Origin: Kitasatospora sp. NA04385
GTDB lineage: Bacteria > Actinomycetota > Actinomycetes > Streptomycetales > Streptomycetaceae
Direction of reading: 5' to 3'
DNA: 64,000 nt
NCBI RefSeq assembly: GCF_013364235.1
Contig: NZ_CP054919.1
Coordinates: 206,134 to 270,133 of the forward strand
The notes under the pieces were generated by a model. It saw only the letters and a list, made by a program, of their open reading frames with translations. It was not told the origin of the DNA and did not search any database. Within the stretch, counting starts at the first letter, position 1, and each line of letters opens with the position of its first letter. Both the position numbers and the translations under genes were made by a program. This document shows, piece after piece, positions 1 through 64,000 of the stretch.

Positions 1-513
1 GGCTGGCAGAACGCCTGGAGCCTGGACCCGGCGACCGGCACCTGGACCGGCTCCACCAACCCGCCGACCGGGACGTCCACCCTGAGCAGCGCCAACAGCG
101 GGCTGCTGATGGACGTCAGCGACAACTCCACCGCCGACGGCGGCAAGGTCATCCAGTGGCCGGGCAACAACGGCGCCAACCAGAAGTGGGCGCTGACCCG
201 GGTCGGCGGGAACGTCTACACGCTCACCAACCTGCGCAGCGGCAAGTGCCTGGAGGTGCCCGCCGGGTCCGTCCCGACGGAGGCCGTCCAGCTCGACCAG
301 TCGACCTGTACCGGCGCGGCCCACCAGCAGTGGGCGTTCAACGCCGCCGGCGCGTACTCCTCGCCCGGGAACACCTCGTACCAGCTGGTCAACCTGGCCA
401 GCGGCCTGGTCGCCGACGTCTCGGGCGGGGCCACCGGGCAGGGGGCCGCGGTCATCCAGTACCGCGCCAACTCCGGCACCAACCAGGTCTGGAACCTGCG
501 CCCCGCCTCCTGA
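1..513 (+). CDS. Secreted protein, C-terminal part with ricin-type beta-trefoil lectin (5' end outside window)
   Basis: The reading frame is open from base 1, so only the C-terminal 170 residues are seen. They contain a ricin-type lectin module with the repeated signature of Q-x-W boxes (GANQKWAL, AAHQQWAF, GTNQVWNL) and the usual G-K-C-L-E-V segments. Such modules bind carbohydrate and are attached to secreted actinobacterial glycosidases, so the missing part is probably a glycoside hydrolase or similar enzyme. The sequence before the lectin (GWQNAWSLDPATG) does not let me name a family. It lies 77 bp upstream of the GH59 gene on the same strand and may be co-transcribed with it. Confidence 0.85.
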   Translation, partial: GWQNAWSLDPATGTWTGSTNPPTGTSTLSSANSGLLMDVSDNSTADGGKVIQWPGNNGANQKWALTRVGGNVYTLTNLRSGKCLEVPAGSVPTEAVQLDQSTCTGAAHQQWAFNAAGAYSSPGNTSYQLVNLASGLVADVSGGATGQGAAVIQYRANSGTNQVWNLRPAS

Positions 514-590
514 CCGCCCCGCCTCCTGACCTCCCCCCACCCCCGGCCCGTTGCACCTCCCCTGACCGTCCACCCCGGAAGGGAACCCCC

Positions 591-3044
591 ATGCGCAACG
601 CCTTACTCACCAGCAACCGGCACGTCGGACGGCTCGCCGCCCTGACCGCCGCGGTCCTCGCCGCCGCGACCCTGAACGCCGTCGCGCCGCAGTCGGCGGA
701 GGCCGCCACCAGCACGACGATCACCGCGGACGGCAACGGCGGCGGCCGGGTCTTCGACGGCATCGGCGCCATCAGCGGCGGCGGCGGCAACTCCCGCCTG
801 CTGGCCGACTACCCCGAACCGCAGCGCGGCCAGCTCCTCGACTACCTGTTCAAGCCCGGCTACGGCGCCGACCTCCAGATCCTCAAGGTCGAGATCGGCG
901 GCGACACCAACTCCACCGACGGCGCCGAGGCCAGCCACATGCACACGGCCGACACCGTGGACTGCGGCCAGGGCTACGAGTGGTGGCTGATGGAACAGGC
1001 CAAGGCCCGCAACCCCGACGTCAAGCTGGCCGGCCTGTCCTGGGGCGCGCCCGGCTGGGTCAACCCCAGCAGCAACTACTTCTACACCGACAACGCGATC
1101 ACCTACCTCACGAAGTGGCTGGACTGCGCGAAGCAGCACCACCTGGCGATCGACTACCTCGGCGGCTGGAACGAGCGCTACTACGGCGGCGACAGCACCG
1201 CGATCTCCTGGTACCAGAAGCTCAGGACGACGCTGAACGACAAGGGCTACGCCTCAGTCAAGATCGTCGGCGGCGACAACAACTGGTCCGTCGCCAACGA
1301 CATGGCGGCCAACCCCGGCCTCAAGTCGGCGGTCGACATCGTCGGCGTGCACTACGCGTGCGGCTACGGCGGCTCCTTCACCTCCTGCCCCTCGAACGCG
1401 ACCGCGCAGTCGCTCGGCAAACCGCTCTGGGCCTCCGAGAACGGGTCGGAGCACTACGACACCAGCGCCCCGGCCGTCGCCCGGGCGATCAACCGCGACT
1501 ACATCGACGGCCGGATGACCTCGTACATCAACTGGCCGCTCATCGGCTCGGCGTACCCCAACCTGAACTTCTCCTTCACCGGCATGGCGGTGGCCGACCA
1601 GCCCTGGTCCGGCCAGTACGACATCGGCCGGACGACCTGGGTCACCGCCCAGACCACCCAGTTCACCAAGCCCGGCTGGCAGTACCTCGACGCCGCCAGC
1701 GGCTACCTCGGCGGCAACCGCGCCAACGGCAGCTACACCACGCTGAAGTCGACGAACGGCTCCGACTACACCACGGTCGTCGAGACGGTAGACGCCGGGG
1801 CACCGCAGAGCGTGGACATCGCCACCACCGGCGGGCTCTCCGGCGGCACCGTCCACGTGTGGGCCACCGACGTCAACTCGACCGACCCCGCCGACTGGTT
1901 CGTGCGGCAGCCCGACATCACCCCGTCCGGCGGGCACTACAGCGCGACCCTCCAGCCCGGCCGCGTCTACACCTTCACCACCACCCTGCCGGCCGGCGCC
2001 AAGGGCACCGCGGCCTCCCCGCCCCGCGGGCAGCTGTCCCTGCCCTACGGCGACAGCTTCGAGACCGCCGCCACGACCACCTCGCCGAAGTACTTCACCG
2101 ACATGAACGGCGCCTTCCAGCGCAGCGCGTGCGGCGGCGGGCGAGCCGGTTCCTGCCTGCGCCAGGTGGCACCCGCGACGCCGGTCCGCTGGACCGACGA
2201 GCCCTACAACGCGCCCTACACCTTCCTGGGCGACGCCGCGTGGAGCGACTACACCGTCGCCACCGACGTCCTGCTGGAGCAGCCGGGCACCGTCGAGGTC
2301 CTCGGCCGGGTCATGCGGCAGGGCAAGAACAACAACGGCCTGGACGGCTACCACCTGCGGGTCGGCGACACCGGGGCCTGGTCGATCGTCAAGACCGACC
2401 TGGGCTGGCACACCACCACCCTGGCCTCCGGCACCACGGCGGCGCTCGGCACCGGCCACTGGCACACCATCGCGCTGACCGTGCAGGGCTCCACCCTCAC
2501 CGCCCGGGTGGACGGCACCGTCCTCGGCAGCGCGAGCGACTCCACCTACCCCAGCGGCCAGGCCGGGCTCGGCGTGGGCGGCTACCAGACCGACCAGTTC
2601 GACAACTTCGCCGTCACGCCCGGCCCCGGCGCCGCCGCGCACTCCGGCCGGATCGCCTCCGCGCTGGCCGGCAAGTGCGTCGGCGCCGGTGCGGTGAGCG
2701 CCACGAACGCCGACGACAACGGCAACCCTGCCCAGCTCCGCGACTGCGCCGACCGGGCCGACCAGCAGTGGGTCTGGGCCAACGGCGCGCTGAGCCACGA
2801 CGGCCTGTGCCTGGACGTGTCCGGCGCCGCCACCGCCAACCTCACCAAGGTCGTCCTGTGGGAGTGCAACGGCGGTGCCAACCAGAAGTGGCAGCCGCAG
2901 CCCGACGGCACGCTGAAGAGCGCGCTCCCGGCGGCCTCGCCCGGCATCTGCCTGGACGATCCGGCCTACAGCACCACCAACGGCACCCAGTTGGTCGTCT
3001 ACACCTGCAACGGCGGTGCCAACCAGCGCTGGCAACTGCCCTAG
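591..3044 (+). CDS. Secreted GH59-type galactocerebrosidase with C-terminal ricin lectin
   Basis: The predicted protein has 817 residues. Its signal peptide runs to about residue 37 (cleavage near AEAAT). The catalytic region has features of galactosylceramidase/endo-galactosidase family GH59. DGIGAISGGGGNSR is near the mature N-terminus. The likely acid/base Glu lies in LGGWNERYYGG and the likely nucleophile Glu in LWASENGSE. A lectin-like beta-sandwich (about residues 480-680) follows, then a ricin module with QQWVW and NQKWQ boxes. The ATG at 591 was chosen because it follows a purine-rich GGAAGGGA and starts the signal peptide. Codon 5 is the rare Leu codon TTA, so translation may depend on the bldA tRNA. 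The family assignment is from motifs; the exact substrate (galactosylceramide or a beta-galactan) is inferred. Confidence 0.85.
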   Translation: MRNALLTSNRHVGRLAALTAAVLAAATLNAVAPQSAEAATSTTITADGNGGGRVFDGIGAISGGGGNSRLLADYPEPQRGQLLDYLFKPGYGADLQILKVEIGGDTNSTDGAEASHMHTADTVDCGQGYEWWLMEQAKARNPDVKLAGLSWGAPGWVNPSSNYFYTDNAITYLTKWLDCAKQHHLAIDYLGGWNERYYGGDSTAISWYQKLRTTLNDKGYASVKIVGGDNNWSVANDMAANPGLKSAVDIVGVHYACGYGGSFTSCPSNATAQSLGKPLWASENGSEHYDTSAPAVARAINRDYIDGRMTSYINWPLIGSAYPNLNFSFTGMAVADQPWSGQYDIGRTTWVTAQTTQFTKPGWQYLDAASGYLGGNRANGSYTTLKSTNGSDYTTVVETVDAGAPQSVDIATTGGLSGGTVHVWATDVNSTDPADWFVRQPDITPSGGHYSATLQPGRVYTFTTTLPAGAKGTAASPPRGQLSLPYGDSFETAATTTSPKYFTDMNGAFQRSACGGGRAGSCLRQVAPATPVRWTDEPYNAPYTFLGDAAWSDYTVATDVLLEQPGTVEVLGRVMRQGKNNNGLDGYHLRVGDTGAWSIVKTDLGWHTTTLASGTTAALGTGHWHTIALTVQGSTLTARVDGTVLGSASDSTYPSGQAGLGVGGYQTDQFDNFAVTPGPGAAAHSGRIASALAGKCVGAGAVSATNADDNGNPAQLRDCADRADQQWVWANGALSHDGLCLDVSGAATANLTKVVLWECNGGANQKWQPQPDGTLKSALPAASPGICLDDPAYSTTNGTQLVVYTCNGGANQRWQLP
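603..605 (+). promoter_or_regulatory. In-frame TTA (bldA-type) codon in the GH59 signal peptide
   Basis: Codon 5 of the GH59 gene is TTA. In Streptomyces, TTA is read only by the bldA tRNA, which accumulates late, so a TTA this early usually makes expression depend on development. The codon is seen directly; the control is inferred from the genus rule. Confidence 0.7.
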
Positions 3045-3053
3045 CGGTCACCC

Positions 3054-3099
3054 GACCGGTCCGGCCCCGCCTCCGGAGGGAGGCCGGTCCGGGCCGGTC
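3054..3099. terminator. Probable transcription terminator hairpin
   Basis: A long imperfect inverted repeat lies just after the GH59 stop. The outer arms start GACCGGTCCGG and end CCGGGCCGGTC, and an inner GCCTCC/GGAGGC stem sits inside. The epimerase-like gene converges from the other side, so it could serve both directions. Confidence 0.6.
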
Positions 3100-3117
3100 G
3101 ACGTTCCGGCGGCCCGT

Positions 3118-3966
3118 TCAGACACCCGTTCCGGCGCCCGTCCCGGCGCTCGTCGCGGTGATCCGCAGCTCCCAGCGCAGCGTCCCGCCGGGCGGCACCA
3201 CCGCGGCCTCGTCCGGTCCGGCCTCGGCGAGGTCGAAGACGGAGCCGAGCATGGGCTCGACGCCGATGCTCCGGTAGGGGGCCGGGGCCGGGGAGCCGCG
3301 CAGGTTGCGCCACAGCGCCACCGAGAGCGGGACGCCGGGGTCGGCGCGCAGCGACATCGTGAGCGTGTCGGGGCCGTCGGTGACGGTCACGCTCGGGCAG
3401 CCGGTGAGGACGGCGCCGACGGCGGTGCCGTCGTCGGGGCCGAGCCGGTCCAGGCGCAGGCCGCGAGGTGCGGGCCAGCGGCCGGTGACGTGCCGGGCGC
3501 CGACGGGCCAGGGCTGTTCCAGCAGCCGGGCCGCTTCGGGGAAGAGCCGGGTCGCGGTGCCTTCGGGCGCGCCGAGGCGGGCGTCGGGGCTGAGGTCGAG
3601 CAGCGCGTGGGCGGCCCACACGAAGCGGTAGCCCGGCTCGGCGCGCAGCTCGTACCCGGCGCGCAGCCCGGCCGGTCCGCTCTCGACGCGGCGGCGCAGC
3701 CTGAAGTCGGGGCACTCCACCAGGTCGGTGCCGCCGTCGCGCCGCCAGGGGCGGGACCAGGCGTCGCCGTGGTCGGGGGTGCCGCGCACGGTCGGGACGC
3801 ACTCCTCCAGCCCTCCGGCGTCGACGAAGGCGTCGCCGGGGCGGGCGGTGGCGCGGGCCGGGTCGGGGCGGTGCCAGAGCCATTCGCGGCCGCCGGCCCG
3901 CAGGGAGGTCCAGCGGCCGCCGTGCGGCAGGTCGGTGCGGGCCGTGACCGGCTGGTTCGTCACCAT
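3118..3966 (-). CDS. Aldose 1-epimerase-like protein (mutarotase fold)
   Basis: A 282-residue protein, last gene of the operon 6650-3118. Its sequence resembles galactose mutarotase/aldose epimerase-like proteins: conserved GGRW near the N-terminus, an internal RWxLRI beta-strand near the C-terminus, and the overall length. Such enzymes interconvert alpha and beta sugar anomers. The ATG at 3966 overlaps the end of dgoD by 7 bp, which indicates translational coupling. The role inferred from context is to supply the right anomer of galactose, or a related sugar, to the oxidative pathway. The family call is moderately confident; catalytic His/Glu residues were not assigned with certainty. Confidence 0.7.
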   Translation of the reverse strand: MVTNQPVTARTDLPHGGRWTSLRAGGREWLWHRPDPARATARPGDAFVDAGGLEECVPTVRGTPDHGDAWSRPWRRDGGTDLVECPDFRLRRRVESGPAGLRAGYELRAEPGYRFVWAAHALLDLSPDARLGAPEGTATRLFPEAARLLEQPWPVGARHVTGRWPAPRGLRLDRLGPDDGTAVGAVLTGCPSVTVTDGPDTLTMSLRADPGVPLSVALWRNLRGSPAPAPYRSIGVEPMLGSVFDLAEAGPDEAAVVPPGGTLRWELRITATSAGTGAGTGV

Positions 3967-5105
3967 TCCGCGAACGACCCGTCGCTGTGGTGCCAGACGG
4001 GGTTGCGCCAGCGGTGGCCGGTCTCGGCGGCGCGGCGGACGGCGTCCTCGTCGATGTCGATGCCGAGGCCCGGGCCGGTGGGCCGGGCGGCGTGGCCGTC
4101 GGTGAAGCGGAACGGCTCGGGGTCGAGCAGGTAGTCCAGGAGGTCGTTGCCCTGGTTGTAGTGGATGCCGAGGCTCTGTTCCTGGATGAGGAAGTTCGGT
4201 GTGGCGAAGGCGAGTTGGAGGTTGGCGGCGAGGGCGATCGGGCCGAGCGGGCAGTGCGGGGCCATCGTGACGCCGTGGGTCTCGGCCAGGGCGGCGATGC
4301 GCCGGACTTCCGAGATGCCGCCGGCGTGCGAGGGGTCGGGCTGGGCGACGGCGATGCCGGCGGCGAGCACGTCGCGGAAGTCCGCGCGGGAGTAGAGCCG
4401 TTCGCCGACGGCCAGCGGGACGGAGGTCGAGTCGACGAGGCTGCGCAGGTCGCGGGAGTGCTCGGGGAGGACGGGCTCCTCGACGAACAGCGGGTGCAGG
4501 GGCTCCAGCAGGGGCAGCAGCCGCCGGGACATGGCGGTGGACATCCGGCCGTGGAAGTCGACGGCCACGTCGCGCTCGTCGCCGATCGCCTCGCGAACGG
4601 CGGCGACCCGGTCGACGACGGCCTGGGTCCGGGCCGGGGTGTCGATGGGGCGCAGCTGCGCCGAGCCGTTCATCTTGACGGCGGTGAAGCCCGCCTCGAC
4701 CTGGGCCCGGGCGAGTTCGGCGACGTCGGCGGGGCTGTCGCCGCCGATCCAGGCGTACACCCGGACCCGGTCGCGGACGTGGCCGCCGAGCAGCTGGTGG
4801 ACGGGGACGCCGTGCGCCTTGCCGGCGATGTCCCACAGGGCCTGGTCGATGCCGGCGACCGCGCTGGAGAGCACCGGGCCGCCCCGGTAGAAGCCGCCCT
4901 TGGTGAGGGTCTGCCAGTGGTGCTCGATGCGCAGCGGGTCCGCGCCGACCAGGTAGTCGGCGAGTTCGCCGACCGCGGCCCGCACCGTCTCGGCGCGGCC
5001 CTCGACGACGGGCTCGCCCCAGCCGGTGATCCCCTCGTCGGTGGCGATGCGCAGGAACAGCCAGCGCGGGGCGACGAGGAACGTCTCCAGTGATGTGATC
5101 TTCAT
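3960..5105 (-). CDS. dgoD: D-galactonate dehydratase (enolase superfamily)
   Basis: A 381-residue protein very similar along its length to E. coli DgoD, from MKITSLETFLVAPRW through WRNPVWHHSDGSFAEW. It dehydrates D-galactonate to 2-keto-3-deoxygalactonate in the De Ley-Doudoroff route. Expected active-site elements are present: metal-ligand Asp and catalytic His in VDFHGR, metal ligands in FVEEPVL and VGERL, and catalytic His in APHCPLGPIAL. It overlaps the regulator gene upstream by 4 bp and the epimerase-like gene downstream by 7 bp, forming a tight operon. Its substrate could reach it from galactose released by the secreted GH2 and GH59 enzymes. The name is from recalled homology, not a search. 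Confidence 0.93.
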   Translation of the reverse strand: MKITSLETFLVAPRWLFLRIATDEGITGWGEPVVEGRAETVRAAVGELADYLVGADPLRIEHHWQTLTKGGFYRGGPVLSSAVAGIDQALWDIAGKAHGVPVHQLLGGHVRDRVRVYAWIGGDSPADVAELARAQVEAGFTAVKMNGSAQLRPIDTPARTQAVVDRVAAVREAIGDERDVAVDFHGRMSTAMSRRLLPLLEPLHPLFVEEPVLPEHSRDLRSLVDSTSVPLAVGERLYSRADFRDVLAAGIAVAQPDPSHAGGISEVRRIAALAETHGVTMAPHCPLGPIALAANLQLAFATPNFLIQEQSLGIHYNQGNDLLDYLLDPEPFRFTDGHAARPTGPGLGIDIDEDAVRRAAETGHRWRNPVWHHSDGSFAEW

Positions 5106-5818
5106 TCGGGCTCTCTCCGAGCGGCTTCGTCCGTCAGGTGGTGGAGGTCGGCGGCGGCCTGGGCGAGCAGGGCGTGGACGGCGCGGGCGGCCGCCTCCGG
5201 CTCGCGGGCGCGCACCGCGTCGAGGACGGCCCGGTGGGCGGGGACGGCGTCGGAGCCGTGGTCGGAGCCGTGCACGAGGTGGTCGCGCACCCGCAGGCCG
5301 GCCTCGATCACGACCTCCATCCGGGTGAGGAGTTCGTTGTGGGCGGCGGCCAGCAGCGCGCGGTGGAAGGCGAGGTCGGCCTCGACCGCGGCCTGGGCGT
5401 CGTCGCCCGCGGCGGCCATCTGCCGCAGCGCGTCCTCCAGCGCGGCGAGGTCGGCCTCGTCGCGGCGCTCGGCGGCCAGCCGGGCGCCGGCCGGCTCGAC
5501 GATGGCGCGGACTTCGCCGAGGTTGTCGAGGAAGGCGGCGTCGGGGGTGCCCAGGCCCTGCCAGCGCAGCAGGTCGCCGTCCAGCAGGTTCCAGTCGGAG
5601 CGGGGCCGCACGAAGGTGCCCCGCTTCTGGCGGGAGTCGATCAGCCCCTTGGACGCCAGCACCCGCAGCGCCTCGCGCACGACGGTCTTGCTGACCCCGA
5701 GTTCCCGCTCGATCTGGTCGGGGGAGATCGAGTCGCCCGGGGCGTGGACGCCGCGCAGGATCCGTTCGCCGATGATCTCGACGGCCTGTCCGTGCAGTCC
5801 TCGGGCCGGCCGGTTCAT
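5102..5818 (-). CDS. FadR-subfamily GntR regulator (DgoR-like)
   Basis: A 238-residue protein. The N-terminal winged helix (about residues 5-75) carries the GntR signature GVSKTVVREALRVLASKGL. The C-terminal all-helical FCD domain (about 95-225) has the metal/effector residues typical of the family (DLAFHRALL, HRAVLDAV). It sits between the SDR and dgoD genes in one operon, with its stop overlapping the dgoD start. By analogy with DgoR, the effector is probably a sugar acid such as galactonate. The start is supported by a GGAGGAGAG ribosome site directly upstream. The target operator is probably in the 6651-6760 promoter region, but I could not define it. Confidence 0.9.
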   Translation of the reverse strand: MNRPARGLHGQAVEIIGERILRGVHAPGDSISPDQIERELGVSKTVVREALRVLASKGLIDSRQKRGTFVRPRSDWNLLDGDLLRWQGLGTPDAAFLDNLGEVRAIVEPAGARLAAERRDEADLAALEDALRQMAAAGDDAQAAVEADLAFHRALLAAAHNELLTRMEVVIEAGLRVRDHLVHGSDHGSDAVPAHRAVLDAVRAREPEAAARAVHALLAQAAADLHHLTDEAARREPE

Positions 5819-5882
5819 CGCTCTCCTCCGGTCGCGGTGCGCGGGGTGGTCGTGCGCGCCCGTGCAGGGCGGTACCGCGCGG

Positions 5883-6650
5883 TCACGAGGAAGCCTTGAC
5901 CACGGACCAGCCGCCGTCCACCACCAGGTTCGCGCCGGTGACGTAGGAGGCGTCCGAGGAGGCGAGGAAGGCCACGGCCGCCGCGACCTCCTCGGGCCGG
6001 CCGAAGCGCTTGGCCACGGTCTCGGCGACGCTGTCGGCCCGTCCCGCCTCGTCCACCCGGTCCCAGGCGGCGGTCATGATCGGCCCGGGCAGGACGGTGT
6101 TGACCCGCACCTGCGGGCCGTACTCGACGGCGAGTTGACGGCCCATCGCGCACAGCGCGCCCTTGGCGGCGGCGTACGCGGGGTGGCCCGGCAGGCCGAC
6201 CAGCGCGTGGACGGACGAGGTGAGCACGATCGAGCCCCCGGTGTCCCGCAGCGCCCCGGCGAAGGCCCGGACCGCCAGCCAGGACGCCTTGAGCGTCACG
6301 CCCAGCTGGGTGTCCCATTCGGCCTCGGTGAGCTCGTGGGCGGGCTTGACGACGACGGCGTAGGCGTTGCTGTGCAGCACGTCCAGCCGTCCGTAGCGGT
6401 CGGCGACGTGCGCGGCCAGCGCGTCCCACATCGCGGCGGAGGTGACGTCGCCGTGCCGGTACTCGGCCCGGCCGCCCTCCCTCCTGATCGCTTCGGCCAC
6501 GGCTTCCCCGGCGGCGTCGGCGATGTCGACGGCCACGACGGCCGCCCCTTCGGCGGCCAGTCGTCGCGCGGTGGCGGCACCGATGCCGCTGGCGGCACCG
6601 GTGATCAGGGCGACCCGGCCCTGGAATCTTCGGCAGGTCTTCTCGGTCAC
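5883..6650 (-). CDS. SDR-family NAD(P)-dependent sugar dehydrogenase
   Basis: A 255-residue classical short-chain dehydrogenase: cofactor motif TGAASGIGAATA, SSVH with the catalytic Ser, and YAAAKGAL with the Tyr-x3-Lys pair. It is the first gene of the operon with the FadR-type regulator, dgoD and the epimerase-like gene. A galactose (or fucose) 1-dehydrogenase, or a 2-keto-3-deoxy sugar-acid dehydrogenase, is the likely activity; the sequence alone does not decide. GTG 6650 is chosen because homology starts right after it. A longer reading to ATG 6758 would run through AT-rich promoter-like DNA. Confidence 0.88.
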   Translation of the reverse strand: MTEKTCRRFQGRVALITGAASGIGAATARRLAAEGAAVVAVDIADAAGEAVAEAIRREGGRAEYRHGDVTSAAMWDALAAHVADRYGRLDVLHSNAYAVVVKPAHELTEAEWDTQLGVTLKASWLAVRAFAGALRDTGGSIVLTSSVHALVGLPGHPAYAAAKGALCAMGRQLAVEYGPQVRVNTVLPGPIMTAAWDRVDEAGRADSVAETVAKRFGRPEEVAAAVAFLASSDASYVTGANLVVDGGWSVVKASS

Positions 6651-6841
6651 GCCACCACCGTAGCGCTTGTGATTAATTATGCAAATACCCGGCGATGAAA
6701 CGGGAGCCGAGCTGGGCCGCATGCTCATTCGTGCGCGGAAATCGCACTCTGTGAGCATCTATTGACGCGAATCGCCAACTAGGCTGCACTGGTGGGCAGT
6801 TCACCGACAAAGCCGACAGGTCCACACCGATGGAGGCGTCG
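6651..6841. promoter_or_regulatory. Divergent promoter region between the dgoD operon and the GH20 gene
   Basis: This 190-bp spacer is markedly richer in A/T than its surroundings. The stretch around 6667-6688 (TTGTGATTAATTATGCAA) carries a CATAAT -10-like hexamer reading toward the SDR operon. It could also hold an operator for the operon's FadR-type regulator, although I see no clean long palindrome. Toward GH20, TTGACG (6762-6767) and TAGGCT (6780-6785) are only 12 bp apart, so that pair is not a convincing promoter. A GGAGG at 6832-6836 is the GH20 ribosome site. Confidence 0.4.
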
Positions 6842-8875
6842 ATGCGCATCCGGTCCGTCCTGCTCGCCACCCTCTGCACCGCGGCCGCCCTGGTGCTGCC
6901 CGCACTCACCGCCGCACCACCCGCCAACGCCGCGACCGGCGTCCCGCAGACCGTTCCCGCGCTGCGCCAGTGGACCGCCGCAAGCGGCGCGTTCACCGTC
7001 ACCGCGGCCACCCGGATCGTCGTCGATCCGGCCTACCGCAGCCGACTCGCGGACGAGGCGGCGACCTTCGCCGACGACCTCGGCGCCCTGGAGGGCCGCC
7101 CGGTCAGCGTGGTCACCGGCCCGGCCGCCGCCGGGGACATCGCGCTCACCCTCGGCGACGGCGCACTGCCCGCCGAGGGCTACCGGATGACCGTCGGAAC
7201 CGGCATCGCGATCAGCGCGGCCACCGACACCGGCGCCTTCTACGGCACCCGCACGGTCCTCCAACTCCTCCACCGGTCGGCCACCGTACCGGCCGGAACC
7301 GCGGTGGACTGGCCCACCAAGTCCGAGCGCGGCCTGATGATCGACCAGGGCCGGAAGTTCTTCACCGTCGACTGGGTGAAGCAGCACATCAAGGAGCTGG
7401 CCTACCTCAAGCTCAACTACTTCCACTTCCACCTGTCGGACACCTTCGGCTTCCGCCTGGAGAGCTCCACCCACCCGGAGATCGTCTCCGCCGACCACTA
7501 CTCCAAGCAGGACATCGCCGACCTGGTGGCCCTCGGACAGAAGTACCACGTCACCATCGTCCCCGAGATCGACACCCCCGGGCACATGAACACGGTCCTC
7601 GCCGCCCACCCGGAACTGAAGCTGAGGAACAGCTCCGGCGCGGCCAGCGCCGAATTCATCGACCTCTCGCTGCCCGGCACGTACACCCTGGTCAAGGACC
7701 TGATCAACGAGTACCTGCCGCTCTTCCCCGGCCCCTACTGGCACATCGGCGCCGACGAGTACGTCACCGACTACGGCCAGTACCCGCAACTGCTGGCCTA
7801 CGCCCGCGCCAGCTACGGCGCGAACGCCACCGCCAAGGACGCCTACTACGGCTTCGTCAACTGGTCCGACGCCCTCGTCCGGGCGGGCGGCAAGACCACC
7901 CGGATGTGGAACGACGGCATCAAGTCCGGCGACGGCACCGTCACCCCGAACGCCGACATCCTGGTCGAGTACTGGTACGACTACGGCCTCACGCCCCAGC
8001 AGTTGGCCGCGGCCGGACACACCGTCGCCAACGAGTCCTGGACGCCCACCTACTACGTGCTCGGCGGCGCCAAACCCGACACCAGGTGGATGTACGAGAC
8101 CTGGACACCGGACCTGTTCCAGGGCGGCACCACCCTCGACGACCCCACCCGCAACCCCGGTTCGCTGCTCCACGTCTGGTGCGACAACCCGGCCGCGGAG
8201 ACCGAGGAGCAGATCGCCGCCGGCATCACCTACCCGCTGCGCGGACTCGCCCAGCAGACCTGGGGCTCCCCCAAGCCCGCCGCCGACTACGCCGCCTTCA
8301 CCCCGATCGTCACCGCCGTCGGCCACAACCCGGCCTGGCCCGGCCTCTCCCAACCGGGCAACCTGGCCCGCAACCGCCCCACCACCGCCTCCAGCACCGA
8401 GACCGCCGACTTCCCCGCGGCCTCCGCCACCGACGGCGACGGCGCCACCCGCTGGTCCAGCGCCTACCGCGACCCGCAGTGGCTCCAGGTCGACCTCGGC
8501 TCCACCCGAACCGTCAACCGGGTGGTCCTGCGCTGGGAGGCCGCGTACGGGAAGTCCTTCCAGATCCAGCTCTCCGACGACGCCGCCACCTGGCGCACCG
8601 TCTACACCACCACCACCGGGACGGGCGGCGTCCAGGACCTCACCGGCCTGACCGGCACCGGCCGCTACATCCGGATGTACGGCACCCAGCGCGGCACCGC
8701 CTACGGCTACTCACTCCACGAATTCGAGGTCTACGGAGGCCCGTCGAGCGGCATCCACACCCTCACCGCGGGCGGGAAGGCCCTGGACGACCCCGCCTCC
8801 TCCACCGCCGACGGCACACCGGTCGCCCAGCAGGCGCCCACCGGCGCGGCCCTGCCGGACCGGCCGCTCACCTGA
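6842..8875 (+). CDS. Secreted GH20 beta-N-acetylhexosaminidase with F5/8-type (CBM32) domain and vestigial lectin tail
   Basis: A 677-residue protein. The signal peptide ends near PANAAT. A GH20 N-terminal domain (about 35-150) is followed by the catalytic barrel with KSERGLMIDQGRKFF, HFHLSDTFGFR, PEIDTPGHM and the Asp-Glu catalytic pair in WHIGADEY (near residue 302). A discoidin/F5-8C carbohydrate-binding module follows (about 505-640: ARNRPTTASS...YSLHEFEVYGG). The last ~40 residues look like the first third of a ricin module (TLTAGGKALDDPASS) and stop without its Q-W boxes. It cleaves terminal GlcNAc/GalNAc outside the cell. The ATG at 6842 has GGAGG 5 bp upstream. Confidence 0.92.
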   Translation: MRIRSVLLATLCTAAALVLPALTAAPPANAATGVPQTVPALRQWTAASGAFTVTAATRIVVDPAYRSRLADEAATFADDLGALEGRPVSVVTGPAAAGDIALTLGDGALPAEGYRMTVGTGIAISAATDTGAFYGTRTVLQLLHRSATVPAGTAVDWPTKSERGLMIDQGRKFFTVDWVKQHIKELAYLKLNYFHFHLSDTFGFRLESSTHPEIVSADHYSKQDIADLVALGQKYHVTIVPEIDTPGHMNTVLAAHPELKLRNSSGAASAEFIDLSLPGTYTLVKDLINEYLPLFPGPYWHIGADEYVTDYGQYPQLLAYARASYGANATAKDAYYGFVNWSDALVRAGGKTTRMWNDGIKSGDGTVTPNADILVEYWYDYGLTPQQLAAAGHTVANESWTPTYYVLGGAKPDTRWMYETWTPDLFQGGTTLDDPTRNPGSLLHVWCDNPAAETEEQIAAGITYPLRGLAQQTWGSPKPAADYAAFTPIVTAVGHNPAWPGLSQPGNLARNRPTTASSTETADFPAASATDGDGATRWSSAYRDPQWLQVDLGSTRTVNRVVLRWEAAYGKSFQIQLSDDAATWRTVYTTTTGTGGVQDLTGLTGTGRYIRMYGTQRGTAYGYSLHEFEVYGGPSSGIHTLTAGGKALDDPASSTADGTPVAQQAPTGAALPDRPLT

Positions 8876-9148
8876 CCCCACCCGCCGACCGCCCGCGGGA
8901 CCCCGCCCCGCCCATGGGGACCACCACCCGGTACGACTTCAACGAGCAGGTCACCGCCCAGGGCCTCGAGGAAACCGCGGACGCACGCGCCGGCCGGAAG
9001 TCCACCCTCGGGCCCGGACCGGCCCGCGCGCCGCGGGCTCGAACCCTTGCGCTCAAAATGGTATATCGAATATTATCCAGGGGTGGTCCATCGGCGGCTC
9101 GGGTGAGTCGCACACGCACCGCATTCGACACACCCCTCGGAGCCGAGC

Positions 9149-9463
9149 ATGTTCCTCTCGTCCCCAGGCGGCGCCTCGTACCTGGCCGGCGCTCCCGCCG
9201 ATACGCCCGATGCGCCGCGAACCGAGCCCGTGCGGGAAGCGCCCTGGATCGTCACGCTCCCCGTGCGCTACGACGACGGCCGGGCGGGCCGGCACTGCTT
9301 CGTCGAATGGGCCGCCGGCCCGGACGCGGCCATCTGCGCCGCGCTGCTGCACGCGGCGCACCCGGTCGCCCTGGAACGGCGGCGCGGCGGCCGCGTCAGC
9401 CAGGCCGACGGGCCGGCGACGACGAAGCGCTGGCGCGACCACGGCCTTGCGGCGACCGGCTGA
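9149..9463 (+). CDS. Small hypothetical protein (104 aa)
   Basis: Codon usage has the strong G/C third-position bias of real genes here. The ATG at 9149 follows a GGAG (near 9139), and an AT-rich promoter-like stretch lies upstream (about 9055-9080). The protein has a middle segment WIVTLPVRYDDGRAG and a basic, hydrophilic C-terminus (RWRDHGLAATG). I recognise no family. The 273 bp between the GH20 stop and this gene hold only that promoter-like stretch. A two-tier hairpin follows the gene. Confidence 0.5.
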   Translation: MFLSSPGGASYLAGAPADTPDAPRTEPVREAPWIVTLPVRYDDGRAGRHCFVEWAAGPDAAICAALLHAAHPVALERRRGGRVSQADGPATTKRWRDHGLAATG

Positions 9464-9499
9464 CGGCGATCGCATCCGGCTCGGGTGACCACCGGGGCT

Positions 9500-9547
9500 C
9501 CCCGGCGGAAGGGGCGAGGCGCCAGACGCCTCGCCCGACCGCCGGGG
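9500..9547. terminator. Two-tier terminator hairpin
   Basis: A perfect 10-bp inner stem (GGGCGAGGCG 9512-9521 with CGCCTCGCCC 9527-9536) sits inside outer arms CCCCGGCGG (9500-9508) and CCGCCGGGG (9539-9547). It lies between the small hypothetical gene and the end of the convergent GH95 gene and can serve both. Confidence 0.75.
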
Positions 9548-9639
9548 GGCCCTTGTCCGTTCCCCCCTCCCGATCCGCAGTGGCGGTCCCCCGCGGCCGC
9601 CTTCGGCGGATGAACGACCGCCCCGCCCGGTCGGGGTGG

Positions 9640-12480
9640 TCAGACGGCCACCATGCTCCACTGCTGGCTGAGGTCGTCGGTGTCGGTCTGCTGGACGATG
9701 ACGGCCGAGTTGGCGGTGGAGTTGCCGCGGACGCCCAGCACCTTGCCGCTGCGCACGTTGACGATCTTGACGTAGCCGTCGCCGGTGTCGGTGAGCATCC
9801 ACTGCTGGTTCGTGCTGCCGCCGTTCGTCCACTGGATGATCGTGGCGTCGTCCGCGCTCGTTCCTCCGTTGACGCTGGCGAGCAGCGAGGAGTTGACGTT
9901 GGCCAGCGTGTAGACGCGGCAGCCCAGGTCGGTCAGCTTCCAGCGCTGGTTGGCGCTGCCGCTGCGGGTGTACTGGATGAGGCCCGTCCCCGCCGTCGTC
10001 GAGCTGCCCGGGACGTCGATCACCTTGCCGCTGCGCCGGTTGACGAGCAGGAAGGTGGTGGCCTTGGCGGGCGGGGTGAGGGTGGCCGAGCCGCCCTTGG
10101 CCATGGTGACCGCCTGGCTCCAGGTGCCGAACTTGACCCTCGTCGAGGTGCCGCCGGTGCTGTGCAGCGTCGCCGAGGTGACCTGGCCGCCGCTCCAGTC
10201 CATGTCCAGGGTGAACCCGCCGCGCAGGCCCAGGCCGCGCACGCTGCCGGTGCCCCAGGCCGACGGCGTGGCGGGCAGCAGCTCGACCAGGCCCGGCCGG
10301 GAGTAGGCCAGCATGTCGAGCATCGCCGTCGGGGTGCCGTAGTTGGCGTCGATCTGGAGGGTGGAGGACGTGCCGAAGGAGTACATGTCCAGCAGGTTGA
10401 TCGAGGCGCCGTTGCTGTAGTTCACCGACGGCTTCAGGACGGTCAGGATCAGCTGGTAGGCGTTGTCGGCGTGCTTGAGCCGGGCCCAGCACATCGCCCG
10501 CCAGGCGGTGGCCCAGCCGAAGCTCTGCATGCCGCGCGCGGTGAGCAGGTTGCGCACGCCGATGAGGGTGGGCACCGGCCCGCGGTCGTGGGTGATCCGG
10601 TCGCCGGGCGAGAAGCCGACCAGCGGGGACAGGTGGCGGTGGGTGGTCTCGCCGAGGTTGGCGTCGGTCATCCACTCCTCCAGCCAGCCCGTGCTGGGGC
10701 TGACCTGCGGGAGGTAGAGCCGGCTCTGCAGGTCCGCGACGGTGGTGGCGTAGGCCGCGTCGAGGCCGAGCGCGGCGCACGAGTCGCGGTAGTTCTGGAA
10801 CAGCTGCCAGACTAGCTCCTGGGCGTAGGTGATGCCCTTGGCGTTGCTGGGGCCCTGCTCGGGCGACCAGTCGCTGTCGTCGATCAGGACCTGCCGGCTC
10901 ACGCCGTTCTCGGTGACGGTGGTGGTGATCAGCCGCGCCTCCCAGAACTGGCAGGCGCCCTTGAGCATCGGGTGGATCCTGGCGAGGTAGGCGGCGTCCC
11001 GGGTGTGCTCGTAGTGCTCGAACAGCGAGTTGCACAGCCAGGCGTTGCCGGCGGGGTGCCACCACCAGCCCATGCCGCCGTAGATGTTGGTGGAGATCGC
11101 GGTCGTCCAGCCCGCGACCTTGCCGCTGGTGTTGCGGAACCCGTTGCGCGGGTCGTTGAACAGCTGCTGGGTCTGGGTGGTCCACGAGGACAGCTGCGAC
11201 AGGCAGTAGTCGGCCAGCGGCACGAAGCACTCGGACAGGCCGGCCCGGTCGGGCAGCCAGTAGTTCATCTGGACGTTGATGTCCGTGTGGTAGTCGCCCA
11301 TCCAGGACGGGTTGTTCTTGTCGAACCACAGGCCCTGCAGGTTGGTCGGCAGCCCGGTGCGCGACCCGGTGATCGTCAGGTAGCGGCCGAACTGCAGGTA
11401 GCTCGCTTCCAGTTCGGGGTCGGGCGCGGCGCCGGAGACGGCACGGGCGGCGAGCCGGGCGGGCGTCGCCATGGCCTTCTGGGCGGCGGTGGAGGTGCCC
11501 AGGCTGACCGTCATCCGCTCGTAGAGCTTGCGGTAGTCGTCGACGTGGGTGGCCAGCAGCGCGGTGCCCGTCACGGCCGTGGCCGAGGTGGCCTTGGCGG
11601 TGGCCACGGCCTTGGGGTCGACGGCCGCGTCCTTGAACGCCTTGGCCGGGTCCGGGACGTAGTTGGTGCCGGCGGAGAGCACGATCACCACCTCGGAGCA
11701 GCCGGTGAAGGTGACCTCGGCGCCGCTCACCGACACCGTGCCGCCGGTGCTCCTGACCGCCGCCACGGCGCCGTACTTCAGGCCGTTGCCCAGGGCGCCG
11801 GAGAACGAGGCCGTCTTGGCGGCCGAGTCGGCGGTGGTGCTCTCGCCGTGGGTGCCGTTCAGCGCGACGCTGCCGGTGTAGGTGCCGCCGCCGCTCTGGG
11901 TCAGGCGCACGATCACGACGTCGTCGGGGTGGCTGGCGTACGCCTCGCGCTGGTAGGTGACCCCGCCCAGGGTGTAGCTGGCCGAGACGTAGCCGTTGCT
12001 CAGGTCGAGCCGGCGGCGGTAGTCGCCCACCGCCGCCGCGGTGTGCGCGGGCACCTTGACGTACGCCTTGGCGAGCAGGCTCATGGTGCCGAAGTTGGTG
12101 GTGTCGTACGGGAACTGGCCGGAGGAGGTGAGGGAGGCGTTGAGGGTGCCGGTCCACAGCGAGGCGTCGGTGATGTAGAGGGCGTCGTTGGCCGGGTCGC
12201 CGGTGACCAGGGCGCCGATCCGGCCGTTGCCGATCGGCAGCCCCTCCTCGATGATCTTGGACTCGTTCCCGGCCGAGGCGTACCAGAACGTGGTGGCGTC
12301 GGCGGCGGGCACCAGCGACAGCCCGGCCGGTCTGGCCGCGTCGGCCCGGGCCGTGGCGGTGAAGACGGGGATGCCGGCGAGGGCGACGGCCGCACCGAGT
12401 CCGCCACCGAAGCGGAGGAGGTCACGGCGCGACAGTCGGGGCCGGTCGCCGTCAGGAGACATGGGAGGCATCTTTGCCAC
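9640..12480 (-). CDS. Secreted GH95-type alpha-L-fucosidase with ricin lectin module
   Basis: A 946-residue protein. A Tat signal (RLSRRDLLRFGGG) is followed by the GH95 N-terminal domain (FWYASAGNESKIIEEGLPIGNG) and the helical catalytic domain. Residues matching the catalytic set of Bifidobacterium AfcA can be seen: Asn pair in DINVQMNYW, Glu in SPEQG, Asp in QIDANYG. The C-terminal ~135 residues form a ricin lectin (SANQRWKL, STNQQWML, LSQQWSM). It probably removes alpha-1,2-fucose (or galactose, which some GH95 enzymes prefer) from host or plant glycans. The start GTG at 12480 has an AGAGGAA ribosome site 6 bp upstream. A 15-bp palindrome sits just above that site, and a FadR-type regulator gene lies upstream on the same strand. 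Confidence 0.92.
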   Translation of the reverse strand: MAKMPPMSPDGDRPRLSRRDLLRFGGGLGAAVALAGIPVFTATARADAARPAGLSLVPAADATTFWYASAGNESKIIEEGLPIGNGRIGALVTGDPANDALYITDASLWTGTLNASLTSSGQFPYDTTNFGTMSLLAKAYVKVPAHTAAAVGDYRRRLDLSNGYVSASYTLGGVTYQREAYASHPDDVVIVRLTQSGGGTYTGSVALNGTHGESTTADSAAKTASFSGALGNGLKYGAVAAVRSTGGTVSVSGAEVTFTGCSEVVIVLSAGTNYVPDPAKAFKDAAVDPKAVATAKATSATAVTGTALLATHVDDYRKLYERMTVSLGTSTAAQKAMATPARLAARAVSGAAPDPELEASYLQFGRYLTITGSRTGLPTNLQGLWFDKNNPSWMGDYHTDINVQMNYWLPDRAGLSECFVPLADYCLSQLSSWTTQTQQLFNDPRNGFRNTSGKVAGWTTAISTNIYGGMGWWWHPAGNAWLCNSLFEHYEHTRDAAYLARIHPMLKGACQFWEARLITTTVTENGVSRQVLIDDSDWSPEQGPSNAKGITYAQELVWQLFQNYRDSCAALGLDAAYATTVADLQSRLYLPQVSPSTGWLEEWMTDANLGETTHRHLSPLVGFSPGDRITHDRGPVPTLIGVRNLLTARGMQSFGWATAWRAMCWARLKHADNAYQLILTVLKPSVNYSNGASINLLDMYSFGTSSTLQIDANYGTPTAMLDMLAYSRPGLVELLPATPSAWGTGSVRGLGLRGGFTLDMDWSGGQVTSATLHSTGGTSTRVKFGTWSQAVTMAKGGSATLTPPAKATTFLLVNRRSGKVIDVPGSSTTAGTGLIQYTRSGSANQRWKLTDLGCRVYTLANVNSSLLASVNGGTSADDATIIQWTNGGSTNQQWMLTDTGDGYVKIVNVRSGKVLGVRGNSTANSAVIVQQTDTDDLSQQWSMVAV

Positions 12481-12511
12481 GGTGGTTCCTCTCGGTTTTG
12501 CGCACAATCAT

Positions 12512-12526
12512 CTGATCAATGATCAG
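12512..12526. promoter_or_regulatory. 15-bp palindromic operator upstream of the GH95 gene
   Basis: CTGATCAATGATCAG is a perfect inverted repeat with 7-bp arms and one central base. It lies 32-46 bp upstream of the GTG start, between the ribosome site and the presumed promoter. Symmetry, size and place fit a GntR/FadR-family operator; the regulator at 12871-13563 is the closest candidate. Confidence 0.65.
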
Positions 12527-12870
12527 GTAATGAGCCGGAAACTCCGGGTTTACGCCCCCACAGTGTGCTGATACATCCGATGTCATGGCAAGAGTCAGGT
12601 GCGCGCGGATTGCAACGATCCGGTTGACGACGGCGTCGCCACCCTTCCGGCCACCACGGCCCGCACCGGACCGGCGAAGTGATCCGATGATTCGCCGAGG
12701 GTCGCGCGGACGCGGTCGGCTCACCGGCCGGCCCGGCCTTCGTGGCGCGCGGGCGGCGGAAACGGTGCTACCGGAAACGGGTGCTACGGGGAATCGGGCG
12801 CCGCCCGGAGGACAGGGCGGCGGCTCCGCCGCAAGGAACCTCGGGAAACCTCAGGAACTCTCGGGAACCC
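12527..12870. other. Gene-free spacer between the GH95 gene and the second FadR-type regulator
   Basis: No credible gene. Near its left end is a second small palindrome, ACATCCGATGT (12573-12583), in an AT-enriched stretch that probably contains the GH95 promoter. The part from about 12600 to 12870 is ordinary GC-rich DNA with repeated CGGGAA/CGGAAA words and no feature I can support. Confidence 0.4.
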
Positions 12871-13563
12871 TCAGGGACGGGGTGCGGCCGGCCCGAGCGT
12901 CCCGCGGAGCCACTGCTCCACGCCCGCGACGTGCACGCGGGCCCACGACTCGGCGAGGTCGGGCCGACGGGCCGCGATCGCGTCGTAGATGGCCCGGTGC
13001 TGTTCGAGGGTGCGCCGCACGGCGCCCTCCTCGGTCAGCCCGCGCCAGATCCGGGCGCGGGCGGTCGGCCCGGCGAGGCCCTCGATCAGCGAGCAGAGGA
13101 CCGAGTTGCCCGAGCCCACGGCGATCCGCCGGTGGAACTCGAGGTCGTTGGCCACGACCTCCTCCAGCGTGAGGTCCTCGCCGAGCTCGTCGAGCAGCCC
13201 GCGCAGGCCCGCCAGGTCCTCCTCCGACATCGTGCTCGCGGCCATGGCGGCGGCCGCGGGTTCCAGGATGCGCCGGACCTCGAGGAACTCCAGCACCGTG
13301 TCGTCCTGGTGGAAGTCCACGACGAAGCCGAGCGCCTCCATCAGCAGGCCCGGCTCCAGACTGGTGACGTAGGTGCCGTCCCCCTGGCGCACGTCGAGGA
13401 CCCGGATCAGCGACAGGGCCTTCACCGCTTCCCGCAGCGAGTTGCGGGACAGCCCCAGCCGCTCCGCCAGGTCGGCCTCCTTGGGAAGACGCGCACCGGG
13501 GGCGAGCTCCCCACTGGTGATCATCGACTTGATCTTCTCGATCGCCTCGTCCGTGACCGGCAT
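12871..13563 (-). CDS. FadR-subfamily GntR transcriptional regulator
   Basis: A 230-residue protein with an N-terminal winged helix (LGLSRNSLREAVKALSLIRVL) and an FCD ligand-binding domain (DLEFHRRIAVGSGN, then EQHRAIYDAI). It starts with MPVTDEAIEKIKSMI. It lies between the GH2 terminator and the GH95 gene on the same strand. Likely targets are the GH95 promoter, where a 15-bp palindrome is found, and perhaps its own promoter. The effector is unknown; sugar acids and 2-keto-3-deoxy sugar acids are usual for FCD regulators in such clusters. Confidence 0.9.
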   Translation of the reverse strand: MPVTDEAIEKIKSMITSGELAPGARLPKEADLAERLGLSRNSLREAVKALSLIRVLDVRQGDGTYVTSLEPGLLMEALGFVVDFHQDDTVLEFLEVRRILEPAAAAMAASTMSEEDLAGLRGLLDELGEDLTLEEVVANDLEFHRRIAVGSGNSVLCSLIEGLAGPTARARIWRGLTEEGAVRRTLEQHRAIYDAIAARRPDLAESWARVHVAGVEQWLRGTLGPAAPRP

Positions 13564-13661
13564 CGTCGCCCTCCCTCCCGAACTCCCGAACAGCTGGTCC
13601 CCGAAGGATAGACGACCGGGAAGCGCCGCTCACACCTCCGGCACCGGGGCCGCCCCCGGAC

Positions 13662-13690
13662 CCGGCCCCCGCCGAACGCGCGGGGGCCGG
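13662..13690. terminator. Terminator of the GH2 gene
   Basis: Perfect 11-bp stem: CCGGCCCCCGC (13662-13672) with GCGGGGGCCGG (13680-13690) and a 7-nt loop, 8 bp beyond the GH2 stop codon. Confidence 0.75.
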
Positions 13691-13698
13691 AGGGTGCG

Positions 13699-16600
13699 TC
13701 AGCCGAGCAGCCGGAGCTTCGCGGTGGCGCTGTAGTTGGCGGGCAGGCTGATCGCCGGGTCGGTGTAGTTGCCCCAGGCGAGGTCGGGGTAGTTGAGCTT
13801 GGAGCTGATGACGAGGTTGACGCCGGGCAGGGCGGCGTAGGGGTCGGGGGTGACGACCTCGAAGGCGTCGAGGACCACGTAGGTGTCGGCGGACGAGGCG
13901 TTCTTGGTGCCGGTCACCTTGATCTTGACCGTGTGCGGGCCGTCGGCGAGGCCGGTCTTCTCGAAGACGGTCTGGGCGAACTGCTTGCCGGGGCCGTACA
14001 GGTCGACCTGGGTGGGGGCGCCGCCGTCCACGGAGATCTCGGCGATGCCCTGGTTGGAGCTCCTGGGGGCGATCACCCGGATGCCGGTGCCGCGGAAGGC
14101 GGCGGTGGCGGTGTCGCCGCCGGTCCGGCTGAACGACTCGGTGCGGGCCAGGTCCCCGGAGGTCCAGCCCTGGGAGGAGTCGCCGTGGGTCCAGGCGCCG
14201 GTGTAGGTGACCTGTCCGGAGGCGTCGTCGATGATCGAGCTGACCACCTTGAAGCCGTCGATCAGGGCGTAGGTGCCGCTGGAGGCGCTGTTCTTGGTGC
14301 CGGTGCACTCGACCTTGACGGTGTGCTCGCCGTACGGGAGGGCGGCGCTGCGGAAGACCAGTACGCCCGGGGTCTTGCCGGGGCCGTAGAGGTCGACGGT
14401 GGCGACCTGGGTGCCGTCGATGGAGATCTTGACGATGCCGAGGTTGTTGGCGCGGGCCGAGTAGAGGCCGACGCCGGTGCCGGTGAAGGTGAGCTGGGCG
14501 TTGGCGCCGGTGGCGTTGCTGAACGACTCGGTGGAGAAGAGGTCGCCGTTGCTGTAGCCGCTCGACGGGTCGGCGTGCGTCCAGGCGCCGGTGTAGACGA
14601 TCTGGGACGAGGAGTCGTCGATGACGACGGGCGCGGCGGGTTCCAGGCGGACCGAGTCGCTGCCGTCGGACTCGACCTGCGCGCCGGGGCCGGAGGCTCC
14701 GGCGGTGGCCTTGGCGAGCCGGACGTTGGCCTTGGTGCTGCGGAAGTCGTTGGTCCAGTGGGCGGGGCTGTCCTTGCCGAACAGGAAGTAGCTGTGGGTG
14801 TCCTGGGACCACGGCCAGGTCGGTTCGGTGCGGTAGCCGTCGGTGCCGGAGGCGCGGTTCTTGGTGGCGGTGCCGGTGGCCCGGCCGATGTGGTCGGCGG
14901 GGTAGACCGTCCACTGGGCGTCGCGCTGCCAGGTCAGGGTGTCGGTGCCGTCGGGGAGGGTGTAGCGGATGCCGACGTCGCTGGGCGAGCCGGCGGGCGG
15001 GTTGGCGATGGTGTAGGTGGTGGTGAGCAGGCCCCGGCCGTCGATGGAGACCTTGATGGTGGTGTTGACCGGGCCGAACTGGCCGGTGAGGGTGACCACC
15101 GCCTGGCCGCCGGTGGTGGTGACGCTCGCCGAGCTGCCGGTCCACTGGCCGGGGGTGGTGCGGGAGATGATCAGGTCGGGGCCGCCGGTGAGGACGGTGG
15201 CGGCGCCGGCGGTGGCCTGGACCAGGCGCGCGGTGGCCTTGTCGAAGACCACGCTGAAGGGGGTGTCGACGCCGGTGACGGTGATCCGGCCGTCGGCGTC
15301 CTGGACGGTGGGGGTGGTGCCGCCGGGCGCGGTGAAAGCGGGCGTGGTGCGGGAGTTGAGCCACAGGCTGTAGTCGTCGACCACGGCGCCGGAGCGCGCG
15401 AAGGTCAGCCGCAGCGTGTCGCCCGCGGACCAGGCGCCGGCCGGGACGGTGAGCGTGCCGCTCTGCCGGGCGGCGACGCTGACGCCGGTGAGGGTGCCGG
15501 AGCGGCTGCCGATCTGCCAGGTGATGGTCAGTTCGGAGAGGTCGGTGTGGTCGTACCAGTTGGTGACCGGCACCGGGATCGCGCCGCCGGGGGTGAGCCC
15601 GGTCAGCACGCCGTCGGTGATCCGGACCGGCGAGAACGCCTTCTTGGTCAGCCAGAACTCCGGCTTGCGGCGGCGCCACAGGTCGATGACGCCCCACTCG
15701 CCGTAGCCGACCGGCCCGGAGTCGAGGTGGAAGACCTCGTCGATGGCGGCCCAGATCGCGCCGCCGACCACGCCGCTGGTGGTGCGGAACTTCTGGGCGT
15801 GCTTGGCGATGCTGTGGCCCCAGAAGTCCCGGGCGCCGGGGTCGGCCCGCAGGGTGCCGACGTTGTAGCACGGCACGTGGGCGAACTCGCCGTACTGGAT
15901 GGGCTGGTTGGCGTTGCCGTTGGAGTTGGTCAGGGTCGGGTAGTGGCCGCTGTAGACGTCGGTCTGGGTGCCGCCGTTCGACTGGCCCATGTCCTCGAAG
16001 ACGGTGGGCCGGGACGGGTCGGTCTGGTGCGAGTAGGTGTTCTCCTGGGCGAAGTTGGTGCCCATCCCGCTCTCGTTGCCGACCGACCACTCCACCACGC
16101 AGGCGTGGCTGCGGTCGCGCTCCAGCATCTCGGCGTACTGCGCCATGTACTGGTCGGTGTAGGCGGAGTTGTCGACGGTGCTCTGCTGGAAGCAGACCGG
16201 CGCCTCGACCTCGACGTACAGGCCCAGCTTGTCGGCCCAGTCCAGCAGCGCGGGGGTCGGCGGGTAGTGCGAGGTGCGGATGAAGTTGCAGTTCGCCTCC
16301 TTGTAGAGGCGGGCGGCCTGCTCCTCCTGGGCGGGGGTGGTGGAGCGGCCCAGGGTCTCGGTGATGCTGTGGTGGCAGACGCCCAGCAGGTGCACCGGCT
16401 TGCCGTTGACCAGCAGCTGGTTGCCCTGGACCTTGACCTGCCGGAAGCCGATCTGCCGGGTGACGGTCTGGGTCTGCCCCTGGGCCTGGAAGGTGGCCTT
16501 GAGCGTGTACAGGTTGGGGTGCTCGGCGTCCCACTTGCGCGGGGCGGTGACCGGGATCGCCACCGAGGCCTGCGGCGCGGTGGCGCTGACGGTGAGGCCG

Positions 16601-17424
16601 GCCGGGGAGAGCGCGACCTGCTGGCCGTCGGGGTCGGTCAGGGTCAGCGAGACGGTGCCGCTGGCGCCGGCCGGCAGCAGCGCGGCGGCGGCGGTGACGG
16701 TGAGGGTGGCGTTGGTGTAGGAGGAGTCGAAGGTGGTGTCGGCGTGCAGCCGGGTGAGGTAGGCGGCCGGCAGCGCCACCAGCGTCACGTCGCGCAGGAT
16801 GCCGCCGATGATGTGGTGCGCGTAGTTGGACTGCCCGGCGATGCTGGTGGGCTTGTCGGTGACGCCGAGGGTGACGGTGGCCTGCTGGCCGGGGGTGACC
16901 AGCGAGGTGATGTCGGCGTACCAGGTGGTGAAGCCGCCGTCGTGGGTGCGCACCAGGGTGCCGTTGACCCACAGCCGGGCGTAGTTGTAGACGCCGTCGA
17001 AGCGCAGCATGACGCGCCGGCCGGCGTAGTCGGCGGGGACGGTGACCTTGACGGAGTAGGCGCACTCGGTATCGGTGGGGACGGTCTGGCTCTGCAGGGC
17101 GGGCTCGCCCGGCACGTTGACCTGCGCCCAGGACGAGGTGTCGGTGCCGGTGGTCCAGAACGAGGCCGGCGGGGCGGTGGTGTAGCGCCAGCCCGAGGTG
17201 AGGGGGACCCGGGGGGTGGCGACACCGGAGACGGTGTCGGGCAGCGGCGGGATCTCGGGGGTGGCGGTGGCCGCGCCGGCGGGGGCGGCGAGGAACAGCC
17301 CGCCGGTCCCAACGGCGGTGAGCAGGCCGGCGGCGGCGAGGCCCTTCAGCGCGGCGCGGCGCGAGAAGTGGCCGTCGGCGGTGGAGTCGGCGGAGGTGGG
17401 GGCGGTGGGGCGGGGTGGCGTCAC
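13699..17424 (-). CDS. Secreted GH2 beta-galactosidase-type glycosidase with two tandem C-terminal modules
   Basis: A 1241-residue protein. It has a Tat signal (SRRAALKGLAAAGL), a sugar-binding jelly roll, an Ig-like domain and a TIM barrel. In the barrel the acid/base Glu lies in VGNESGMG (near residue 448) and the nucleophile Glu in YGEFAHVP (near 509), in the LacZ arrangement. Beta-sandwich domains follow. Two similar ~130-residue modules (about 930-1058 and 1060-1190) each begin with an IDD..QxxYTGAWTHxD motif and contain VDLYGPGK; they look like duplicated carbohydrate-binding modules. GTG 17424 has AGGAAAGG upstream, overlapping operator site A. The likely role is to release galactose (or a related beta-linked sugar) for the oxidative pathway. 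Confidence 0.88.
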   Translation of the reverse strand: MTPPRPTAPTSADSTADGHFSRRAALKGLAAAGLLTAVGTGGLFLAAPAGAATATPEIPPLPDTVSGVATPRVPLTSGWRYTTAPPASFWTTGTDTSSWAQVNVPGEPALQSQTVPTDTECAYSVKVTVPADYAGRRVMLRFDGVYNYARLWVNGTLVRTHDGGFTTWYADITSLVTPGQQATVTLGVTDKPTSIAGQSNYAHHIIGGILRDVTLVALPAAYLTRLHADTTFDSSYTNATLTVTAAAALLPAGASGTVSLTLTDPDGQQVALSPAGLTVSATAPQASVAIPVTAPRKWDAEHPNLYTLKATFQAQGQTQTVTRQIGFRQVKVQGNQLLVNGKPVHLLGVCHHSITETLGRSTTPAQEEQAARLYKEANCNFIRTSHYPPTPALLDWADKLGLYVEVEAPVCFQQSTVDNSAYTDQYMAQYAEMLERDRSHACVVEWSVGNESGMGTNFAQENTYSHQTDPSRPTVFEDMGQSNGGTQTDVYSGHYPTLTNSNGNANQPIQYGEFAHVPCYNVGTLRADPGARDFWGHSIAKHAQKFRTTSGVVGGAIWAAIDEVFHLDSGPVGYGEWGVIDLWRRRKPEFWLTKKAFSPVRITDGVLTGLTPGGAIPVPVTNWYDHTDLSELTITWQIGSRSGTLTGVSVAARQSGTLTVPAGAWSAGDTLRLTFARSGAVVDDYSLWLNSRTTPAFTAPGGTTPTVQDADGRITVTGVDTPFSVVFDKATARLVQATAGAATVLTGGPDLIISRTTPGQWTGSSASVTTTGGQAVVTLTGQFGPVNTTIKVSIDGRGLLTTTYTIANPPAGSPSDVGIRYTLPDGTDTLTWQRDAQWTVYPADHIGRATGTATKNRASGTDGYRTEPTWPWSQDTHSYFLFGKDSPAHWTNDFRSTKANVRLAKATAGASGPGAQVESDGSDSVRLEPAAPVVIDDSSSQIVYTGAWTHADPSSGYSNGDLFSTESFSNATGANAQLTFTGTGVGLYSARANNLGIVKISIDGTQVATVDLYGPGKTPGVLVFRSAALPYGEHTVKVECTGTKNSASSGTYALIDGFKVVSSIIDDASGQVTYTGAWTHGDSSQGWTSGDLARTESFSRTGGDTATAAFRGTGIRVIAPRSSNQGIAEISVDGGAPTQVDLYGPGKQFAQTVFEKTGLADGPHTVKIKVTGTKNASSADTYVVLDAFEVVTPDPYAALPGVNLVISSKLNYPDLAWGNYTDPAISLPANYSATAKLRLLG

Positions 17425-17436
17425 CGGAGTGCCTTT

Positions 17437-17449
17437 CCTAGCAGCTAAG
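17437..17449 (-). promoter_or_regulatory. Operator site A of the shared 13-bp motif (GH2 promoter)
   Basis: On the minus strand this reads CTTAGCTGCTAGG and overlaps the GH2 ribosome site. A second partial copy (CTGCTTAGAA on the minus strand, 17451-17460) is adjacent. The motif matches sites at 20303, 21093 and 21131, so the same repressor, probably the GntR protein at 20348-21046, should control this gene. Confidence 0.7.
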
Positions 17450-17560
17450 CTTCTAAGCAGATATAGGGGACGCGGGTCCCTGGCGGCAATACCCGTGCAG
17501 CGCCGATTTCCGGCAGCCTCCCGTCGCCCGAACTCCCTGCTCGGAGCGGATGCGGACATG

Positions 17561-17601
17561 CCTCCGACCGCCGCGGCAGGTCCTGCGGCGGCGGTCGGAG
17601 G
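17561..17601. terminator. Terminator of the lactonase operon
   Basis: Perfect 14-bp arms CCTCCGACCGCCGC (17561-17574) and GCGGCGGTCGGAGG (17588-17601) around a 13-nt loop, 28 bp downstream of the SMP-30 stop codon on the minus strand. Confidence 0.85.
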
Positions 17602-17629
17602 GTGGGGCTCCCCCGGGGTGCGGGGGTGG

Positions 17630-18502
17630 TCAGTGCAGGCGGAAGGCGGCTGCGGGGGGCGCCGCGGCGTCCACGGGGACGGCGAGGATCGACCCGGCGG
17701 GGCCGGCGTCGCCGCTCAGGCCGTGGCGGGCGGTGGTGACCAGCAGCAGGCCGCCCTCGGGCCGCAGGCAGACCGAGGTGGGCCGGGGGGTGGGCAGGCG
17801 CAGGGTGTCGAGCAGCGCGCCGTCGGGGTGGTAGCGGTGGACGGCGGCGCCGTCCCAGACCGCCACCCACAGGCAGCCCTCGGTGTCGACGGTCATGCCG
17901 TCGGGCGAGCCGGTGGCCAGGCGGGTGAACTCCTCGTTCCCGGTGGGCTCCCCGTCCGGGTCGAGGGTGAGGCGGTGGACGGTGCCGAGGGCGCTGTCGG
18001 CGAGGTAGAGCACGGTGGCGTCGGCGTTGAAGGCCGGGCCGTTGGCGACGGTCAGGCCGCCCAGCACCCGGTGCACCGAGCCGTCCGGGTCGGTGCGGTA
18101 GAGCGAGCCCGCGCCGGGGACGGCGCCGCCTTCGGACATGCTGCCGGCCCAGAAGCGTCCGGCCGGGTCGCAGACGCCGTCGTTCATCCGGACCGGGAAC
18201 GGGGAGCCGTCCTCCGGCCGGGCCAGCCAGCGCACCAGCCCGTGCGGGGTGAGCAGGGCGATGCCCGTCCCGGCGGCGGCGATCCAGTGGCCGGGGCGGT
18301 CGGCGAGCGGCGCGACCGCCCCGAGCGGGACGTCCAGGCGCAGCAGTTCCCGGGGGGTGTGCGGGGAGTCGGGCGGGAGTTCGAACAGCCGGCCGGTCGG
18401 GATGTCGACGAAGACCGGTCGGCCGTCGACCCAGCGGGCCCCCTCGGCGAGTTCGTAGTCGCCGGGGGCGTGGACGGCGGGGTGAGTCGGCTGCGGTGCC
18501 AT
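17630..18502 (-). CDS. SMP-30/gluconolactonase-family sugar lactonase
   Basis: A 290-residue six-bladed propeller protein with family signatures: EGARWVDGRPVFVDI (metal Glu), FPVRMNDGVCDPAGRFWAGSM, LTVANGPAFN (metal Asn) and TGSPDGMTVD (metal Asp). The family opens aldonolactones to aldonic acids using a divalent cation. It is the last gene of the aldolase-kinase-lactonase operon, 16 bp after the kinase. It would link a sugar 1-dehydrogenase to the sugar-acid dehydratases in this window. Confidence 0.92.
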   Translation of the reverse strand: MAPQPTHPAVHAPGDYELAEGARWVDGRPVFVDIPTGRLFELPPDSPHTPRELLRLDVPLGAVAPLADRPGHWIAAAGTGIALLTPHGLVRWLARPEDGSPFPVRMNDGVCDPAGRFWAGSMSEGGAVPGAGSLYRTDPDGSVHRVLGGLTVANGPAFNADATVLYLADSALGTVHRLTLDPDGEPTGNEEFTRLATGSPDGMTVDTEGCLWVAVWDGAAVHRYHPDGALLDTLRLPTPRPTSVCLRPEGGLLLVTTARHGLSGDAGPAGSILAVPVDAAAPPAAAFRLH

Positions 18503-18518
18503 GGGTGGTCTCCGGGGA

Positions 18519-19484
18519 TCAGCGCAGGGTGGTGCCGGCGGGCCGGTCCAGGAGGTCGAGGTCGTCGCGGACGGGCAGGCCCTCCCAGTCGCCGCGGGTG
18601 GCGACCGCGAAGGCGCCGGTGGCGGTGGCCCGGTGCAGGCGGGCCGCCGGGTCGAGCCCGTCCAGGGTGGCGGAGAGGTAGCCGGCCACGAAGGCGTCGC
18701 CGGCGCCGATCACGTCGGTGACGGGCACCCGGCGGGCCGCGGCGGTGACGGTGCCGTCGGCGGTGGTGACGCTGGCGCCGTCGCCGCCCCGGGTGAGGAC
18801 CACCTCGCGGCGGCCCTGGGCGAGCAGCGCGGCGACGGCGCCGTCCTCGTCGAGGCCGGGCTCGTCGCAGACCAGGTGCAGTTCGTCGGCGGAGGCGACC
18901 AGGACGTCGGCGGACCGGGCCAGCGGCCGCAGCACCTCCCGGGCCCGGACCGGACTCCACAGCCGGGCCCGGTAGTTGACGTCCAGGCAGACCAGGATGC
19001 CGAGCGCGCGGGCCCGTTCGGCGGCGGCCAGGACCGCCTCGGCGGCGGACTCGCTCAGCGCCGGGGTGATACCGGTCAGGTGCAGGATCCGCACGGCGGG
19101 GTCCAGCGCGGGCAGCACGTCGTAGTCCCGGAGCGCGGACCCGGCGGAACCGGTGCGGTAGTAGCCGACCCGGGCCAGGTCGCCGATGCCGTTCTCGCGG
19201 ATCAGCAGGCCGGTGGGCCGCCCGGTCCGGTCGGTGCGGGCGTGGGTGGTGTCGACGCCCTCGGCCCGCAGGGTGCGCAGCACCAGGGCGCCGAACGCGT
19301 CGTCGCCCACCGCGCCGACCCAGGCGGCCCGGTGGCCGAGCCGGGCCAGGCCGATGGCGACGTTGGACTCCGCGCCGGCCACGGACAGCTCCATCGCGGG
19401 GCCCAGCTTGATCGGCCCGGTGGCCCGCAGGGCGGCCATGGCCTCCCCGACGGTGACGACCTCGGGCGCGGTGGCGGCGCTCAC
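18519..19484 (-). CDS. PfkB-family sugar kinase (2-keto-3-deoxy-gluconate/galactonate kinase type)
   Basis: A 321-residue ribokinase-fold protein: GGAEsN-like substrate signature AGAESNVAIGLARLG, and the GAGD catalytic/anion-hole motif in DVIGAGDAFVAGYL. Pairing with a KDPG-type aldolase points to 2-keto-3-deoxy sugar acids as substrate (KDG/KDGal kinase). The start is a GTG at 19484 whose GTGA overlaps the stop of the aldolase gene by 4 bp, showing tight coupling. Confidence 0.92.
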   Translation of the reverse strand: MSAATAPEVVTVGEAMAALRATGPIKLGPAMELSVAGAESNVAIGLARLGHRAAWVGAVGDDAFGALVLRTLRAEGVDTTHARTDRTGRPTGLLIRENGIGDLARVGYYRTGSAGSALRDYDVLPALDPAVRILHLTGITPALSESAAEAVLAAAERARALGILVCLDVNYRARLWSPVRAREVLRPLARSADVLVASADELHLVCDEPGLDEDGAVAALLAQGRREVVLTRGGDGASVTTADGTVTAAARRVPVTDVIGAGDAFVAGYLSATLDGLDPAARLHRATATGAFAVATRGDWEGLPVRDDLDLLDRPAGTTLR

Positions 19485-20104
19485 GCGGCGACCTCCTCGG
19501 CGAGCGCGGTGCGCCAGGCGGCGATCCGGGCGCGCAGCGGGCCGAGGTCGCCGGTGTCGGCGGCGTCCCCGATCAGCGGGGAGCCGACGCCGACGGCGAC
19601 CGCGCCGGCGGCCAGGTAGGCCCGGGCGGCGCTCGCGTCGACGCCGCCCACCGGGACGAACGGGACGTCCGGGAAGGGGGCGCGCAGGGCGGCGAGGTAG
19701 TCGGGGCCGCCGAAGGAGGCGGGGAAGAGCTTGACGGCGGTGGCCCCGTGCTCGACGGCGTCCATCACCTCGCCCGGGGTGAGGGCCCCGGCGAGGACGG
19801 GCAGCGCGAAGGGCGCGGAGCGGCGCAGGTCGGTGCCCAGGCCGGGGGTGACCAGGAAGTTCGCCCCGGCGTCGGCGGCGCGGGCGGCGGCGGTGGCGGT
19901 CAGCACGGTGCCCGCGCCGAGCAGGGCGTCGGGGCCGAGCTCGCGGCGGGCCCGGTCGATCACCCACGGGGCGTCGGGGGTGGTGAACGACACCTCGGCG
20001 GCGGTGATGCCCTCCTCGGCGAGGGTGAGCACCGTGCGCAGGGCGGCGTCGCGGTCCTTCCCGCGCACGATGGCGATCGTCCGGTACGGCAGGTCGGTGA
20101 ACAT
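19481..20104 (-). CDS. KDPG/KDPGal-type class I aldolase
   Basis: A 207-residue protein of the KDPG aldolase family: IAIVRGKD, catalytic Glu in AAEVSFTTPDA, FLVTPGL, Schiff-base Lys in TAVKLFPASFGGPDYL and VGGVDASAARAYLAAG. It splits phosphorylated 2-keto-3-deoxy sugar acids into pyruvate and glyceraldehyde 3-phosphate. It leads the operon with the kinase and lactonase. ATG 20104 has AAGGGA upstream. The ~200-bp leader runs up to operator site B near 20303; I see nothing else in it. The galacto substrate is inferred from dgoD and the GH2 enzyme. Confidence 0.9.
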   Translation of the reverse strand: MFTDLPYRTIAIVRGKDRDAALRTVLTLAEEGITAAEVSFTTPDAPWVIDRARRELGPDALLGAGTVLTATAAARAADAGANFLVTPGLGTDLRRSAPFALPVLAGALTPGEVMDAVEHGATAVKLFPASFGGPDYLAALRAPFPDVPFVPVGGVDASAARAYLAAGAVAVGVGSPLIGDAADTGDLGPLRARIAAWRTALAEEVAA

Positions 20105-20302
20105 GGCGGGTCCCTTGGGTGGTGGCGCGGCAGCGGCCGGAGCGGGGGCGGCGGCCGGGGCCGGAGGGTGGCCGGGCGGGCGGTCACGGGCACGGGCCGG
20201 TGCGGGCCGGTCGCGGTGCGGGGGCACGGGGGCCTGGCGTGGATGTCCGGTCCGCCGGAGCGCTGGGGTGCACCGGCGGACCCGACCCTTTACTTATAGC
20301 TG

Positions 20303-20315
20303 CTTAGCAGCCTAG
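20303..20315 (+). promoter_or_regulatory. Operator site B of the shared 13-bp motif (aldolase operon)
   Basis: CTTAGCAGCCTAG. With the adjacent bases it forms a perfect 13-bp palindrome GCTGCTTAGCAGC (20299-20311). It lies between the stop-proximal end of the regulator gene and the aldolase operon, about 200 bp upstream of the aldolase start, where the promoter is expected. Confidence 0.7.
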
Positions 20316-20347
20316 TTGCCAAGGTCTCCGCCGTCGCGGCGGTGCGC

Positions 20348-21046
20348 TCACAGCAGGCCGAGGTCGCGGCTGGTCTCCTCCAGGTGGCCGACCATCGTCG
20401 CCGCGGCCCGTTCGGCGTCGCCCGAGGCGATGGCGTCCAGGATGATCCGGTGCGCCTCGACCGTGTCGTCCTGGCCGCTGCCGCGCCGCTGCCGGCCCCG
20501 GTAACTGGCCCGCCGGGCCTCCAGCAGGGCGTTGTTCATGGCCGCCAGGATGAACGAGAAGACCTCGGAGGAGGCCAGTTCGGCCACCGCCCGGTGGAAG
20601 GCCAGGTCGGCGGCGACGAACGCCTCGCTGTCCTCGGCCGACGCGCGCATCGCCTCCAGGGCCCGCGCGGCCCCGACGACGGAGCCCTGGCCGGCGGCGA
20701 TCCGGGTCGCGGCGCGGCGGGCGAGTTCGCCCTCTATCACCCGGCGGGTGTCCAGCAGGTCGCGCACGTCCATCGAGTTCTGGTTGAGCCGGAACTCCAG
20801 GATCTGCCCCAGCACCTCCGGGCTGGGGACGGCGACCCGGGCCCGCCGGCCCTGGCTGGAGGCCAGCACGCCGCGGGCCACCAGGATCCGGATGGCCTCC
20901 CGGACGACCAGCCGGTTCACCTCGTGGCGTTCGGAGAGTTCGCCCTCGGAGGGGATCTCGTCACCCTCCCGCAGGCGCCGCTGGGCGATCTCCCCGATGA
21001 TCTCCCGGACGACGAGGTCGCTCAGAGTCTCCCTCGCGATGGTCAT
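20348..21046 (-). CDS. FadR-subfamily GntR regulator, probable master repressor of the sugar-acid regulon
   Basis: A 232-residue protein: winged helix with SERHEVNRLVVREAIRILVARGVL, then an FCD domain (DLAFHRAVAELASS...EAHRIILDAI). It is divergent from the dehydratase-transport operon. Site C lies 47 bp upstream of its own ATG and sites A, B and D upstream of neighbouring units, so autoregulation and control of all three units are inferred. The inducer is unknown, probably a sugar acid or 2-keto-3-deoxy acid of the pathway. Confidence 0.9.
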   Translation of the reverse strand: MTIARETLSDLVVREIIGEIAQRRLREGDEIPSEGELSERHEVNRLVVREAIRILVARGVLASSQGRRARVAVPSPEVLGQILEFRLNQNSMDVRDLLDTRRVIEGELARRAATRIAAGQGSVVGAARALEAMRASAEDSEAFVAADLAFHRAVAELASSEVFSFILAAMNNALLEARRASYRGRQRRGSGQDDTVEAHRIILDAIASGDAERAAATMVGHLEETSRDLGLL

Positions 21047-21092
21047 GGGGCCACATCCCCTTTCGTTCGAACGTGCCGGAGCGGGCCCCGAG

Positions 21093-21105
21093 CCTAGCTG
21101 CTAAG
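21093..21105 (-). promoter_or_regulatory. Operator site C of the shared 13-bp motif
   Basis: CCTAGCTGCTAAG on the + strand; the minus strand reads CTTAGCAGCTAGG, identical to site A except for one central A/T. It lies in the promoter region of the GntR gene starting at 21046 and 38 bp from site D. Confidence 0.7.
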
Positions 21106-21123
21106 AAGTTATGAAGAGAAGCA

Positions 21124-21143
21124 TTGACAGCTTAGCTGCCAGG
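21124..21143 (+). promoter_or_regulatory. -35 element overlapping operator site D (dehydratase operon)
   Basis: A consensus -35 TTGACA (21124-21129) is followed directly by site D CTTAGCTGCCAGG (21131-21143), which also contains the palindrome CAGCTTAGCTG (21128-21138). A -10 is not obvious (CACGAT at 21148, 18-bp spacing, is possible). A protein bound to D would cover the promoter, so repression is expected. Confidence 0.65.
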
Positions 21144-21311
21144 TACCACGATCAAGCCACGTCCCCGGCGGCCCACCGCCGCACCCGCCCCGGGTGCGGA
21201 ACCCGCCGTCCGCCGGCCCCCTTCCGAGGTCCGGAACCCGAGCACTTCTACGAGGAGGCGCGCACCGATGCGCCGACAGCACGCCGCAGCACCCCGCCAG
21301 GGCGGTCAGTC

Positions 21312-23033
21312 ATGAGCCCCCTGCGCAGTTCCACCTGGTGGGACGACCCCGGCAAGGCGGGCTTCATCGCCCGGCACCACATGCGCCAGCTCGGCCTCAC
21401 CCGCGACCAGCTGCGCGGCAAGCCCGTGGTGGGCATCTGCAACAGCTGGTCGGAACTGACCCCGTGCAACGCCCACCTGCGCACCCTCGCGGAGTCGGTC
21501 CGCCGCGGGATCACCGCCGCCGGCGGGCTGGCCCTGGAGTTCCCGACCATGTCGATCGGCGAGCCGCTGATGCGGCCCACGTCGATGATGTTCCGCAACC
21601 TGATGAGCATGGACGTCGAGGAGACGATCCGGGCCAACCCGCTGGACGCCGTCGTCCTGCTCGGCGGCTGCGACAAGACCCTCCCCGCCCAGCTGATGGG
21701 CGCGGCCAGCGTCGACCTGCCCGCCATCGCGCTGTCCGGCGGCCCCATGCTCACCGGCCGTTTCCGCGGCAAGACGGTCGGCTCGGGCACCGACATCTGG
21801 AAGATGAGCGAGGACCTGCGGGCCAAGCGCATCACCCAGGACGACTTCGACGAGTTCGAGGGCTGCCTGGCCCGCTCGGCCGGCCACTGCATGACGATGG
21901 GCACGGCCTCCACCATGGGCTGCGTCACCGAGGCGCTCGGCCTGTCGCTGCCCGCCGCCGCCGCCCTGCCGGCCGCCGACGCCCGCCGCGCCCAGCTCGC
22001 CGAGCAGTCCGGCGCCCGCGCCGTCGAGCTGGCCCGCGAGGGGCTGCGCCCCTCCGACCTGCTCACCCGGGAGGCGTTCACCAACGCCGTGGTCGTCAAC
22101 GCGGCCATCGGCGGCTCCACCAACGCCGTCCTGCACCTGCTCGCCATCGCCGGCCGGGTCGGCGTCCCGCTGGCCCTCGAAGACATCGACGAGATCGGCC
22201 GCCGCGTCCCGCTGCTCGCCGACCTGATGCCCAGCGGCCGCTTCCTGATGGAGGACTTCGCCTACGCCGGCGGCCTGCCCGCCCTGATGGCCGAGCTCGG
22301 CGACCTGCTGGACCTGAGCGCGCCCACCGTCACCGGCCGCACCCTGGGCGAGAACCTCGCCGGGCACCAGGTCTGGGACCGCGAGGTGATCCGCCCGCTG
22401 GACAACCCCGTCCAGAGCGCCGACAACGGCACCGCCGTGCTGCGCGGCAACCTGGCCCCCGGCGGCGCCGTCCTCAAGCAGTCCGCCGCCTCCCCCGAAC
22501 TGCTCCACCACCGCGGCCCGGCCCTGGTCTTCGACAGCATCGAGGAGTACCTGCGCGCCGCCGACGACCCGGAGCTGGCGGTCGACGCCGACACCGTCCT
22601 GGTGGTGCGCAACCTCGGCCCGCGCGGCTACCCGGGCATGCCCGAGCTCGGCAACCTGCCGCTGCCCGCCAAGCTGCTCGCCCAGGGCGTCACCGACATG
22701 GTGCGGATCTCCGACGCCCGGATGAGCGGCACCGCCTACGGCACCGTCGTCCTGCACGTGGCGCCCGAGGCCGCCGTCGGCGGCCCGCTCGCCCTGGTCC
22801 GCACCGGCGACACCGTCGAACTCGACGTCGCCGCCCGCACCCTGCACCTGGACGTCGACCCGGGCGAACTGCTCGCCCGCCGCACCGCCTGGACGCCCCC
22901 GCCCCCTCCCGCCCAGGGCGAGCGCGGCTGGACCCGGCTGTACGTCGAGCGCGTCCTGCAGGCCGACCAGGGCGTCGACCTGGACTTCCTGGTCGGCCGC
23001 AGCGGCGACCAGCCCGGAAAGGCCCCCTTCTGA
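21312..23033 (+). CDS. IlvD/Edd-family sugar-acid dehydratase (arabinonate/xylonate/gluconate type)
   Basis: A 573-residue protein, the usual length of the pentonate/hexonate branch. The three [2Fe-2S] cysteines are at about residues 52 (TPCN), 120 (GGCDKTLP) and 193 (GHCMTMGTAS). Their spacing of 68 and 73 equals that recalled for the characterised L-arabinonate dehydratase (Cys59/127/200). It also has NAAIGGSTNAVLHLLAIA and RMSGTAYGTVVLH. It converts an aldonic acid to its 2-keto-3-deoxy acid. ATG 21312 begins the homology; the longer upstream reading crosses the promoter and operators. Its stop overlaps the next start (TGATG). The substrate (L-arabinonate, D-fuconate or galactonate) cannot be fixed from sequence. 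Confidence 0.92.
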   Translation: MSPLRSSTWWDDPGKAGFIARHHMRQLGLTRDQLRGKPVVGICNSWSELTPCNAHLRTLAESVRRGITAAGGLALEFPTMSIGEPLMRPTSMMFRNLMSMDVEETIRANPLDAVVLLGGCDKTLPAQLMGAASVDLPAIALSGGPMLTGRFRGKTVGSGTDIWKMSEDLRAKRITQDDFDEFEGCLARSAGHCMTMGTASTMGCVTEALGLSLPAAAALPAADARRAQLAEQSGARAVELAREGLRPSDLLTREAFTNAVVVNAAIGGSTNAVLHLLAIAGRVGVPLALEDIDEIGRRVPLLADLMPSGRFLMEDFAYAGGLPALMAELGDLLDLSAPTVTGRTLGENLAGHQVWDREVIRPLDNPVQSADNGTAVLRGNLAPGGAVLKQSAASPELLHHRGPALVFDSIEEYLRAADDPELAVDADTVLVVRNLGPRGYPGMPELGNLPLPAKLLAQGVTDMVRISDARMSGTAYGTVVLHVAPEAAVGGPLALVRTGDTVELDVAARTLHLDVDPGELLARRTAWTPPPPPAQGERGWTRLYVERVLQADQGVDLDFLVGRSGDQPGKAPF

Positions 23034-24013
23034 TGAGCGCGACCGACCCGACCGACCCGACCGGCCCCGACCGGCCCGGGGCCGCGCACCTGCTGCGCGG
23101 CGTGATGCCGGTGCTCGAAGTGCCGTTCACCGACGACGGCGACCTCGACCCCGACGGCTTCGACCGGGTGGTGCGCCACGTCCTGGACACCGGCGTCAGC
23201 GCCGTCATGTTCCCCGGCTTCGCCAGCGAGTTCCACAAGCTCTCCGACGCCGAGCGGGCACTGCTCACCCGCCGCCTGCTCGACCTGACCGGCGCCCGGC
23301 CCGACGTGGCGGCCGTGGTCTCGATCCCCGACCACGCCACCCGGCTCGCCGTCCGGCGCGCCACCGAGGCCGTCGAGGCCGGTGCGGACGCGATCAACCT
23401 GCTGCCGCCGCACTTCCTCGGGCCGTCGGCCGCCGAGGTCCGCCGGCACGTCACCGCGGTGCTGACCGCCGTCGCCCCCGTCCCGGTGATCCTCCAGTAC
23501 GCGCCCGCCCAGACCGGTTCCTCGTTCACCGCCGACGGGCTGCGCGAGCTGGCCGAGGAGCACCCCAACCTGGTCGCGGTCAAGATCGAGACCGCGCTGC
23601 CCGGCCGCCTCGCCGAGGACCTGGCCGGCGGCACCCCCGCGCTGAGCGCCTTCGTCGGCTACGCCGGCCTGCAACTGGCCGACGGCCTGCGGCGCGACAT
23701 CGCCGGGGTGCAGCCGGGCTGCTCCTTCACCGAGGTCTACCAGCGGATATGGGACCTCTGGCACGATGGCGGGCACGACGACGCGCTGCGGCTGCACGCC
23801 CGACTCGTCCCGTACCTCGCGTACTGGATGCAGGAGGTCGAGCTGATCATCGCGGTCGAGAAGCTCATCTCGTTCCGCCGGGGTCTGATCGGCAGCCCGT
23901 ACTGCCGCCGCCCCGCGCGCGCCCTGGACGCGCAGGAGACCGCCGGCGTCGACCGGTTCCTCGCCGAGTTCGGCGAGTTCCTGAACCCCGTTCGGAACGG
24001 AAGCAGCACATGA
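23033..24013 (+). CDS. DHDPS/NAL-family enzyme (2-keto-3-deoxy sugar-acid aldolase or dehydratase)
   Basis: A 326-residue class I aldolase-fold protein: RGVMPVLEVPFTDDG at the N-terminus, INLLPPHFLGPS, Tyr in LQYAPAQTG and the Schiff-base Lys in VAVKIETALPG near residue 184. In oxidative sugar pathways this family either cleaves 2-keto-3-deoxy acids or dehydrates 2-keto-3-deoxy-arabinonate. It overlaps the dehydratase by one base and the SDR by four, so it very probably acts on the dehydratase product. The first ~20 residues are a low-complexity Asp/Pro/Thr extension. Confidence 0.88.
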   Translation: MSATDPTDPTGPDRPGAAHLLRGVMPVLEVPFTDDGDLDPDGFDRVVRHVLDTGVSAVMFPGFASEFHKLSDAERALLTRRLLDLTGARPDVAAVVSIPDHATRLAVRRATEAVEAGADAINLLPPHFLGPSAAEVRRHVTAVLTAVAPVPVILQYAPAQTGSSFTADGLRELAEEHPNLVAVKIETALPGRLAEDLAGGTPALSAFVGYAGLQLADGLRRDIAGVQPGCSFTEVYQRIWDLWHDGGHDDALRLHARLVPYLAYWMQEVELIIAVEKLISFRRGLIGSPYCRRPARALDAQETAGVDRFLAEFGEFLNPVRNGSST

Positions 24014-24765
24014 TCGACCTCTCCGGCCACACCGTCCTCGTCACCGGCGCCGCCCGGGGCATCGGCGCCGCCGTCGCGACCGCCCTGGTCGGCGCCGGGG
24101 CCCGGGTCGGCCTGCTCGACATCGACGGCGAGGGCGCCGCCCGGCTCGCCGAGCGGCTCGGCCCCGACACCGCCTCGGCCGCCTGCGACATCACCGACGA
24201 GACGCAGGTCGCCTCGGCCGTCGCCGCCCTGCGCGAGCGGCTCGGGCCCGCCACCGGCCTGGTCAACAACGCCGGCCGCAACTCCTACGCCGACCCGGTC
24301 GCCATGACGGTCGACCAGTGGGAGGAGGTGTTCGGCGTCGACCTCAAGGGCGCCTGGCTGGTGGCCCGCGCCGTCCTGCCCGACCTGCTCGACCGGGGCA
24401 GCGGCTCGATCGTCAACATCGCTTCCATGCACGCCTCGCTCACCTGCCCCGGCATGTTCCCGTACGCGGCCGCCAAGTCCGGCCTGGTGGGCCTGACCCG
24501 CAGCCTCGCCCTGGAGGTCGGCCCCCGGGGCGTGCGGGTGAACGCGGTCAGCCCCGGCTACATCGAGACCGACCTGCTCGCCGAGTACTTCGCCCAGAAC
24601 CCCCCGCAGGTCCGCCAGGACGCGCTGGACAAGCACATCCTGGGCCGCCTCGGCACCCCCGGGGACGTCGCCGCCGTGGTGGCCTTCCTGCTCTCCGACC
24701 TCGCCGGGTTCGTCACCGGCGCGGACTGGCCCGTCGACGGCGGCGTGTCCGCCCGTTTCGCCTGA
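24010..24765 (+). CDS. SDR-family sugar dehydrogenase
   Basis: A 251-residue classical SDR: TGAARGIGAAVA cofactor loop, NNAGR, Ser in NIASMHAS, YAAAKSG Tyr-x3-Lys, and GADWPVDGG near the end. It lies between the DHDPS-family enzyme and the sugar importer in one operon, starting inside the upstream stop (ATGA). A sugar 1-dehydrogenase (galactose, fucose or arabinose) or a 2-keto-3-deoxy acid dehydrogenase are the main options. Confidence 0.88.
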   Translation: MIDLSGHTVLVTGAARGIGAAVATALVGAGARVGLLDIDGEGAARLAERLGPDTASAACDITDETQVASAVAALRERLGPATGLVNNAGRNSYADPVAMTVDQWEEVFGVDLKGAWLVARAVLPDLLDRGSGSIVNIASMHASLTCPGMFPYAAAKSGLVGLTRSLALEVGPRGVRVNAVSPGYIETDLLAEYFAQNPPQVRQDALDKHILGRLGTPGDVAAVVAFLLSDLAGFVTGADWPVDGGVSARFA

Positions 24766-24860
24766 GCGCCGCGGCACCGCCGCCGCCCGGGCCACGCGAC
24801 CACTCCTCCCTTCCGTACCACCTTCCACCCAGCACCATCCCACCCCTCATGGAGCCCGAC

Positions 24861-25910
24861 ATGTCCCTCACCCCCTCCCGGAGAGCCGCCGCCCTCGGCG
24901 CCGCCGCCCTGGTCTCCTCCCTCGCCCTGACCGGCTGCTCCACCGGCAAGGAGTCCACCTCCTCCGCCGGCAGCGTGGCCACCGTCAGCGGGAAGATCTC
25001 CATGACGTACCTGCAGAAGCAGGGCGACCAGGAGTACTTCATCGGCGAGGCGGAGGGCGCCAAGGCGAAGGCCGCCGAGCTGGGCGTCGACCTGAAGGTC
25101 GTCAACCTCGGCAACGACGCCAACAAGACCATCAGCGAGGTGCAGTCGGCCATCGCGCAGAAGAGCAACGGCCTGATCATCGTGGTGCCGGACCCGGCGG
25201 TGGGCCCGCAGGTCGTGCAGACCGCGAAGGACGCCAAGGTCGCGCTGCTGACCTCGGACGACCAGATCTGCGCCACCGGCCCGGACCCGGCCTCCTGCGA
25301 CAAGGCCGGGCTCATCCCCCGGATCGGCTTCTCCGGCCAGCAGATGGGCGGCGAGGTCGGCAAGCGCGCCGCCGAGGAGTTCAAGAAGGCGGGCTGGAAC
25401 GCGGCCGACACCCGGATCGTCTCCGCCTGGAAGCAGGACGTCACCGTCTGCGGCGACCGGGTCAACGCGGCCAACGACGCGTTCAACGCCGGTGCGGGCG
25501 CCCAGGTGCAGAAGATCGACGTCGCCACCGACAACACCCCCACCGGCGCCCAGGACAAGATCGCCGCGACCGTCACCGCCAACCCCGGCGTCAAGCACTG
25601 GATCGTCTGGGGCTGCAACGACGAGAACGTGCAGGGCGGCGTCACCGCGCTCGCCAACGCCGGCTTCAAGGCCGACGACGTGATCGGCGTCGGCCTCGGC
25701 GCCTACCTGGCCTGCAAGGACTGGCAGAGCACCACCCCCACCGGCATGAAGGCCGCGCTGTTCATCAACGGCAAGGACGTCGGCGCGCTCGCCGTCCAGA
25801 CCATGTACGACCGCCTCAAGAACGGCAAGGACTTCCCGGCCGAGGCGTTCGCCCCCACCACCATGGTCGACGCCACCACCTGGAAGAGCACCGGCGCCAC
25901 CTGCAGCTGA
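24861..25910 (+). CDS. Sugar ABC transporter substrate-binding lipoprotein (AraF-like)
   Basis: A 349-residue lipoprotein with lipobox LTGCS near residue 26 and a periplasmic-binding-protein type I fold. Several segments match the E. coli arabinose-binding protein AraF: PGVKHWIVWGCNDENVQGGV and GFKADDVIGVGLGAYLACKDW. It also has KISMTYLQKQGDQEYF at the first beta strand. Ligand is probably a free monosaccharide such as L-arabinose, galactose or fucose. The second ATG (24861) is preferred because GGAG stands 6 bp upstream; the first ATG (24849) contributes that site. Confidence 0.9.
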   Translation: MSLTPSRRAAALGAAALVSSLALTGCSTGKESTSSAGSVATVSGKISMTYLQKQGDQEYFIGEAEGAKAKAAELGVDLKVVNLGNDANKTISEVQSAIAQKSNGLIIVVPDPAVGPQVVQTAKDAKVALLTSDDQICATGPDPASCDKAGLIPRIGFSGQQMGGEVGKRAAEEFKKAGWNAADTRIVSAWKQDVTVCGDRVNAANDAFNAGAGAQVQKIDVATDNTPTGAQDKIAATVTANPGVKHWIVWGCNDENVQGGVTALANAGFKADDVIGVGLGAYLACKDWQSTTPTGMKAALFINGKDVGALAVQTMYDRLKNGKDFPAEAFAPTTMVDATTWKSTGATCS

Positions 25911-26011
25911 CCTCCGAACGGCCGCCGGTGCGGCTCCGCGTCCCTCCTCGCGGACCGCACCGGCCCCTCCGCCCTTCCCACCGCCCAGACTTCTCCAGCG
26001 AGGCCCGCCCT

Positions 26012-27579
<1,568 letters not shown>

Positions 27580-27583
<4 letters not shown>

Positions 27584-28602
27584 CCACCACCACCCGGCCG
27601 GCGGCGCCCACCGAGCCCACCGGCACCACCGCCCGCTCCCTGCTGGCCTCGGTCGGCGGGCAGAACCTCAGCCTGATCGGCGCGCTCGCCGTCGTCCTCG
27701 CCCTGTTCGGCGTGCTGAACGACAACTACCTCAGCCTGTCCAACATGCAGGTCATCGCCGAAGCCGCCACCATCACCGGCCTGCTCGCCGTCGTCCAGAC
27801 CGTCGTCATCATCTGCGGCGGCCTCGACATCTCCGTCGGCTCGCAGGCCGGCGTCGCCTCCGTCGTCTCCGCGATGGCCTTCACCTCCAGCGGCGCCAAC
27901 CCCTTCGCGGGCATGGCCGCCGCCGTCGCCGTCGGCGTCGCGATCGGCGTCCTCAACGGCGTCATCATCGTCTACGGGCGCGTCAACCCCACCATCGCCA
28001 CCCTCGCCGGCCTCGCCGCCTACAAGGGCCTGGCCCAACTCATCTCCAACGGCCGCGCCCAGGGCTACGTCCTCAACGACGACGTGTTCATCTTCCTCGG
28101 CCGCGGCAAGATCGCCGGACTGCCCGTGATGGTCTGGATCCTCATCCTCGCCGCCGTCGCCGTCCACCTGCTGCTCAAGTACACCGACATCGGCCGGAAC
28201 ATCTACGCGATCGGCGGCAACGACACCGCCGCCCGCCTCGCCGGCATCAACATCAACAAGTACCTGATCGCCGTCTACGGCCTGATCGGCGCCGTCGCCG
28301 CCGTCGCCGGCATCCTGCTCACCGCCCGCACCGGCTCCGGCCAGCCCACCTCCGGCAGCGAGGGCCTGGAACTCAAGGCCATCACCGCCGCCGCCCTCGG
28401 CGGCTGCGCCCTCAAGGGCGGCAAGGGCGGCATCGGCGGCACCCTGCTCGCCGTCGCCCTGCTCGGCTGCCTGGAGAACGGCCTCACCGTCCAGGGCATC
28501 AACGCCTTCTGGCAGAACGTCGCCCAGGGCGCCCTCCTCGTCGCCGCCGTCGTCATCCAGCAGCGCCGCAGCGGCGAACGCGCCGTCGGCCTACCCGCCT
28601 GA
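27580..28602 (+). CDS. Sugar ABC transporter permease (AraH/RbsC type)
   Basis: A 340-residue integral membrane protein with about ten hydrophobic segments and the CUT2 permease signatures GGLDISVGS and GRNIYAIGGNDTAARLAGI. It completes the importer with the lipoprotein and the double ATPase. It is the last gene of the operon; a strong terminator begins 35 bp after its stop. Confidence 0.95.
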
Positions 28603-28637
28603 CCCGACGCCGCACCCGGCGGGCGGAAGCCCGGAGT

Positions 28638-28685
28638 CCGAGGCCGTGGTCCGACCGCCGTGCGGTGGCCGGACCACGGCCTCGG
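28638..28685. terminator. Strong terminator after the sugar importer
   Basis: A perfect 15-bp stem, CCGAGGCCGTGGTCC (28638-28652) and GGACCACGGCCTCGG (28671-28685), encloses an inner GACCGC/GCGGT pairing. Confidence 0.88.
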
Positions 28686-28689
28686 CGGC

Positions 28690-28868
28690 GCCCGTTCCGG
28701 GCGAGTGCTCCGGACGGGCCGGGCAGGCCGGGCAGGTGCCGGAGAGCTCGACGGTGTGGCGGACGTCGCTGAAACCCGAGCGGACCGCGATGCGCCGGGC
28801 CCGGGGCGGTGCCGGAAGAGGCGCTCGCCGGAGTCGTCCCGGACGGTGTCGACGCGGCCCGCAGCGGA
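28690..28868 (-). pseudogene. Fragmented zur/fur-like regulator gene
   Basis: Two segments typical of actinobacterial Zur/Fur proteins are read in different minus-strand frames. GRVDTVRDDSGERLFRH (about 28795-28860) matches the end of the DNA-binding domain. GFSDVRHTVELSGTCPACP (about 28721-28777) matches the C-terminal metal site region. The part between, which should carry HHHLVC-x-CG, is missing and the frame changes, and the first helices are absent. It should not encode a working regulator. Its position beside a Zur-like box suggests it was once the local zinc regulator. Confidence 0.6.
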
Positions 28869-28938
28869 GATGCGCATGGATGGAAATCGCGGCCGGTCCC
28901 TGACCCGGGCCAGGTCGGGCACCGCCATTCAGTGAATA

Positions 28939-28953
28939 CGATAACGATTGTCA
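28939..28953. promoter_or_regulatory. Zur-like box upstream of the methyltransferase gene
   Basis: CGATAACGATTGTCA, reverse TGACAATCGTTATCG, is close to the actinobacterial Zur consensus (TGAAAATCATTNTCA type). It lies 60 bp upstream of the chosen GTG start of the methyltransferase gene and just upstream of the zur remnant on the other strand. Confidence 0.65.
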
Positions 28954-29013
28954 TTCTGGTGCGGTCCGTGGTTCAGTGGTGCCTCCCTCGACGCCGACCC
29001 CGGAGCGTCCGCC

Positions 29014-30726
29014 GTGGATTCCGTTCCTCCGCTCATCACCGCCCTGCGCGGCATCGCCGAAGGCCCGGCGCTGATCGGCGATGCCGGCCGGGCGGTCAGC
29101 GGCGCCGAACTGCTGAGCGGCGCGGCACCGACCGACCCGCTGTCGCAGGCCGTGGCCGCCCGGGTCTGGGCCGCCCGGGCGGCGACCCGCGAGGAGGATC
29201 CGGAGGAACGGCGCCTGCGGTACTGGGCCGGCGTCCTCGGCCCGCCGCCGATCCGGCACACCGTGCTGCTGCCGCCGACCGGCCTGGGCGTCGAACTGGC
29301 CCTGGCCACCCTGCTCGCCGGCGGCACGGTCGTCCACGGCGACCCGGCCCGGCCGCCGGCCGAGCTACTCGCCGACCTGTCCCGCTCGCGCTCCACCCAC
29401 CTGAGCCTTCCCTCGGAACTGCTCTGGCGGATCAGCGCGTTGGACGATCAGCACGCCCAGGAGCTGGACGCCCTGCGCCGGGTGCTGCACGTCGGCCCCG
29501 AGCCGCGCCAGGAGGACGTGTACGCCGCCGTCGAGGCGCTGGGCGCGGTCGTGGCGCACGTCCGCGCGCCCCGCGGCAACGCCGAGGCCTCGGACGACGA
29601 CCTGCGGCAGGTCGTCACCGCCGCCACCGACGCGGCCTGGAAGCGGCTCATCGGCGTCACCGCCGAGCAGGCCCGGGTGTTCACCGCCCGCCTGGACGCC
29701 GCCGTGCTCTCCTCGATGCTGCTCGCCCTGCGCCGCGACGGCGTCCTCGAGGAACCCGGCCGCGGCCACCCGCTCCCCGAGATCCTGCGCGCGGCCCGGG
29801 TCGCCCCCGCCCACCGCCGGCTGGTCGGACGCTGGCTGGCCGAGCTGACCCGGCACGGGCTGACGACCCGCCGGGGCGGGCTGTTCGCCGCGACGCGGCC
29901 GGTCCACCCGGCGGACGCCGCCCGCGCCTGGCAGTCGGCCGCCGACGCCTGGACCGGCCGGCTCGGCTCGGCCACCGTCATCGACCACCTGCGCACCGCC
30001 GCCGAACGGCTGCCCGCCCTGCTCACCGGCGAGCAGCAGGCCGCCGCGCTGCTGCTGCCCAAGGGCAGCACCCGGATCGTCGACGCCCGCGCGACCAGGA
30101 CCGCCGCGGGCCGCTACCGCGCCGCCGTCCTCGCCGCGGCCCTGCGGCGGATCGCCGCCGACCACCCCGGGCCCGGACCGCTGCGGGTGCTGGAACTGGC
30201 CGCCGGCGCCGCCACCGGGGAGATCACCCGCGCCCTCGCGGACCGGACCGCGCCCGCCGCCGACTACCTCTGCACCGACCCGTCCGACCTGCTGCTGGCC
30301 GCCGTCCGCACCCGGGTCGGCCGCCACCCGCACCTGCGGTACGCCCGGTTCGACCTGCACCACCCCGGGCCTGGGCCCGGGGCCGCCGACGGCCCGTTCG
30401 ACGTGGTGGTCGCCGACGGCGCGCTGGCCGCCGCCCCCGACCCGGACCTCGCCGCCCGGCGGCTGACCGCACTGCTCGCCCCCGGCGGATGGCTGCTGCT
30501 CAACGAACCCGTGCGCACCCGCCTGGAGTTCCTGGTCGGCGACGCGTTCCTGCCCCACCTGCACCCGCACGACCCCCGGACCGACCCCGACGCACCCCCG
30601 CCCGGCGCCCCGCGCTGGCACGCGGCCCTGACCCGGGCGGGGGTGCGCACCGTCCTGGCCGTCACCGGGGACGACCACCCCGTCACCCTGCTCGGCGACC
30701 AGCTCCTCGCCGCCCGCGCCGGGTGA
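29014..30726 (+). CDS. Zur-box-linked SAM methyltransferase with degenerate adenylation-like N-terminal region
   Basis: A 570-residue protein. Residues ~1-160 look like a decayed acyl-CoA synthetase/adenylation domain: PALIGDAGRAVSGAEL, then a block like LAGGTVV...STHLSLPSELLWRIS...LRRVLHVGP, without the TSGTTG ATP loop. A helical/winged region follows (about 190-320). Residues ~385-560 are a class I methyltransferase: LRVLELAAGAATGEI, YLCTDPSDLLL, FDVVVADGALAAA, LLAPGGWLLL. The methyltransferase part resembles MT domains in NRPS/PKS systems. GTG 29014 is chosen for the GGAG at 29002 and because an upstream ATG (28948) lies inside the Zur-like box. Substrate unknown; a zincophore role is only a guess. 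Confidence 0.75.
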   Translation: MDSVPPLITALRGIAEGPALIGDAGRAVSGAELLSGAAPTDPLSQAVAARVWAARAATREEDPEERRLRYWAGVLGPPPIRHTVLLPPTGLGVELALATLLAGGTVVHGDPARPPAELLADLSRSRSTHLSLPSELLWRISALDDQHAQELDALRRVLHVGPEPRQEDVYAAVEALGAVVAHVRAPRGNAEASDDDLRQVVTAATDAAWKRLIGVTAEQARVFTARLDAAVLSSMLLALRRDGVLEEPGRGHPLPEILRAARVAPAHRRLVGRWLAELTRHGLTTRRGGLFAATRPVHPADAARAWQSAADAWTGRLGSATVIDHLRTAAERLPALLTGEQQAAALLLPKGSTRIVDARATRTAAGRYRAAVLAAALRRIAADHPGPGPLRVLELAAGAATGEITRALADRTAPAADYLCTDPSDLLLAAVRTRVGRHPHLRYARFDLHHPGPGPGAADGPFDVVVADGALAAAPDPDLAARRLTALLAPGGWLLLNEPVRTRLEFLVGDAFLPHLHPHDPRTDPDAPPPGAPRWHAALTRAGVRTVLAVTGDDHPVTLLGDQLLAARAG

Positions 30727-30870
30727 CCGCCGCACGCTGCCGCGCGGGCTGACGGTCAGGAACTCGCCGACCCCGGTGGAGCGCGGGCGTCCCACCGGGA
30801 GCTCCTCCCCGCAGACCGGCTTCGTCGTCGACGGCACCGCGCTCGACGCCTCCTGACCCGAAGACGGCAA

Positions 30871-30896
30871 GGGGCCGCAGCGCGAAGCTGCGACCC
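30871..30896. terminator. Terminator between the convergent methyltransferase and ribosomal operons
   Basis: GGGGCCGCAGC and GCTGCGACCCC pair around a short GCGA-type loop, with one mismatched pair. It begins 18 bp beyond the L32 stop. Between 30727 and 30870 I see only a short coding-like tail (TGFVVDGTALDAS) that I cannot assign. Confidence 0.7.
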
Positions 30897-30913
30897 CCTG
30901 CTCCTTGCTCAGC

Positions 30914-31078
30914 TCACGGCGTCAGCAGGCCGCGTTCGTACGCCTTCGCCAGCCGGCGCGGGACGAGGTGCTCGCGCCCGTCCACGGTGACCGGAACCAG
31001 CTGCGGGGCCGCGGCCTTCCACTGGGCGCGGCGGTGGCGGGTGTTGCTACGGGACGTCTTCCGCTTGGGTACGGCCAT
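30914..31078 (-). CDS. rpmF: Ribosomal protein bL32, zinc-free (C-minus) paralogue
   Basis: A 54-residue protein starting [20 protein letters not shown], the conserved L32 N-terminus. The C-terminal half has no cysteine (RREHL-like [19 protein letters not shown]) in place of the usual two CxxC pairs. Such zinc-free paralogues replace the zinc form when zinc is short and are usually repressed by Zur. The second of two adjacent ATGs is chosen for its AGGAG spacing. It is the last gene of the Zur-type operon and begins 10 bp after the truncated S18 gene. Confidence 0.92.
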
Positions 31079-31087
31079 CATGAGCTC

Positions 31088-31186
31088 CTATCGAACGTCG
31101 GAGATGAACTTCCGCAGCAGGGTGGTGTTCTGGTAGTCGGTGCACTCGATGCCCGCCTCGCTCGGCGGGTCGGGGCGCTTGGCCAT
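31088..31186 (-). pseudogene. rpsR: Truncated ribosomal protein bS18 gene
   Basis: Thirty-two codons: MAKRPDPPSEAGIECTDYQN, then TTLLRKFISDVR and TAG. The segment TDYQNTTLLRKFISD is the core of S18, but the usual continuation (RGKIxARRVTG...), more than half the protein, is absent. The stop lies 10 bp before the L32 start, so a deletion between rpsR and rpmF is likely. It may still be translated, but it is too short to fold as S18. Confidence 0.75.
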
Positions 31187-31217
31187 GTCTGGCCCTTCGT
31201 TCCGTTCATTCGGGTGG

Positions 31218-32390
31218 TCAGGAGACGGGTTCGAGCAGGTCCGCGAAGGCGTCGGGGAGGGTCTTCCAGCCCGGCTCGCCCGCGAGCAGTTCGGCGTCGG
31301 TGAGCAGGCAGGAGTCGAGCAGTTCGGTGATCCCGTCGGCGTCCAGTCCTTCGGCGGTGAAGGCGAGTTGCTGGATGCGGTCGCCGTGCCGCGGGTGCCA
31401 GTCGAGGGCGGCGGCGGCCCGGCGCTCGGGCGGGTAGTGCTCCCACTCTTCGTCCGGCAGCACCGCCAGCCACGGCCCGCACTCCTCGACCGCCAGGTCG
31501 GCCCCGGCCGCGTCCCAGGCCAGCATCAGTTCGGGGCGGTTGGCCAGCCAGAACCGGCCGCGGCTGCGCTGCGCGGCCGGGACGAGCAGTTCCAGCGCGT
31601 CGTGCAGCCGCACCGGGTGCAACGGGCGGCGGCGCTCCCAGACCAGGGTGGCCACACCCGCGTCGTCGGCCTGCTGCGGCAGCAGGGCCAGGGCCGGGTT
31701 GACCCGGTCGCGGGCGGCGGGGACGTCGAAGCCGCCGAGTGCGGCCCGCAGCAGTTCGCCCGTCCCGAGCACCACCCGCCGGGCGGTGGGGTGCAGTTGG
31801 CGCAGCATCGCGATGCCGGTGTCGCCGCCGCGGGCGACGGCGAGGGTGGTGGCGTACTCGATCTGGTGGGCGAGCGCCCCGGCCCGGGTTCGGGTGTCGT
31901 CGGCAGAGGTGTGCTCGGCGTGCTCGGCGAGGTCGTCGGAGACCGAGAGTTCGCCGAGCAGCCGGTCGGGGTCGAGTGCCGTGACCACCCCGGCGAGTTC
32001 GATCAGTTCGGCCATCGGACGGCCGTCCACCTCCCCTTCGGCAATCACCTCGACCACCGGGTGCGGATCGCTGCCGCCCCACAGTTCGACGATCGCCAGG
32101 CCGTGCTCACCGGCTTCGGCGAGCCCGGCCAGTTCGGGCAGCAGGTCCTCGCGCACCGCGCAGCAGGGGCAGTCGTTGACCAGCGGCAGTTCGCCGGTGT
32201 CCACCATCCCTTCCGCGTCCCGCAGTTCGCGGTGCACCACGCCGCGGTCGGCGTCGCGCAGGTCGTGGTGCAGGACCACCGCGCCGATGCTCGCGTCGAG
32301 CAACTCCTTGACGGCGCGGCGGCGTTCGGCACGGTGCAGGCCGACGACCACCACGACGGGGAGCCGCAGGTGTGCGGGCACCGCGCTCAC
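31218..32390 (-). CDS. CobW/ZNG-type metal-chaperone-like protein
   Basis: A 390-residue protein of the CobW/COG0523 family found in Zur operons. The metal motif CxCC is present ([17 protein letters not shown]), followed by [12 protein letters not shown] and a CobW C-terminal domain ([20 protein letters not shown]). The N-terminal nucleotide loop is not canonical: [15 protein letters not shown] stands where GxxGxGKT is expected. It overlaps rpsN by 4 bp. The known role of the family in zinc starvation is to deliver zinc to client proteins; activity without a classical P-loop is uncertain. Confidence 0.88.
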
Positions 32391-32692
32391 CAGCTCGACT
32401 TGCGCACGCCCGGCAGCTGTCCGGCGTGCGCCATGGTGCGCAGGTTGATCCGGGACAGGCCGAAGGCCCGCTGGTAGCCGCGCGGGCGGCCGTCCACGGA
32501 GTCGCGGTTGCGCAGGCGGGTGGCACTGGCATCCCGGGGCTGGCGGGCCAACTCGGCCTGGGCGGCGGCGCGTTCCTCCGGCGTGCTGGCGGGGTGCGCG
32601 ACGGTCCGCTTCAGTTCGGCCCGGCGCTCGGCGTAGCGGGCGACCAGGGCTCGGCGGCGCTCGTTCTTGGCGATCTTGCTGCGCTTGGCCAT
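32387..32692 (-). CDS. rpsN: Ribosomal protein uS14, zinc-free paralogue
   Basis: A 101-residue S14 protein: [20 protein letters not shown] at the start and [14 protein letters not shown] ... GVRKSSW at the end. It is the long form without the CxxC zinc ribbon of the short form, as in Zur-regulated operons. It shares one base with the end of rpmB. Confidence 0.95.
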
Positions 32693-32928
32693 CAGACCTT
32701 CTCCCCGCGGGCGCGGATCCGGGCGACGGCGGCCTCGATCCCGATGGTGTCGACGGTCTTGATCCCCTTGGCGCTGAGCGTGAGGCGGACGTAGCGGCCC
32801 TCGCTGGGCAGCCAGTAGCGCTTGCGCTGGACGTTCGGGTCGAAGCGGCGCGGGGTGCGGCGGTGCGAGTGGGAGATCGCGTTGCCGAATCCCGGCCTGC
32901 GGCCGGTCAGTTGGCAGTGGGCGGACAT
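32692..32928 (-). CDS. rpmB: Ribosomal protein bL28, zinc-free paralogue
   Basis: A 78-residue L28: [20 protein letters not shown], then [16 protein letters not shown]. It has only one Cys and lacks the CxxC pairs of the zinc form. First gene of the operon L28-S14-CobW-S18'-L32; a Zur-like box lies 41 bp upstream. Confidence 0.95.
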
Positions 32929-32968
32929 CGGTGCTCCGTTCCGGGCAGGTTGATGCGAGCACTCTACA

Positions 32969-32983
32969 TGAAAATGGATTTCA
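32969..32983. promoter_or_regulatory. Zur-like box 1 (ribosomal operon)
   Basis: TGAAAATGGATTTCA, an inverted repeat with TGAAA ends, 41 bp upstream of the rpmB start. Confidence 0.75.
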
Positions 32984-33036
32984 TTTTGCTACAGTCGCAC
33001 CCCACCCCGAGCACCGCCCCGTCGACGGTCAAAACT

Positions 33037-33051
33037 TGGCAACGGTTTTCA
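33037..33051. promoter_or_regulatory. Zur-like box 2 (shared spacer)
   Basis: TGGCAACGGTTTTCA, a weaker inverted repeat of the same type, midway between the ribosomal operon and the zinc importer. Confidence 0.5.
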
Positions 33052-33076
33052 TCTCGACGCTCATCGACCATGGTTT

Positions 33077-33091
33077 CGACATTCATTTTCA
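33077..33091. promoter_or_regulatory. Zur-like box 3 (zinc importer)
   Basis: CGACATTCATTTTCA, reverse TGAAAATGAATGTCG, 87 bp upstream of the znuA-type ATG. It fits repression of the importer by zinc-loaded Zur. Confidence 0.7.
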
Positions 33092-33178
33092 TCTAGCATG
33101 GCGCCTGCCCGGAGGGGCCGGGGCCGCCCGTGGCGGCCCCGACGAACAAGTCCCGCACCACCCAGTCCTGGAGGACTC

Positions 33179-34114
33179 ATGCCCACGCCCACGTCCCGTC
33201 GCCTGGCAGCCCTGATATCCGGTGCCTGCCTCGCCCTGCTGGCAGGCTGCGGCAGCTCGTCCGACTCCGGGACCGACAAGAACCCCTCGACCGGCCCCGG
33301 CGCTTCCACCGTCCCGGTGGTCGCCTCCACCAACGTCTACGGCGACATCGTCAAGCAGATCGGCGGCGACAAGGTCACCGTCACCTCGATCATGGACAGC
33401 CCCGACCAGGACCCGCACTCCTTCGAGGCCAGCACCCAGAACCAGCTGACCCTGTCCAAGGCGAAGGTGGTCATCGAGAACGGCGGCGGCTACGACGACT
33501 TCGTCGACCGCATGCTCAAGAGCAGCAACGCCTCCCCCGAGCTGATCAACGTCGTCGACCTCTCCGGCAAGACCGCCCCGGCGGGCGGGGAGCTCAACGA
33601 GCACGTCTGGTACGACTTCCCCACCATGGCCGCGCTCGCCGACCGGATCGCCGCCGTCCTCGGCAAGGCCGACCCGGCGAACGCCGCCGCCTTCACCGCG
33701 AACGCCGACGACTTCAAGACGAAGCTCCAGGGCCTGGCGGCCGAGGAAGCCGACGTCAAGAAGGCGCACGACGGCGCGGCCATCGGCATCACCGAGCCCG
33801 TGCCGCTGTACATGACCGAAGCCGCCGGCCTGGTCGACAAGACCCCCTCCGAGTTCAGCGAGGCGATCGAGGAGGGGGACGACGTCTCCCCGCAGGTCCT
33901 GCAGGAGACCCTGGCCCTGTACCGCGACAAGCAGGTCAAGGCGCTCGTCTACAACGCACAGACCAGCGGCCCCCAGACCGACAGGGTCAAGGACGCGGCC
34001 ACCGCGGCCGGCATCCCCGTCGTCCCCGTCACCGAGACCCTGCCCCGGGGCAAGGACTACCTGACCTGGATGACCGCCAACGTCGACGCGCTCGCCGGCG
34101 CGCTGGGCAAGTGA
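33179..34114 (+). CDS. znuA: Zinc ABC transporter substrate-binding lipoprotein
   Basis: A 311-residue cluster A-I metal-binding protein with lipobox LLAGCG. Metal-site motifs are visible: His in DQDPHSFEAST and His in ELNEHVWYD; EPVPLYMTEAAGL and NAQTSGPQTD are the later conserved segments. It lacks a long His-rich loop. ATG 33179 has GGAGG 4 bp upstream. It leads the importer operon; the Zur-like boxes upstream make zinc the likely metal rather than manganese. Confidence 0.9.
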   Translation: MPTPTSRRLAALISGACLALLAGCGSSSDSGTDKNPSTGPGASTVPVVASTNVYGDIVKQIGGDKVTVTSIMDSPDQDPHSFEASTQNQLTLSKAKVVIENGGGYDDFVDRMLKSSNASPELINVVDLSGKTAPAGGELNEHVWYDFPTMAALADRIAAVLGKADPANAAAFTANADDFKTKLQGLAAEEADVKKAHDGAAIGITEPVPLYMTEAAGLVDKTPSEFSEAIEEGDDVSPQVLQETLALYRDKQVKALVYNAQTSGPQTDRVKDAATAAGIPVVPVTETLPRGKDYLTWMTANVDALAGALGK

Positions 34115-35007
34115 GGCGACCGGCCACGGCCCCCGCACCGCGGGCGCCCCGGGGCCGGCCCGGCCCCGGGGCGGAGCCGGCCGCCTCCGGCACCGTCCCC
34201 GTGATCAGCCTGCGCGGCGCCGCGCTGTCCTACGGCGAACGCACGGTGTGGCACGGCCTCGACCTCGACGTGCGGCCGGGCGAGTTCCTGGCCGTGCTCG
34301 GCCCCAACGGGTCCGGCAAGAGCAGCCTGGTGCGAGCCCTGCTGGGCCGACAGCCGCTGTCCGCCGGAAGCGTGACCGTGCTCGGCCGCGCCCCGCGCGA
34401 GGCCGGCCGACGGATCGGCTACGTCCCCCAGCAGGCGGCGCTCTCGGCGCAGGCCCCGCTGCGCGCCCGCGACCTGGTGCGCTTCGGCATCGACGGCCAC
34501 CGCTTCGGGCCGCGGCTGCGCACCGCCGGGATCAGGCGCCGGGTCGACGAGATCCTGGAGTCCGTCGGGGCCTCGGCCTACGCCGACGCCCCGGTGGGCC
34601 TGCTGTCCGGCGGCGAGCGCCAGCGCGTGCGCATCGGGCAGGCCCTGGCCACCGACCCGAGCGTCCTGCTCTGCGACGAGCCGCTGGTCTCCCTCGACCT
34701 GCACCACCAGCGGGCCGTCACCGAACTGATCGACGCCCGGCGCCGCTCGCACGACACGGCGGTGGTCTTCGTCACCCACGAGATCAACCCCGTCCTCGAC
34801 CTCGTCGACCGCGTGCTCTACCTGGCACCGGGCGGCCACCGGGTCGGCACACCGGACGAGGTGCTCACCTCCGCGTCGCTGTCCCGGCTCTACGGCACCC
34901 GGGTCGACGTGGTCCGCGTGCACGGCCGGGTCGTGGTCCTCGGCGTCCCCGACGAACCCGGCACCCCGGCGCACCACGCCGACGAGCCTGGAGGAACCCG
35001 CCCATGA
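34111..35007 (+). CDS. znuC: Zinc ABC transporter ATPase
   Basis: A 298-residue ABC ATPase: Walker A GPNGSGKSS, Q-loop GYVPQQ, signature LLSGGERQRV, Walker B VLLCDEPLVSLD and switch His in FVTHEINPV. The GTG at 34111 overlaps the znuA stop (GTGA) and adds an Ala/Pro-rich leader of about 30 residues; GTG 34201 directly before VISLRGAAL is an alternative start. Confidence 0.93.
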   Translation: MRRPATAPAPRAPRGRPGPGAEPAASGTVPVISLRGAALSYGERTVWHGLDLDVRPGEFLAVLGPNGSGKSSLVRALLGRQPLSAGSVTVLGRAPREAGRRIGYVPQQAALSAQAPLRARDLVRFGIDGHRFGPRLRTAGIRRRVDEILESVGASAYADAPVGLLSGGERQRVRIGQALATDPSVLLCDEPLVSLDLHHQRAVTELIDARRRSHDTAVVFVTHEINPVLDLVDRVLYLAPGGHRVGTPDEVLTSASLSRLYGTRVDVVRVHGRVVVLGVPDEPGTPAHHADEPGGTRP

Positions 35008-35885
35008 ACCTCGCCGACGGGATCTGGCACCAGATCTTCGCCTACGACAACTACGGCGAACTGCTCGCCCTGGTCCGCAACTCCCTGATCGCCGGTGCCG
35101 CGCTCGGTCTGATCGGCGGTCTGGCCGGGGTCTTCGTCATCATGCGCGACCTGCCCTTCGCCGTGCACGGCATCAGCGAACTCTCCTTCGCCGGCGCCTC
35201 GGGGGCGCTGCTGCTGGGCGTGAACGTCGTGGCGGGCTCGATCGCCGGCTCGATCGTCGCGGCCGGCGCGATCGGCGTCCTCGGCGCGCGGGCCCGGGAC
35301 CGCAACTCCGCGATCGGCATCCTCATGCCGTTCGGCCTGGGGCTCGGCGTGCTGTTCCTCGCGCTCTACCACGGCCGCGCGGCCAACAAGTTCGGCCTGC
35401 TCACCGGCCAGATCGTCGCGGTGGACACCCCGCAGACGGCCTGGCTGCTCGGCACCTCGGCCGTCGTCCTCGCCGCACTGGCGGTGATGTGGCGCCCGCT
35501 GACCTTCGCCAGCGCCGACCCGGACGTCGCCCAGGCCCGGGGCGTCCCGGTGCGCACCCTCTCCTTCGCCTTCATGATCGTGCTCGGTCTCGCGGTCGCC
35601 CTGTCGGTCCAGGTCGTCGGCGCGCTCCTGGTCCTCACCCTCGTCGTCACGCCCGCCGCGGCCGCCTCCCGCATCACCGCGTCACCCGTCCTGATGCCCC
35701 TGCTCAGCGTCGTCTTCGCCATCGTCTCGATCGAGGGCGGCATCCTGCTGGCCCTGGGCAGCTCCGTTCCCATCAGCCCCTACGTCACGACCGTCTCGTT
35801 CGCGATCTACGTGGTCTGCCGCCTCGTCGGCACCCGCCGGAGCCGACGGTGGGAGAGCAGGCGGAGGACCCCGCGAACGGCCTGA
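35004..35885 (+). CDS. znuB: Zinc ABC transporter permease (ABC-3 family)
   Basis: A 293-residue membrane protein with eight to nine hydrophobic segments and ABC-3 features: RDLPFAVHGISELSFAG and QVVGALLVLTLVVTPAAAA. It overlaps the ATPase gene (ATGA). The C-terminus is Arg-rich and cytoplasmic. The 164 bp to the convergent phosphatase gene hold no feature I can support. Confidence 0.93.
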   Translation: MNLADGIWHQIFAYDNYGELLALVRNSLIAGAALGLIGGLAGVFVIMRDLPFAVHGISELSFAGASGALLLGVNVVAGSIAGSIVAAGAIGVLGARARDRNSAIGILMPFGLGLGVLFLALYHGRAANKFGLLTGQIVAVDTPQTAWLLGTSAVVLAALAVMWRPLTFASADPDVAQARGVPVRTLSFAFMIVLGLAVALSVQVVGALLVLTLVVTPAAAASRITASPVLMPLLSVVFAIVSIEGGILLALGSSVPISPYVTTVSFAIYVVCRLVGTRRSRRWESRRRTPRTA

Positions 35886-36049
35886 ACCGCACCGGGCGCA
35901 GGCCGGGGGCCACGGCCCCGGCGAAGTCCGCTTCGAGCCCCTCGCGCCCGTGCTGATGTCGGCGCTGCCGTGCAGGGCCAGGACGTGGGCGTCGGGGAGC
36001 GGGGCGTGAAGCATCGGCGGGTCGTGCCACTCCGGTCCGCCGGCGGCGT

Positions 36050-37387
36050 TCAGCGGGCCGGGCCGTCGGAGGCGGCGCGCAGGGCGAGCAGGGCGGTGTC
36101 GTCGCTGGGCCGGCCGCCGTGCTGGGCCTCCAGGACGGCGTCGAGGTGGGCGACGGTGGCGACGGCGTCCAGGCCCCGGGTGTCGACCAGGGCCCGGGCG
36201 AGGTCGGCCTCCTCAAAGCGTGCCACCGCCTCGCGCGGGGCGGTGCCGGTGCGGGGGCGGGCCTCGATCGCGCCGTCGGTGTAGAGGAGCAGCAGGTCGC
36301 CGGGGGCGAGGGTGAAGGGAACGTCGGTGAGGTGGACGTGGGGCTCCGGCAGGACGCCCAGCACGGTGCCCGGCTCGCCGAGCTGCTCCACGGCTCCGTC
36401 GGTGCGGCGGATCAGCGCGGGCGGGTGGCCGCCGAGGGCGAGAGTGCCGACGACGCCCTGATCGGTGAGGTGGAAGGCGGCGTAGGCGCAGGTCAGGAAC
36501 CGGTCGGCGCCCTGGGCGACCATCGCGTCGTGCAGGCGCTTGAGCAGGACGGCCGGGCTGCGGGTGTCGGTGGCGTCCGCGCGCAGGGTGTGGCGGGCCA
36601 TCGAGCTGAGCTGGGCGGCCTGCACGCCCTTGCCGCACACGTCGCCCATCACCGCGCCCCAGTTGTCCCCGTGGGTGGGGAAGAGGTCGTAGAAGTCACC
36701 GCCGACCTCGATGTCGGCGCGGTCGCGTCGGGAGGCGGGCAGGTAGGACGCGGCGGCCTCCAGGCCGGGGACGGTGCGCAGCGCGTCGGGCAGCAGCCCG
36801 GCCTGGAGGGTGCGGGCGAGGTCGGCGGAGCGCCGGTGGGCGTGCCGGGCGGTGGTGAGGGCCTGGCGGAGGTTGATCTCGGCGGACACCGAGCGGGCCA
36901 GGGTGGCCAGGGTGGCGATGTCGGCGTCCGACCAGGGGCGGGGGTCGTCGTCGATGACGCACAGCGTGCCCAGCACGTGCCCGTCCGCGTCGAGGAGGGG
37001 CTGGCCGGCCCAGGCGCCGATGTGCATCGGGTGGGTGGCGGGGTGGTGGGCGGTGCGCGGGTCGCGGGCGGCGTCGTCCACGACGAAGGCGTCGGCGGTG
37101 CCGACCACGAAGGGGCAGTAGCTCGCGCTCAGCGGGCCCTGCCGGTCGGCGAGGTCGGGCAGGTCCACTCCGATGCTGGACTTCCAGAACGAGCGGTCGG
37201 CGTCGACCAGGGTCACGAACGCACGGCCCGCGCCGGTGATCCGGGCGGCCAGCGAGGCGAGGTCGTCGAAGACCTCCTCCGGGCCGGTGTCCATCAGCCC
37301 CGTCGCCGCCACCGCCCGCAGCCGGTCCGGATCGGACAGTGCCGCGGGCAGGCCGTCCACCCGCACCCCGCCCGGATGCTCCACCAC
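36050..37387 (-). CDS. GAF-domain PP2C (SpoIIE-type) Ser/Thr phosphatase
   Basis: A 445-residue protein. A GAF sensor spans residues ~15-165 (FWKSSIGVDLP, SYCPFVVGT, GHVLGTLCVIDDDPRPW). A linker with RTLQAGLLPDAL leads into the PP2C-type phosphatase domain (~210-440) with metal Asp residues in VGGDFYDLF and MGDVCGKG, and LLLYTDGAIEAR and SDDTALLAL. Such proteins dephosphorylate anti-sigma-factor antagonists in actinobacteria. GTG 37387 is chosen for its upstream GAGGA; an overlapping GTG at 37384 is equally possible. Confidence 0.9.
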   Translation of the reverse strand: MVEHPGGVRVDGLPAALSDPDRLRAVAATGLMDTGPEEVFDDLASLAARITGAGRAFVTLVDADRSFWKSSIGVDLPDLADRQGPLSASYCPFVVGTADAFVVDDAARDPRTAHHPATHPMHIGAWAGQPLLDADGHVLGTLCVIDDDPRPWSDADIATLATLARSVSAEINLRQALTTARHAHRRSADLARTLQAGLLPDALRTVPGLEAAASYLPASRRDRADIEVGGDFYDLFPTHGDNWGAVMGDVCGKGVQAAQLSSMARHTLRADATDTRSPAVLLKRLHDAMVAQGADRFLTCAYAAFHLTDQGVVGTLALGGHPPALIRRTDGAVEQLGEPGTVLGVLPEPHVHLTDVPFTLAPGDLLLLYTDGAIEARPRTGTAPREAVARFEEADLARALVDTRGLDAVATVAHLDAVLEAQHGGRPSDDTALLALRAASDGPAR

Positions 37388-37500
37388 CAGCCGTCCTCTT
37401 CCCTGCTCCGTGCCGCCCGTGCCGTCCCGTCCCCTCCAGTGTGCCCGCACGGCCCTGCCGGGCGGGTCGCCGGGTCCGGTCTCGTGGCCCAGCGGCCGGG

Positions 37501-38238
37501 TCAGCTGTCGAGGACGCCGACGGCGTGGGCGATCACCAGCAGGGTGGTGATGAGGGCGGCGATGCTCTCGATCGACATCAGGGCCTTCGCGCGGGTGGAG
37601 AGCGGCATGGTGTCGGTGGGGCTGAAGGCGGTGGAGTTGGTGACCGAGATGTAGAGGTAGTCCATCAGGGTGGGCACCCAGTCGCTGGTGCGGCTGGAGC
37701 CGTCGGCGACCTCCTCGACGGTGTCGTGGTTCTCGTCCTGGGAGAACCGGAAGTCGGCGAGCGGGAGTTCGGAGCGCTCCGCCTGGGTGCGCACCACCGG
37801 GCCGCCGCGGTCCAGCTCCCAGAACGCCAGGCCGAAGACCACGATGTCGGTCGCCCAGACCTGCAGCGCCGCCAGCAGCAGCGAACCGCCGTCGGCGGCC
37901 TGTTCGGTGACCATGGCGTGGACCAGCAGTCCGAGCGCCACCAGGTTGCTGAACCCGATCAGACCGACCAGCGCCAGCGAGACGCCGCGGGAGAAGCGGT
38001 TCTGCCGGGTCATCCGGCGCGGGTTGACGGCGATCAGCGGGATCAGCAGCAGCAGTTCCAACCCGGGCAGCACGAACCGCGGCCCCACCAGCAACTGCTC
38101 GGGGAGCGCCAGGTAGAGCGCGATCGCCACCAGCGTCGCCACGACGGCGGGCAGCCTGGCCTCGCCGCGCCGCTCGTGCCGGGCGAAGCGCTCGCGCGCC
38201 TTGACCCGGTGGTCGGGCGTCTTCCTGCCCTGCTCCAT
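37501..38238 (-). CDS. DUF1345 family membrane protein
   Basis: A 245-residue membrane protein with about six hydrophobic segments. DYLYISVTNSTAFSPTDTMP near the C-terminus is typical of DUF1345, and its pore-like sequence recalls two-TM ion channels, though function is unknown. ATG 38238 with a GGGGAC upstream. It is unlikely to be linked to the enolase gene functionally. Confidence 0.85.
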   Translation of the reverse strand: MEQGRKTPDHRVKARERFARHERRGEARLPAVVATLVAIALYLALPEQLLVGPRFVLPGLELLLLIPLIAVNPRRMTRQNRFSRGVSLALVGLIGFSNLVALGLLVHAMVTEQAADGGSLLLAALQVWATDIVVFGLAFWELDRGGPVVRTQAERSELPLADFRFSQDENHDTVEEVADGSSRTSDWVPTLMDYLYISVTNSTAFSPTDTMPLSTRAKALMSIESIAALITTLLVIAHAVGVLDS

Positions 38239-38425
38239 GGACGTCCCCTTGCCTCGGTACGGCTGCCACCTGCGGCTTCCCCGCCCCGGGCGGTCCACTC
38301 CTGCGACGGCCCGGGGGCAGGCCGGGCCGGGCGGTGCGTGCCGCGCTCCGGCAGGGGCGGACGGCGGGCGGGCGTACCCGGATCGCCGCGGTCGTGCCGC
38401 CGCGGTGGCGGGCGCGGGGCGGGGG

Positions 38426-38493
38426 TCAGCGCAGGCCGTGGGGCAGCGCGGGGTGGGTGTCAGCGCAGGCCGTGGGGCAGCGCGGGGTGGGTG
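38426..38493. repeat. 34-bp tandem duplication at the 3' end of the enolase gene
   Basis: The segment 38426-38459 is repeated exactly as 38460-38493. The second copy encodes the last residues and stop of enolase (HPALPHGLR); the first lies just beyond the stop. It leaves the protein unchanged. Confidence 0.9.
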
Positions 38494-39725
38494 TCGGCGA
38501 TCTGTAGGAGGCGGTTGTACTTGGCGGTGCGCTCTCCGCGGGCCGGTGCGCCGGACTTGATCTGTCCGCAGCCGGTGCCGACGGCGAGGTCGGCGATGAA
38601 GGTGTCGTCGGTCTCGCCGGAGCGGTGGGAGACCATGGCCGCGTAACCGGCCTGCCGGCACAGCCGCATCGCGTGCAGGGTCTCGCTGACGGTGCCGATC
38701 TGGTTGGGCTTGATCAGGACGGCGTTGGCGACGCCCGCCTCGACGGCCGCGGCGATCAGCGCGGGGTTGGTGGTCAGGTTGTCGTCGCCGACCAGCTGCA
38801 CCCGGTCGCCGAGTTCGCCGGTCAGCTCCGCCCAGCCGTCGGAGTCGTCCTGGCCGAGGCCGTCCTCGATGCTCCAGATCGGGAAGTCGTCCGCCAGCTG
38901 CCGGTACCAGGAGATCATGTCCGTGCTCGACCGGGCCTGCCCGTCGACGAGGTAACTGCCGTCGGGGCGGCGGAACTCGCTGGCGGCCGGGTCGAGGGCG
39001 ATGGCCACGCCGTCGCGGCCCGCCCGGTAGCCGGCGTCCCCGATCGCCGCGACGATCAGCGACAGCGCTTCCTCCGGGCGGTGCAGTCCGGGCGCGAAGC
39101 CGCCCTCGTCCCCGAGGCCGGTGGCGTGGCCCGCGGCGGCGAGCCGGGCGCGCAGGGCGCCGTAGACCTCGGAACCGGCGCGCACCGCCTCGGCGGTGGA
39201 CGGCGCCCCGAGGGGGGCGATCATGAACTCCTGGAAGTCGAGCGGGTTGGGGGCGTGGACGCCGCCGTTGAGGACGTTGAAGTGCGGCACCGGCAGGCGG
39301 GGTTCGACGTGCCCGGGCGTCAGGTGCTGCCACAGGGGGACGCCCGCGCGGACGGCGTCGGCCCGGGCTGCGGCCATGGAGACGCCGATCAGGGCGTTCG
39401 CGCCGAGGCGGGACTTGTCCGGGGTGCCGTCCAGCTCCCGCAGGGCGGCGTCGAGGGCCTCCTGGTCGGGGAAGGTCGCGCCGCGCAGGGCGTCGGCGAT
39501 CTCGCCGTTCACCCCGGCGACGGCTTTCAGGACGCCCTGGCCGCGGTAGCGGGCCGGGTCGCCGTCGCGCAGTTCGACGGCTTCGGTGGCGCCGGTGGAG
39601 GCGCCGGACGGGACTCCGGCGCGGCCCCGGCTGCCGTCGCCGAGGCCGACGACGACCTCCAGGGTGGGCCGGGAGCGGGAGTCGAGGATCTCGGCGGCGT
39701 GGACGTGCGCGAGGTGGATCGCCAT
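38460..39725 (-). CDS. eno: Enolase (phosphopyruvate hydratase), probably a secondary copy
   Basis: A 421-residue enolase with the full set of motifs: PSGASTGATEAVELRDGD, FNVLNGGVHAPN, GDEGGFAP, WSIEDGLGQDD, LVGDDNLTTN, VLIKPNQIGT and SHRSGETDD. It makes phosphoenolpyruvate in glycolysis. Linkage to an inorganic pyrophosphatase and regulatory/membrane genes, rather than the usual eno-divIC context, suggests a second enolase paralogue; this is inferred from context only. Confidence 0.93.
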   Translation of the reverse strand: MAIHLAHVHAAEILDSRSRPTLEVVVGLGDGSRGRAGVPSGASTGATEAVELRDGDPARYRGQGVLKAVAGVNGEIADALRGATFPDQEALDAALRELDGTPDKSRLGANALIGVSMAAARADAVRAGVPLWQHLTPGHVEPRLPVPHFNVLNGGVHAPNPLDFQEFMIAPLGAPSTAEAVRAGSEVYGALRARLAAAGHATGLGDEGGFAPGLHRPEEALSLIVAAIGDAGYRAGRDGVAIALDPAASEFRRPDGSYLVDGQARSSTDMISWYRQLADDFPIWSIEDGLGQDDSDGWAELTGELGDRVQLVGDDNLTTNPALIAAAVEAGVANAVLIKPNQIGTVSETLHAMRLCRQAGYAAMVSHRSGETDDTFIADLAVGTGCGQIKSGAPARGERTAKYNRLLQIADTHPALPHGLR

Positions 39726-39768
39726 CGGTGCGGGTCCTTTGACGGAGGAGGGAGGGGTGGGGGGAGGG

Positions 39769-40257
39769 TCAGCCCAGCGGGGCGGTAGCGCGGGCGAGGG
39801 AGGCGGTGATCTCGGCCTCGGCGGCGGCGCGGTCGGCCCAGTCGGCGCCCTCGACGGACTTGCCGGGCTCCAGGTCCTTGTAGACCTCGAAGAAGTGCCG
39901 GATCTCGCGCAGGTCGTGCTCGGGCGCGTCCGCGAGGTCCCGCAGGTGCGCGTTGCGCGGGTCGCCGGCGGGCACGCAGAGCACCTTGTCGTCCTCCCCG
40001 TGCTCGTCGCTCATCCGGAACATGCCGATCGCCCGGGCGCGGACCCAGGTGCCGGGGAAGAGCGGTTCGCCGGTCAGCAGCAGCGCGTCCAGCGGGTCGC
40101 CGTCGCGGCCCAGCGTGCCGTCGACGTAGCCGTAGTCCGCGGGGTAGCGGGTGGAGGTGAACAGCATCCGGTCCAACCGGATGCGACCCGACTCGTGGTC
40201 CATCTCGTACTTGTTGCGCGATCCCCGGGGGATCTCCACGACGATGTCGAATTCCAT
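39769..40257 (-). CDS. ppa: Inorganic pyrophosphatase (family I)
   Basis: A 162-residue soluble pyrophosphatase: [44 protein letters not shown] with the metal-binding aspartates, and [25 protein letters not shown]. It hydrolyses PPi to drive biosynthetic reactions. It lies 43 bp upstream of eno on the same strand and may share its transcript. Confidence 0.95.
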
Positions 40258-40342
40258 GCTCTCGTCCCTGCCGTACCGGATGTGACGGACCTTCCGGCAG
40301 GCCGACGATGCACGTGGCCGAGGGGTGCGGGGGCACAGCTCT

Positions 40343-40360
40343 CCTACCGGGAAGGGTAGG
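40343..40360. terminator. Weak hairpin downstream of the PAP2 gene
   Basis: CCTACC and GGTAGG arms with a 6-nt loop, 26 bp beyond the PAP2 stop. Short and without a U-run, so only a possible terminator. Confidence 0.3.
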
Positions 40361-40385
40361 GACTGTTGGCAGCCCGAGGCTGCGG

Positions 40386-40916
40386 TTACGGCGAGCCCCA
40401 CCGCCGTGCAACACCGTCAGGATACGCCGTGCCCGCGGGTGCTGTCGCAGCCGTCCCGGGAGCCGGACGGCCGCCGCGTGCGAGGCGGGCGCAGCCGGCA
40501 CCGAGCAGCCAGCCCCCGACGACGTCGCCGGGCCAGTGCACGCCCAGTCTGATCCGGGACGCGCCCACCAGCGCCACCGCCGCCCCGGCGGCCGGGCCGC
40601 GCCCGACCGCGGCCGCGGCGAGGGCGGTGTGCCGGGACGGGAAACTCGCCCCGTGCGGCCGGACCCGCCAGGCCGACCTCGGCGGCCGGGGACGGACCAG
40701 GACCCGCTTCAGCACCCCCTGGCCCGCGTCCGCGCCCGCCACCGCGGCCAGCGGCCGCCAGCGCCCCCGGCCCCGGCCGCGCAGGCACCGGGCGGCGGCG
40801 AGGCCGTAGGAGGCCGGCCGGTCACCGAGGCGGCTCACCGCCCGCCACCACGGCGCGTCCCGGCCGTCGCCGGTGAGCACGGCGAACAGGCGGCGTTCGG
40901 CGCGGTGCGCGCTCAC
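40386..40916 (-). CDS. PAP2-superfamily phosphatase
   Basis: A 176-residue protein with the three PAP2 motifs: [19 protein letters not shown] and [19 protein letters not shown]2 enzymes dephosphorylate lipid phosphates or undecaprenyl pyrophosphate. It is short, with only a few hydrophobic helices. GTG 40916 overlaps the stop of the Nudix gene (GTGA), so the two are co-translated; a combined role in pyrophosphate-type substrates is possible. Confidence 0.85.
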
Positions 40917-41401
40917 CGGTGCTCCGGGGACGGGTCCTCGCCGAGGTCCACGGCCATCTCCCAGGGGCGCAGGCCCTCGACGACGATCTCCGGCACCTGG
41001 TGCCGGACGCGGTGCAGCGCACCGATCCGGTCGGCGATCGGCGGCCGCAGCCGGATCCGCGCCAGCTGGTCGAGCGCCACCAGCTGCGGTCGCAGTCCGC
41101 TCTCGCACGGCGCGAGCGCGCACGCCGCCCGCTCGTCCACGTCCGGGTAGCGGAACACCACGTCCAGCATCCGGCGCGACACCGCCTCGTTCACCGAGTC
41201 CACCACCAGCACCGCGCGCCCGGCCCGGCACACGAGGCCGGTCTCCTCGGCCAGTTCTCGGCGCGCGCACTCCTCCAGCCCCTCGACGGCGCCGGGCACC
41301 CCGCCCGGCAGGCTCCAGTCGTTCGGTCGCGAGCGCCGCACCAGCAGCACCGCCGTCCCGCTGAACACCAGCGCGCTGCACCGCACGTCCACATCCGGCA
41401 T
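40913..41401 (-). CDS. NUDIX hydrolase
   Basis: A 162-residue protein with a canonical Nudix box: G-x5-E-x7-RELAEETGL starting at LPGGVPGAVE. Nudix enzymes hydrolyse nucleoside diphosphates linked to other groups; the substrate here is unknown. Its C-terminal part (LDQLARIRLRPP) resembles Nudix proteins that act on nucleotides or sugar-nucleotides. It forms an operon with the PAP2 gene. Confidence 0.92.
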   Translation of the reverse strand: MPDVDVRCSALVFSGTAVLLVRRSRPNDWSLPGGVPGAVEGLEECARRELAEETGLVCRAGRAVLVVDSVNEAVSRRMLDVVFRYPDVDERAACALAPCESGLRPQLVALDQLARIRLRPPIADRIGALHRVRHQVPEIVVEGLRPWEMAVDLGEDPSPEHR

Positions 41402-41742
41402 GATCCGCTCCCGCCGGTCCGGGTCCGCCGCCCGCTGCCGGGGGCGGACCGTCCGCAGGAGCCATCAGCGCCGGGAACGGCGCGGTCGAAGGCGAGCCCC
41501 ATCGCCTGCCTTCCATGCCAGCACAGCCGCCCGCCCGTCGCACCCCCGGACGGCCGCGCCCCCGGACGACCGCACCCCGGACGACCGGATCCGCTGCCGG
41601 GCATCGCGCGCCCCGGCTGACGGCGTCCACGTCGAGCGCGAGGAGCGGGCCGCTCGGTCGTCGCCAGGAACCACCGGCCGGGCTCCGGCTGCCGCGCGAT
41701 ATCCCGGTGACCGTCATCGACCGGCCCGGAATACTGGCCGCC
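41402..41742. other. Gene-free spacer between divergent Nudix and phosphotransferase genes
   Basis: 341 bp with no supported gene. It carries GC-rich imperfect repeats of CCCCGGACGRCCG around 41565-41590. An AATACT -10-like hexamer precedes the phosphotransferase start by about 13 bp, too near to be assigned safely. Confidence 0.4.
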
Positions 41743-42495
41743 ATGGATGAAGTCGAGGTTCTCGTCGCCCATTCCGAGCGCGCGACCCTGCGGGTCGGCG
41801 ACGTCTTCCTGAAGGTGGACGCCGATCGGGCGCGCCTCGACGCCGAAGTCGAGGCGATGGCCCTGGCGCCCGTCCCGACCCCGGAGATCCTCTGGTGCAA
41901 GCCGCCCGTGCTCGCGATCGCCGCCCTCCCGGGGACGACGCTCGGGCACCTCGGTGCGCCGTCGACCGCGTCGCCGACGGCGTGGGCCGCAGCGGGCGCC
42001 GCCATCCGGAAGCTGCACGACGCGCCGCTGCCACCCCGGCCCGGCCGAGCCGGCCGGAGCATCGGCGCGCTGACGGCGGAACTCGACGACGAGTGCGAGT
42101 CGCTCCTGGCGAACGCCGTTCTGCCCGCCGACCTGGTCACCCGCGGTCGCCAGGTCGCCGAGGCCGCGCTCCGGCCGTGGACTCCGGTCTTCACGCACGG
42201 CGACCTGCAGATCGAGCACGTCTTCGTCGACGGCGACCAGGTCACCGGCATCATCGACTGGTCCGAGGCGGGCCGGGGCGACGCCCTGTACGACCTCGCC
42301 ACCTTCACGCTCGGGCACGAGGAGCACCTCGGCGACGTCCTCGCGGGCTACGGCACCGACATCGACATCGACCTCGACGTGATCCGCGCGTGGTGGTCGT
42401 TGCGAAGCCTGCTGGCGGTTCGCTGGCTGATCGAGCACGGCTTCGACCCGTTCGCGCCGGGCTGTGAAGTCGACGCGCTGAGATCCCTGAGGTGA
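41743..42495 (+). CDS. APH-like phosphotransferase family protein
   Basis: A 250-residue small-molecule kinase-fold protein: Brenner-type catalytic segment FTHGDLQIEHVFVDGDQV and metal Asp in GIIDWSEAGRGD. The N-terminal lobe is short (FLKVDADRARLDAEVEAM). This fold covers aminoglycoside, macrolide, choline and homoserine kinases; resistance is not implied. ATG 41743 is the first start that leaves a normal length. Confidence 0.85.
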   Translation: MDEVEVLVAHSERATLRVGDVFLKVDADRARLDAEVEAMALAPVPTPEILWCKPPVLAIAALPGTTLGHLGAPSTASPTAWAAAGAAIRKLHDAPLPPRPGRAGRSIGALTAELDDECESLLANAVLPADLVTRGRQVAEAALRPWTPVFTHGDLQIEHVFVDGDQVTGIIDWSEAGRGDALYDLATFTLGHEEHLGDVLAGYGTDIDIDLDVIRAWWSLRSLLAVRWLIEHGFDPFAPGCEVDALRSLR

Positions 42496-42971
42496 GATCG
42501 CGGGACCTGCTCCCCCGTTCCCACCGCCCGCGGCGCGGCCACGGCGACGCCCCGATCGCCCGAAACCTCGCCCGGGCCACTGTCAGCCGAACGGGTGAAT
42601 CCGGCGACGGTTGCGGCCTCCTCGTCCGCCCCGCCGCCCGCGCCGCCCGCGCCGTCCCGGACGCCGAGCGGGCAGTCGCCCTCGAACAGGCTCTCGCCGC
42701 CTGTGTGCTGGGAAGCGGCCGCCGGCCCGAGGGGCTCCCGCCGACCGGACCTCGCGGTGGACGGCGCCGCCCGGGTGCTCGAAAACGCCCCCTTCGACCC
42801 AGGCACGCCCGGAGGAAACCCGCTTGATCGGGGGCTGCCCGATCCCCGAGCATCGGACCCCCGGCCGCCCCGTCGAGTTCCCGACCTGCCATGGAGAGCT
42901 GGTACTTGCCGACCCGGCCCGCCCGGCCCGCCCGGTCGGGCCGTCCCGTGAGACCGGATACGGAGCCCTGA
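42496..42971. other. 476-bp spacer without a supported gene
   Basis: Very GC-rich, with no frame showing convincing protein-like composition. A small inverted repeat GATCGGG/CCCGATC lies at 42826-42844. The GGAG near 42962 is the ribosome site of the next gene. Long minus-strand readings through here are Arg/Pro-rich and look like shadows. Confidence 0.4.
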
Positions 42972-44447
42972 TTGCCTGTCACCTCCGCGGAGATCGCCGC
43001 CACCACCCGCGCCTACCTCCGGCGCCACCCCGGCGAACTGGGCCGGCTCCAGCCGCTGCTGGACCTGCTGGCCGCCGTGCCGGACCCGACCAGCCGCGCC
43101 GCGCTGCCCGCGCACGTCACCTGCAGCGGCGTCGTCGTCGACCGCGACCTGCGCGTGCTGCACGTCCACCACCGGGCCACCGGGCTGGTGCTCTGCCCGG
43201 GCGGGCACGGCGAACCCGGGGACACCAGCCTGCTGGCGACGGCGGTCCGCGAGGTCGCGGAGGAGACCGGAATCCCGCCCGGGGCGCTCTGCCTGGTGCC
43301 GGGGCTGCTGGACACGCCGGTCGACATCGACGTCAACGACATCGACCCGAACCCCGGCAAGGGCGAAGGCGCCCACCGGCACTACGACTTCCGCTTCGTC
43401 CTCCACCTCGCCGACGACGGACCACCGCCCGTGCGCCTCCAGGAGGCGGAGGTGACCGGGGCCGAGTGGCGCCCGCTCACCGAGGTCTCCTCGCCCGAGC
43501 TGCGCGCCAAGCTCCTGGCGGCGGGGCTGACCGGCCGACCGGAGCCCGTGAATGCCTCCGCCCTCGTCCACGACGGCCGCGGCGGGTACCTGCTGCACCT
43601 GCGCGACGACGTCCCCGGCATCTGGGCGCCGGGCGAGTGGAGCCTGCTGGGTGGCGGTCGCGAGGCGGGCGACGCCACGATCGAGGCGACACTACGACGC
43701 GAACTCGCGGAGGAGGTGCCCGGGTTGAGCCTCGGGCCGGTCGAGCCGCTGACCGTCGAGTGGACGACCGACCGGCACGGCCTGGCCGTCCCGATCCAGG
43801 TCTTCAGCGCCCGCTGGGACGGCCACCCCGACACCGCGGACCTGCGCGAGGGCGTCCTCGTGCACTGGTTCCGGCCCGCGGACCTGCACCGCCTCCGCCT
43901 GCGCGACTCCACCCGCCACCTCATCCGGGAGCACGCCGCCACCCGGCCGCCCGCGCTGCCCGGGCACCGACCGCTGCCCGCCCACCCGCCCACCGCCCCC
44001 GCCGCCCCGATGTGGGGCAGCGTCTTCTTCACCACCGAGGACGGCAGGGCCGTGCTGCTGCGCGCCACCGACCCGGCCGAGGGCCTCCCATGGGCGGGCG
44101 GCGACGTCGAATTCAGCGACCCGAGCCCGCTGCACACCGCGGTGCGCGCGTGCGCGGAGGAGACCGGAATCCGGCTGGAGCCCGACCCGGCCCGGCTGCC
44201 GCTGCTGGCCACCGTGTTCGAACAGCCCGGGGGCGGCTGGCCGGCCAAGGTCGGATTCGCCTTCCACGGCGGCGCGTTGACGCCCGAGCAGGTGGCCGGA
44301 ATCCGGCTCGACCCGGCCGAGCACACCGAGGTCGTCCTGCTCTCCCGCGACGAGTTGGCCGCGCTGAGCGATCCCCGCCACGCGCAGCTCACCCTCGCCG
44401 TGCTGGACGCGGCGCGCACCGGCACGCCCGCCCACGTCGTCCGCTGA
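42972..44447 (+). CDS. Triple-NUDIX-domain protein
   Basis: A 491-residue protein with three tandem Nudix folds. Domain 1 (~45-185) has GGHGEPGDTS...AVREVAEETGI. Domain 2 (~195-335) has GGGREAGDAT...RRELAEEVPG, with one residue extra after the glutamates. Domain 3 (~345-490) has GGDVEFSDPS...AVRACAEETGI, in which the conserved RE pair is replaced by RA. Only domains 1 and 2 keep the full metal-binding RExxEE set. The start is a TTG at 42972 with GGAG 7 bp upstream. Substrates are unknown. Confidence 0.88.
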   Translation: MPVTSAEIAATTRAYLRRHPGELGRLQPLLDLLAAVPDPTSRAALPAHVTCSGVVVDRDLRVLHVHHRATGLVLCPGGHGEPGDTSLLATAVREVAEETGIPPGALCLVPGLLDTPVDIDVNDIDPNPGKGEGAHRHYDFRFVLHLADDGPPPVRLQEAEVTGAEWRPLTEVSSPELRAKLLAAGLTGRPEPVNASALVHDGRGGYLLHLRDDVPGIWAPGEWSLLGGGREAGDATIEATLRRELAEEVPGLSLGPVEPLTVEWTTDRHGLAVPIQVFSARWDGHPDTADLREGVLVHWFRPADLHRLRLRDSTRHLIREHAATRPPALPGHRPLPAHPPTAPAAPMWGSVFFTTEDGRAVLLRATDPAEGLPWAGGDVEFSDPSPLHTAVRACAEETGIRLEPDPARLPLLATVFEQPGGGWPAKVGFAFHGGALTPEQVAGIRLDPAEHTEVVLLSRDELAALSDPRHAQLTLAVLDAARTGTPAHVVR

Positions 44448-44530
44448 CACCCTGCCCTGACACCGGCACCGGCCCACGCCCCGCCCCGTCCCGTCTGCCC
44501 GGCCCGGACCGGCCACGGCGGCCGACGGCT

Positions 44531-44680
44531 CGCGGGCCCTTGCGCGGGATCCGCGCGCACTGTGGGCGGAGGCCGAGGCGGTGCACGCTCGGTGGGCTGC
44601 GGCCGGTCGACCCGCCGGGTAAGGGTACGGGGTGGAGTTCGGCGGCGCGCGGGTACGGGGGCGGCAGGGCGGCGGCGTCC
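44531..44680 (+). pseudogene. Remnant of a protein-isoaspartate-type methyltransferase C-terminus
   Basis: The reading RALWAEAEAVHARWAAAGRP resembles the C-terminal helix of PCMT-like methyltransferases common in Streptomyces (usually followed by ...RYGV...). Here a TAA follows, and the continuation YGVEFGG is in another frame. No upstream part of such a gene is seen. The rest of the 44448-44811 spacer holds nothing else I can support except an AAGGAG ribosome site. Confidence 0.35.
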
Positions 44681-44811
44681 TGGGAGCTGCCCGTGACCCG
44701 ACCCGCCCGTCCGCACCACCGCCCTGACCGATGCGAAACGCACCGCTCCGACCGGCCCGGAACGCACCGCCCGCCGCTCGAAGGACCCGAAGGACCCGAA
44801 GGAGAAGCCCG

Positions 44812-45318
44812 ATGACACCGCCCCCCGTCCGCCCGGCCACGTCCGAGGACGCCGAGGAACTGCTGCGCCTGCGGGTCGACGTCCTGACCGGCCGACCGGC
44901 CACCGACGCCTGGCGCACCACCTTCTTCGCCGACCTGCGGGCCCGGCTCGGCACCGACCCGCACCTGCTCGCCTACGTCGCCGATGCCGGGGACGGCACG
45001 CTGGCGGCGTGCGCGATCGGCGTCGTCTACCGGGGCTACGACGGCCCCGCCTACCCCGACGGGCGGTGGGGCCGGATCCACACCGTCGTCACCGACCCGC
45101 GCCACCGCCGTCGGGACCTGGGCGAGGCCGTCACCCGGGCCCTGGTCGGCGCGCTCCAGGAGCGGGGCTGCTCCTCGGTCGAACTGATCGCCACCCCGGA
45201 GGGCCTGCCGCTGTACGAGAAGCTCGGCTTCGACCCGGCCGCCCACTACCTGACGCTGCGCCACCCCCTCGCGGAGGCCGTCACCGTCCGGCCCGCGGCC
45301 GCGGGCGGGCCGGCGTGA
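44812..45318 (+). CDS. GNAT-family N-acetyltransferase
   Basis: A 168-residue acetyltransferase: VRPATSEDAEELLRLRVDVL at the N-terminus, IHTVVTDPRHRRRDLGEAVTRAL (acetyl-CoA pyrophosphate loop), and LIATPEGLPLYEKLGFDP (motif B). Substrate unknown. ATG 44812 has AAGGAG upstream. Its stop overlaps the next start (GTGA). Confidence 0.92.
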   Translation: MTPPPVRPATSEDAEELLRLRVDVLTGRPATDAWRTTFFADLRARLGTDPHLLAYVADAGDGTLAACAIGVVYRGYDGPAYPDGRWGRIHTVVTDPRHRRRDLGEAVTRALVGALQERGCSSVELIATPEGLPLYEKLGFDPAAHYLTLRHPLAEAVTVRPAAAGGPA

Positions 45319-45929
45319 AACGGCGTCGGCACGGGGCAGCTGCGGAGGGCGGGTCGTCCCCGAGCGAGCGGCTGCTGTTCGGCGGCCCGATGCGCTACGA
45401 CGCCGGGTTCGTCCGCCACGAGGAAGCGGGCGTGCAGGCCGGTCTGTGGGCGGTGGCCCGGCAGATCCCCGGCATGCTGCGCCTGGCATGGCGGCTCGCC
45501 CGGCGGGCCGACCGTACGGCGCGGGCGGGGGTGGTCCTCGCCGAGATCGGCCGGGCCGGCGCGGCGGCGCTGTCCCCGGTCGTCGCCGACGAGCCGACCA
45601 GTGCGCTCGACCCGGCCGCGGAGGTGCGGGCGTTCGACAGCCTGCGCCGCCTGGCGGGCCAGGGCGCGACCGTACTGCTGATCACCCACCGCCTGGCCGC
45701 CTGCGCCGCCGCGGACCTCATCTACGTCCTCAAGGACGGCCGCCTCGTCGAACAGGGCACCCACGAGGAACTCATGGCCGTGGGCGCCGAGGACGAGCGA
45801 CCGGCCGCGGGCGGCTACCGCGCCGCCTACCTGCTCCAGGCCGAGCAGTACGCCACCCGGCTGCCCGGCCCGCGCTCCGCACCCACCTCCCCCGCCGCCG
45901 AGGACGAGGACGAGGGGAGCCTTCGGTGA
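45315..45929 (+). pseudogene. Internally deleted ABC exporter gene
   Basis: The frame is open for 204 codons but joins two ends of an ABC exporter. The N-terminal cytoplasmic segment (GGPMRYDAGFVRHEE..., ending ...ARRADRTARAGVVLAE) runs directly into VVADEPTSALDPAAEVRAFD and LLITHRLAACAAADLIYV. The transmembrane domain, Walker A, Q-loop and LSGGQ signature are all missing, so it cannot bind ATP or transport. It is linked by 4-bp overlaps to both neighbours, so it may persist because of coupling. Confidence 0.75.
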
Positions 45930-46492
45930 TCGTCTGGATCAACGGCCCCTTCGGCGGGGGCAAGACCACGCTCGCCACCACCCTCCGCAACGAACTGCCC
46001 GGCGCCGTCGTCACCGACCCGGAGGAGATCGGCTTCGTGCTGCGCCAGGTCTTCCCCGGCAAGTACGCCGACTTCCAGGACAACCCGGCCTGGCGCCCGC
46101 TGGTGGCCCAACTCGTCATCCACTGCCACCGCGAGAACGGCGGCCGCCCGGTGCTCGTCCCGATGACGCTGCTGCGCCGCAGCTACGCCGCCGAGATCCA
46201 CGACGCCGTCCGCACGACCGGTGTCCCACTGCGCCACCTGCTGCTCCACGCCCGCCCGGACACGGTCGCCGCCCGCATCGACACCGACCCGGAGTACCCC
46301 GGCGACGAGGCGCGCAGCGCGAAGGTCCGCGCGTTCCGGCGCGGGCGGCTCCCCCGCTACACCGAGGCGTTCGCCGACTGGCTCGCCGCCGACGCCGAGG
46401 TGATCGACACCACCGGCCTCGCGCCGCGTCAGGTCGCGGACCGGGCGCTGGAGCTGCTCGCGACCGGCGGCCCGGAAGGGGGCGGGCGGTGA
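45926..46492 (+). CDS. AAA-family ATPase, TmrB-like (tunicamycin-resistance type)
   Basis: A 188-residue P-loop protein beginning VIVWINGPFGGGKTTLATTL, close to the start of Bacillus TmrB (IIWINGAFGSGKT), and with HLLLHARPDTVAARID and RLPRYTEAFADWL. TmrB confers tunicamycin tolerance in Bacillus, but most actinobacterial relatives are uncharacterised small kinases. GTG 45926 overlaps the ABC remnant's stop. Confidence 0.85.
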   Translation: MIVWINGPFGGGKTTLATTLRNELPGAVVTDPEEIGFVLRQVFPGKYADFQDNPAWRPLVAQLVIHCHRENGGRPVLVPMTLLRRSYAAEIHDAVRTTGVPLRHLLLHARPDTVAARIDTDPEYPGDEARSAKVRAFRRGRLPRYTEAFADWLAADAEVIDTTGLAPRQVADRALELLATGGPEGGGR

Positions 46493-46710
46493 CGGGCCGT
46501 CACCGGCGGCCGCCACCGCCCGGGCCGCCGGAGGACGCCGCCGCCCTGCTGCACGCCGCCGCTGCCGGGCGGCCCGTCGTGGAGGAGGGCGTCGTCGTCT
46601 TCGACGGCAGCGCCGTGCCCTACGCCTACCGGACCGTGCACCGGCCGGACGGACGGTGCGAGCGCCACCTCGAACGCCTGGACCCGCCCCCGCCTCCCCT
46701 GCTCCCCTGA
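46489..46710 (+). CDS. Small hypothetical protein (73 aa)
   Basis: It starts at GTG 46489 inside the stop of the TmrB-like gene (GTGA). Pro-rich ends flank a more ordinary core (EDAAALLHAAAAGRPVVEEG, YAYRTVHRPDGRCERHL). No known family recognised. Translational coupling and codon bias support it as a real gene. Confidence 0.55.
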   Translation: MTGRHRRPPPPGPPEDAAALLHAAAAGRPVVEEGVVVFDGSAVPYAYRTVHRPDGRCERHLERLDPPPPPLLP

Positions 46711-46777
46711 CCCCGGCCCGTGCGCCGAGCACACCGCCACCGCCCGCCCGGCACGACCCGAAGAAGGAGCAGCCGAG

Positions 46778-47401
46778 ATGATCGAAGGCTGGACCACGCA
46801 ATCGTCGACCGTCGTCCACCGCGGGCGCCGGATGACGGTGCGCCGCGACGAGGTCCGGCGGGCCGACGGCAGCCCGGGGACGTACGAGTACACCGAGGCG
46901 GTCGACGGGGTGCGCGTCCTGGCCCTCGACGGCCGGGGCCGCGTCGCGCTGGTCGCGGAGGACGTCTACGTCTGCGGCCTGCGGCTGCTGCTCTGCCCCG
47001 GCGGCGGCTGCGATCCGGCCGAGGACCCGGCGGCGGCCGCGCGGCGCGAGCTGCTGGAGGAGGCCGGCATCCGCGCCGCCCGGATCGAGCCGCTGACCGC
47101 GATGTGGCGGATGCCCGCGGGCGCCCGGACCCGCGAACACCTCTACCTCGCCACCGGCCTGACCGTCGGCGAGCACCGGCGGGAGGCCAGCGAGGCCGAC
47201 ATGGAACTGCACTGGGTCCCGCTGGCCGAGGCGGTGGCGATGTGCGCCGACGGCCGGATCACCGAGGCCGGCACCCTCGCGGCCGTCCTGCTCACCGCCC
47301 AGCGCACCGCCCGCCCACTGCCGCACCGGGCCACCGACCGGGCCCCGGCGTCCCCCGCCCCCGGGGCGACCGTCGGCGAGCCGGGAACGGAACCCCGCTG
47401 A
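46778..47401 (+). CDS. NUDIX hydrolase, ADP-ribose-pyrophosphatase-like
   Basis: A 207-residue protein with the Nudix box PGGGCDPAEDPAAAARRELLEEAGI and a preceding beta-strand domain (YTEAVDGVRVLAL) as in ADP-ribose pyrophosphatases. Gly/Cys-rich LLLCPGGGCDP is unusual. AAGGAG lies upstream of the ATG. It may act on ADP-ribose or a nucleotide sugar. Confidence 0.9.
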   Translation: MIEGWTTQSSTVVHRGRRMTVRRDEVRRADGSPGTYEYTEAVDGVRVLALDGRGRVALVAEDVYVCGLRLLLCPGGGCDPAEDPAAAARRELLEEAGIRAARIEPLTAMWRMPAGARTREHLYLATGLTVGEHRREASEADMELHWVPLAEAVAMCADGRITEAGTLAAVLLTAQRTARPLPHRATDRAPASPAPGATVGEPGTEPR

Positions 47402-47565
47402 CCGCCCGTCACCGGAGCCCCGGCCCGCGCCGCCCGACGTCCCGGAGCGCCTGCTCGCCGACGGGTGTGCCACCGGCCACTCGGCTCCCCACCGACCCGG
47501 GCCGCGGCAGCGCGCCCCGTTCCGACCACCGGCCCCCGCACGTACGTGACCCGAGGACCGAGACC

Positions 47566-49896
47566 GTGACCGCACCTGCTCTCACCGCCGCGCACTGGAA
47601 CCGGAGCTACACCGACGGCATCGCCTTCAGCGCGCTGCGCCCGCAGGAGATCGCCGCGCTCGCCGAGCACGCGCCCGCCCCCGAGGGCGGCGGCCGGGCC
47701 CTGGACGTGGGCTGCGGCCTGGGCGACCTGGCCGCCCACCTCGCACTGGTCGGCTACGCGGTGGACGCCGTCGACCTGTCGGCGGCCGCGCTGGAACGCG
47801 CCCGCGCCGCCCACCCCGAGGCCGGGGTGCGGTGGCTGGAGGCGGACGTCGAGGTCGCCGACCTGCACCACCTCCTCGGCGACCGGCCCTACGACCTGGT
47901 CACGATGCGGCTGTCCGTAGCCTTCCTGGCCGACCGGACGAACACCCTGCACCGGCTCGGCCACCTGCTGGCCCCCGGAGGGACCTTGCTGATCACCACC
48001 CCGCTCACCGCCACCACCCCCGCCGAACGCAGGCGCATCGCGCTCGACGAGGACGAGATCGCCGCCCTGACCTCCGGCTGGACGGACGTGCGCCGCCTCG
48101 ACGCCGACGGCCTCGGCCTGCTGGTGCTGCGCGCCCCCTGCCGCGACACCGCCGCCACCGAGCGCAGCACCCCGGCCACCGGCAACCTCGCGATCGCCGG
48201 GGCGCTGGCCGTCGTCACCAACAGCCGCGGCCGGGTGCTGCTCGGCTGGTCGGCCCGGGGCATGTGGGAACTGCCCGGCGGCAAGACCGACACGGTGGAG
48301 GACGGCACCGGCGGGGCGCGGGCCGAGACCCTGGAGGAGACCGCGGTGCGCGAACTCGCCGAGGAGACCGGCCTGAAGGCCGACGGCGCCGCAGTAATCA
48401 CCCTCTTGGTCGACCACGCCCAGCGGGTGCCGCGGATCACCGGGGTGGTGCGCGCCTTCGACGTCACCGGCACCCCGGCGGTGCGGGAGCCGGAGAAGTT
48501 CGTGCGCTGGGAGTGGTTCGACCTCGACGCCCTGGACTGCCTCGGACCGGTGTTCGCGCCCGCCGCGCAGGCCCTGAACGCGATCTGGCCCGGCACCGTG
48601 AACCGCCTACCGGAGATCTCCGCCTACCCGCACGACGCCCCGGCCCCGGCCGTGCCGGGCGCCGACCCCGAGGCCGCCCGGCGCCGCACCGCGATGACCG
48701 AACAGGTCGCCGCCGCCCACCCGCGGCTGCCCGTGGAGGTCCTGGCCGCGCTGCGCACCGTCGAGCGGCACCGGTTCCTGCCCGAGGCGGGCCTCGCCGC
48801 CGCCTACGCCCCCGACCGCCCGTACGTCACCCGCCGCGGGGCCCACGGGCAGGCGACCAGCTCCGTCTCGGCGGCGGACCTACAGGCCCTGATGCTCGCC
48901 CAGGCCGCCGTCACCCCCGGCGCCCGCGTGCTGGAGATCGGCAGCGGCGGCTGCAACGCCGCCTACCTCGCCCACCTCGCCGGGCCCTCCGGCCACGTCG
49001 TCACCGTCGACCTCGACCCGCACGTCGTGCACCGCACCCGCCGCGCCCTCGCCGAGACCGGCACCACCGGCGTCACCGCCCTGCTGGGCGACGGCAACCA
49101 CGGGGCGCCCGCCCACCTGGTGCCGCGCGGCGGCTTCGACGCGATCGTGGTCACCCACGCCGCCCGCGACCTCGCCCCCGCCTGGTCCGGGCAACTCGCC
49201 GACGGCGGACGCCTGGTCCTGCCGCTCGACCTCCACACCCACACCTGGTCGCTCGCCCTGCAACGCCACGGCGACCGGCTGGTCAGCACCGGAGACTGGA
49301 TCGGCTGCGGCTTCGTCCCCGACACCACCGCCGCCCCGGTCCCGCACACCCGCCTCGCCGACGACGTGCTGCTGTGGCACGCCGACGGCCCCGTCCCCGA
49401 CACCGACGGGCTGGCGCGGGCCCCGCACGGCCCCGGCCACGAGCGGCGCACCGGCGTCCGGGTCAGGCTCGGCGAGCCGTACGACTCGCTGCACCTGCAC
49501 CTGCTGACCACCCTGCACGGGCACGGCGGGTGCACCCTGTTCCAGGACCGGGAGCCCTCGGGCCTGACCCGGCTGCCCGGCGGCCGCACCACCCCGGCGC
49601 TCACCGCGGGCGGCTCACTCGCCTACCTCGTCCCCGAACCCACCGCGGACGGAGCGGGCGGAACGGACGGGGCCGAGTTCACCGTCCACGCCCTCGGCGA
49701 GCACGCCCCCGCGCTGGCCGAACGGATGGCCGCCGCCGTCCGCCACTGGGACCGGCACCTGCGCGGCCACGGCTACCCCCGCCTGACCGTCCACCCCACC
49801 ACGGCCCCGGACGCAGCCCCCCCGGCCGCCCTCGATCTCGTCCTCGACAAGCCGTCCGCCCGCCTGGCGTTCCGCCCGGCCACCGCCCCCGCGTAG
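47566..49896 (+). CDS. Three-domain fusion: SAM methyltransferase - NUDIX hydrolase - PCMT-like methyltransferase
   Basis: A 776-residue protein. Domain 1 (~1-195) is a class I methyltransferase (ALDVGCGLGDLAAHLA, AVDLSAAALERARA, LLAPGGTLLITTP). Domain 2 (~205-355) is a Nudix hydrolase (MWELPGGKTD..., TAVRELAEETGLKA) with an extended insertion inside the box. Domain 3 (~370-770) is a protein-L-isoaspartate O-methyltransferase-like domain (VTRRGAHGQATSSVSAADLQ, RVLEIGSGGCNAAYLAHL, ADGGRLVLPL) with a long C-terminal extension, as in the peptide-tailoring FxLD-type methyltransferases. GTG 47566 is chosen from the start of domain homology. Substrates unknown; no precursor peptide was recognised nearby. 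Confidence 0.88.
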   Translation: MTAPALTAAHWNRSYTDGIAFSALRPQEIAALAEHAPAPEGGGRALDVGCGLGDLAAHLALVGYAVDAVDLSAAALERARAAHPEAGVRWLEADVEVADLHHLLGDRPYDLVTMRLSVAFLADRTNTLHRLGHLLAPGGTLLITTPLTATTPAERRRIALDEDEIAALTSGWTDVRRLDADGLGLLVLRAPCRDTAATERSTPATGNLAIAGALAVVTNSRGRVLLGWSARGMWELPGGKTDTVEDGTGGARAETLEETAVRELAEETGLKADGAAVITLLVDHAQRVPRITGVVRAFDVTGTPAVREPEKFVRWEWFDLDALDCLGPVFAPAAQALNAIWPGTVNRLPEISAYPHDAPAPAVPGADPEAARRRTAMTEQVAAAHPRLPVEVLAALRTVERHRFLPEAGLAAAYAPDRPYVTRRGAHGQATSSVSAADLQALMLAQAAVTPGARVLEIGSGGCNAAYLAHLAGPSGHVVTVDLDPHVVHRTRRALAETGTTGVTALLGDGNHGAPAHLVPRGGFDAIVVTHAARDLAPAWSGQLADGGRLVLPLDLHTHTWSLALQRHGDRLVSTGDWIGCGFVPDTTAAPVPHTRLADDVLLWHADGPVPDTDGLARAPHGPGHERRTGVRVRLGEPYDSLHLHLLTTLHGHGGCTLFQDREPSGLTRLPGGRTTPALTAGGSLAYLVPEPTADGAGGTDGAEFTVHALGEHAPALAERMAAAVRHWDRHLRGHGYPRLTVHPTTAPDAAPPAALDLVLDKPSARLAFRPATAPA

Positions 49897-49965
49897 CCTG
49901 CCTGCGGGCTGAACTGCCGGAACTGCCGGAGCTGTCGGAGCTGCCGCAACGGCTCACGACCGTGG

Positions 49966-50754
49966 TCACGGCCCGGCAGGCAGCGGGACGGCGTCGTCGG
50001 GGAGGTTCTCCACGATCACCGCCACGGTCGCCGCCGCCCCGTCCACCTCCTGCACCCGGCGGTCGGCGAACGTCACCTCGAAGCGGCCGCTGCCGAGCGG
50101 TCTGGTCCGCGGGAAGTCGGAGCAGATGGGCGGCTCGGCCCGGCGGCTGAGGGTGAACCACCACATGCTCCGCCCCGGGGACAGGGCGCGCAGCGGCGCC
50201 TGCTCGAACGCCGCCTCGACCAGGTCCCGCCAATCGGCGGCGTGCCTGGTCCTGGTGTCCGCCGCGGCGGACCGGCGCATCATCGCCCAGCGCGCGGGCA
50301 CGGCCTCGCCCCGCTCATGGGCCTCGGCCAGCTCCCAGGTCCGCAGGAAGGGCCACTGCGCGGTGAGTTCGCGCACCCTGGAGCCTGCGTGCCAGGAGCG
50401 CATCGCGCCCGCGACCTCGGACAGGTCCCGCGACTTGCCCGAAGCCATGTGGACGTTCCGGGCCCAGCAGTCGACCAGGAAACAGCGTTCGTTTTTCGCC
50501 ATCAGGACGTTCACCAAGCGGTCGCCGGCTTCGATCTCCGCCGCTACGTGGCGCCAGCCCGGCGAGGACGTCAACTCGACCGTGAGTCCGGGGCCCTCAC
50601 GGTCCATCACCGCTTGGAGGGCGTCGCGCAGGGAGCCCGCGTCCGCCACCTCGGGGTAGTGGGCGGCGTACGCGTGCAGAGGGTGCGCGGGATCAGCCGG
50701 TGCCACGTCCGGGAGCGGTCCGTGCTCGTGAAAGGGGCTGTCGACCTCGGGCAT
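49966..50754 (-). CDS. DUF6193-family protein
   Basis: A 262-residue protein resembling DUF6193 proteins of Streptomyces (RDLSEVAGAMRSWHAGSRVREL, PFLRTWELAEAHERG, WRDLVEAAFEQAPLRALSP). The family is annotated as linked to natural-product loci but has no proven function. It is convergent with the three-domain fusion, with only about 70 bp between them. Confidence 0.75.
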   Translation of the reverse strand: MPEVDSPFHEHGPLPDVAPADPAHPLHAYAAHYPEVADAGSLRDALQAVMDREGPGLTVELTSSPGWRHVAAEIEAGDRLVNVLMAKNERCFLVDCWARNVHMASGKSRDLSEVAGAMRSWHAGSRVRELTAQWPFLRTWELAEAHERGEAVPARWAMMRRSAAADTRTRHAADWRDLVEAAFEQAPLRALSPGRSMWWFTLSRRAEPPICSDFPRTRPLGSGRFEVTFADRRVQEVDGAAATVAVIVENLPDDAVPLPAGP

Positions 50755-50818
50755 GCGGCCGAGTCTGCCAGAACGGCCTGCCGCACCGGCCGGTGGGGCC
50801 CTCGCGTTCCCGCTCCTC

Positions 50819-50854
50819 GAAGTGCCGGTGGAAGTGCCCGTGGAAGTGCCCGTA
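50819..50854 (+). repeat. Three tandem 12-bp repeats
   Basis: Three copies of GAAGTGCCCGTG with single-base variants, in the spacer between DUF6193 and DUF3618. The rest of the 270-bp spacer carries the DUF6193 upstream region and an unassigned leader. Confidence 0.75.
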
Positions 50855-51023
50855 CGCGGTGGTGTGCGGCGGGAGGTCGTGCGTCGGCGGTGCGGCTGGT
50901 GGATGACCTGCGAGTTCAGGGGTAGGCGCGGACGGGCGGGGAGGACCCCGGCGTCCCCGCGCCCGAGCAGACAGTCGGCAGCGCGAAGGCCGACACCGCC
51001 GAGATCGAGGAGAGGGCACACCG

Positions 51024-51527
51024 ATGAACCAGCCGTTCCAGAGCGACGAACCCGCGCGGACCGACCAGGTGCCCGAGCAGGTCGGGCACACCCGTGAGGA
51101 CCTCGGCCGCACCGTCGAGGCGTTGGCGGCCAAGGCCGACGTCAGGGAGCAGGCCGCCCACGTCAAGGAGCAGGCCGCCGACGTCAAGGAGCAGGTCAAG
51201 GAGCACGCGGCCGAGGTGAGGGAGCAGGCGGCCGGGGCGGCCGCCCAGGCGGCCGACTGGGCCCGGGAGAAGGCCGGGCAGGCCGCCGGGCTGGTCAAGG
51301 AGAAGACTCCCGATCCGGTGCTCGACAAGGCGGTCCAGGCCGCGGCGCAGGTCCGCAGGACGGCGGCCCGGGCGGGGCACCTGGCGGCCGAGCGGACGCC
51401 GGACGAGGTGGGCGAGAAGGCGACGAGTGCCGCGGCGGCGGTGCGGGCCAACCGCGTCCCGCTGCTGGCCGGGGCCGCGGTGCTGGTGGCCGTCCTGGTC
51501 CTGCTGCGCGGCCGGAAGCGCAAGTGA
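51024..51527 (+). CDS. DUF3618 family membrane-anchored coiled-coil protein
   Basis: A 167-residue protein: DUF3618 N-terminal motif (RTDQVPEQVGHTREDLGRTV), a long coiled-coil with repeated VKEQAADVKEQ heptads, and a single C-terminal transmembrane segment (VPLLAGAAVLVAVLVLL) followed by basic residues. Typically encoded with DUF4235, phage-shock-like and envelope genes. It overlaps the next gene by 4 bp. Confidence 0.88.
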   Translation: MNQPFQSDEPARTDQVPEQVGHTREDLGRTVEALAAKADVREQAAHVKEQAADVKEQVKEHAAEVREQAAGAAAQAADWAREKAGQAAGLVKEKTPDPVLDKAVQAAAQVRRTAARAGHLAAERTPDEVGEKATSAAAAVRANRVPLLAGAAVLVAVLVLLRGRKRK

Positions 51528-51790
51528 AGGCGGTCGCGGTCCTCTACAAGCCGGTCGGGCTGACGCTCGGCGTCGTCGGCGGCATGGTCGCGGGCGTCGC
51601 CTTCAAGCAGGTGTGGAAGGCGGTCGGCCACAGCGACGATGCCCCGGACCCCACCGACAAGGACCACGGCTGGGGTGAGGTGCTGTTCGCCGCCGCCCTC
51701 CACGGCGCGGTCTTCGGGCTGGTCAAGGCCGCCATCGACCGCGGCGGGGCCGTCGGCGTCCGGCGCCTGACGGGGACCTGGCCCGACTGA
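51524..51790 (+). CDS. DUF4235 family small membrane protein
   Basis: An 88-residue protein with two hydrophobic segments (VGLTLGVVGGMVAGVAF, LFAAALHGAVFGLVKAAI) and family residues GxxxKxVWK and WGEVL. GTG 51524 overlaps the DUF3618 stop. Often found with DUF3618; likely acts at the membrane. Confidence 0.9.
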   Translation: MKAVAVLYKPVGLTLGVVGGMVAGVAFKQVWKAVGHSDDAPDPTDKDHGWGEVLFAAALHGAVFGLVKAAIDRGGAVGVRRLTGTWPD

Positions 51791-51800
51791 CCCGCACCGG

Positions 51801-51836
51801 GGGGGTGCCGGACCCCGGGCGGGGTCCGGCACCCCC
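51801..51836. terminator. Strong terminator after DUF3618-DUF4235
   Basis: Perfect 16-bp stem: GGGGGTGCCGGACCCC (51801-51816) and GGGGTCCGGCACCCCC (51821-51836) with a GGGC tetraloop, 11 bp after the DUF4235 stop. Confidence 0.9.
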
Positions 51837-51856
51837 CGTACGGGTCCCCGATTTTC

Positions 51857-51886
51857 CTGACGATGAGTCAACACCGGTTCTATGGT
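51857..51886 (+). promoter_or_regulatory. Putative promoter of the Trypco1 gene
   Basis: CTGACG (51857-51862) and TATGGT (51881-51886) with 18-bp spacing, about 100 bp upstream of the Trypco1 ATG and just after the terminator. Match to the -10/-35 consensus is moderate. Confidence 0.4.
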
Positions 51887-51988
51887 GGTGATCCGGTCCC
51901 CGGCGACGATGCCGGACGCGGGGCGGCGGGCGCGCGGCAAGGGCGCGGGCCGCGTGGTCCACGGACCGTACGAAGGGGGAGGCGGGGG

Positions 51989-52333
51989 ATGAAGTACCTG
52001 GTGGAGCTGCCGGTCGGCACGACGACGGTGAACGTGGAGGTGATCGCGGAGGACGAGGGACTGGTGCAGGTGTCCCGGTCCGACCGGCTGGCCCGGCGGG
52101 CGGCCAGGTCCCTGGGCGAGATGCTCGCGGACGTCCGCCCGGTCGCCGAGGAGTTCGTCGCGGGGCTCGGCTCGATGGCCCGGCGCCCGGACGAGGTGTC
52201 GCTCGAGTTCGGGCTGACGATGTCGGCGGAGGCGGACCTGGTGGTCTCCTCGGCGGCGGCGGAGGCGAACTTCAAGGTGTCGCTGACGTGGCGCCCCGCG
52301 CAGGGCAGCCCTGAGCCGAACCCGTCGCGGTGA
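51989..52333 (+). CDS. Trypco1 (trypsin-co-occurring domain 1) family protein
   Basis: A 114-residue protein: MKYLVELPVGTTTVNVEVIA, RPVAEEFVAGLGSMARRPDE, VSLEFGLTMSAEADLVV and NFKVSLTW, all features of the CU044_2847/Trypco1 family. Such domains sit beside trypsin-like proteases in predicted conflict/immune systems. The next gene, overlapping by 4 bp, is a truncated trypsin-like protease, which fits the pairing. Confidence 0.9.
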   Translation: MKYLVELPVGTTTVNVEVIAEDEGLVQVSRSDRLARRAARSLGEMLADVRPVAEEFVAGLGSMARRPDEVSLEFGLTMSAEADLVVSSAAAEANFKVSLTWRPAQGSPEPNPSR

Positions 52334-52584
52334 CGGCGCCGGAACCCGTGCCGGGCCTCGACGCGGGGACGCTGGAGGCGGCGATCGTGCGGGTCCGCGG
52401 CGCGGCGGCAGGGCCGGTCGGGGTCGGGTTCCTGGTGGCCGAGCGGCTGGTGCTGACCTGCGCGCACGTCGTGAGCAGCGCGCTGGGCCTCCCCGGTGGC
52501 GACGTCGCCCGGGACGGGTGGACCCGGGACGAGTGGGCCCGCGCCGCGCCCGGCATCCCGTACGCGCCCGGATGCCCGCGCTGA
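52330..52584 (+). pseudogene. Truncated trypsin-like protease of a Trypco system
   Basis: An 84-codon frame starting at GTG 52330 inside the Trypco1 stop. AAAGPVGVGFLVAERLVLTCAHVVSSALG is the N-terminal beta-barrel half with the catalytic His (TCAHVV) of a trypsin-like protease. The rest of the protein, including the Asp and Ser segments and any STAND/NACHT or sensor part, is missing, and the last ~25 residues look unrelated. A MerR gene follows on the opposite strand. The system therefore looks broken. Confidence 0.75.
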
Positions 52585-52651
52585 ACCGCGCCCCGGCGGG
52601 CCGCGGGGCCGAGCGGAGCGGGTGGCCGTCACCGGTGGCCGGTACCGGTCG

Positions 52652-53014
52652 TCAGGGGTCGTCCTGGCGGCGGGCGGTGGCGGCGATCGACTGGCGCAGC
52701 AGGTGCCGGGCGGCCTCCAGTTCGTCGGCCCGGCGGTCGAGGACGGCCAGCCGGTCCCGGAGGCCGGCCAGGACGCCGGGGCAGGGGCGCAGGGCGGCCG
52801 CGCCGTCGGTGCAGGGCAGCAGCAGGCGGATGGTGCGGGTGGGCAGGCCGGCGGCGAGCAGGGCGCGGATGCGGCGCACCGTCTCGACCGTGTGCTCCTC
52901 GTAGTCGCGGTAGCCGTTGGCGCGGCGTTCGGAGCGGATCAGCCCGGCCCGCTCGTAGTGGCGCAGCAGCCGTTCGCCGACGCCCGTCCGCCGGGCCAGC
53001 TCCCCGATCAGCAC
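52652..53014 (-). CDS. MerR-family transcriptional regulator
   Basis: A 120-residue protein with a MerR winged helix (VLIGELARRTGVGERLLRHYE, RANGYRDYEE) and a short C-terminal helix (LDRRADELEAARHLL). It has one Cys in PCTDG and another in RPCPG, so a metal or redox effector is possible but not shown. It is divergent from the amidohydrolase gene, with a 19-bp-spaced promoter between. Confidence 0.9.
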   Translation of the reverse strand: MLIGELARRTGVGERLLRHYERAGLIRSERRANGYRDYEEHTVETVRRIRALLAAGLPTRTIRLLLPCTDGAAALRPCPGVLAGLRDRLAVLDRRADELEAARHLLRQSIAATARRQDDP

Positions 53015-53035
53015 CCGTACCCGCCCCCGTCCCGT

Positions 53036-53066
53036 TTGACCTTCCCATGGTGTCAGGGCGCAACAG
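53036..53066 (+). promoter_or_regulatory. MerR-type promoter/operator of the amidohydrolase gene
   Basis: TTGACC (53036-53041) and a weak -10 region CAACAG (53061-53066) have a 19-bp spacer. The spacer is a partial dyad (CCTTCCCATGGTGTCAGG), the layout of MerR-family promoters. Confidence 0.65.
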
Positions 53067-53117
53067 TGCTTCCAGCGGCGGCATTCCGGGCCCGCCGGGA
53101 CGGAGGGGAACGAACCA

Positions 53118-53906
53118 GTGATCATCGACGCGCACAGCCACGTCCACGACCCGGTCGGGGCGCACCTGGAGCTGCTGGACGAGGCCGGGGTCGACCGCGC
53201 GGTGCTCTTCGCGACCCGGCCGCACCCGGAACGGGCGGGCGACCTGGCCGCGCTGCGCCGGGAGTTGGCCGTCCTGGCGGAGGCGCTGGACGGCCGGTCC
53301 GCCACGGTGGAGGCGTACCGGGGCGCCTGGCGGGAGCTGGACGCGGCGCTGGCCGCCCGGCCGGACCGGTTCATCGGCTTCCTGTCGGTGCCGCTGGGGC
53401 TGGACGCCCGCGCGACCGCCGAACTGGTGGAACGGGAGGTGGTCGGGCGCGGGCTGCACGGGATCGGCGAGCTGACGCCGCCGCCGGGCGGGGCCGGGCT
53501 GGTCGAGCCGGTGCTCCGGGCGGCGGCCGACCTGGGGCGGCTCCCGGTGGTCGTGCACGGGTCCGCGCCGACCACCGGGCCGGACCTGGCGACGCTGGCG
53601 GCGCTGGCCCGCCGGTACCCCGGCGTTCCGCTGGTGGTCAGCCAGTTGGGCGGTCAGCACTGGATGCAGGCCGTCGAACTGGCCCGGGACACGCCGAACC
53701 TGTACCTGGAACTGTCCACCGCCCCGGTGGTCTTCGCGGTCCGGCTGGCCGTCCGCGAGCTGCCCGAGCGGACGCTGTTCGGCTCGGACGCACCGTACGG
53801 CGACCCGGTGCTCGCCCGCGCCCTGGTGGAACGGGTCACCGCGCCGGGCGAGGTCCGCGACCGGGTGCTGGGCGGGACGCTCGCCGAACTGGTCGGCCTC
53901 GGCTGA
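53118..53906 (+). CDS. Amidohydrolase-family protein (amidohydrolase 2 type)
   Basis: A 262-residue TIM-barrel protein. It begins with MIIDAHSHVHDPVG (metal His-x-His). Later metal His lies in VVVHGSAPTT, with SQLGGQHW after it, and the Asp in LFGSDAPYGD. The family hydrolyses or decarboxylates carboxylate substrates; the substrate is unknown. GTG 53118 follows GGAGGGGAA. It is probably controlled by the MerR protein. Confidence 0.88.
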   Translation: MIIDAHSHVHDPVGAHLELLDEAGVDRAVLFATRPHPERAGDLAALRRELAVLAEALDGRSATVEAYRGAWRELDAALAARPDRFIGFLSVPLGLDARATAELVEREVVGRGLHGIGELTPPPGGAGLVEPVLRAAADLGRLPVVVHGSAPTTGPDLATLAALARRYPGVPLVVSQLGGQHWMQAVELARDTPNLYLELSTAPVVFAVRLAVRELPERTLFGSDAPYGDPVLARALVERVTAPGEVRDRVLGGTLAELVGLG

Positions 53907-53996
53907 GGCACCGGGGCACCGGGGCGCTGGGGCACCGCGGCGCGGGGCCCGGCCGTACCGGTCGGACGGAGGGGCCGGGTCCCGGTCTCGGCAGCC

Positions 53997-54086
53997 GTCC
54001 TGCGCCGCCGGTGCCGCTCCTCCACCGTCCTGCGCCGCCGGTGCCGCTCCTCAATCGTCCTGCGCCGCCAGCGCCGTTCCTCCGAT
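53997..54086. repeat. Three tandem 30-bp repeats
   Basis: Three copies of a 30-bp unit beginning GTCCTGCGCCGCCGGTGCCG, the third with a few changes, between the amidohydrolase and benE genes. Their function is unknown; a minus-strand Arg-rich reading across them looks like a shadow. Confidence 0.85.
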
Positions 54087-54126
54087 TCCGGCGGGGCGGG
54101 GGCCGGGGGGACGGGATACTGCTCGA

Positions 54127-55368
54127 ATGCCAGATCATCGGACCGCCGCTCCGGCAAGGACCGCACCGGTCGAATCCCCCGCCCCGCCGCCCGGCCGGCC
54201 CTCGCTGCGGCGGGACGTCTCGGTCCCCGCCCTGCTGGCCGGCCTCGTGTGCATCGCCGTCTCCTTCTCCGGCCCGCTGGTCGTCGTGCTCGCCGCGGCC
54301 GCCGCCGGGCACCTGGACCCGGCGCACACCGCCTCCTGGATCTGGGCGGTGTCGATCGGCAGCGGACTGACCTGCCTGCTGCTCAGCTGGTGGACCCGCA
54401 CGCCCGTCATCACCGCCTGGTCGACCCCCGGCGCGGCGCTGCTGATCGGCAGCCTCGGCGCCCACCCGTACCCGGAGGCGGTCGGGGCGTTCCTGGTCAG
54501 CTCGGTCGCCGTCGCGCTGTTCGGCGCCACCGGCCTGTTCGGGCGGCTGATCAGGGCGATCCCGGCGGGCATCGTCAACGCCATGCTGGCCGGCATCCTG
54601 TTCGCCTTCGGCGCGGGCATCTTCACCGAACTGCGCGCCGCCCCCGTCCTGGTGCTGGGCAGCTTCACCGTCTTCCTGCTGGCCAAGCGCCTGCTGCCGC
54701 GCTACGCCGTCCCGCTGGCGCTGCTGGCGGGCGCGCTGCTGGCCGCGGGCACCGTCGGGCTGCCGCTGCGCCTCGGCTCCGGCGGCCCCACCCACCCCGT
54801 CTGGACCACCCCGGCGTTCTCCTGGTCCGCCGCCGTCGGTCTGGCGCTGCCGCTCACCATCGTCGCGCTGGCCTCGCAGAACGCCCCCGGCCTCGGCATC
54901 ATGCGGGCCTCCGGCTACGAGCCCGACGACCGGCTGCTGGTCGGCGCGACCGGCGGCCTGTCGGTGCTGCTCGCCCCGTTCGGCTCGCCCGGCGTCAACC
55001 TGGCGGCGATCACCGCCGCGATCTGCACCAGCCCCGAGAGCCACCCCGACCCCCGCCGGCGGTACGTGGCCGGGATGTCCGCGGGCCTGCTCTACCTGCT
55101 GGTCGGCAGCTTCGGCGGCGTCCTGGTCAGCCTGTTCACCGGCCTGCCGCCCGCCCTGGTCGCGGTGATCGCCGGTGTCGCCCTGCTGGCCTCCTTCCAG
55201 GGCAGCCTGGCCGCCGCGGTCGCCGACGAGCGGGGCCGCGACGGCGCGGTGGTCACCTTCCTCGCCACCGCCTCCGGCATGACCCTGTTCGGCATCGGCG
55301 CCCCCTTCTGGGGCCTCCTGCTGGGCCTGGCCACCCACGCCGTCCTGACCCACCGCCACCGTCGCTGA
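54127..55368 (+). CDS. benE: BenE-family benzoate/H+ symporter
   Basis: A 413-residue membrane protein with 11-12 hydrophobic segments and BenE signatures: WTRTPVITAWSTPGAALL, IPAGIVNAMLAGILF and FGSPGVNLAAITAAICTS. BenE takes up benzoate or similar aromatic acids. No benzoate-degrading genes are in this window, so the substrate is open. Confidence 0.92.
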   Translation: MPDHRTAAPARTAPVESPAPPPGRPSLRRDVSVPALLAGLVCIAVSFSGPLVVVLAAAAAGHLDPAHTASWIWAVSIGSGLTCLLLSWWTRTPVITAWSTPGAALLIGSLGAHPYPEAVGAFLVSSVAVALFGATGLFGRLIRAIPAGIVNAMLAGILFAFGAGIFTELRAAPVLVLGSFTVFLLAKRLLPRYAVPLALLAGALLAAGTVGLPLRLGSGGPTHPVWTTPAFSWSAAVGLALPLTIVALASQNAPGLGIMRASGYEPDDRLLVGATGGLSVLLAPFGSPGVNLAAITAAICTSPESHPDPRRRYVAGMSAGLLYLLVGSFGGVLVSLFTGLPPALVAVIAGVALLASFQGSLAAAVADERGRDGAVVTFLATASGMTLFGIGAPFWGLLLGLATHAVLTHRHRR

Positions 55369-55458
55369 CCCCCGGCGCCACCGCCGCTGACCCCCGGCGC
55401 CGCCGGTGCGCGCGGTGGTCGCGCCGCGCGATGGGCACAACTCCTCCAAATCCCGAGA

Positions 55459-55470
55459 TGGTTTAGACCA
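55459..55470. promoter_or_regulatory. DasR-like (dre) operator upstream of the NRPS genes
   Basis: TGGTTTAGACCA differs by one base from the dre core TGGTCTAGACCA bound by the GlcNAc-responsive regulator DasR. It abuts a strong -35 element. In Streptomyces, DasR represses chitin/GlcNAc genes and many secondary-metabolite clusters. Confidence 0.6.
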
Positions 55471-55500
55471 TTGACCTCGCGGTCCGCGCCTCCCTAGCAT
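55471..55500 (+). promoter_or_regulatory. Promoter of the NRPS operon
   Basis: -35 TTGACC (55471-55476) and -10 TAGCAT (55495-55500) with 18-bp spacing, 168 bp upstream of the chosen NRPS start. The 55369-55667 spacer contains no other supported feature. Confidence 0.65.
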
Positions 55501-55667
55501 CTGAGCCGTCACGGCAGCCCCACGAGAGCGCCCTGACCTCACCCCTCATGCTGTCTGGCGCGTTCCGTCAGCCGTCCGCCCACGCACGGCCCGGCGGCGC
55601 CGCGGCCCGGCGGTCCCACCGCCTGCCGCGCGGCGGCACTGCGCACCCACACCGGACCGGAGTCGAC

Positions 55668-58600
55668 TTGACGATCACAGCTGACGGCACCGCCGGTGTC
55701 CCCCACGACGCGGCGGAGCAACTGTCCGTGGGACAGGAACGGCTGTGGTTCCTCGACCAGTTGGAGCCGGGGACGGCCGCCTACAACGTTCCGCTGGTAC
55801 TCCGGCTGACCGGGCGGCTCGACGTCGCCGCCCTCGCGGGGGCGCTGGAGGCGGTGGCCGCCCGGCACGAGGCGCTGCGCAGCCGGTTCCCCGCGGCGGA
55901 CGGCCGGCCGCGGGTGGTGGTGGAGGAACCGGCGCCGGTGCGGCTGGGCCCGGTCGACCTGCGGGAGGCCGGGGAGGACGAGCGGGCGGCGGCCCTCGCG
56001 GCGCTCACCAACCGCGGCTTCGACCTGGCCGCGGGGCCGCTGCTGCGGGCCGACCTGCTGCGGACGGGCGACGAGGAGCACCTGCTGTGCCTGGTGCTGC
56101 ACCACATCGTCGCCGACGGCTGGTCGCTCGGCCTGCTGCGCTCCGAACTCGCCCACCACTACGCGGTCGAACGGGGCGAGGCCCGGCCCGCCCTCCCGGC
56201 CCCGGCCTCGTACCGGGCGCTCGCGGCCGCCGAACGCGCCTGGCTGGACGGCCCCGAGGCGGCCCGGGCCCTGGAGTTCTGGCGCGACCGGCTGGCCGGG
56301 GCACCCGCCCTGGAACTCCCGCTCGACACGCCCCGGGCGGACGGGGACCGGACCGGCGGGGACGGGACCGGCGGAGACCGGACCGGCGGGGACGGGAGCG
56401 CCGGGGACGGGAGCACCGGCGGCTACCGCACGCAGGTGCTGCACGGCCTCGGCCCGCAGCTCGCGGCCTTCGCCCGCGCCCACCGCGTCACCCCGTTCAT
56501 GGTGCTGGCCACCGCCTACCTGGCCCTGCTGCACCGGATCACCGGGCAGGACGACTTCTGCGTCGGGGTGCCGACCGCCGCACGCGACACCCTCGGCAGC
56601 GAGGACGCCATCGGCTACTTCTCCTCCGCCCTGGTGCTCCGGGCCGACTTCTCGACGGCGCCGACCTTCGGCGAGGCCCTGCGCCGCACCCGCTCCGAGT
56701 GGACGGGCGCCCTGACCCACCGGCGGGTGCCCTTCGAGCGGCTGGCCGAGGACCTCCGGCCGGCCCGGGACACCGGGCGCACCCCCGTCTTCCAGACCAT
56801 GCTCACCGTGCACACCCAGGACGGCGGCGCGCTCGGCGCCCAGCCCTTCGCCGACCTCACCTGCGCCGAGGTCGACGGCGGGCACCGCGCCGTCAAGTTC
56901 GAACTGGGGATGGACGTCCGCCCCGACGGGGACGACCTGCACGTCGTCCTGGGCTACCGCGCCGACCTGCTGAGCGGCGCCACGGTCGCCGCGACCGGCC
57001 GCCGGTTCGAGGCCCTGCTGCGCGGCGCGCTGGACCGGCCCGACACGCCCGTGCACCGCCTGCCCCTGCTGGACGCCGCCGACCTCGCCCGGCTGGCCGA
57101 GTCGGGCCGCGGCCCGGACCTCCCGCGGCCTCCGGCGTGCTCCGGCCATCGACCGGGCGGCGGCGGCCCGTCCCGGCGCCACCGCGGTCGTCGGCCCGGA
57201 CGGCTCCCTCACCCGGGGCGAGCTGTCCGCGGCGTCCCGGGCCCTGGCGGCCCGGCTCGCGGCGCACGGCGTCAACCGCGGGGACGTGGTGGCGCTCTGC
57301 CTGCCCCGGGGCCCGGAGGCGGTGACCGCCATGCTGGCGGTCTGGCGCCTGGGCGCCGGCTACCTGCCGCTGGACCCGGCCTACCCGTCCGCCCGGCTGT
57401 CCTTCGTGCTGGCCGACAGCGGGGCCGTCCTGCTGCTCACACCGGACGGCCGCGCGCCGGACGGGGTGGACGTGCGGGTCCCGGTGCTGTCCGCCGCCGC
57501 GAGCGGCCCCGCCCGGGAGCCGTCCGAGGAGCCGTCCGGGCCGCGCCCCGACGACCCGGCGTACCTGATCTACACCTCCGGATCGACCGGCCGCCCCAAG
57601 GGCGTGCTGGTGCCGCACCGGGCGCTGGCCGCCCGCGTCGCCTGGATGGTGGCGGGCTACGGGATCGGCGAGGACGACCGCGTCCTGCAGTACGCCACGC
57701 TCGCCTTCGACACCAGCGCGGAGGAGCTCTTCCCGGCACTCGCCGCCGGGGCCGTCCTGGTGACGGCCCGGCCCGGCGCCGCGCTCCCGGACCAGCTGGC
57801 CGAGCCGTACGCCGCCGGTGTCACCGTGCTGGACCTGCCGACCCCCTACTGGCACCACCTGGTCGCCGACCTGGACGAGACGCCGTGGCCGGAGCGGCTG
57901 CGGCTGCTGGTCCTGGGGGCCGACCAGCTCCGCCCGGACGCGGTCGCCGCCTGGCGGGCCCGGTTCGGGGACCGCGTCCGGGTGGTCAACTCCTACGGCC
58001 CCACCGAGACCACGGTCATCGCGACCACCTGGGAGCTGGGCGCGGCCGACGGGCGGGCGCGCCCGCCGATCGGCCGGCCGATCGGCGGGACCACCGCGGC
58101 CGTCCTGGACCGGTACGGCACCCCGGTGCCGCCCGGCACCCCGGGCGAGCTGGTGCTCGGCGGCGCCGGGCTGACGCACGGTTACCTCGGCCGGTCCGGG
58201 GCCACCGCGCGGTCCTTCGTCCCCGACCCGGACGGCCCGCCGGGCGCCCGCCGCTACCGCACCGGCGACCTGGTCCGGTACCGCGCCGACGGCGCCCTGG
58301 AGTTCCTCGGGCGGATCGACGACCAGCTGAAGGTCCGCGGCTACCGGATCGAGCCCGGCGAGGTCGAGGCGGCCCTGCTGGGGTGCCCGGGCGTGGCGCA
58401 CGCCGCCGTCGCCGCGCACGGCGACGTCCTCGCCGCCTACACCGTCCCGCGGCCGGACCGGCCCCGCCCCGGACGCGCTGCGCGCCGCGCTCGCCGCCGT
58501 GCTGCCGCCGCACGCCGTCCCGCACGCGTTCGTGCCGCTCGACGCGTTGCCGCTCACCCCCAACGGGAAGCTGGACCGCCGGGCGCTGCCCGTCCCGTCC

Positions 58601-58948
58601 CCCGGCGCCGGGACGTCGGCGGCGCACGTGCCGCCGCGCACCGAGGCCGAGGAGCTGGTGGCCGAGGTCTGGCAGGAGGTGCTCGGCGTCGACGGGGTCG
58701 GCGCCCACGACGACTTCTTCGACCTCGGCGGGCACTCGCTGCTCGCCACCCGGGTGATCGCCCGGCTGCGGGCCGCGGTCGACCTCGCCGTCCCGCTCCG
58801 GACGCTGTTCACCCACCGCACCGTGGCGGCCTTCGCCGAGGCCGTCGAGGCCGCGCTCGCCGCCGAGATCGACACCCTCTCCGACGCCGCCGCCGAAGAA
58901 CTCCTGGCCGCCCAGGACGCCGTGGAAGGACCCCGCCCGACCCCATGA
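55668..58948 (+). pseudogene. NRPS module C-A-PCP with two apparent frameshifts
   Basis: The condensation domain (LSVGQERLWFLDQ, catalytic LVLHHIVADGWSLG) is read in one frame to about 57120. The adenylation domain ([62 protein letters not shown]) continues in the next frame from about 57150 to 58450. The carrier domain ([14 protein letters not shown]) is in the third frame to the stop at 58948. Both changes are equivalent to one extra base. The gene may be broken, or the two changes may be sequence errors in GC-rich DNA. The C domain carries a Gly/Asp/Thr-rich repeat insert (about residues 224-252). The TTG at 55668 with GGAG 5 bp upstream is a tentative start. A-domain substrate not predicted. 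Confidence 0.75.
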
Positions 58949-61900
58949 GCACCGCCGACAGAACCACCACGGCCGAGCCTTCCCCGGCCGCCGCGCCCGC
59001 TCCCGTCCCGGCCCCAGCCGCCGTCCCCTCCCCGGCCGCCGCGCTCTCCGACCCCAAGCGGGAGCTGCTGCGCCGCCGGCTGGCCGCCCGGAACCGGACC
59101 CGGACGGCCGCGGTGCCCCGGCGGGAGCCCGGAACGCCCGTGCCGCTCTCCTTCGCCCAGGAACGCCTGTGGTTCATGGAGCAGTTCGCCCCCGGCACCA
59201 GCGCGTACAACATCCCGGTCGTCCGGCGGCTGCGCGGCCCGCTCGACGCCGAGCTGCTGCGGGCCGCGGTGGACACCAGCGTCGCCCGGCACGAGACGCT
59301 GCGCTCCCGCTACCCGGCGACCGAGGACGGGCGCCCGCTGCTGGTCGTCGACCCGCCCGCCCCGACGCCGGTGCCCGTGGTCGCGGCCGCCGACGAGCGC
59401 GCCGCCGAACGCCTGGTGGACGAGGCCGCCGCCGTCCCCTTCGACCTGGAGGCCGGCCCGCTGCTGCGGGTGCTGCTGGTCCGGCTGGCGGCGGACGACC
59501 ACGTCCTGCTGCTCGTCGTCCACCACAGCGTCGGCGACGGCTGGTCGAGCGAGGTGCTGCTCGGCGAGGTGCTGCTCGGGTACGCCGCCCGGGCGGCCGG
59601 CGCGCCCGATCCGCTGCCCGAACTGCCGGTGCAGTACGGCGACTTCGCCCTGTGGCAGCGCGAGCGGCTGAGCGGCGACCGGCTCGCCGCGGAACTCGCC
59701 CACTGGCGGCGCGAACTCGCCGGTGTCGAGCCGCTGCAGCTGGCCTTCTCCCGGCCCCGGCCCCCGCAGCAGACCTTCGAGGGCGCGGGCTACGGCTTCG
59801 CGGTGGACCGGCCGCTGCTCGACCGGCTGTCCGCGCTGGCCGACCGGCACGGCGCCACCCCGTACATGGTGCTGCTCGCCGCGTTCCAGCTCCTGCTGGC
59901 CCGCTACAGCGGCCAGCGCGACTTCGCGGTCGGCTCGCCGGTGGCCGGCCGCCCGGAACCCGAACTGGAGCCGCTCGTCGGCATGTTCGTCAACGTGCTG
60001 GCGCTGCCCGCCCGGCTGGGGGGCGACCCGACCTTCGGCGAACTGGTCGACCGCACCCGCGAGACCTGCCTGGAGGCGTACGCGCACCAGGAGCTGCCGT
60101 TCGCCCACCTGGTCAGCGAGCTCAACGTGGCCCGGGACGCCTCCCGGCCGCCGGTCTTCCAGGCCGTGCTGGCCGTCCAGAACTACGCCACCCAGCGCTC
60201 CGCGGCCGTGGAACTGCCCTTCGAGGTCGAGCCGTTCGGGGTCCGGGCCAGCGGCACCCGGTTCGACCTGGAGCTGTTCCTCCAGGAGTGGCCGGACGGC
60301 CTGCGGGGCTCGTTCAACTACAACACCGACCTGTTCGCCGAGCCGGACGTCGCGGTCCTGGCCGGCCACTTCGACCGGCTGCTGCGGGCCGTCGCCGCCC
60401 ACCCCGACACCCGCCTGTCCGCGCTCGACACCCTCACCCCGGCCGAACTCGCCTTCGAGACCGAGCGCTTCAACGACACCGCGGTCGACCGCCCCGCCAC
60501 CACGCTGACCGCCCTGGTCGCCGAGCAGACCGCCCGGACGCCGGACGCCGTGGCCGTCGCCGTCGAGGGGCGCCCCGCGCTCACCTACCGCGAACTCGAC
60601 GCCCTGGCCGGGCGGATCGCCGCCCGGCTCGCCGCCGAGGGCGTCGGCCCCGGCAGCCTGGTCGCGGTGAGCGCCGAGCGCTCGCCGGAGCTCGTCGCCG
60701 CGCTGCTCGGCGTGCTGCGCTCCGGCGCCGCCTACGCGCCGGTCGAACCGGACCACCCGGCGGAGCGCCGCGCCCTGCTGCTCGCGGACAGCGGCGCCAC
60801 CGTCCTGCTCACCCAGCGGGGCCTGCCGACGCCGGTCGGCTGCACCGCCCGGGTGCTGCTGCTCGACGACCCGGCGGAGTGGCCGCGGGCCCGTAGCCTG
60901 CCCGCCGGGCCGCGGCCGGACGACACCGCGTACCTGATCTACACCTCCGGCTCCACCGGCACCCCCAAGGGCGTGCCCAACACCCACCGGGCCATCGCCA
61001 ACCGCGTCCGGTGGATGCAGGACGCCTACCGCCTGGGCCCCGACGACGCCGTCCTGCAGAAGACCCCGACCGGCTTCGACGTCTCCGTCTGGGAGTTCTT
61101 CTGGCCGCTGACCGCCGGGGCCCGGATCGTGCTGGCCCGGCCGGGCGGGCAGAAGGACAGCGGCTACCTCCGCGACCTCGTCGTCTCCGCCGGCGTCACC
61201 GTCGCCCACTTCGTCCCCGCGATGCTCACCGCGTTCCTCGCCGAGGAGGGCGTCGAGCGCTGCACCACGCTGCGCCGGGTGGTGTGCAGCGGCGAGGCGC
61301 TGCCGCCCGACGCCGCCCGCGAGCTGACCTCCCGGCTGCCCGGGCTGGCACTGGCCAACCTGTACGGGCCGACCGAGGCCGCCGTCGACGTCTCCGCCTG
61401 GGAGTGCACGGGGCCGCTGGAGAGCGTGCCGATCGGCCTCCCGATCCACAACACCCGGCTGTACGTGCTCGACGAGCGGCTGCGCCCGGTGCCGCCCGGC
61501 GCCCCCGGGGAGCTGCACATCGGCGGCACCGCCGTCGCCCTCGGCTACCACCGGCGCCCCGGGCTCACCGCCGCCCGGTTCGTCCCCGACCCGTGGGGGC
61601 CGCCCGGCTCCCGCCTCTACCGGACCGGGGACCTGGCCCGCCGCCGCGCCGACGGCACCCTCGAACACCTCGGGCGGATCGACCAGCAGGTCAAGCTCCG
61701 CGGCATGCGGATCGAGCCCGGCGAGACCGAGGCCGCGCTCCGCGCCCAGCCGGGCGTCGCCGACGCCGCCGTCGTGCTGCGCGAGGACCGCCCCGGCGAC
61801 CAGCGGCTGGTCGGCTACCTGGTGGTCGCCGACGGCGCCGAGGAGCCCGACCACGCGGCGCTGCGGACGGCGCTGCGGCGCAGCCTGCCCGACCACCAGG

Positions 61901-64000
61901 TGCCGACGGCCTTCACCGCCGTGCCCGCCCTGCCGCTCACCCCCAACGGGAAGCTGGACCGGCGCGCCCTGCCGGTGCCGCGGGTCCACCGCCCGGCCGG
62001 GGCCGCCGAACCCGCGACCCCGGCCGAGCGGGTGCTCGCCGAGATCTGGGCGGAGGTCCTCGGCCTGCCCTCGGTCGGCGCCGACGAGAGCTTCTTCGAC
62101 CTCGGCGGCCACTCGCTGCTGGCCACCCAGGTGGTCGCCCGGGCCCGCAGGCGGCTGGCCGCGGTGGAGGCCCGGCCGATCAGCGTGATGGACCTGTTCA
62201 CCCACCGGACCGTCCGCGAGCTGGCGGCCGTCGCGGACCGGACCGACGGCGAGCGCGCCCCGCGCGGCCTGCTGCACCGGCTCACCCGGGCGGTGCCGGC
62301 CGAGCGGCGCCGGCTGACCCTGGTCTGCGTCCCGTACGGCGGCGGCAGCGCCGTCGTCTACCAGCCCGTCGCCGACGCGCTGCCCGCCGACACCGAGCTG
62401 TGGGCGGTGGCCGTCCCCGGCCACGACCTCGGCGTGACCGAGGAGCACCTGGCCTTCGACGAGCTGGCGGCCAGGATCGCCGCCGAGGTCCGGGAGCGGG
62501 TCGAGGGCCCGCTCGTCGTGTACGGCCACTGCGCGGTCGGCACGGCGCTCGCCGTCTGCGTGGCCCGCGAGCTGGAGGCGTCCGGCCGGGAGCTGGAGGG
62601 CGTCTACGCCGGCGCCCAGTTCCCGTTCGCCCGGCCGCGCAGCCGGGTGCTCTCCGCGCTCGGCAAGATCGCCTCGCTCGAACCGCTGGTCGGCGACCGC
62701 ACGTACGCCAACTGGCTGACCGGCATGGGCGTGGACACCTCCGAACTGGACGAGGAGCAGGTCCGGTTCGTGGTGGGCAACATGCGCCGGGACACCAGGG
62801 CGGCCGAGGACTGGTTCACCCGGGCCATCGCGGAGGTCGCCGACGGCGCGCCCCGGCTGCGGGCGCCGCTGGTCTCCCTGGTCGGCGACCGCGACCCGGC
62901 GGCCGACTTCTACCAGGAGCGCTACCGCGAGTGGCTGCTGCTGGCCGAGCGCTCGGCCGTGGCCGTGCTCGACGAGGGCGGGCACTTCTTCATCACCTAC
63001 CGCGCGGCCGAGGTCGCCGCCGCCGTCACCAGCGTGCACCGCGCCGTCGTCGCCGGGACGACCGGCGCGCTGCCCGCGCCCGGCCCCGAGAACTCCTGGT
63101 GGTTCCACGCCGAGACCGGGCCCGCCGCCGGGACGACCACCGGGACGACCGCCGAGACGACCGAGACCGCCGAGACCGCCGAGACCGCCGCCGGACCCGC
63201 CACCCCGGCCGACGACGGGCCGCAGCCCAGCATGCGGCGCTTCCTGCTGGTGGCCGGCGGCCAGCTGGTGTCCATCACCGGTTCGGCGCTCACCGAGTTC
63301 GCCCTGCCGATCTGGATCCTGCTGCAGACCGGTTCGATGACCCGCTACGCCCTGTACGCGGTGGTCGCGATGCTCCCGGGCATCCTGGTCGGCCCGCTGG
63401 CCGGGGCGGTCGTCGACCGGCTGGACCGCCGCGCGGTGATGCTCGGCGGCGACCTGACCGCCGCCGCCACCCAGGCCGCACTGCTGGGGCTGCTGCTGGC
63501 CGGCCGGCTGCAGTCCTGGGAGGTGTACGCGCTGCTCGGCGTGCTCTCCGTCGCCCTGACCTTCCAACGGCTCGCCTACGCCTCCGCCGTGCCGCAGCTC
63601 GTCCCCAAGCAGTACCTGGGGCACGCCAACGGCATCGTCCAACTCGCCTTCGGGACGGCGCAGTTCGTCGTTCCGCTGGCCGCGGTGGCGCTGCTCGCCG
63701 CGATCGGGCTGCGGGGCATCCTGGTGATCGACGTGGTCAGCTACGCGCTCGCCGTCGGCGTGCTGCTCGCAGTGCGCTTCCCGCGCACGCTGCCCTGGAC
63801 CAGGCGGGAGTCGCTGGTCGCCGAGATCCGCAACGGCTTCGCCCACACCTGGCGCCACCGGGGCTTCCGGGCGATGCTGCTGTGGTTCGCCGGGCTGAAC
63901 GTCTTCCTGTCGCCGCTGTTCCTGCTCACCACCCCGCTGGTGCTCGCCTTCGCCGACCTCGGGGCGGCCGCCCGGGTCGCGGTCGCGGGCGGCGCCGGGG
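58945..64000 (+). CDS. NRPS C-A-PCP-TE fused to an MFS transporter (3' end outside window)
   Basis: One open frame from ATG 58945 (overlapping the previous stop, ATGA) to the window edge, 1685 residues seen. C domain ~68-500 ([25 protein letters not shown]). A domain ~520-1010 ([47 protein letters not shown]) has pocket residues like the serine-specific EntF domain. The PCP Ser lies near 1056 ([12 protein letters not shown]). Thioesterase ~1119-1366 carries GHCAVG, with Cys (residue 1196) where Ser is usual; the likely Asp lies in GDRDP and His in EGGHFF. After a Thr/Glu-rich linker (~1385-1420), [19 protein letters not shown] begins an MFS exporter-like domain (from ~1430). This suggests assembly, release and export by one protein. 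Confidence 0.88.

Follow-up and report, generated by a model that had tools for sequence, protein, structure and literature searches.

We consider it likely, with a probability of about 0.78, that four copies of a 13-bp sequence at a sugar-utilisation cluster of Kitasatospora sp. NA04385 constitute one conserved operator, and that it is bound by the FadR-subfamily GntR protein encoded at 20348-21046, which would repress its own gene and three neighbouring units. The regulon is better described as covering beta-galactoside release, galactose/arabinose-type uptake and oxidative catabolism than by the name "sugar acid". Positions are those of the window, which is the whole stretch of 64,000 nucleotides that was analysed. 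The genes and operators of the cluster are the following.

13699-17424, minus strand: secreted GH2 enzyme, beta-galactosidase-like, with a GTG start at 17424 and a twin-arginine-type signal read from sequence
17437-17457, minus strand: operator array A, the 13-mer 17437-17449 (0 mismatches) plus an overlapping copy at 17445-17457, 8 bp apart
17630-18502, minus strand: lactonase of the SMP-30/gluconolactonase family
18519-19484, minus strand: PfkB sugar kinase, 2-keto-3-deoxygluconokinase/galactonokinase-like
19481-20104, minus strand: KDPG/KDPGal aldolase
20295-20323, minus strand: operator array B, three overlapping 13-mers at 20295, 20303 and 20311, 8 bp apart
20348-21046, minus strand: GntR/FCD regulator of the FadR subfamily (Pfam GntR 46.9 bits, FCD 79.0 bits, both above cut-off)
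21093-21105, minus strand: operator C, within the GntR gene's leader
21123-21143, plus strand: operator D, the 13-mer 21131-21143 plus an upstream 8-bp unit containing TTGACA (21124-21129)
21312-23033, plus strand: IlvD/EDD dehydratase, L-arabinonate/galactonate dehydratase-like
23033-24013, plus strand: DHDPS-family aldolase/dehydratase
24010-24765, plus strand: SDR dehydrogenase, predicted aldose 1-dehydrogenase
24861-25910, plus strand: sugar-binding protein, whose nearest solved relatives are L-arabinose-binding proteins (AraF)
26012-27583, plus strand: AraG-like ABC ATPase
27580-28602, plus strand: AraH-like permease

The initial annotation had placed one site upstream of the GH2 gene, one upstream of the aldolase-kinase-lactonase operon and two in the spacer between the GntR gene and the dehydratase-ABC operon, with no copy at the dgoD or GH95 promoters. 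All four are found at these places without a mismatch (17437-17449 and 21093-21105 on the minus strand, 20303-20315 and 21131-21143 on the plus strand), and the motif search of the window returned no match at the dgoD or GH95 promoters. Site A overlaps the GH2 ribosome site as described, with 3 bases shared with AGGAAAGG (17432-17439, minus strand). Site D had been said to overlap a TTGACA -35 element; this element ends one base before the 13-mer, but it lies inside the extended operator described below. Many unrelated copies of the motif had been named as the result that would speak against a regulon, and the exact sequence CTTAGCWGCYWRG occurs only four times in the whole 8.4-Mb genome, each time at a promoter of this cluster. 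When up to two mismatches are allowed, the window contains 16 matches against 3.47 expected. Thirteen of them come from the four sites, read in either direction of the palindrome or as overlapping copies; the other three are isolated (28462, 35440 and 55493).

The 13-mer is a palindrome, CTTAGC-W-GCTAAG, with the half-site CTTAGC/GCTAAG; two positions of site D depart from it. Around this core extends a larger operator in which CTWAG units are arrayed with an 8-bp phase, the repeat unit being CTWAGCWG. Sites A and B each consist of 13-mers that overlap at this period (extra copies at 17445, and at 20295 and 20311). The extended consensus is about 29 bp long and reads CTTRRCAG-CTTAGCWGCTAAG-CTGYYAAG. 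The phasing was examined in 28 hand-chosen sites, with the four sites of Kitasatospora indigofera left out, and a limit of 60% flank identity reduced these to 20 in which core positions had been selected and flanking positions had not. The flanking in-phase units stand out with z values of 9.8 and 7.2, and a third in-phase unit is present in 13 of the 20 non-redundant sites, compared with 0-1 out of phase. TTGNCA is fused to the operator, on either strand, in 10 of the 20.

It is proposed that one dimer would span two CTWAG half-sites with centres 8 bp apart, i.e., the 13-bp core, and that a second dimer may occupy the adjoining in-phase unit. The chance is close to even, though somewhat below it, that each array is instead one long palindrome, with core and wings both contacted by the same dimer. 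The flanking units mirror each other (CTTRRCAG and CTGYYAAG), as they would in a 29-bp palindrome, and the 20348 protein is without the N-terminal extension that mediates cooperativity in NanR (PMC8012715, in excerpt). A platform for several dimers accounts better for the resemblance of the flanking units to the core unit, which they match at 4.95 and 4.45 of 8 positions against a background of 2.32, and for site B, which carries four units in a row. A footprint of 29 bp would also be long for a single FadR-type dimer.

The 20348 protein has an N-terminal GntR winged helix and an FCD domain, the domain composition of the FadR subfamily. Its best solved relative by sequence is NanR of Escherichia coli (6on4), also a FadR-subfamily member and also the top Foldseek match of its model. 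NanR binds closely spaced short repeats and represses sugar catabolism (PMC8012715, in excerpt), and the close, fixed spacing of tandem repeats recurs here in the 8-bp phase. The two systems differ in the repeat itself, which is GGTATA in NanR and CTWAG here, in the effector, which is Neu5Ac for NanR and a candidate sugar acid here, and in the 32-residue N-terminal extension that gives NanR its cooperativity, absent from the 20348 protein, whose residue 3 aligns with NanR residue 27. Across an alignment of 61 sequences that takes in the other GntR proteins of the window, the FCD metal ligands are conserved (D147, H151 in 60/61, H199 in 61/61 and H221 in 60/61). These are the Asp/His ligands of DgoR-like carboxylate sensors, and DgoR, the D-galactonate regulator of E. 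coli, has its own at equivalent positions (D146, H150 and H195; PMC7674646, in excerpt). DgoR is similar in a further respect, as it belongs to an autoregulated sugar-acid operon whose operator overlaps the promoter (PMC7674646, in excerpt); unlike DgoR, the predicted regulon here includes secreted glycosidases and an ABC importer. SCO1678, the gluconate regulator, and HypR, both of Streptomyces coelicolor, are listed in the literature as FadR-type GntR regulators of sugar-acid or amino-acid operons. Their substrates differ from that of this system, and the likeness named here is one of regulator type.

Throughout the clade of the 20348 protein, NRL(V/A) is retained at the DNA-reading positions. 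Position 28 of the helix-turn-helix, which by our reading of the alignment would correspond to FadR residue 35, is Gly in 48 of the 61 sequences and Ser, Ala or Asn in the rest, with 3 gaps and no Arg. In the FadR subfamily an Arg at this position contacts G, and the typical operator is a palindrome with TKGT/ACMA boxes, TKGT-N3-ACMA (PMC4494728, in excerpt). This Arg was also considered as a discriminator of the three GntR proteins of the window and rejected, as it is absent in all three. The operator described here is a palindrome of FadR-like size but has no GT or AC boxes and does not follow TKGT-N3-ACMA; DgoR is listed among the regulators with GT-N3-AC sites (PMC4494728, in excerpt). BioR and NanR are exceptions to the TKGT/ACMA boxes within the subfamily (PMC4494728, in excerpt), so the absence of these boxes makes the FadR assignment less typical without calling membership into question. 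Motif strings searched in open-licence PubMed Central texts matched papers unrelated by title, and in topic searches there none of the matches listed dealt with this operator, judged by title or abstract.

K. indigofera has all four sites at the corresponding promoters. Around homologues of the 20348 protein (48-93% identity), 19 loci contain 43 matches with up to two mismatches, against 2.2 expected from a first-order Markov simulation of the loci themselves (20 per locus), the loci being related by descent. Sixteen of the 19 have the motif, in other genera and in one other family; four further loci were reached by plasmid tblastn. The most constant target is the GH2 gene, which is preceded by an operator at a distance of at most about 90 bp in 8/8 loci, counting those where GH2 matched from residue 18 or earlier. 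In G163, the GH2 gene and the ABC transporter stand in a different order and both have the operator. Relatives also have the operator in front of GH101 genes and of a family without annotation whose predicted fold is GH42-like, and the operator search led to sulfatase genes as well. Two loci of the 70% paralogue and the Embleya locus (54%) have no site at up to two mismatches. Three loci of distant homologues (L033-L035) had been taken as motif-free on 3.7-kb stretches, a view rejected with 20-kb stretches, which contain an exact palindrome in G545, an array in G585 and a doubtful, single 2-mismatch match in G478 that may be due to chance. In L044, L045, L050 and L098 the divergent dehydratase/transporter promoter is without a site, and the content of the regulon is thus not fixed. 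In 391 other genomes of the family, 20 exact matches form the background, which was not taken to refute the regulon; at those 20 loci no homologue of the 20348 protein (GntR3) above 33% identity was found within 1.5 kb.

The genome specificity of the motif, the K. indigofera sites and the co-occurrence with homologues uphold the initial annotation where it assigned the sites to a regulon of the 20348 protein, but not where it called that regulon local and sugar-acid. Two relatives have further operator-bearing loci at a distance from the closest copy of the regulator. One is a remote gene in G163, and the other a second GH2/SDR cluster in G880, where only the closest copy (70%) is remote and the distance from this extra cluster to another homologue (51%) is about 36 kb. 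"Sugar-acid" is too narrow for a regulon whose most constant target is a secreted GH2 enzyme.

It is improbable that the main binder is another FCD-GntR protein, namely that of 12871-13563 beside the GH2 gene, that of 5102-5818 or the 70% paralogue at chromosome position 82193. All three are of the same protein type as the 20348 protein, the paralogue shares its DNA-reading residues N44 R45 L46 V47 and could recognise these operators in trans, and a 43% homologue of the 12871 protein is encoded near the G163 locus. However, among the stretches of roughly 20 kb that were covered, only the window and G163 encode a protein more than 40% identical to the 12871 protein, while the motif tracks the 20348 homologue. 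At the DNA-reading positions the 12871 and 5102 proteins differ from the 20348 protein (SRNS and SKTV, respectively), and in the vicinity of the 82193 paralogue gene there is neither an exact nor a 2-mismatch site. The sequence CCTGGCAGCATAGCTTCCAGG, located about 155 bp upstream of the paralogue gene (C1:82193) and of its K. indigofera counterpart, was not counted as an operator; it is in phase, yet 3 mismatches from the palindrome, and in this genome it lies within a long hairpin that is maybe a terminator.

Binding of the 20348 protein would affect transcription through the position of the sites. Array B occupies the 18-bp spacer between TTGGCA (20322-20317) and TATAAG (20298-20293) of the aldolase-kinase-lactonase operon, and operator D the 17-bp spacer between TTGACA and CACGAT (21147-21152) of the dehydratase-ABC operon. 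Array A is directly downstream of a TATATC -10-like element (17460-17465) and extends into the GH2 ribosome site, and operator C, by our reading, is directly downstream of CATAAC (21113-21108). A promoter scan of 17380-21330 that demands T at the last -10 position found none, and a promoter-pair search at 14 hand-picked promoters, with the strand at divergent sites chosen by the analyst, gave no pair for site C. Since B and D fall between the -35 and -10 hexamers and A and C immediately after a -10-like element, a bound protein would keep RNA polymerase off the promoter or obstruct the start of transcription. With operator C in the leader of its own gene, the 20348 protein is predicted to be an autoregulated repressor. 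That it is an activator or a dual regulator, with site D placed to aid RNA polymerase, is slightly less probable still than a different binder. Activators use the place next to the -35 element that the operator takes at D and in several relatives, but all four positions described above are those of repressors, and FadR-subfamily sugar-acid regulators such as DgoR repress (PMC7674646, in excerpt). A chance or clonal repeat with no regulatory role is a very improbable reading of the motif; orthologous loci share descent and their sites are not fully independent, but the motif persists, with differing flanks, in loci of separate arrangement, at trans positions and in a second family, and the core is retained in 20 sites of less than 60% flank identity.

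The dehydrogenase, lactonase, dehydratase, kinase and aldolase families of an oxidative De Ley-Doudoroff-type pathway are all encoded at 17630-24765. The GH2 enzyme would release D-galactose (or L-arabinose), which an AraFGH-type transporter would import. The SDR enzyme would oxidise the sugar to a lactone, the SMP-30 protein would open it, the IlvD-type dehydratase would yield a 2-keto-3-deoxy acid, and the kinase and KDPG aldolase would convert this to pyruvate and glyceraldehyde-3-phosphate. Judged by protein families, galactose is a possible substrate of the pathway, as is L-arabinose or another aldose. The effector is perhaps a sugar acid, with galactonate as a candidate; D-galactonate or its 2-keto-3-deoxy derivative may enter the FCD pocket that contains the metal and free the operator from the protein.

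The proposed regulator-operator pair is conserved in Streptomycetaceae and is seen in a second family, and its DNA rule departs from the textbook GntR/FadR code. It gives a clear prediction, that of a dimer array assembled on the 8-bp spacing. We tentatively suggest, at rather less than even odds, that this actinomycete FadR-type clade reads a non-canonical, 8-bp-phased CTWAG operator that doubles as a promoter spacer, with several dimers side by side in the absence of a NanR-type extension, and that an operator scan delimits a galactoside-scavenging regulon and brings to light, as one of its members, a widespread, unannotated family of enzymes with a GH42 beta-galactosidase-like fold. As a practical search key, the operator turned up GH2, GH101 and sulfatase genes together with a family of "hypothetical proteins" whose predicted fold is beta-galactosidase-like, and with this key a galactoside-utilisation regulon in soil actinomycetes becomes directly testable.

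The initial annotation placed four copies of a 13-bp operator around the GntR/FCD gene at 20348-21046 (-), and all four were found with no mismatches at 17437 (site A, GH2), 20303 (site B, aldolase-kinase-lactonase operon), 21093 (site C, GntR gene) and 21131 (site D, dehydratase-ABC operon). The 13-mer is a palindrome, CTTAGC-W-GCTAAG. A genome-wide motif search, which the annotation had proposed as a check, recovered the exact pattern four times in 8,400,742 bases, every copy in this locus. A whole-genome scan for the palindromic form CTWAGCWGCTWAG with one mismatch allowed returned four places, again all in the same locus; site D is two mismatches from this form. The exact pattern is present in 20 of 394 family genomes: four times in the window's genome, four times in K. 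indigofera of the same genus (one copy is unrelated in place), at two places in the genome G163, and at 20 places altogether in 17 further genomes. At 21 examined out-of-cluster motif loci, no homologue of the 20348 protein was found within 1.5 kb bar one 32% match, which is closer to the window's 12871 FCD-GntR protein (48%).

Few genomes encode a homologue of the 20348 protein: 2/70 Kitasatospora genomes, 3/394 family genomes (E 1e-62), 6/392 genomes of genus g10 and 4/394 class genomes (both E 1e-55). Around 19 homologue loci, 43 palindromes at up to two mismatches were found versus 2.2 expected, and 16 of the 19 loci were positive. None was found at an Embleya plasmid locus (54% homologue) or at two paralogue loci (70%), and it is doubtful that the lone match of genome G478 is a real site. 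The predicted DNA-reading residues N44-R45-L46-V/A47 are retained across the clade and are unlike those of the window's other two FCD-GntR proteins. K. indigofera has four sites at the same promoters as the window. G163 (72% homologue) has a rearranged gene order of GH2, then regulator, then ABC transporter, with a site at both the GH2 and ABC promoters; dehydratase and aldolase genes are not in this regulator locus. In G545, which belongs to another family, the locus of a 49% homologue contains an exact palindrome ~3.5 kb from the regulator, the sole match at up to one mismatch in that whole genome. The divergent dehydratase/transporter promoter of four loci (L044, L045, L050 and L098) has no site at up to two mismatches, and GH2 has the operator in 8/8 loci. 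The constant regulon core is GH2 plus the intergenic region between the regulator and the SDR (predicted aldose 1-dehydrogenase) gene.

Several overlapping 13-mer copies are offset by 8 bp. A set of 28 operators from the window and relatives was reduced to 20 by requiring flank identity below 60%. In these, the 8 bases 5' of the core match the unit CTWAGCWG at 4.95/8 positions against a background of 2.32 (z 9.8). The 8 bases 3' match the mirrored unit at 4.45/8, also against a background of 2.32 (z 7.2). A good third unit (6/8 positions or better) occurs at least once in 13/20 sites, and out-of-phase offsets give only 0 or 1. The extended operator is therefore ~29 bp, CTTRRCAG-CTTAGCWGCTAAG-CTGYYAAG. 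The core is fused to TTGNCA, on either strand, in 10/20 sites (17/28 before reduction).

Promoter geometry was read by hand and with a hexamer-pair scan. Site B lies inside the spacer of TTGGCA-18-TATAAG and site D is associated with TTGACA-17-CACGAT, both kept in K. indigofera; the site D geometry recurs at the G163 transporter promoter and at a G163 promoter at 2.1 Mb. At site A the operator comes after a TATATC element, and at site C after a CATAAC element. Two results speak against these readings: the hexamer-pair scan gave no pair for site C, and a stricter scan of the region found no promoter. The geometry as read suggests that the regulator may act by steric repression and autoregulation.

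Two loci distant from the nearest regulator copy came to light when genomes were scanned with the motif. One is a GH2-ABC-dehydratase cluster of G880 (283-303 kb) with operators 5' of GH2 and of SDR; the 70% regulator of this genome lies at 7.6 Mb, and a 51% homologue is ~36 kb away from the cluster. The other is in G163, where an exact palindrome at 2.10 Mb, fused to TTGACA, is upstream of a gene for a 665-residue protein without a match in Pfam, NCBIfam or PDB sequences, and the regulator is far off at 9.07 Mb. Relatives of this protein (60-66% identity) lie 3' of an operator in G961, G987, G877 and plasmid NBC_01445, and the G880 member is behind a weaker operator array. The operator precedes the gene in 6/6 close family members, G163 included, and in 0/3 distant ones (37-39% identity). 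Members of this ~660-residue family, with a predicted GH42-like fold and the operator directly 5' of the gene, are:

L097:10006-12003, GH42-like-fold protein
L046:7799-9763, GH42-like-fold protein
L048:7618-9585, GH42-like-fold protein
L049:10168-12126, GH42-like-fold protein
L053:11393-13417, GH42-like-fold protein

The family is hypothetical or unnamed wherever a source name is shown, and was not found in the window's genome. Separately, a G880 sugar-binding protein gene behind an operator (L047:10365-11684) is apparently broken by an in-frame stop. G880 also has single one-mismatch motif copies at C1:57848, 92968, 9031378 and 9066497. The last two mirror the first two with respect to the chromosome ends, a symmetry like that of terminal inverted repeats, and the surroundings of the copies at 57848 and 92968 yielded none of the regulon genes of the query set. 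In genomes of another family, a sulfatase gene and a divergently transcribed gene for a sugar-binding protein flank an operator (L071:4604-7668 and L072:12277-15310), neighbours that hint at sulfated galactosides.

A paralogue of the regulator is present in both Kitasatospora genomes:

G000 (the window's genome) C1:82193-82885 (L026, L028), 70% identical paralogue
L030:5326-6018, 70% identical paralogue

It has the same recognition residues as the 20348 protein and may bind the four operators as well. Its genes have a conserved CCTGGCAGCATAGCTTCCAGG ~155 bp upstream, within a hairpin in G000. The window has three distinct FCD-GntR genes within 16 kb (5102-5818, 12871-13563 and 20348-21046). 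Between the transporter and KDPG aldolase genes of plasmid NBC_00841 lies a gene for a 67% homologue of the 5102 protein, which suggests that a second regulator may serve such genes; together with the three window genes, this arrangement hints at interlocking regulators.

The 20348 regulator is a FadR-subfamily protein. Operators of this subfamily are described with TKGT/ACMA boxes (PMC4494728), which the window's operator lacks. The regulator's nearest solved relative is NanR, three dimers of which bind (GGTATA)3 by means of an N-terminal extension (PMC8012715). Both operators have closely spaced repeats, but the extension is absent from the 20348 protein. Titles, abstracts and motif strings were searched in the open-access literature, and none of the matches listed dealt with this operator or its regulon.

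The window's sugar-binding protein has L-arabinose-binding proteins as its nearest solved relatives, and its ATPase and permease score best with the AraG and AraH models, yet below cut-off. The dehydratase belongs to the PRK06131 subfamily (above cut-off), close to L-arabinonate dehydratase, and both the kinase and the aldolase belong to the 2-keto-3-deoxy sugar-acid type. Together with the beta-galactosidase-like GH2, these families fit a predicted oxidative D-galactose route, with L-arabinose or related aldoses as a possible alternative substrate. The FCD metal ligands of the 20348 protein are conserved in the alignment, as in DgoR, which binds D-galactonate via a metal (PMC7674646); by this analogy, our best guess is that the effector would be a sugar acid. 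Three glycoside hydrolase genes on the flank of the regulon have no operator, among them GH95, whose promoter was said to lack it:

156-3044, GH59
6830-8875, GH20
9640-12507, GH95

Together with GH2, these genes look like a cluster degrading galactose- and fucose-containing glycans.
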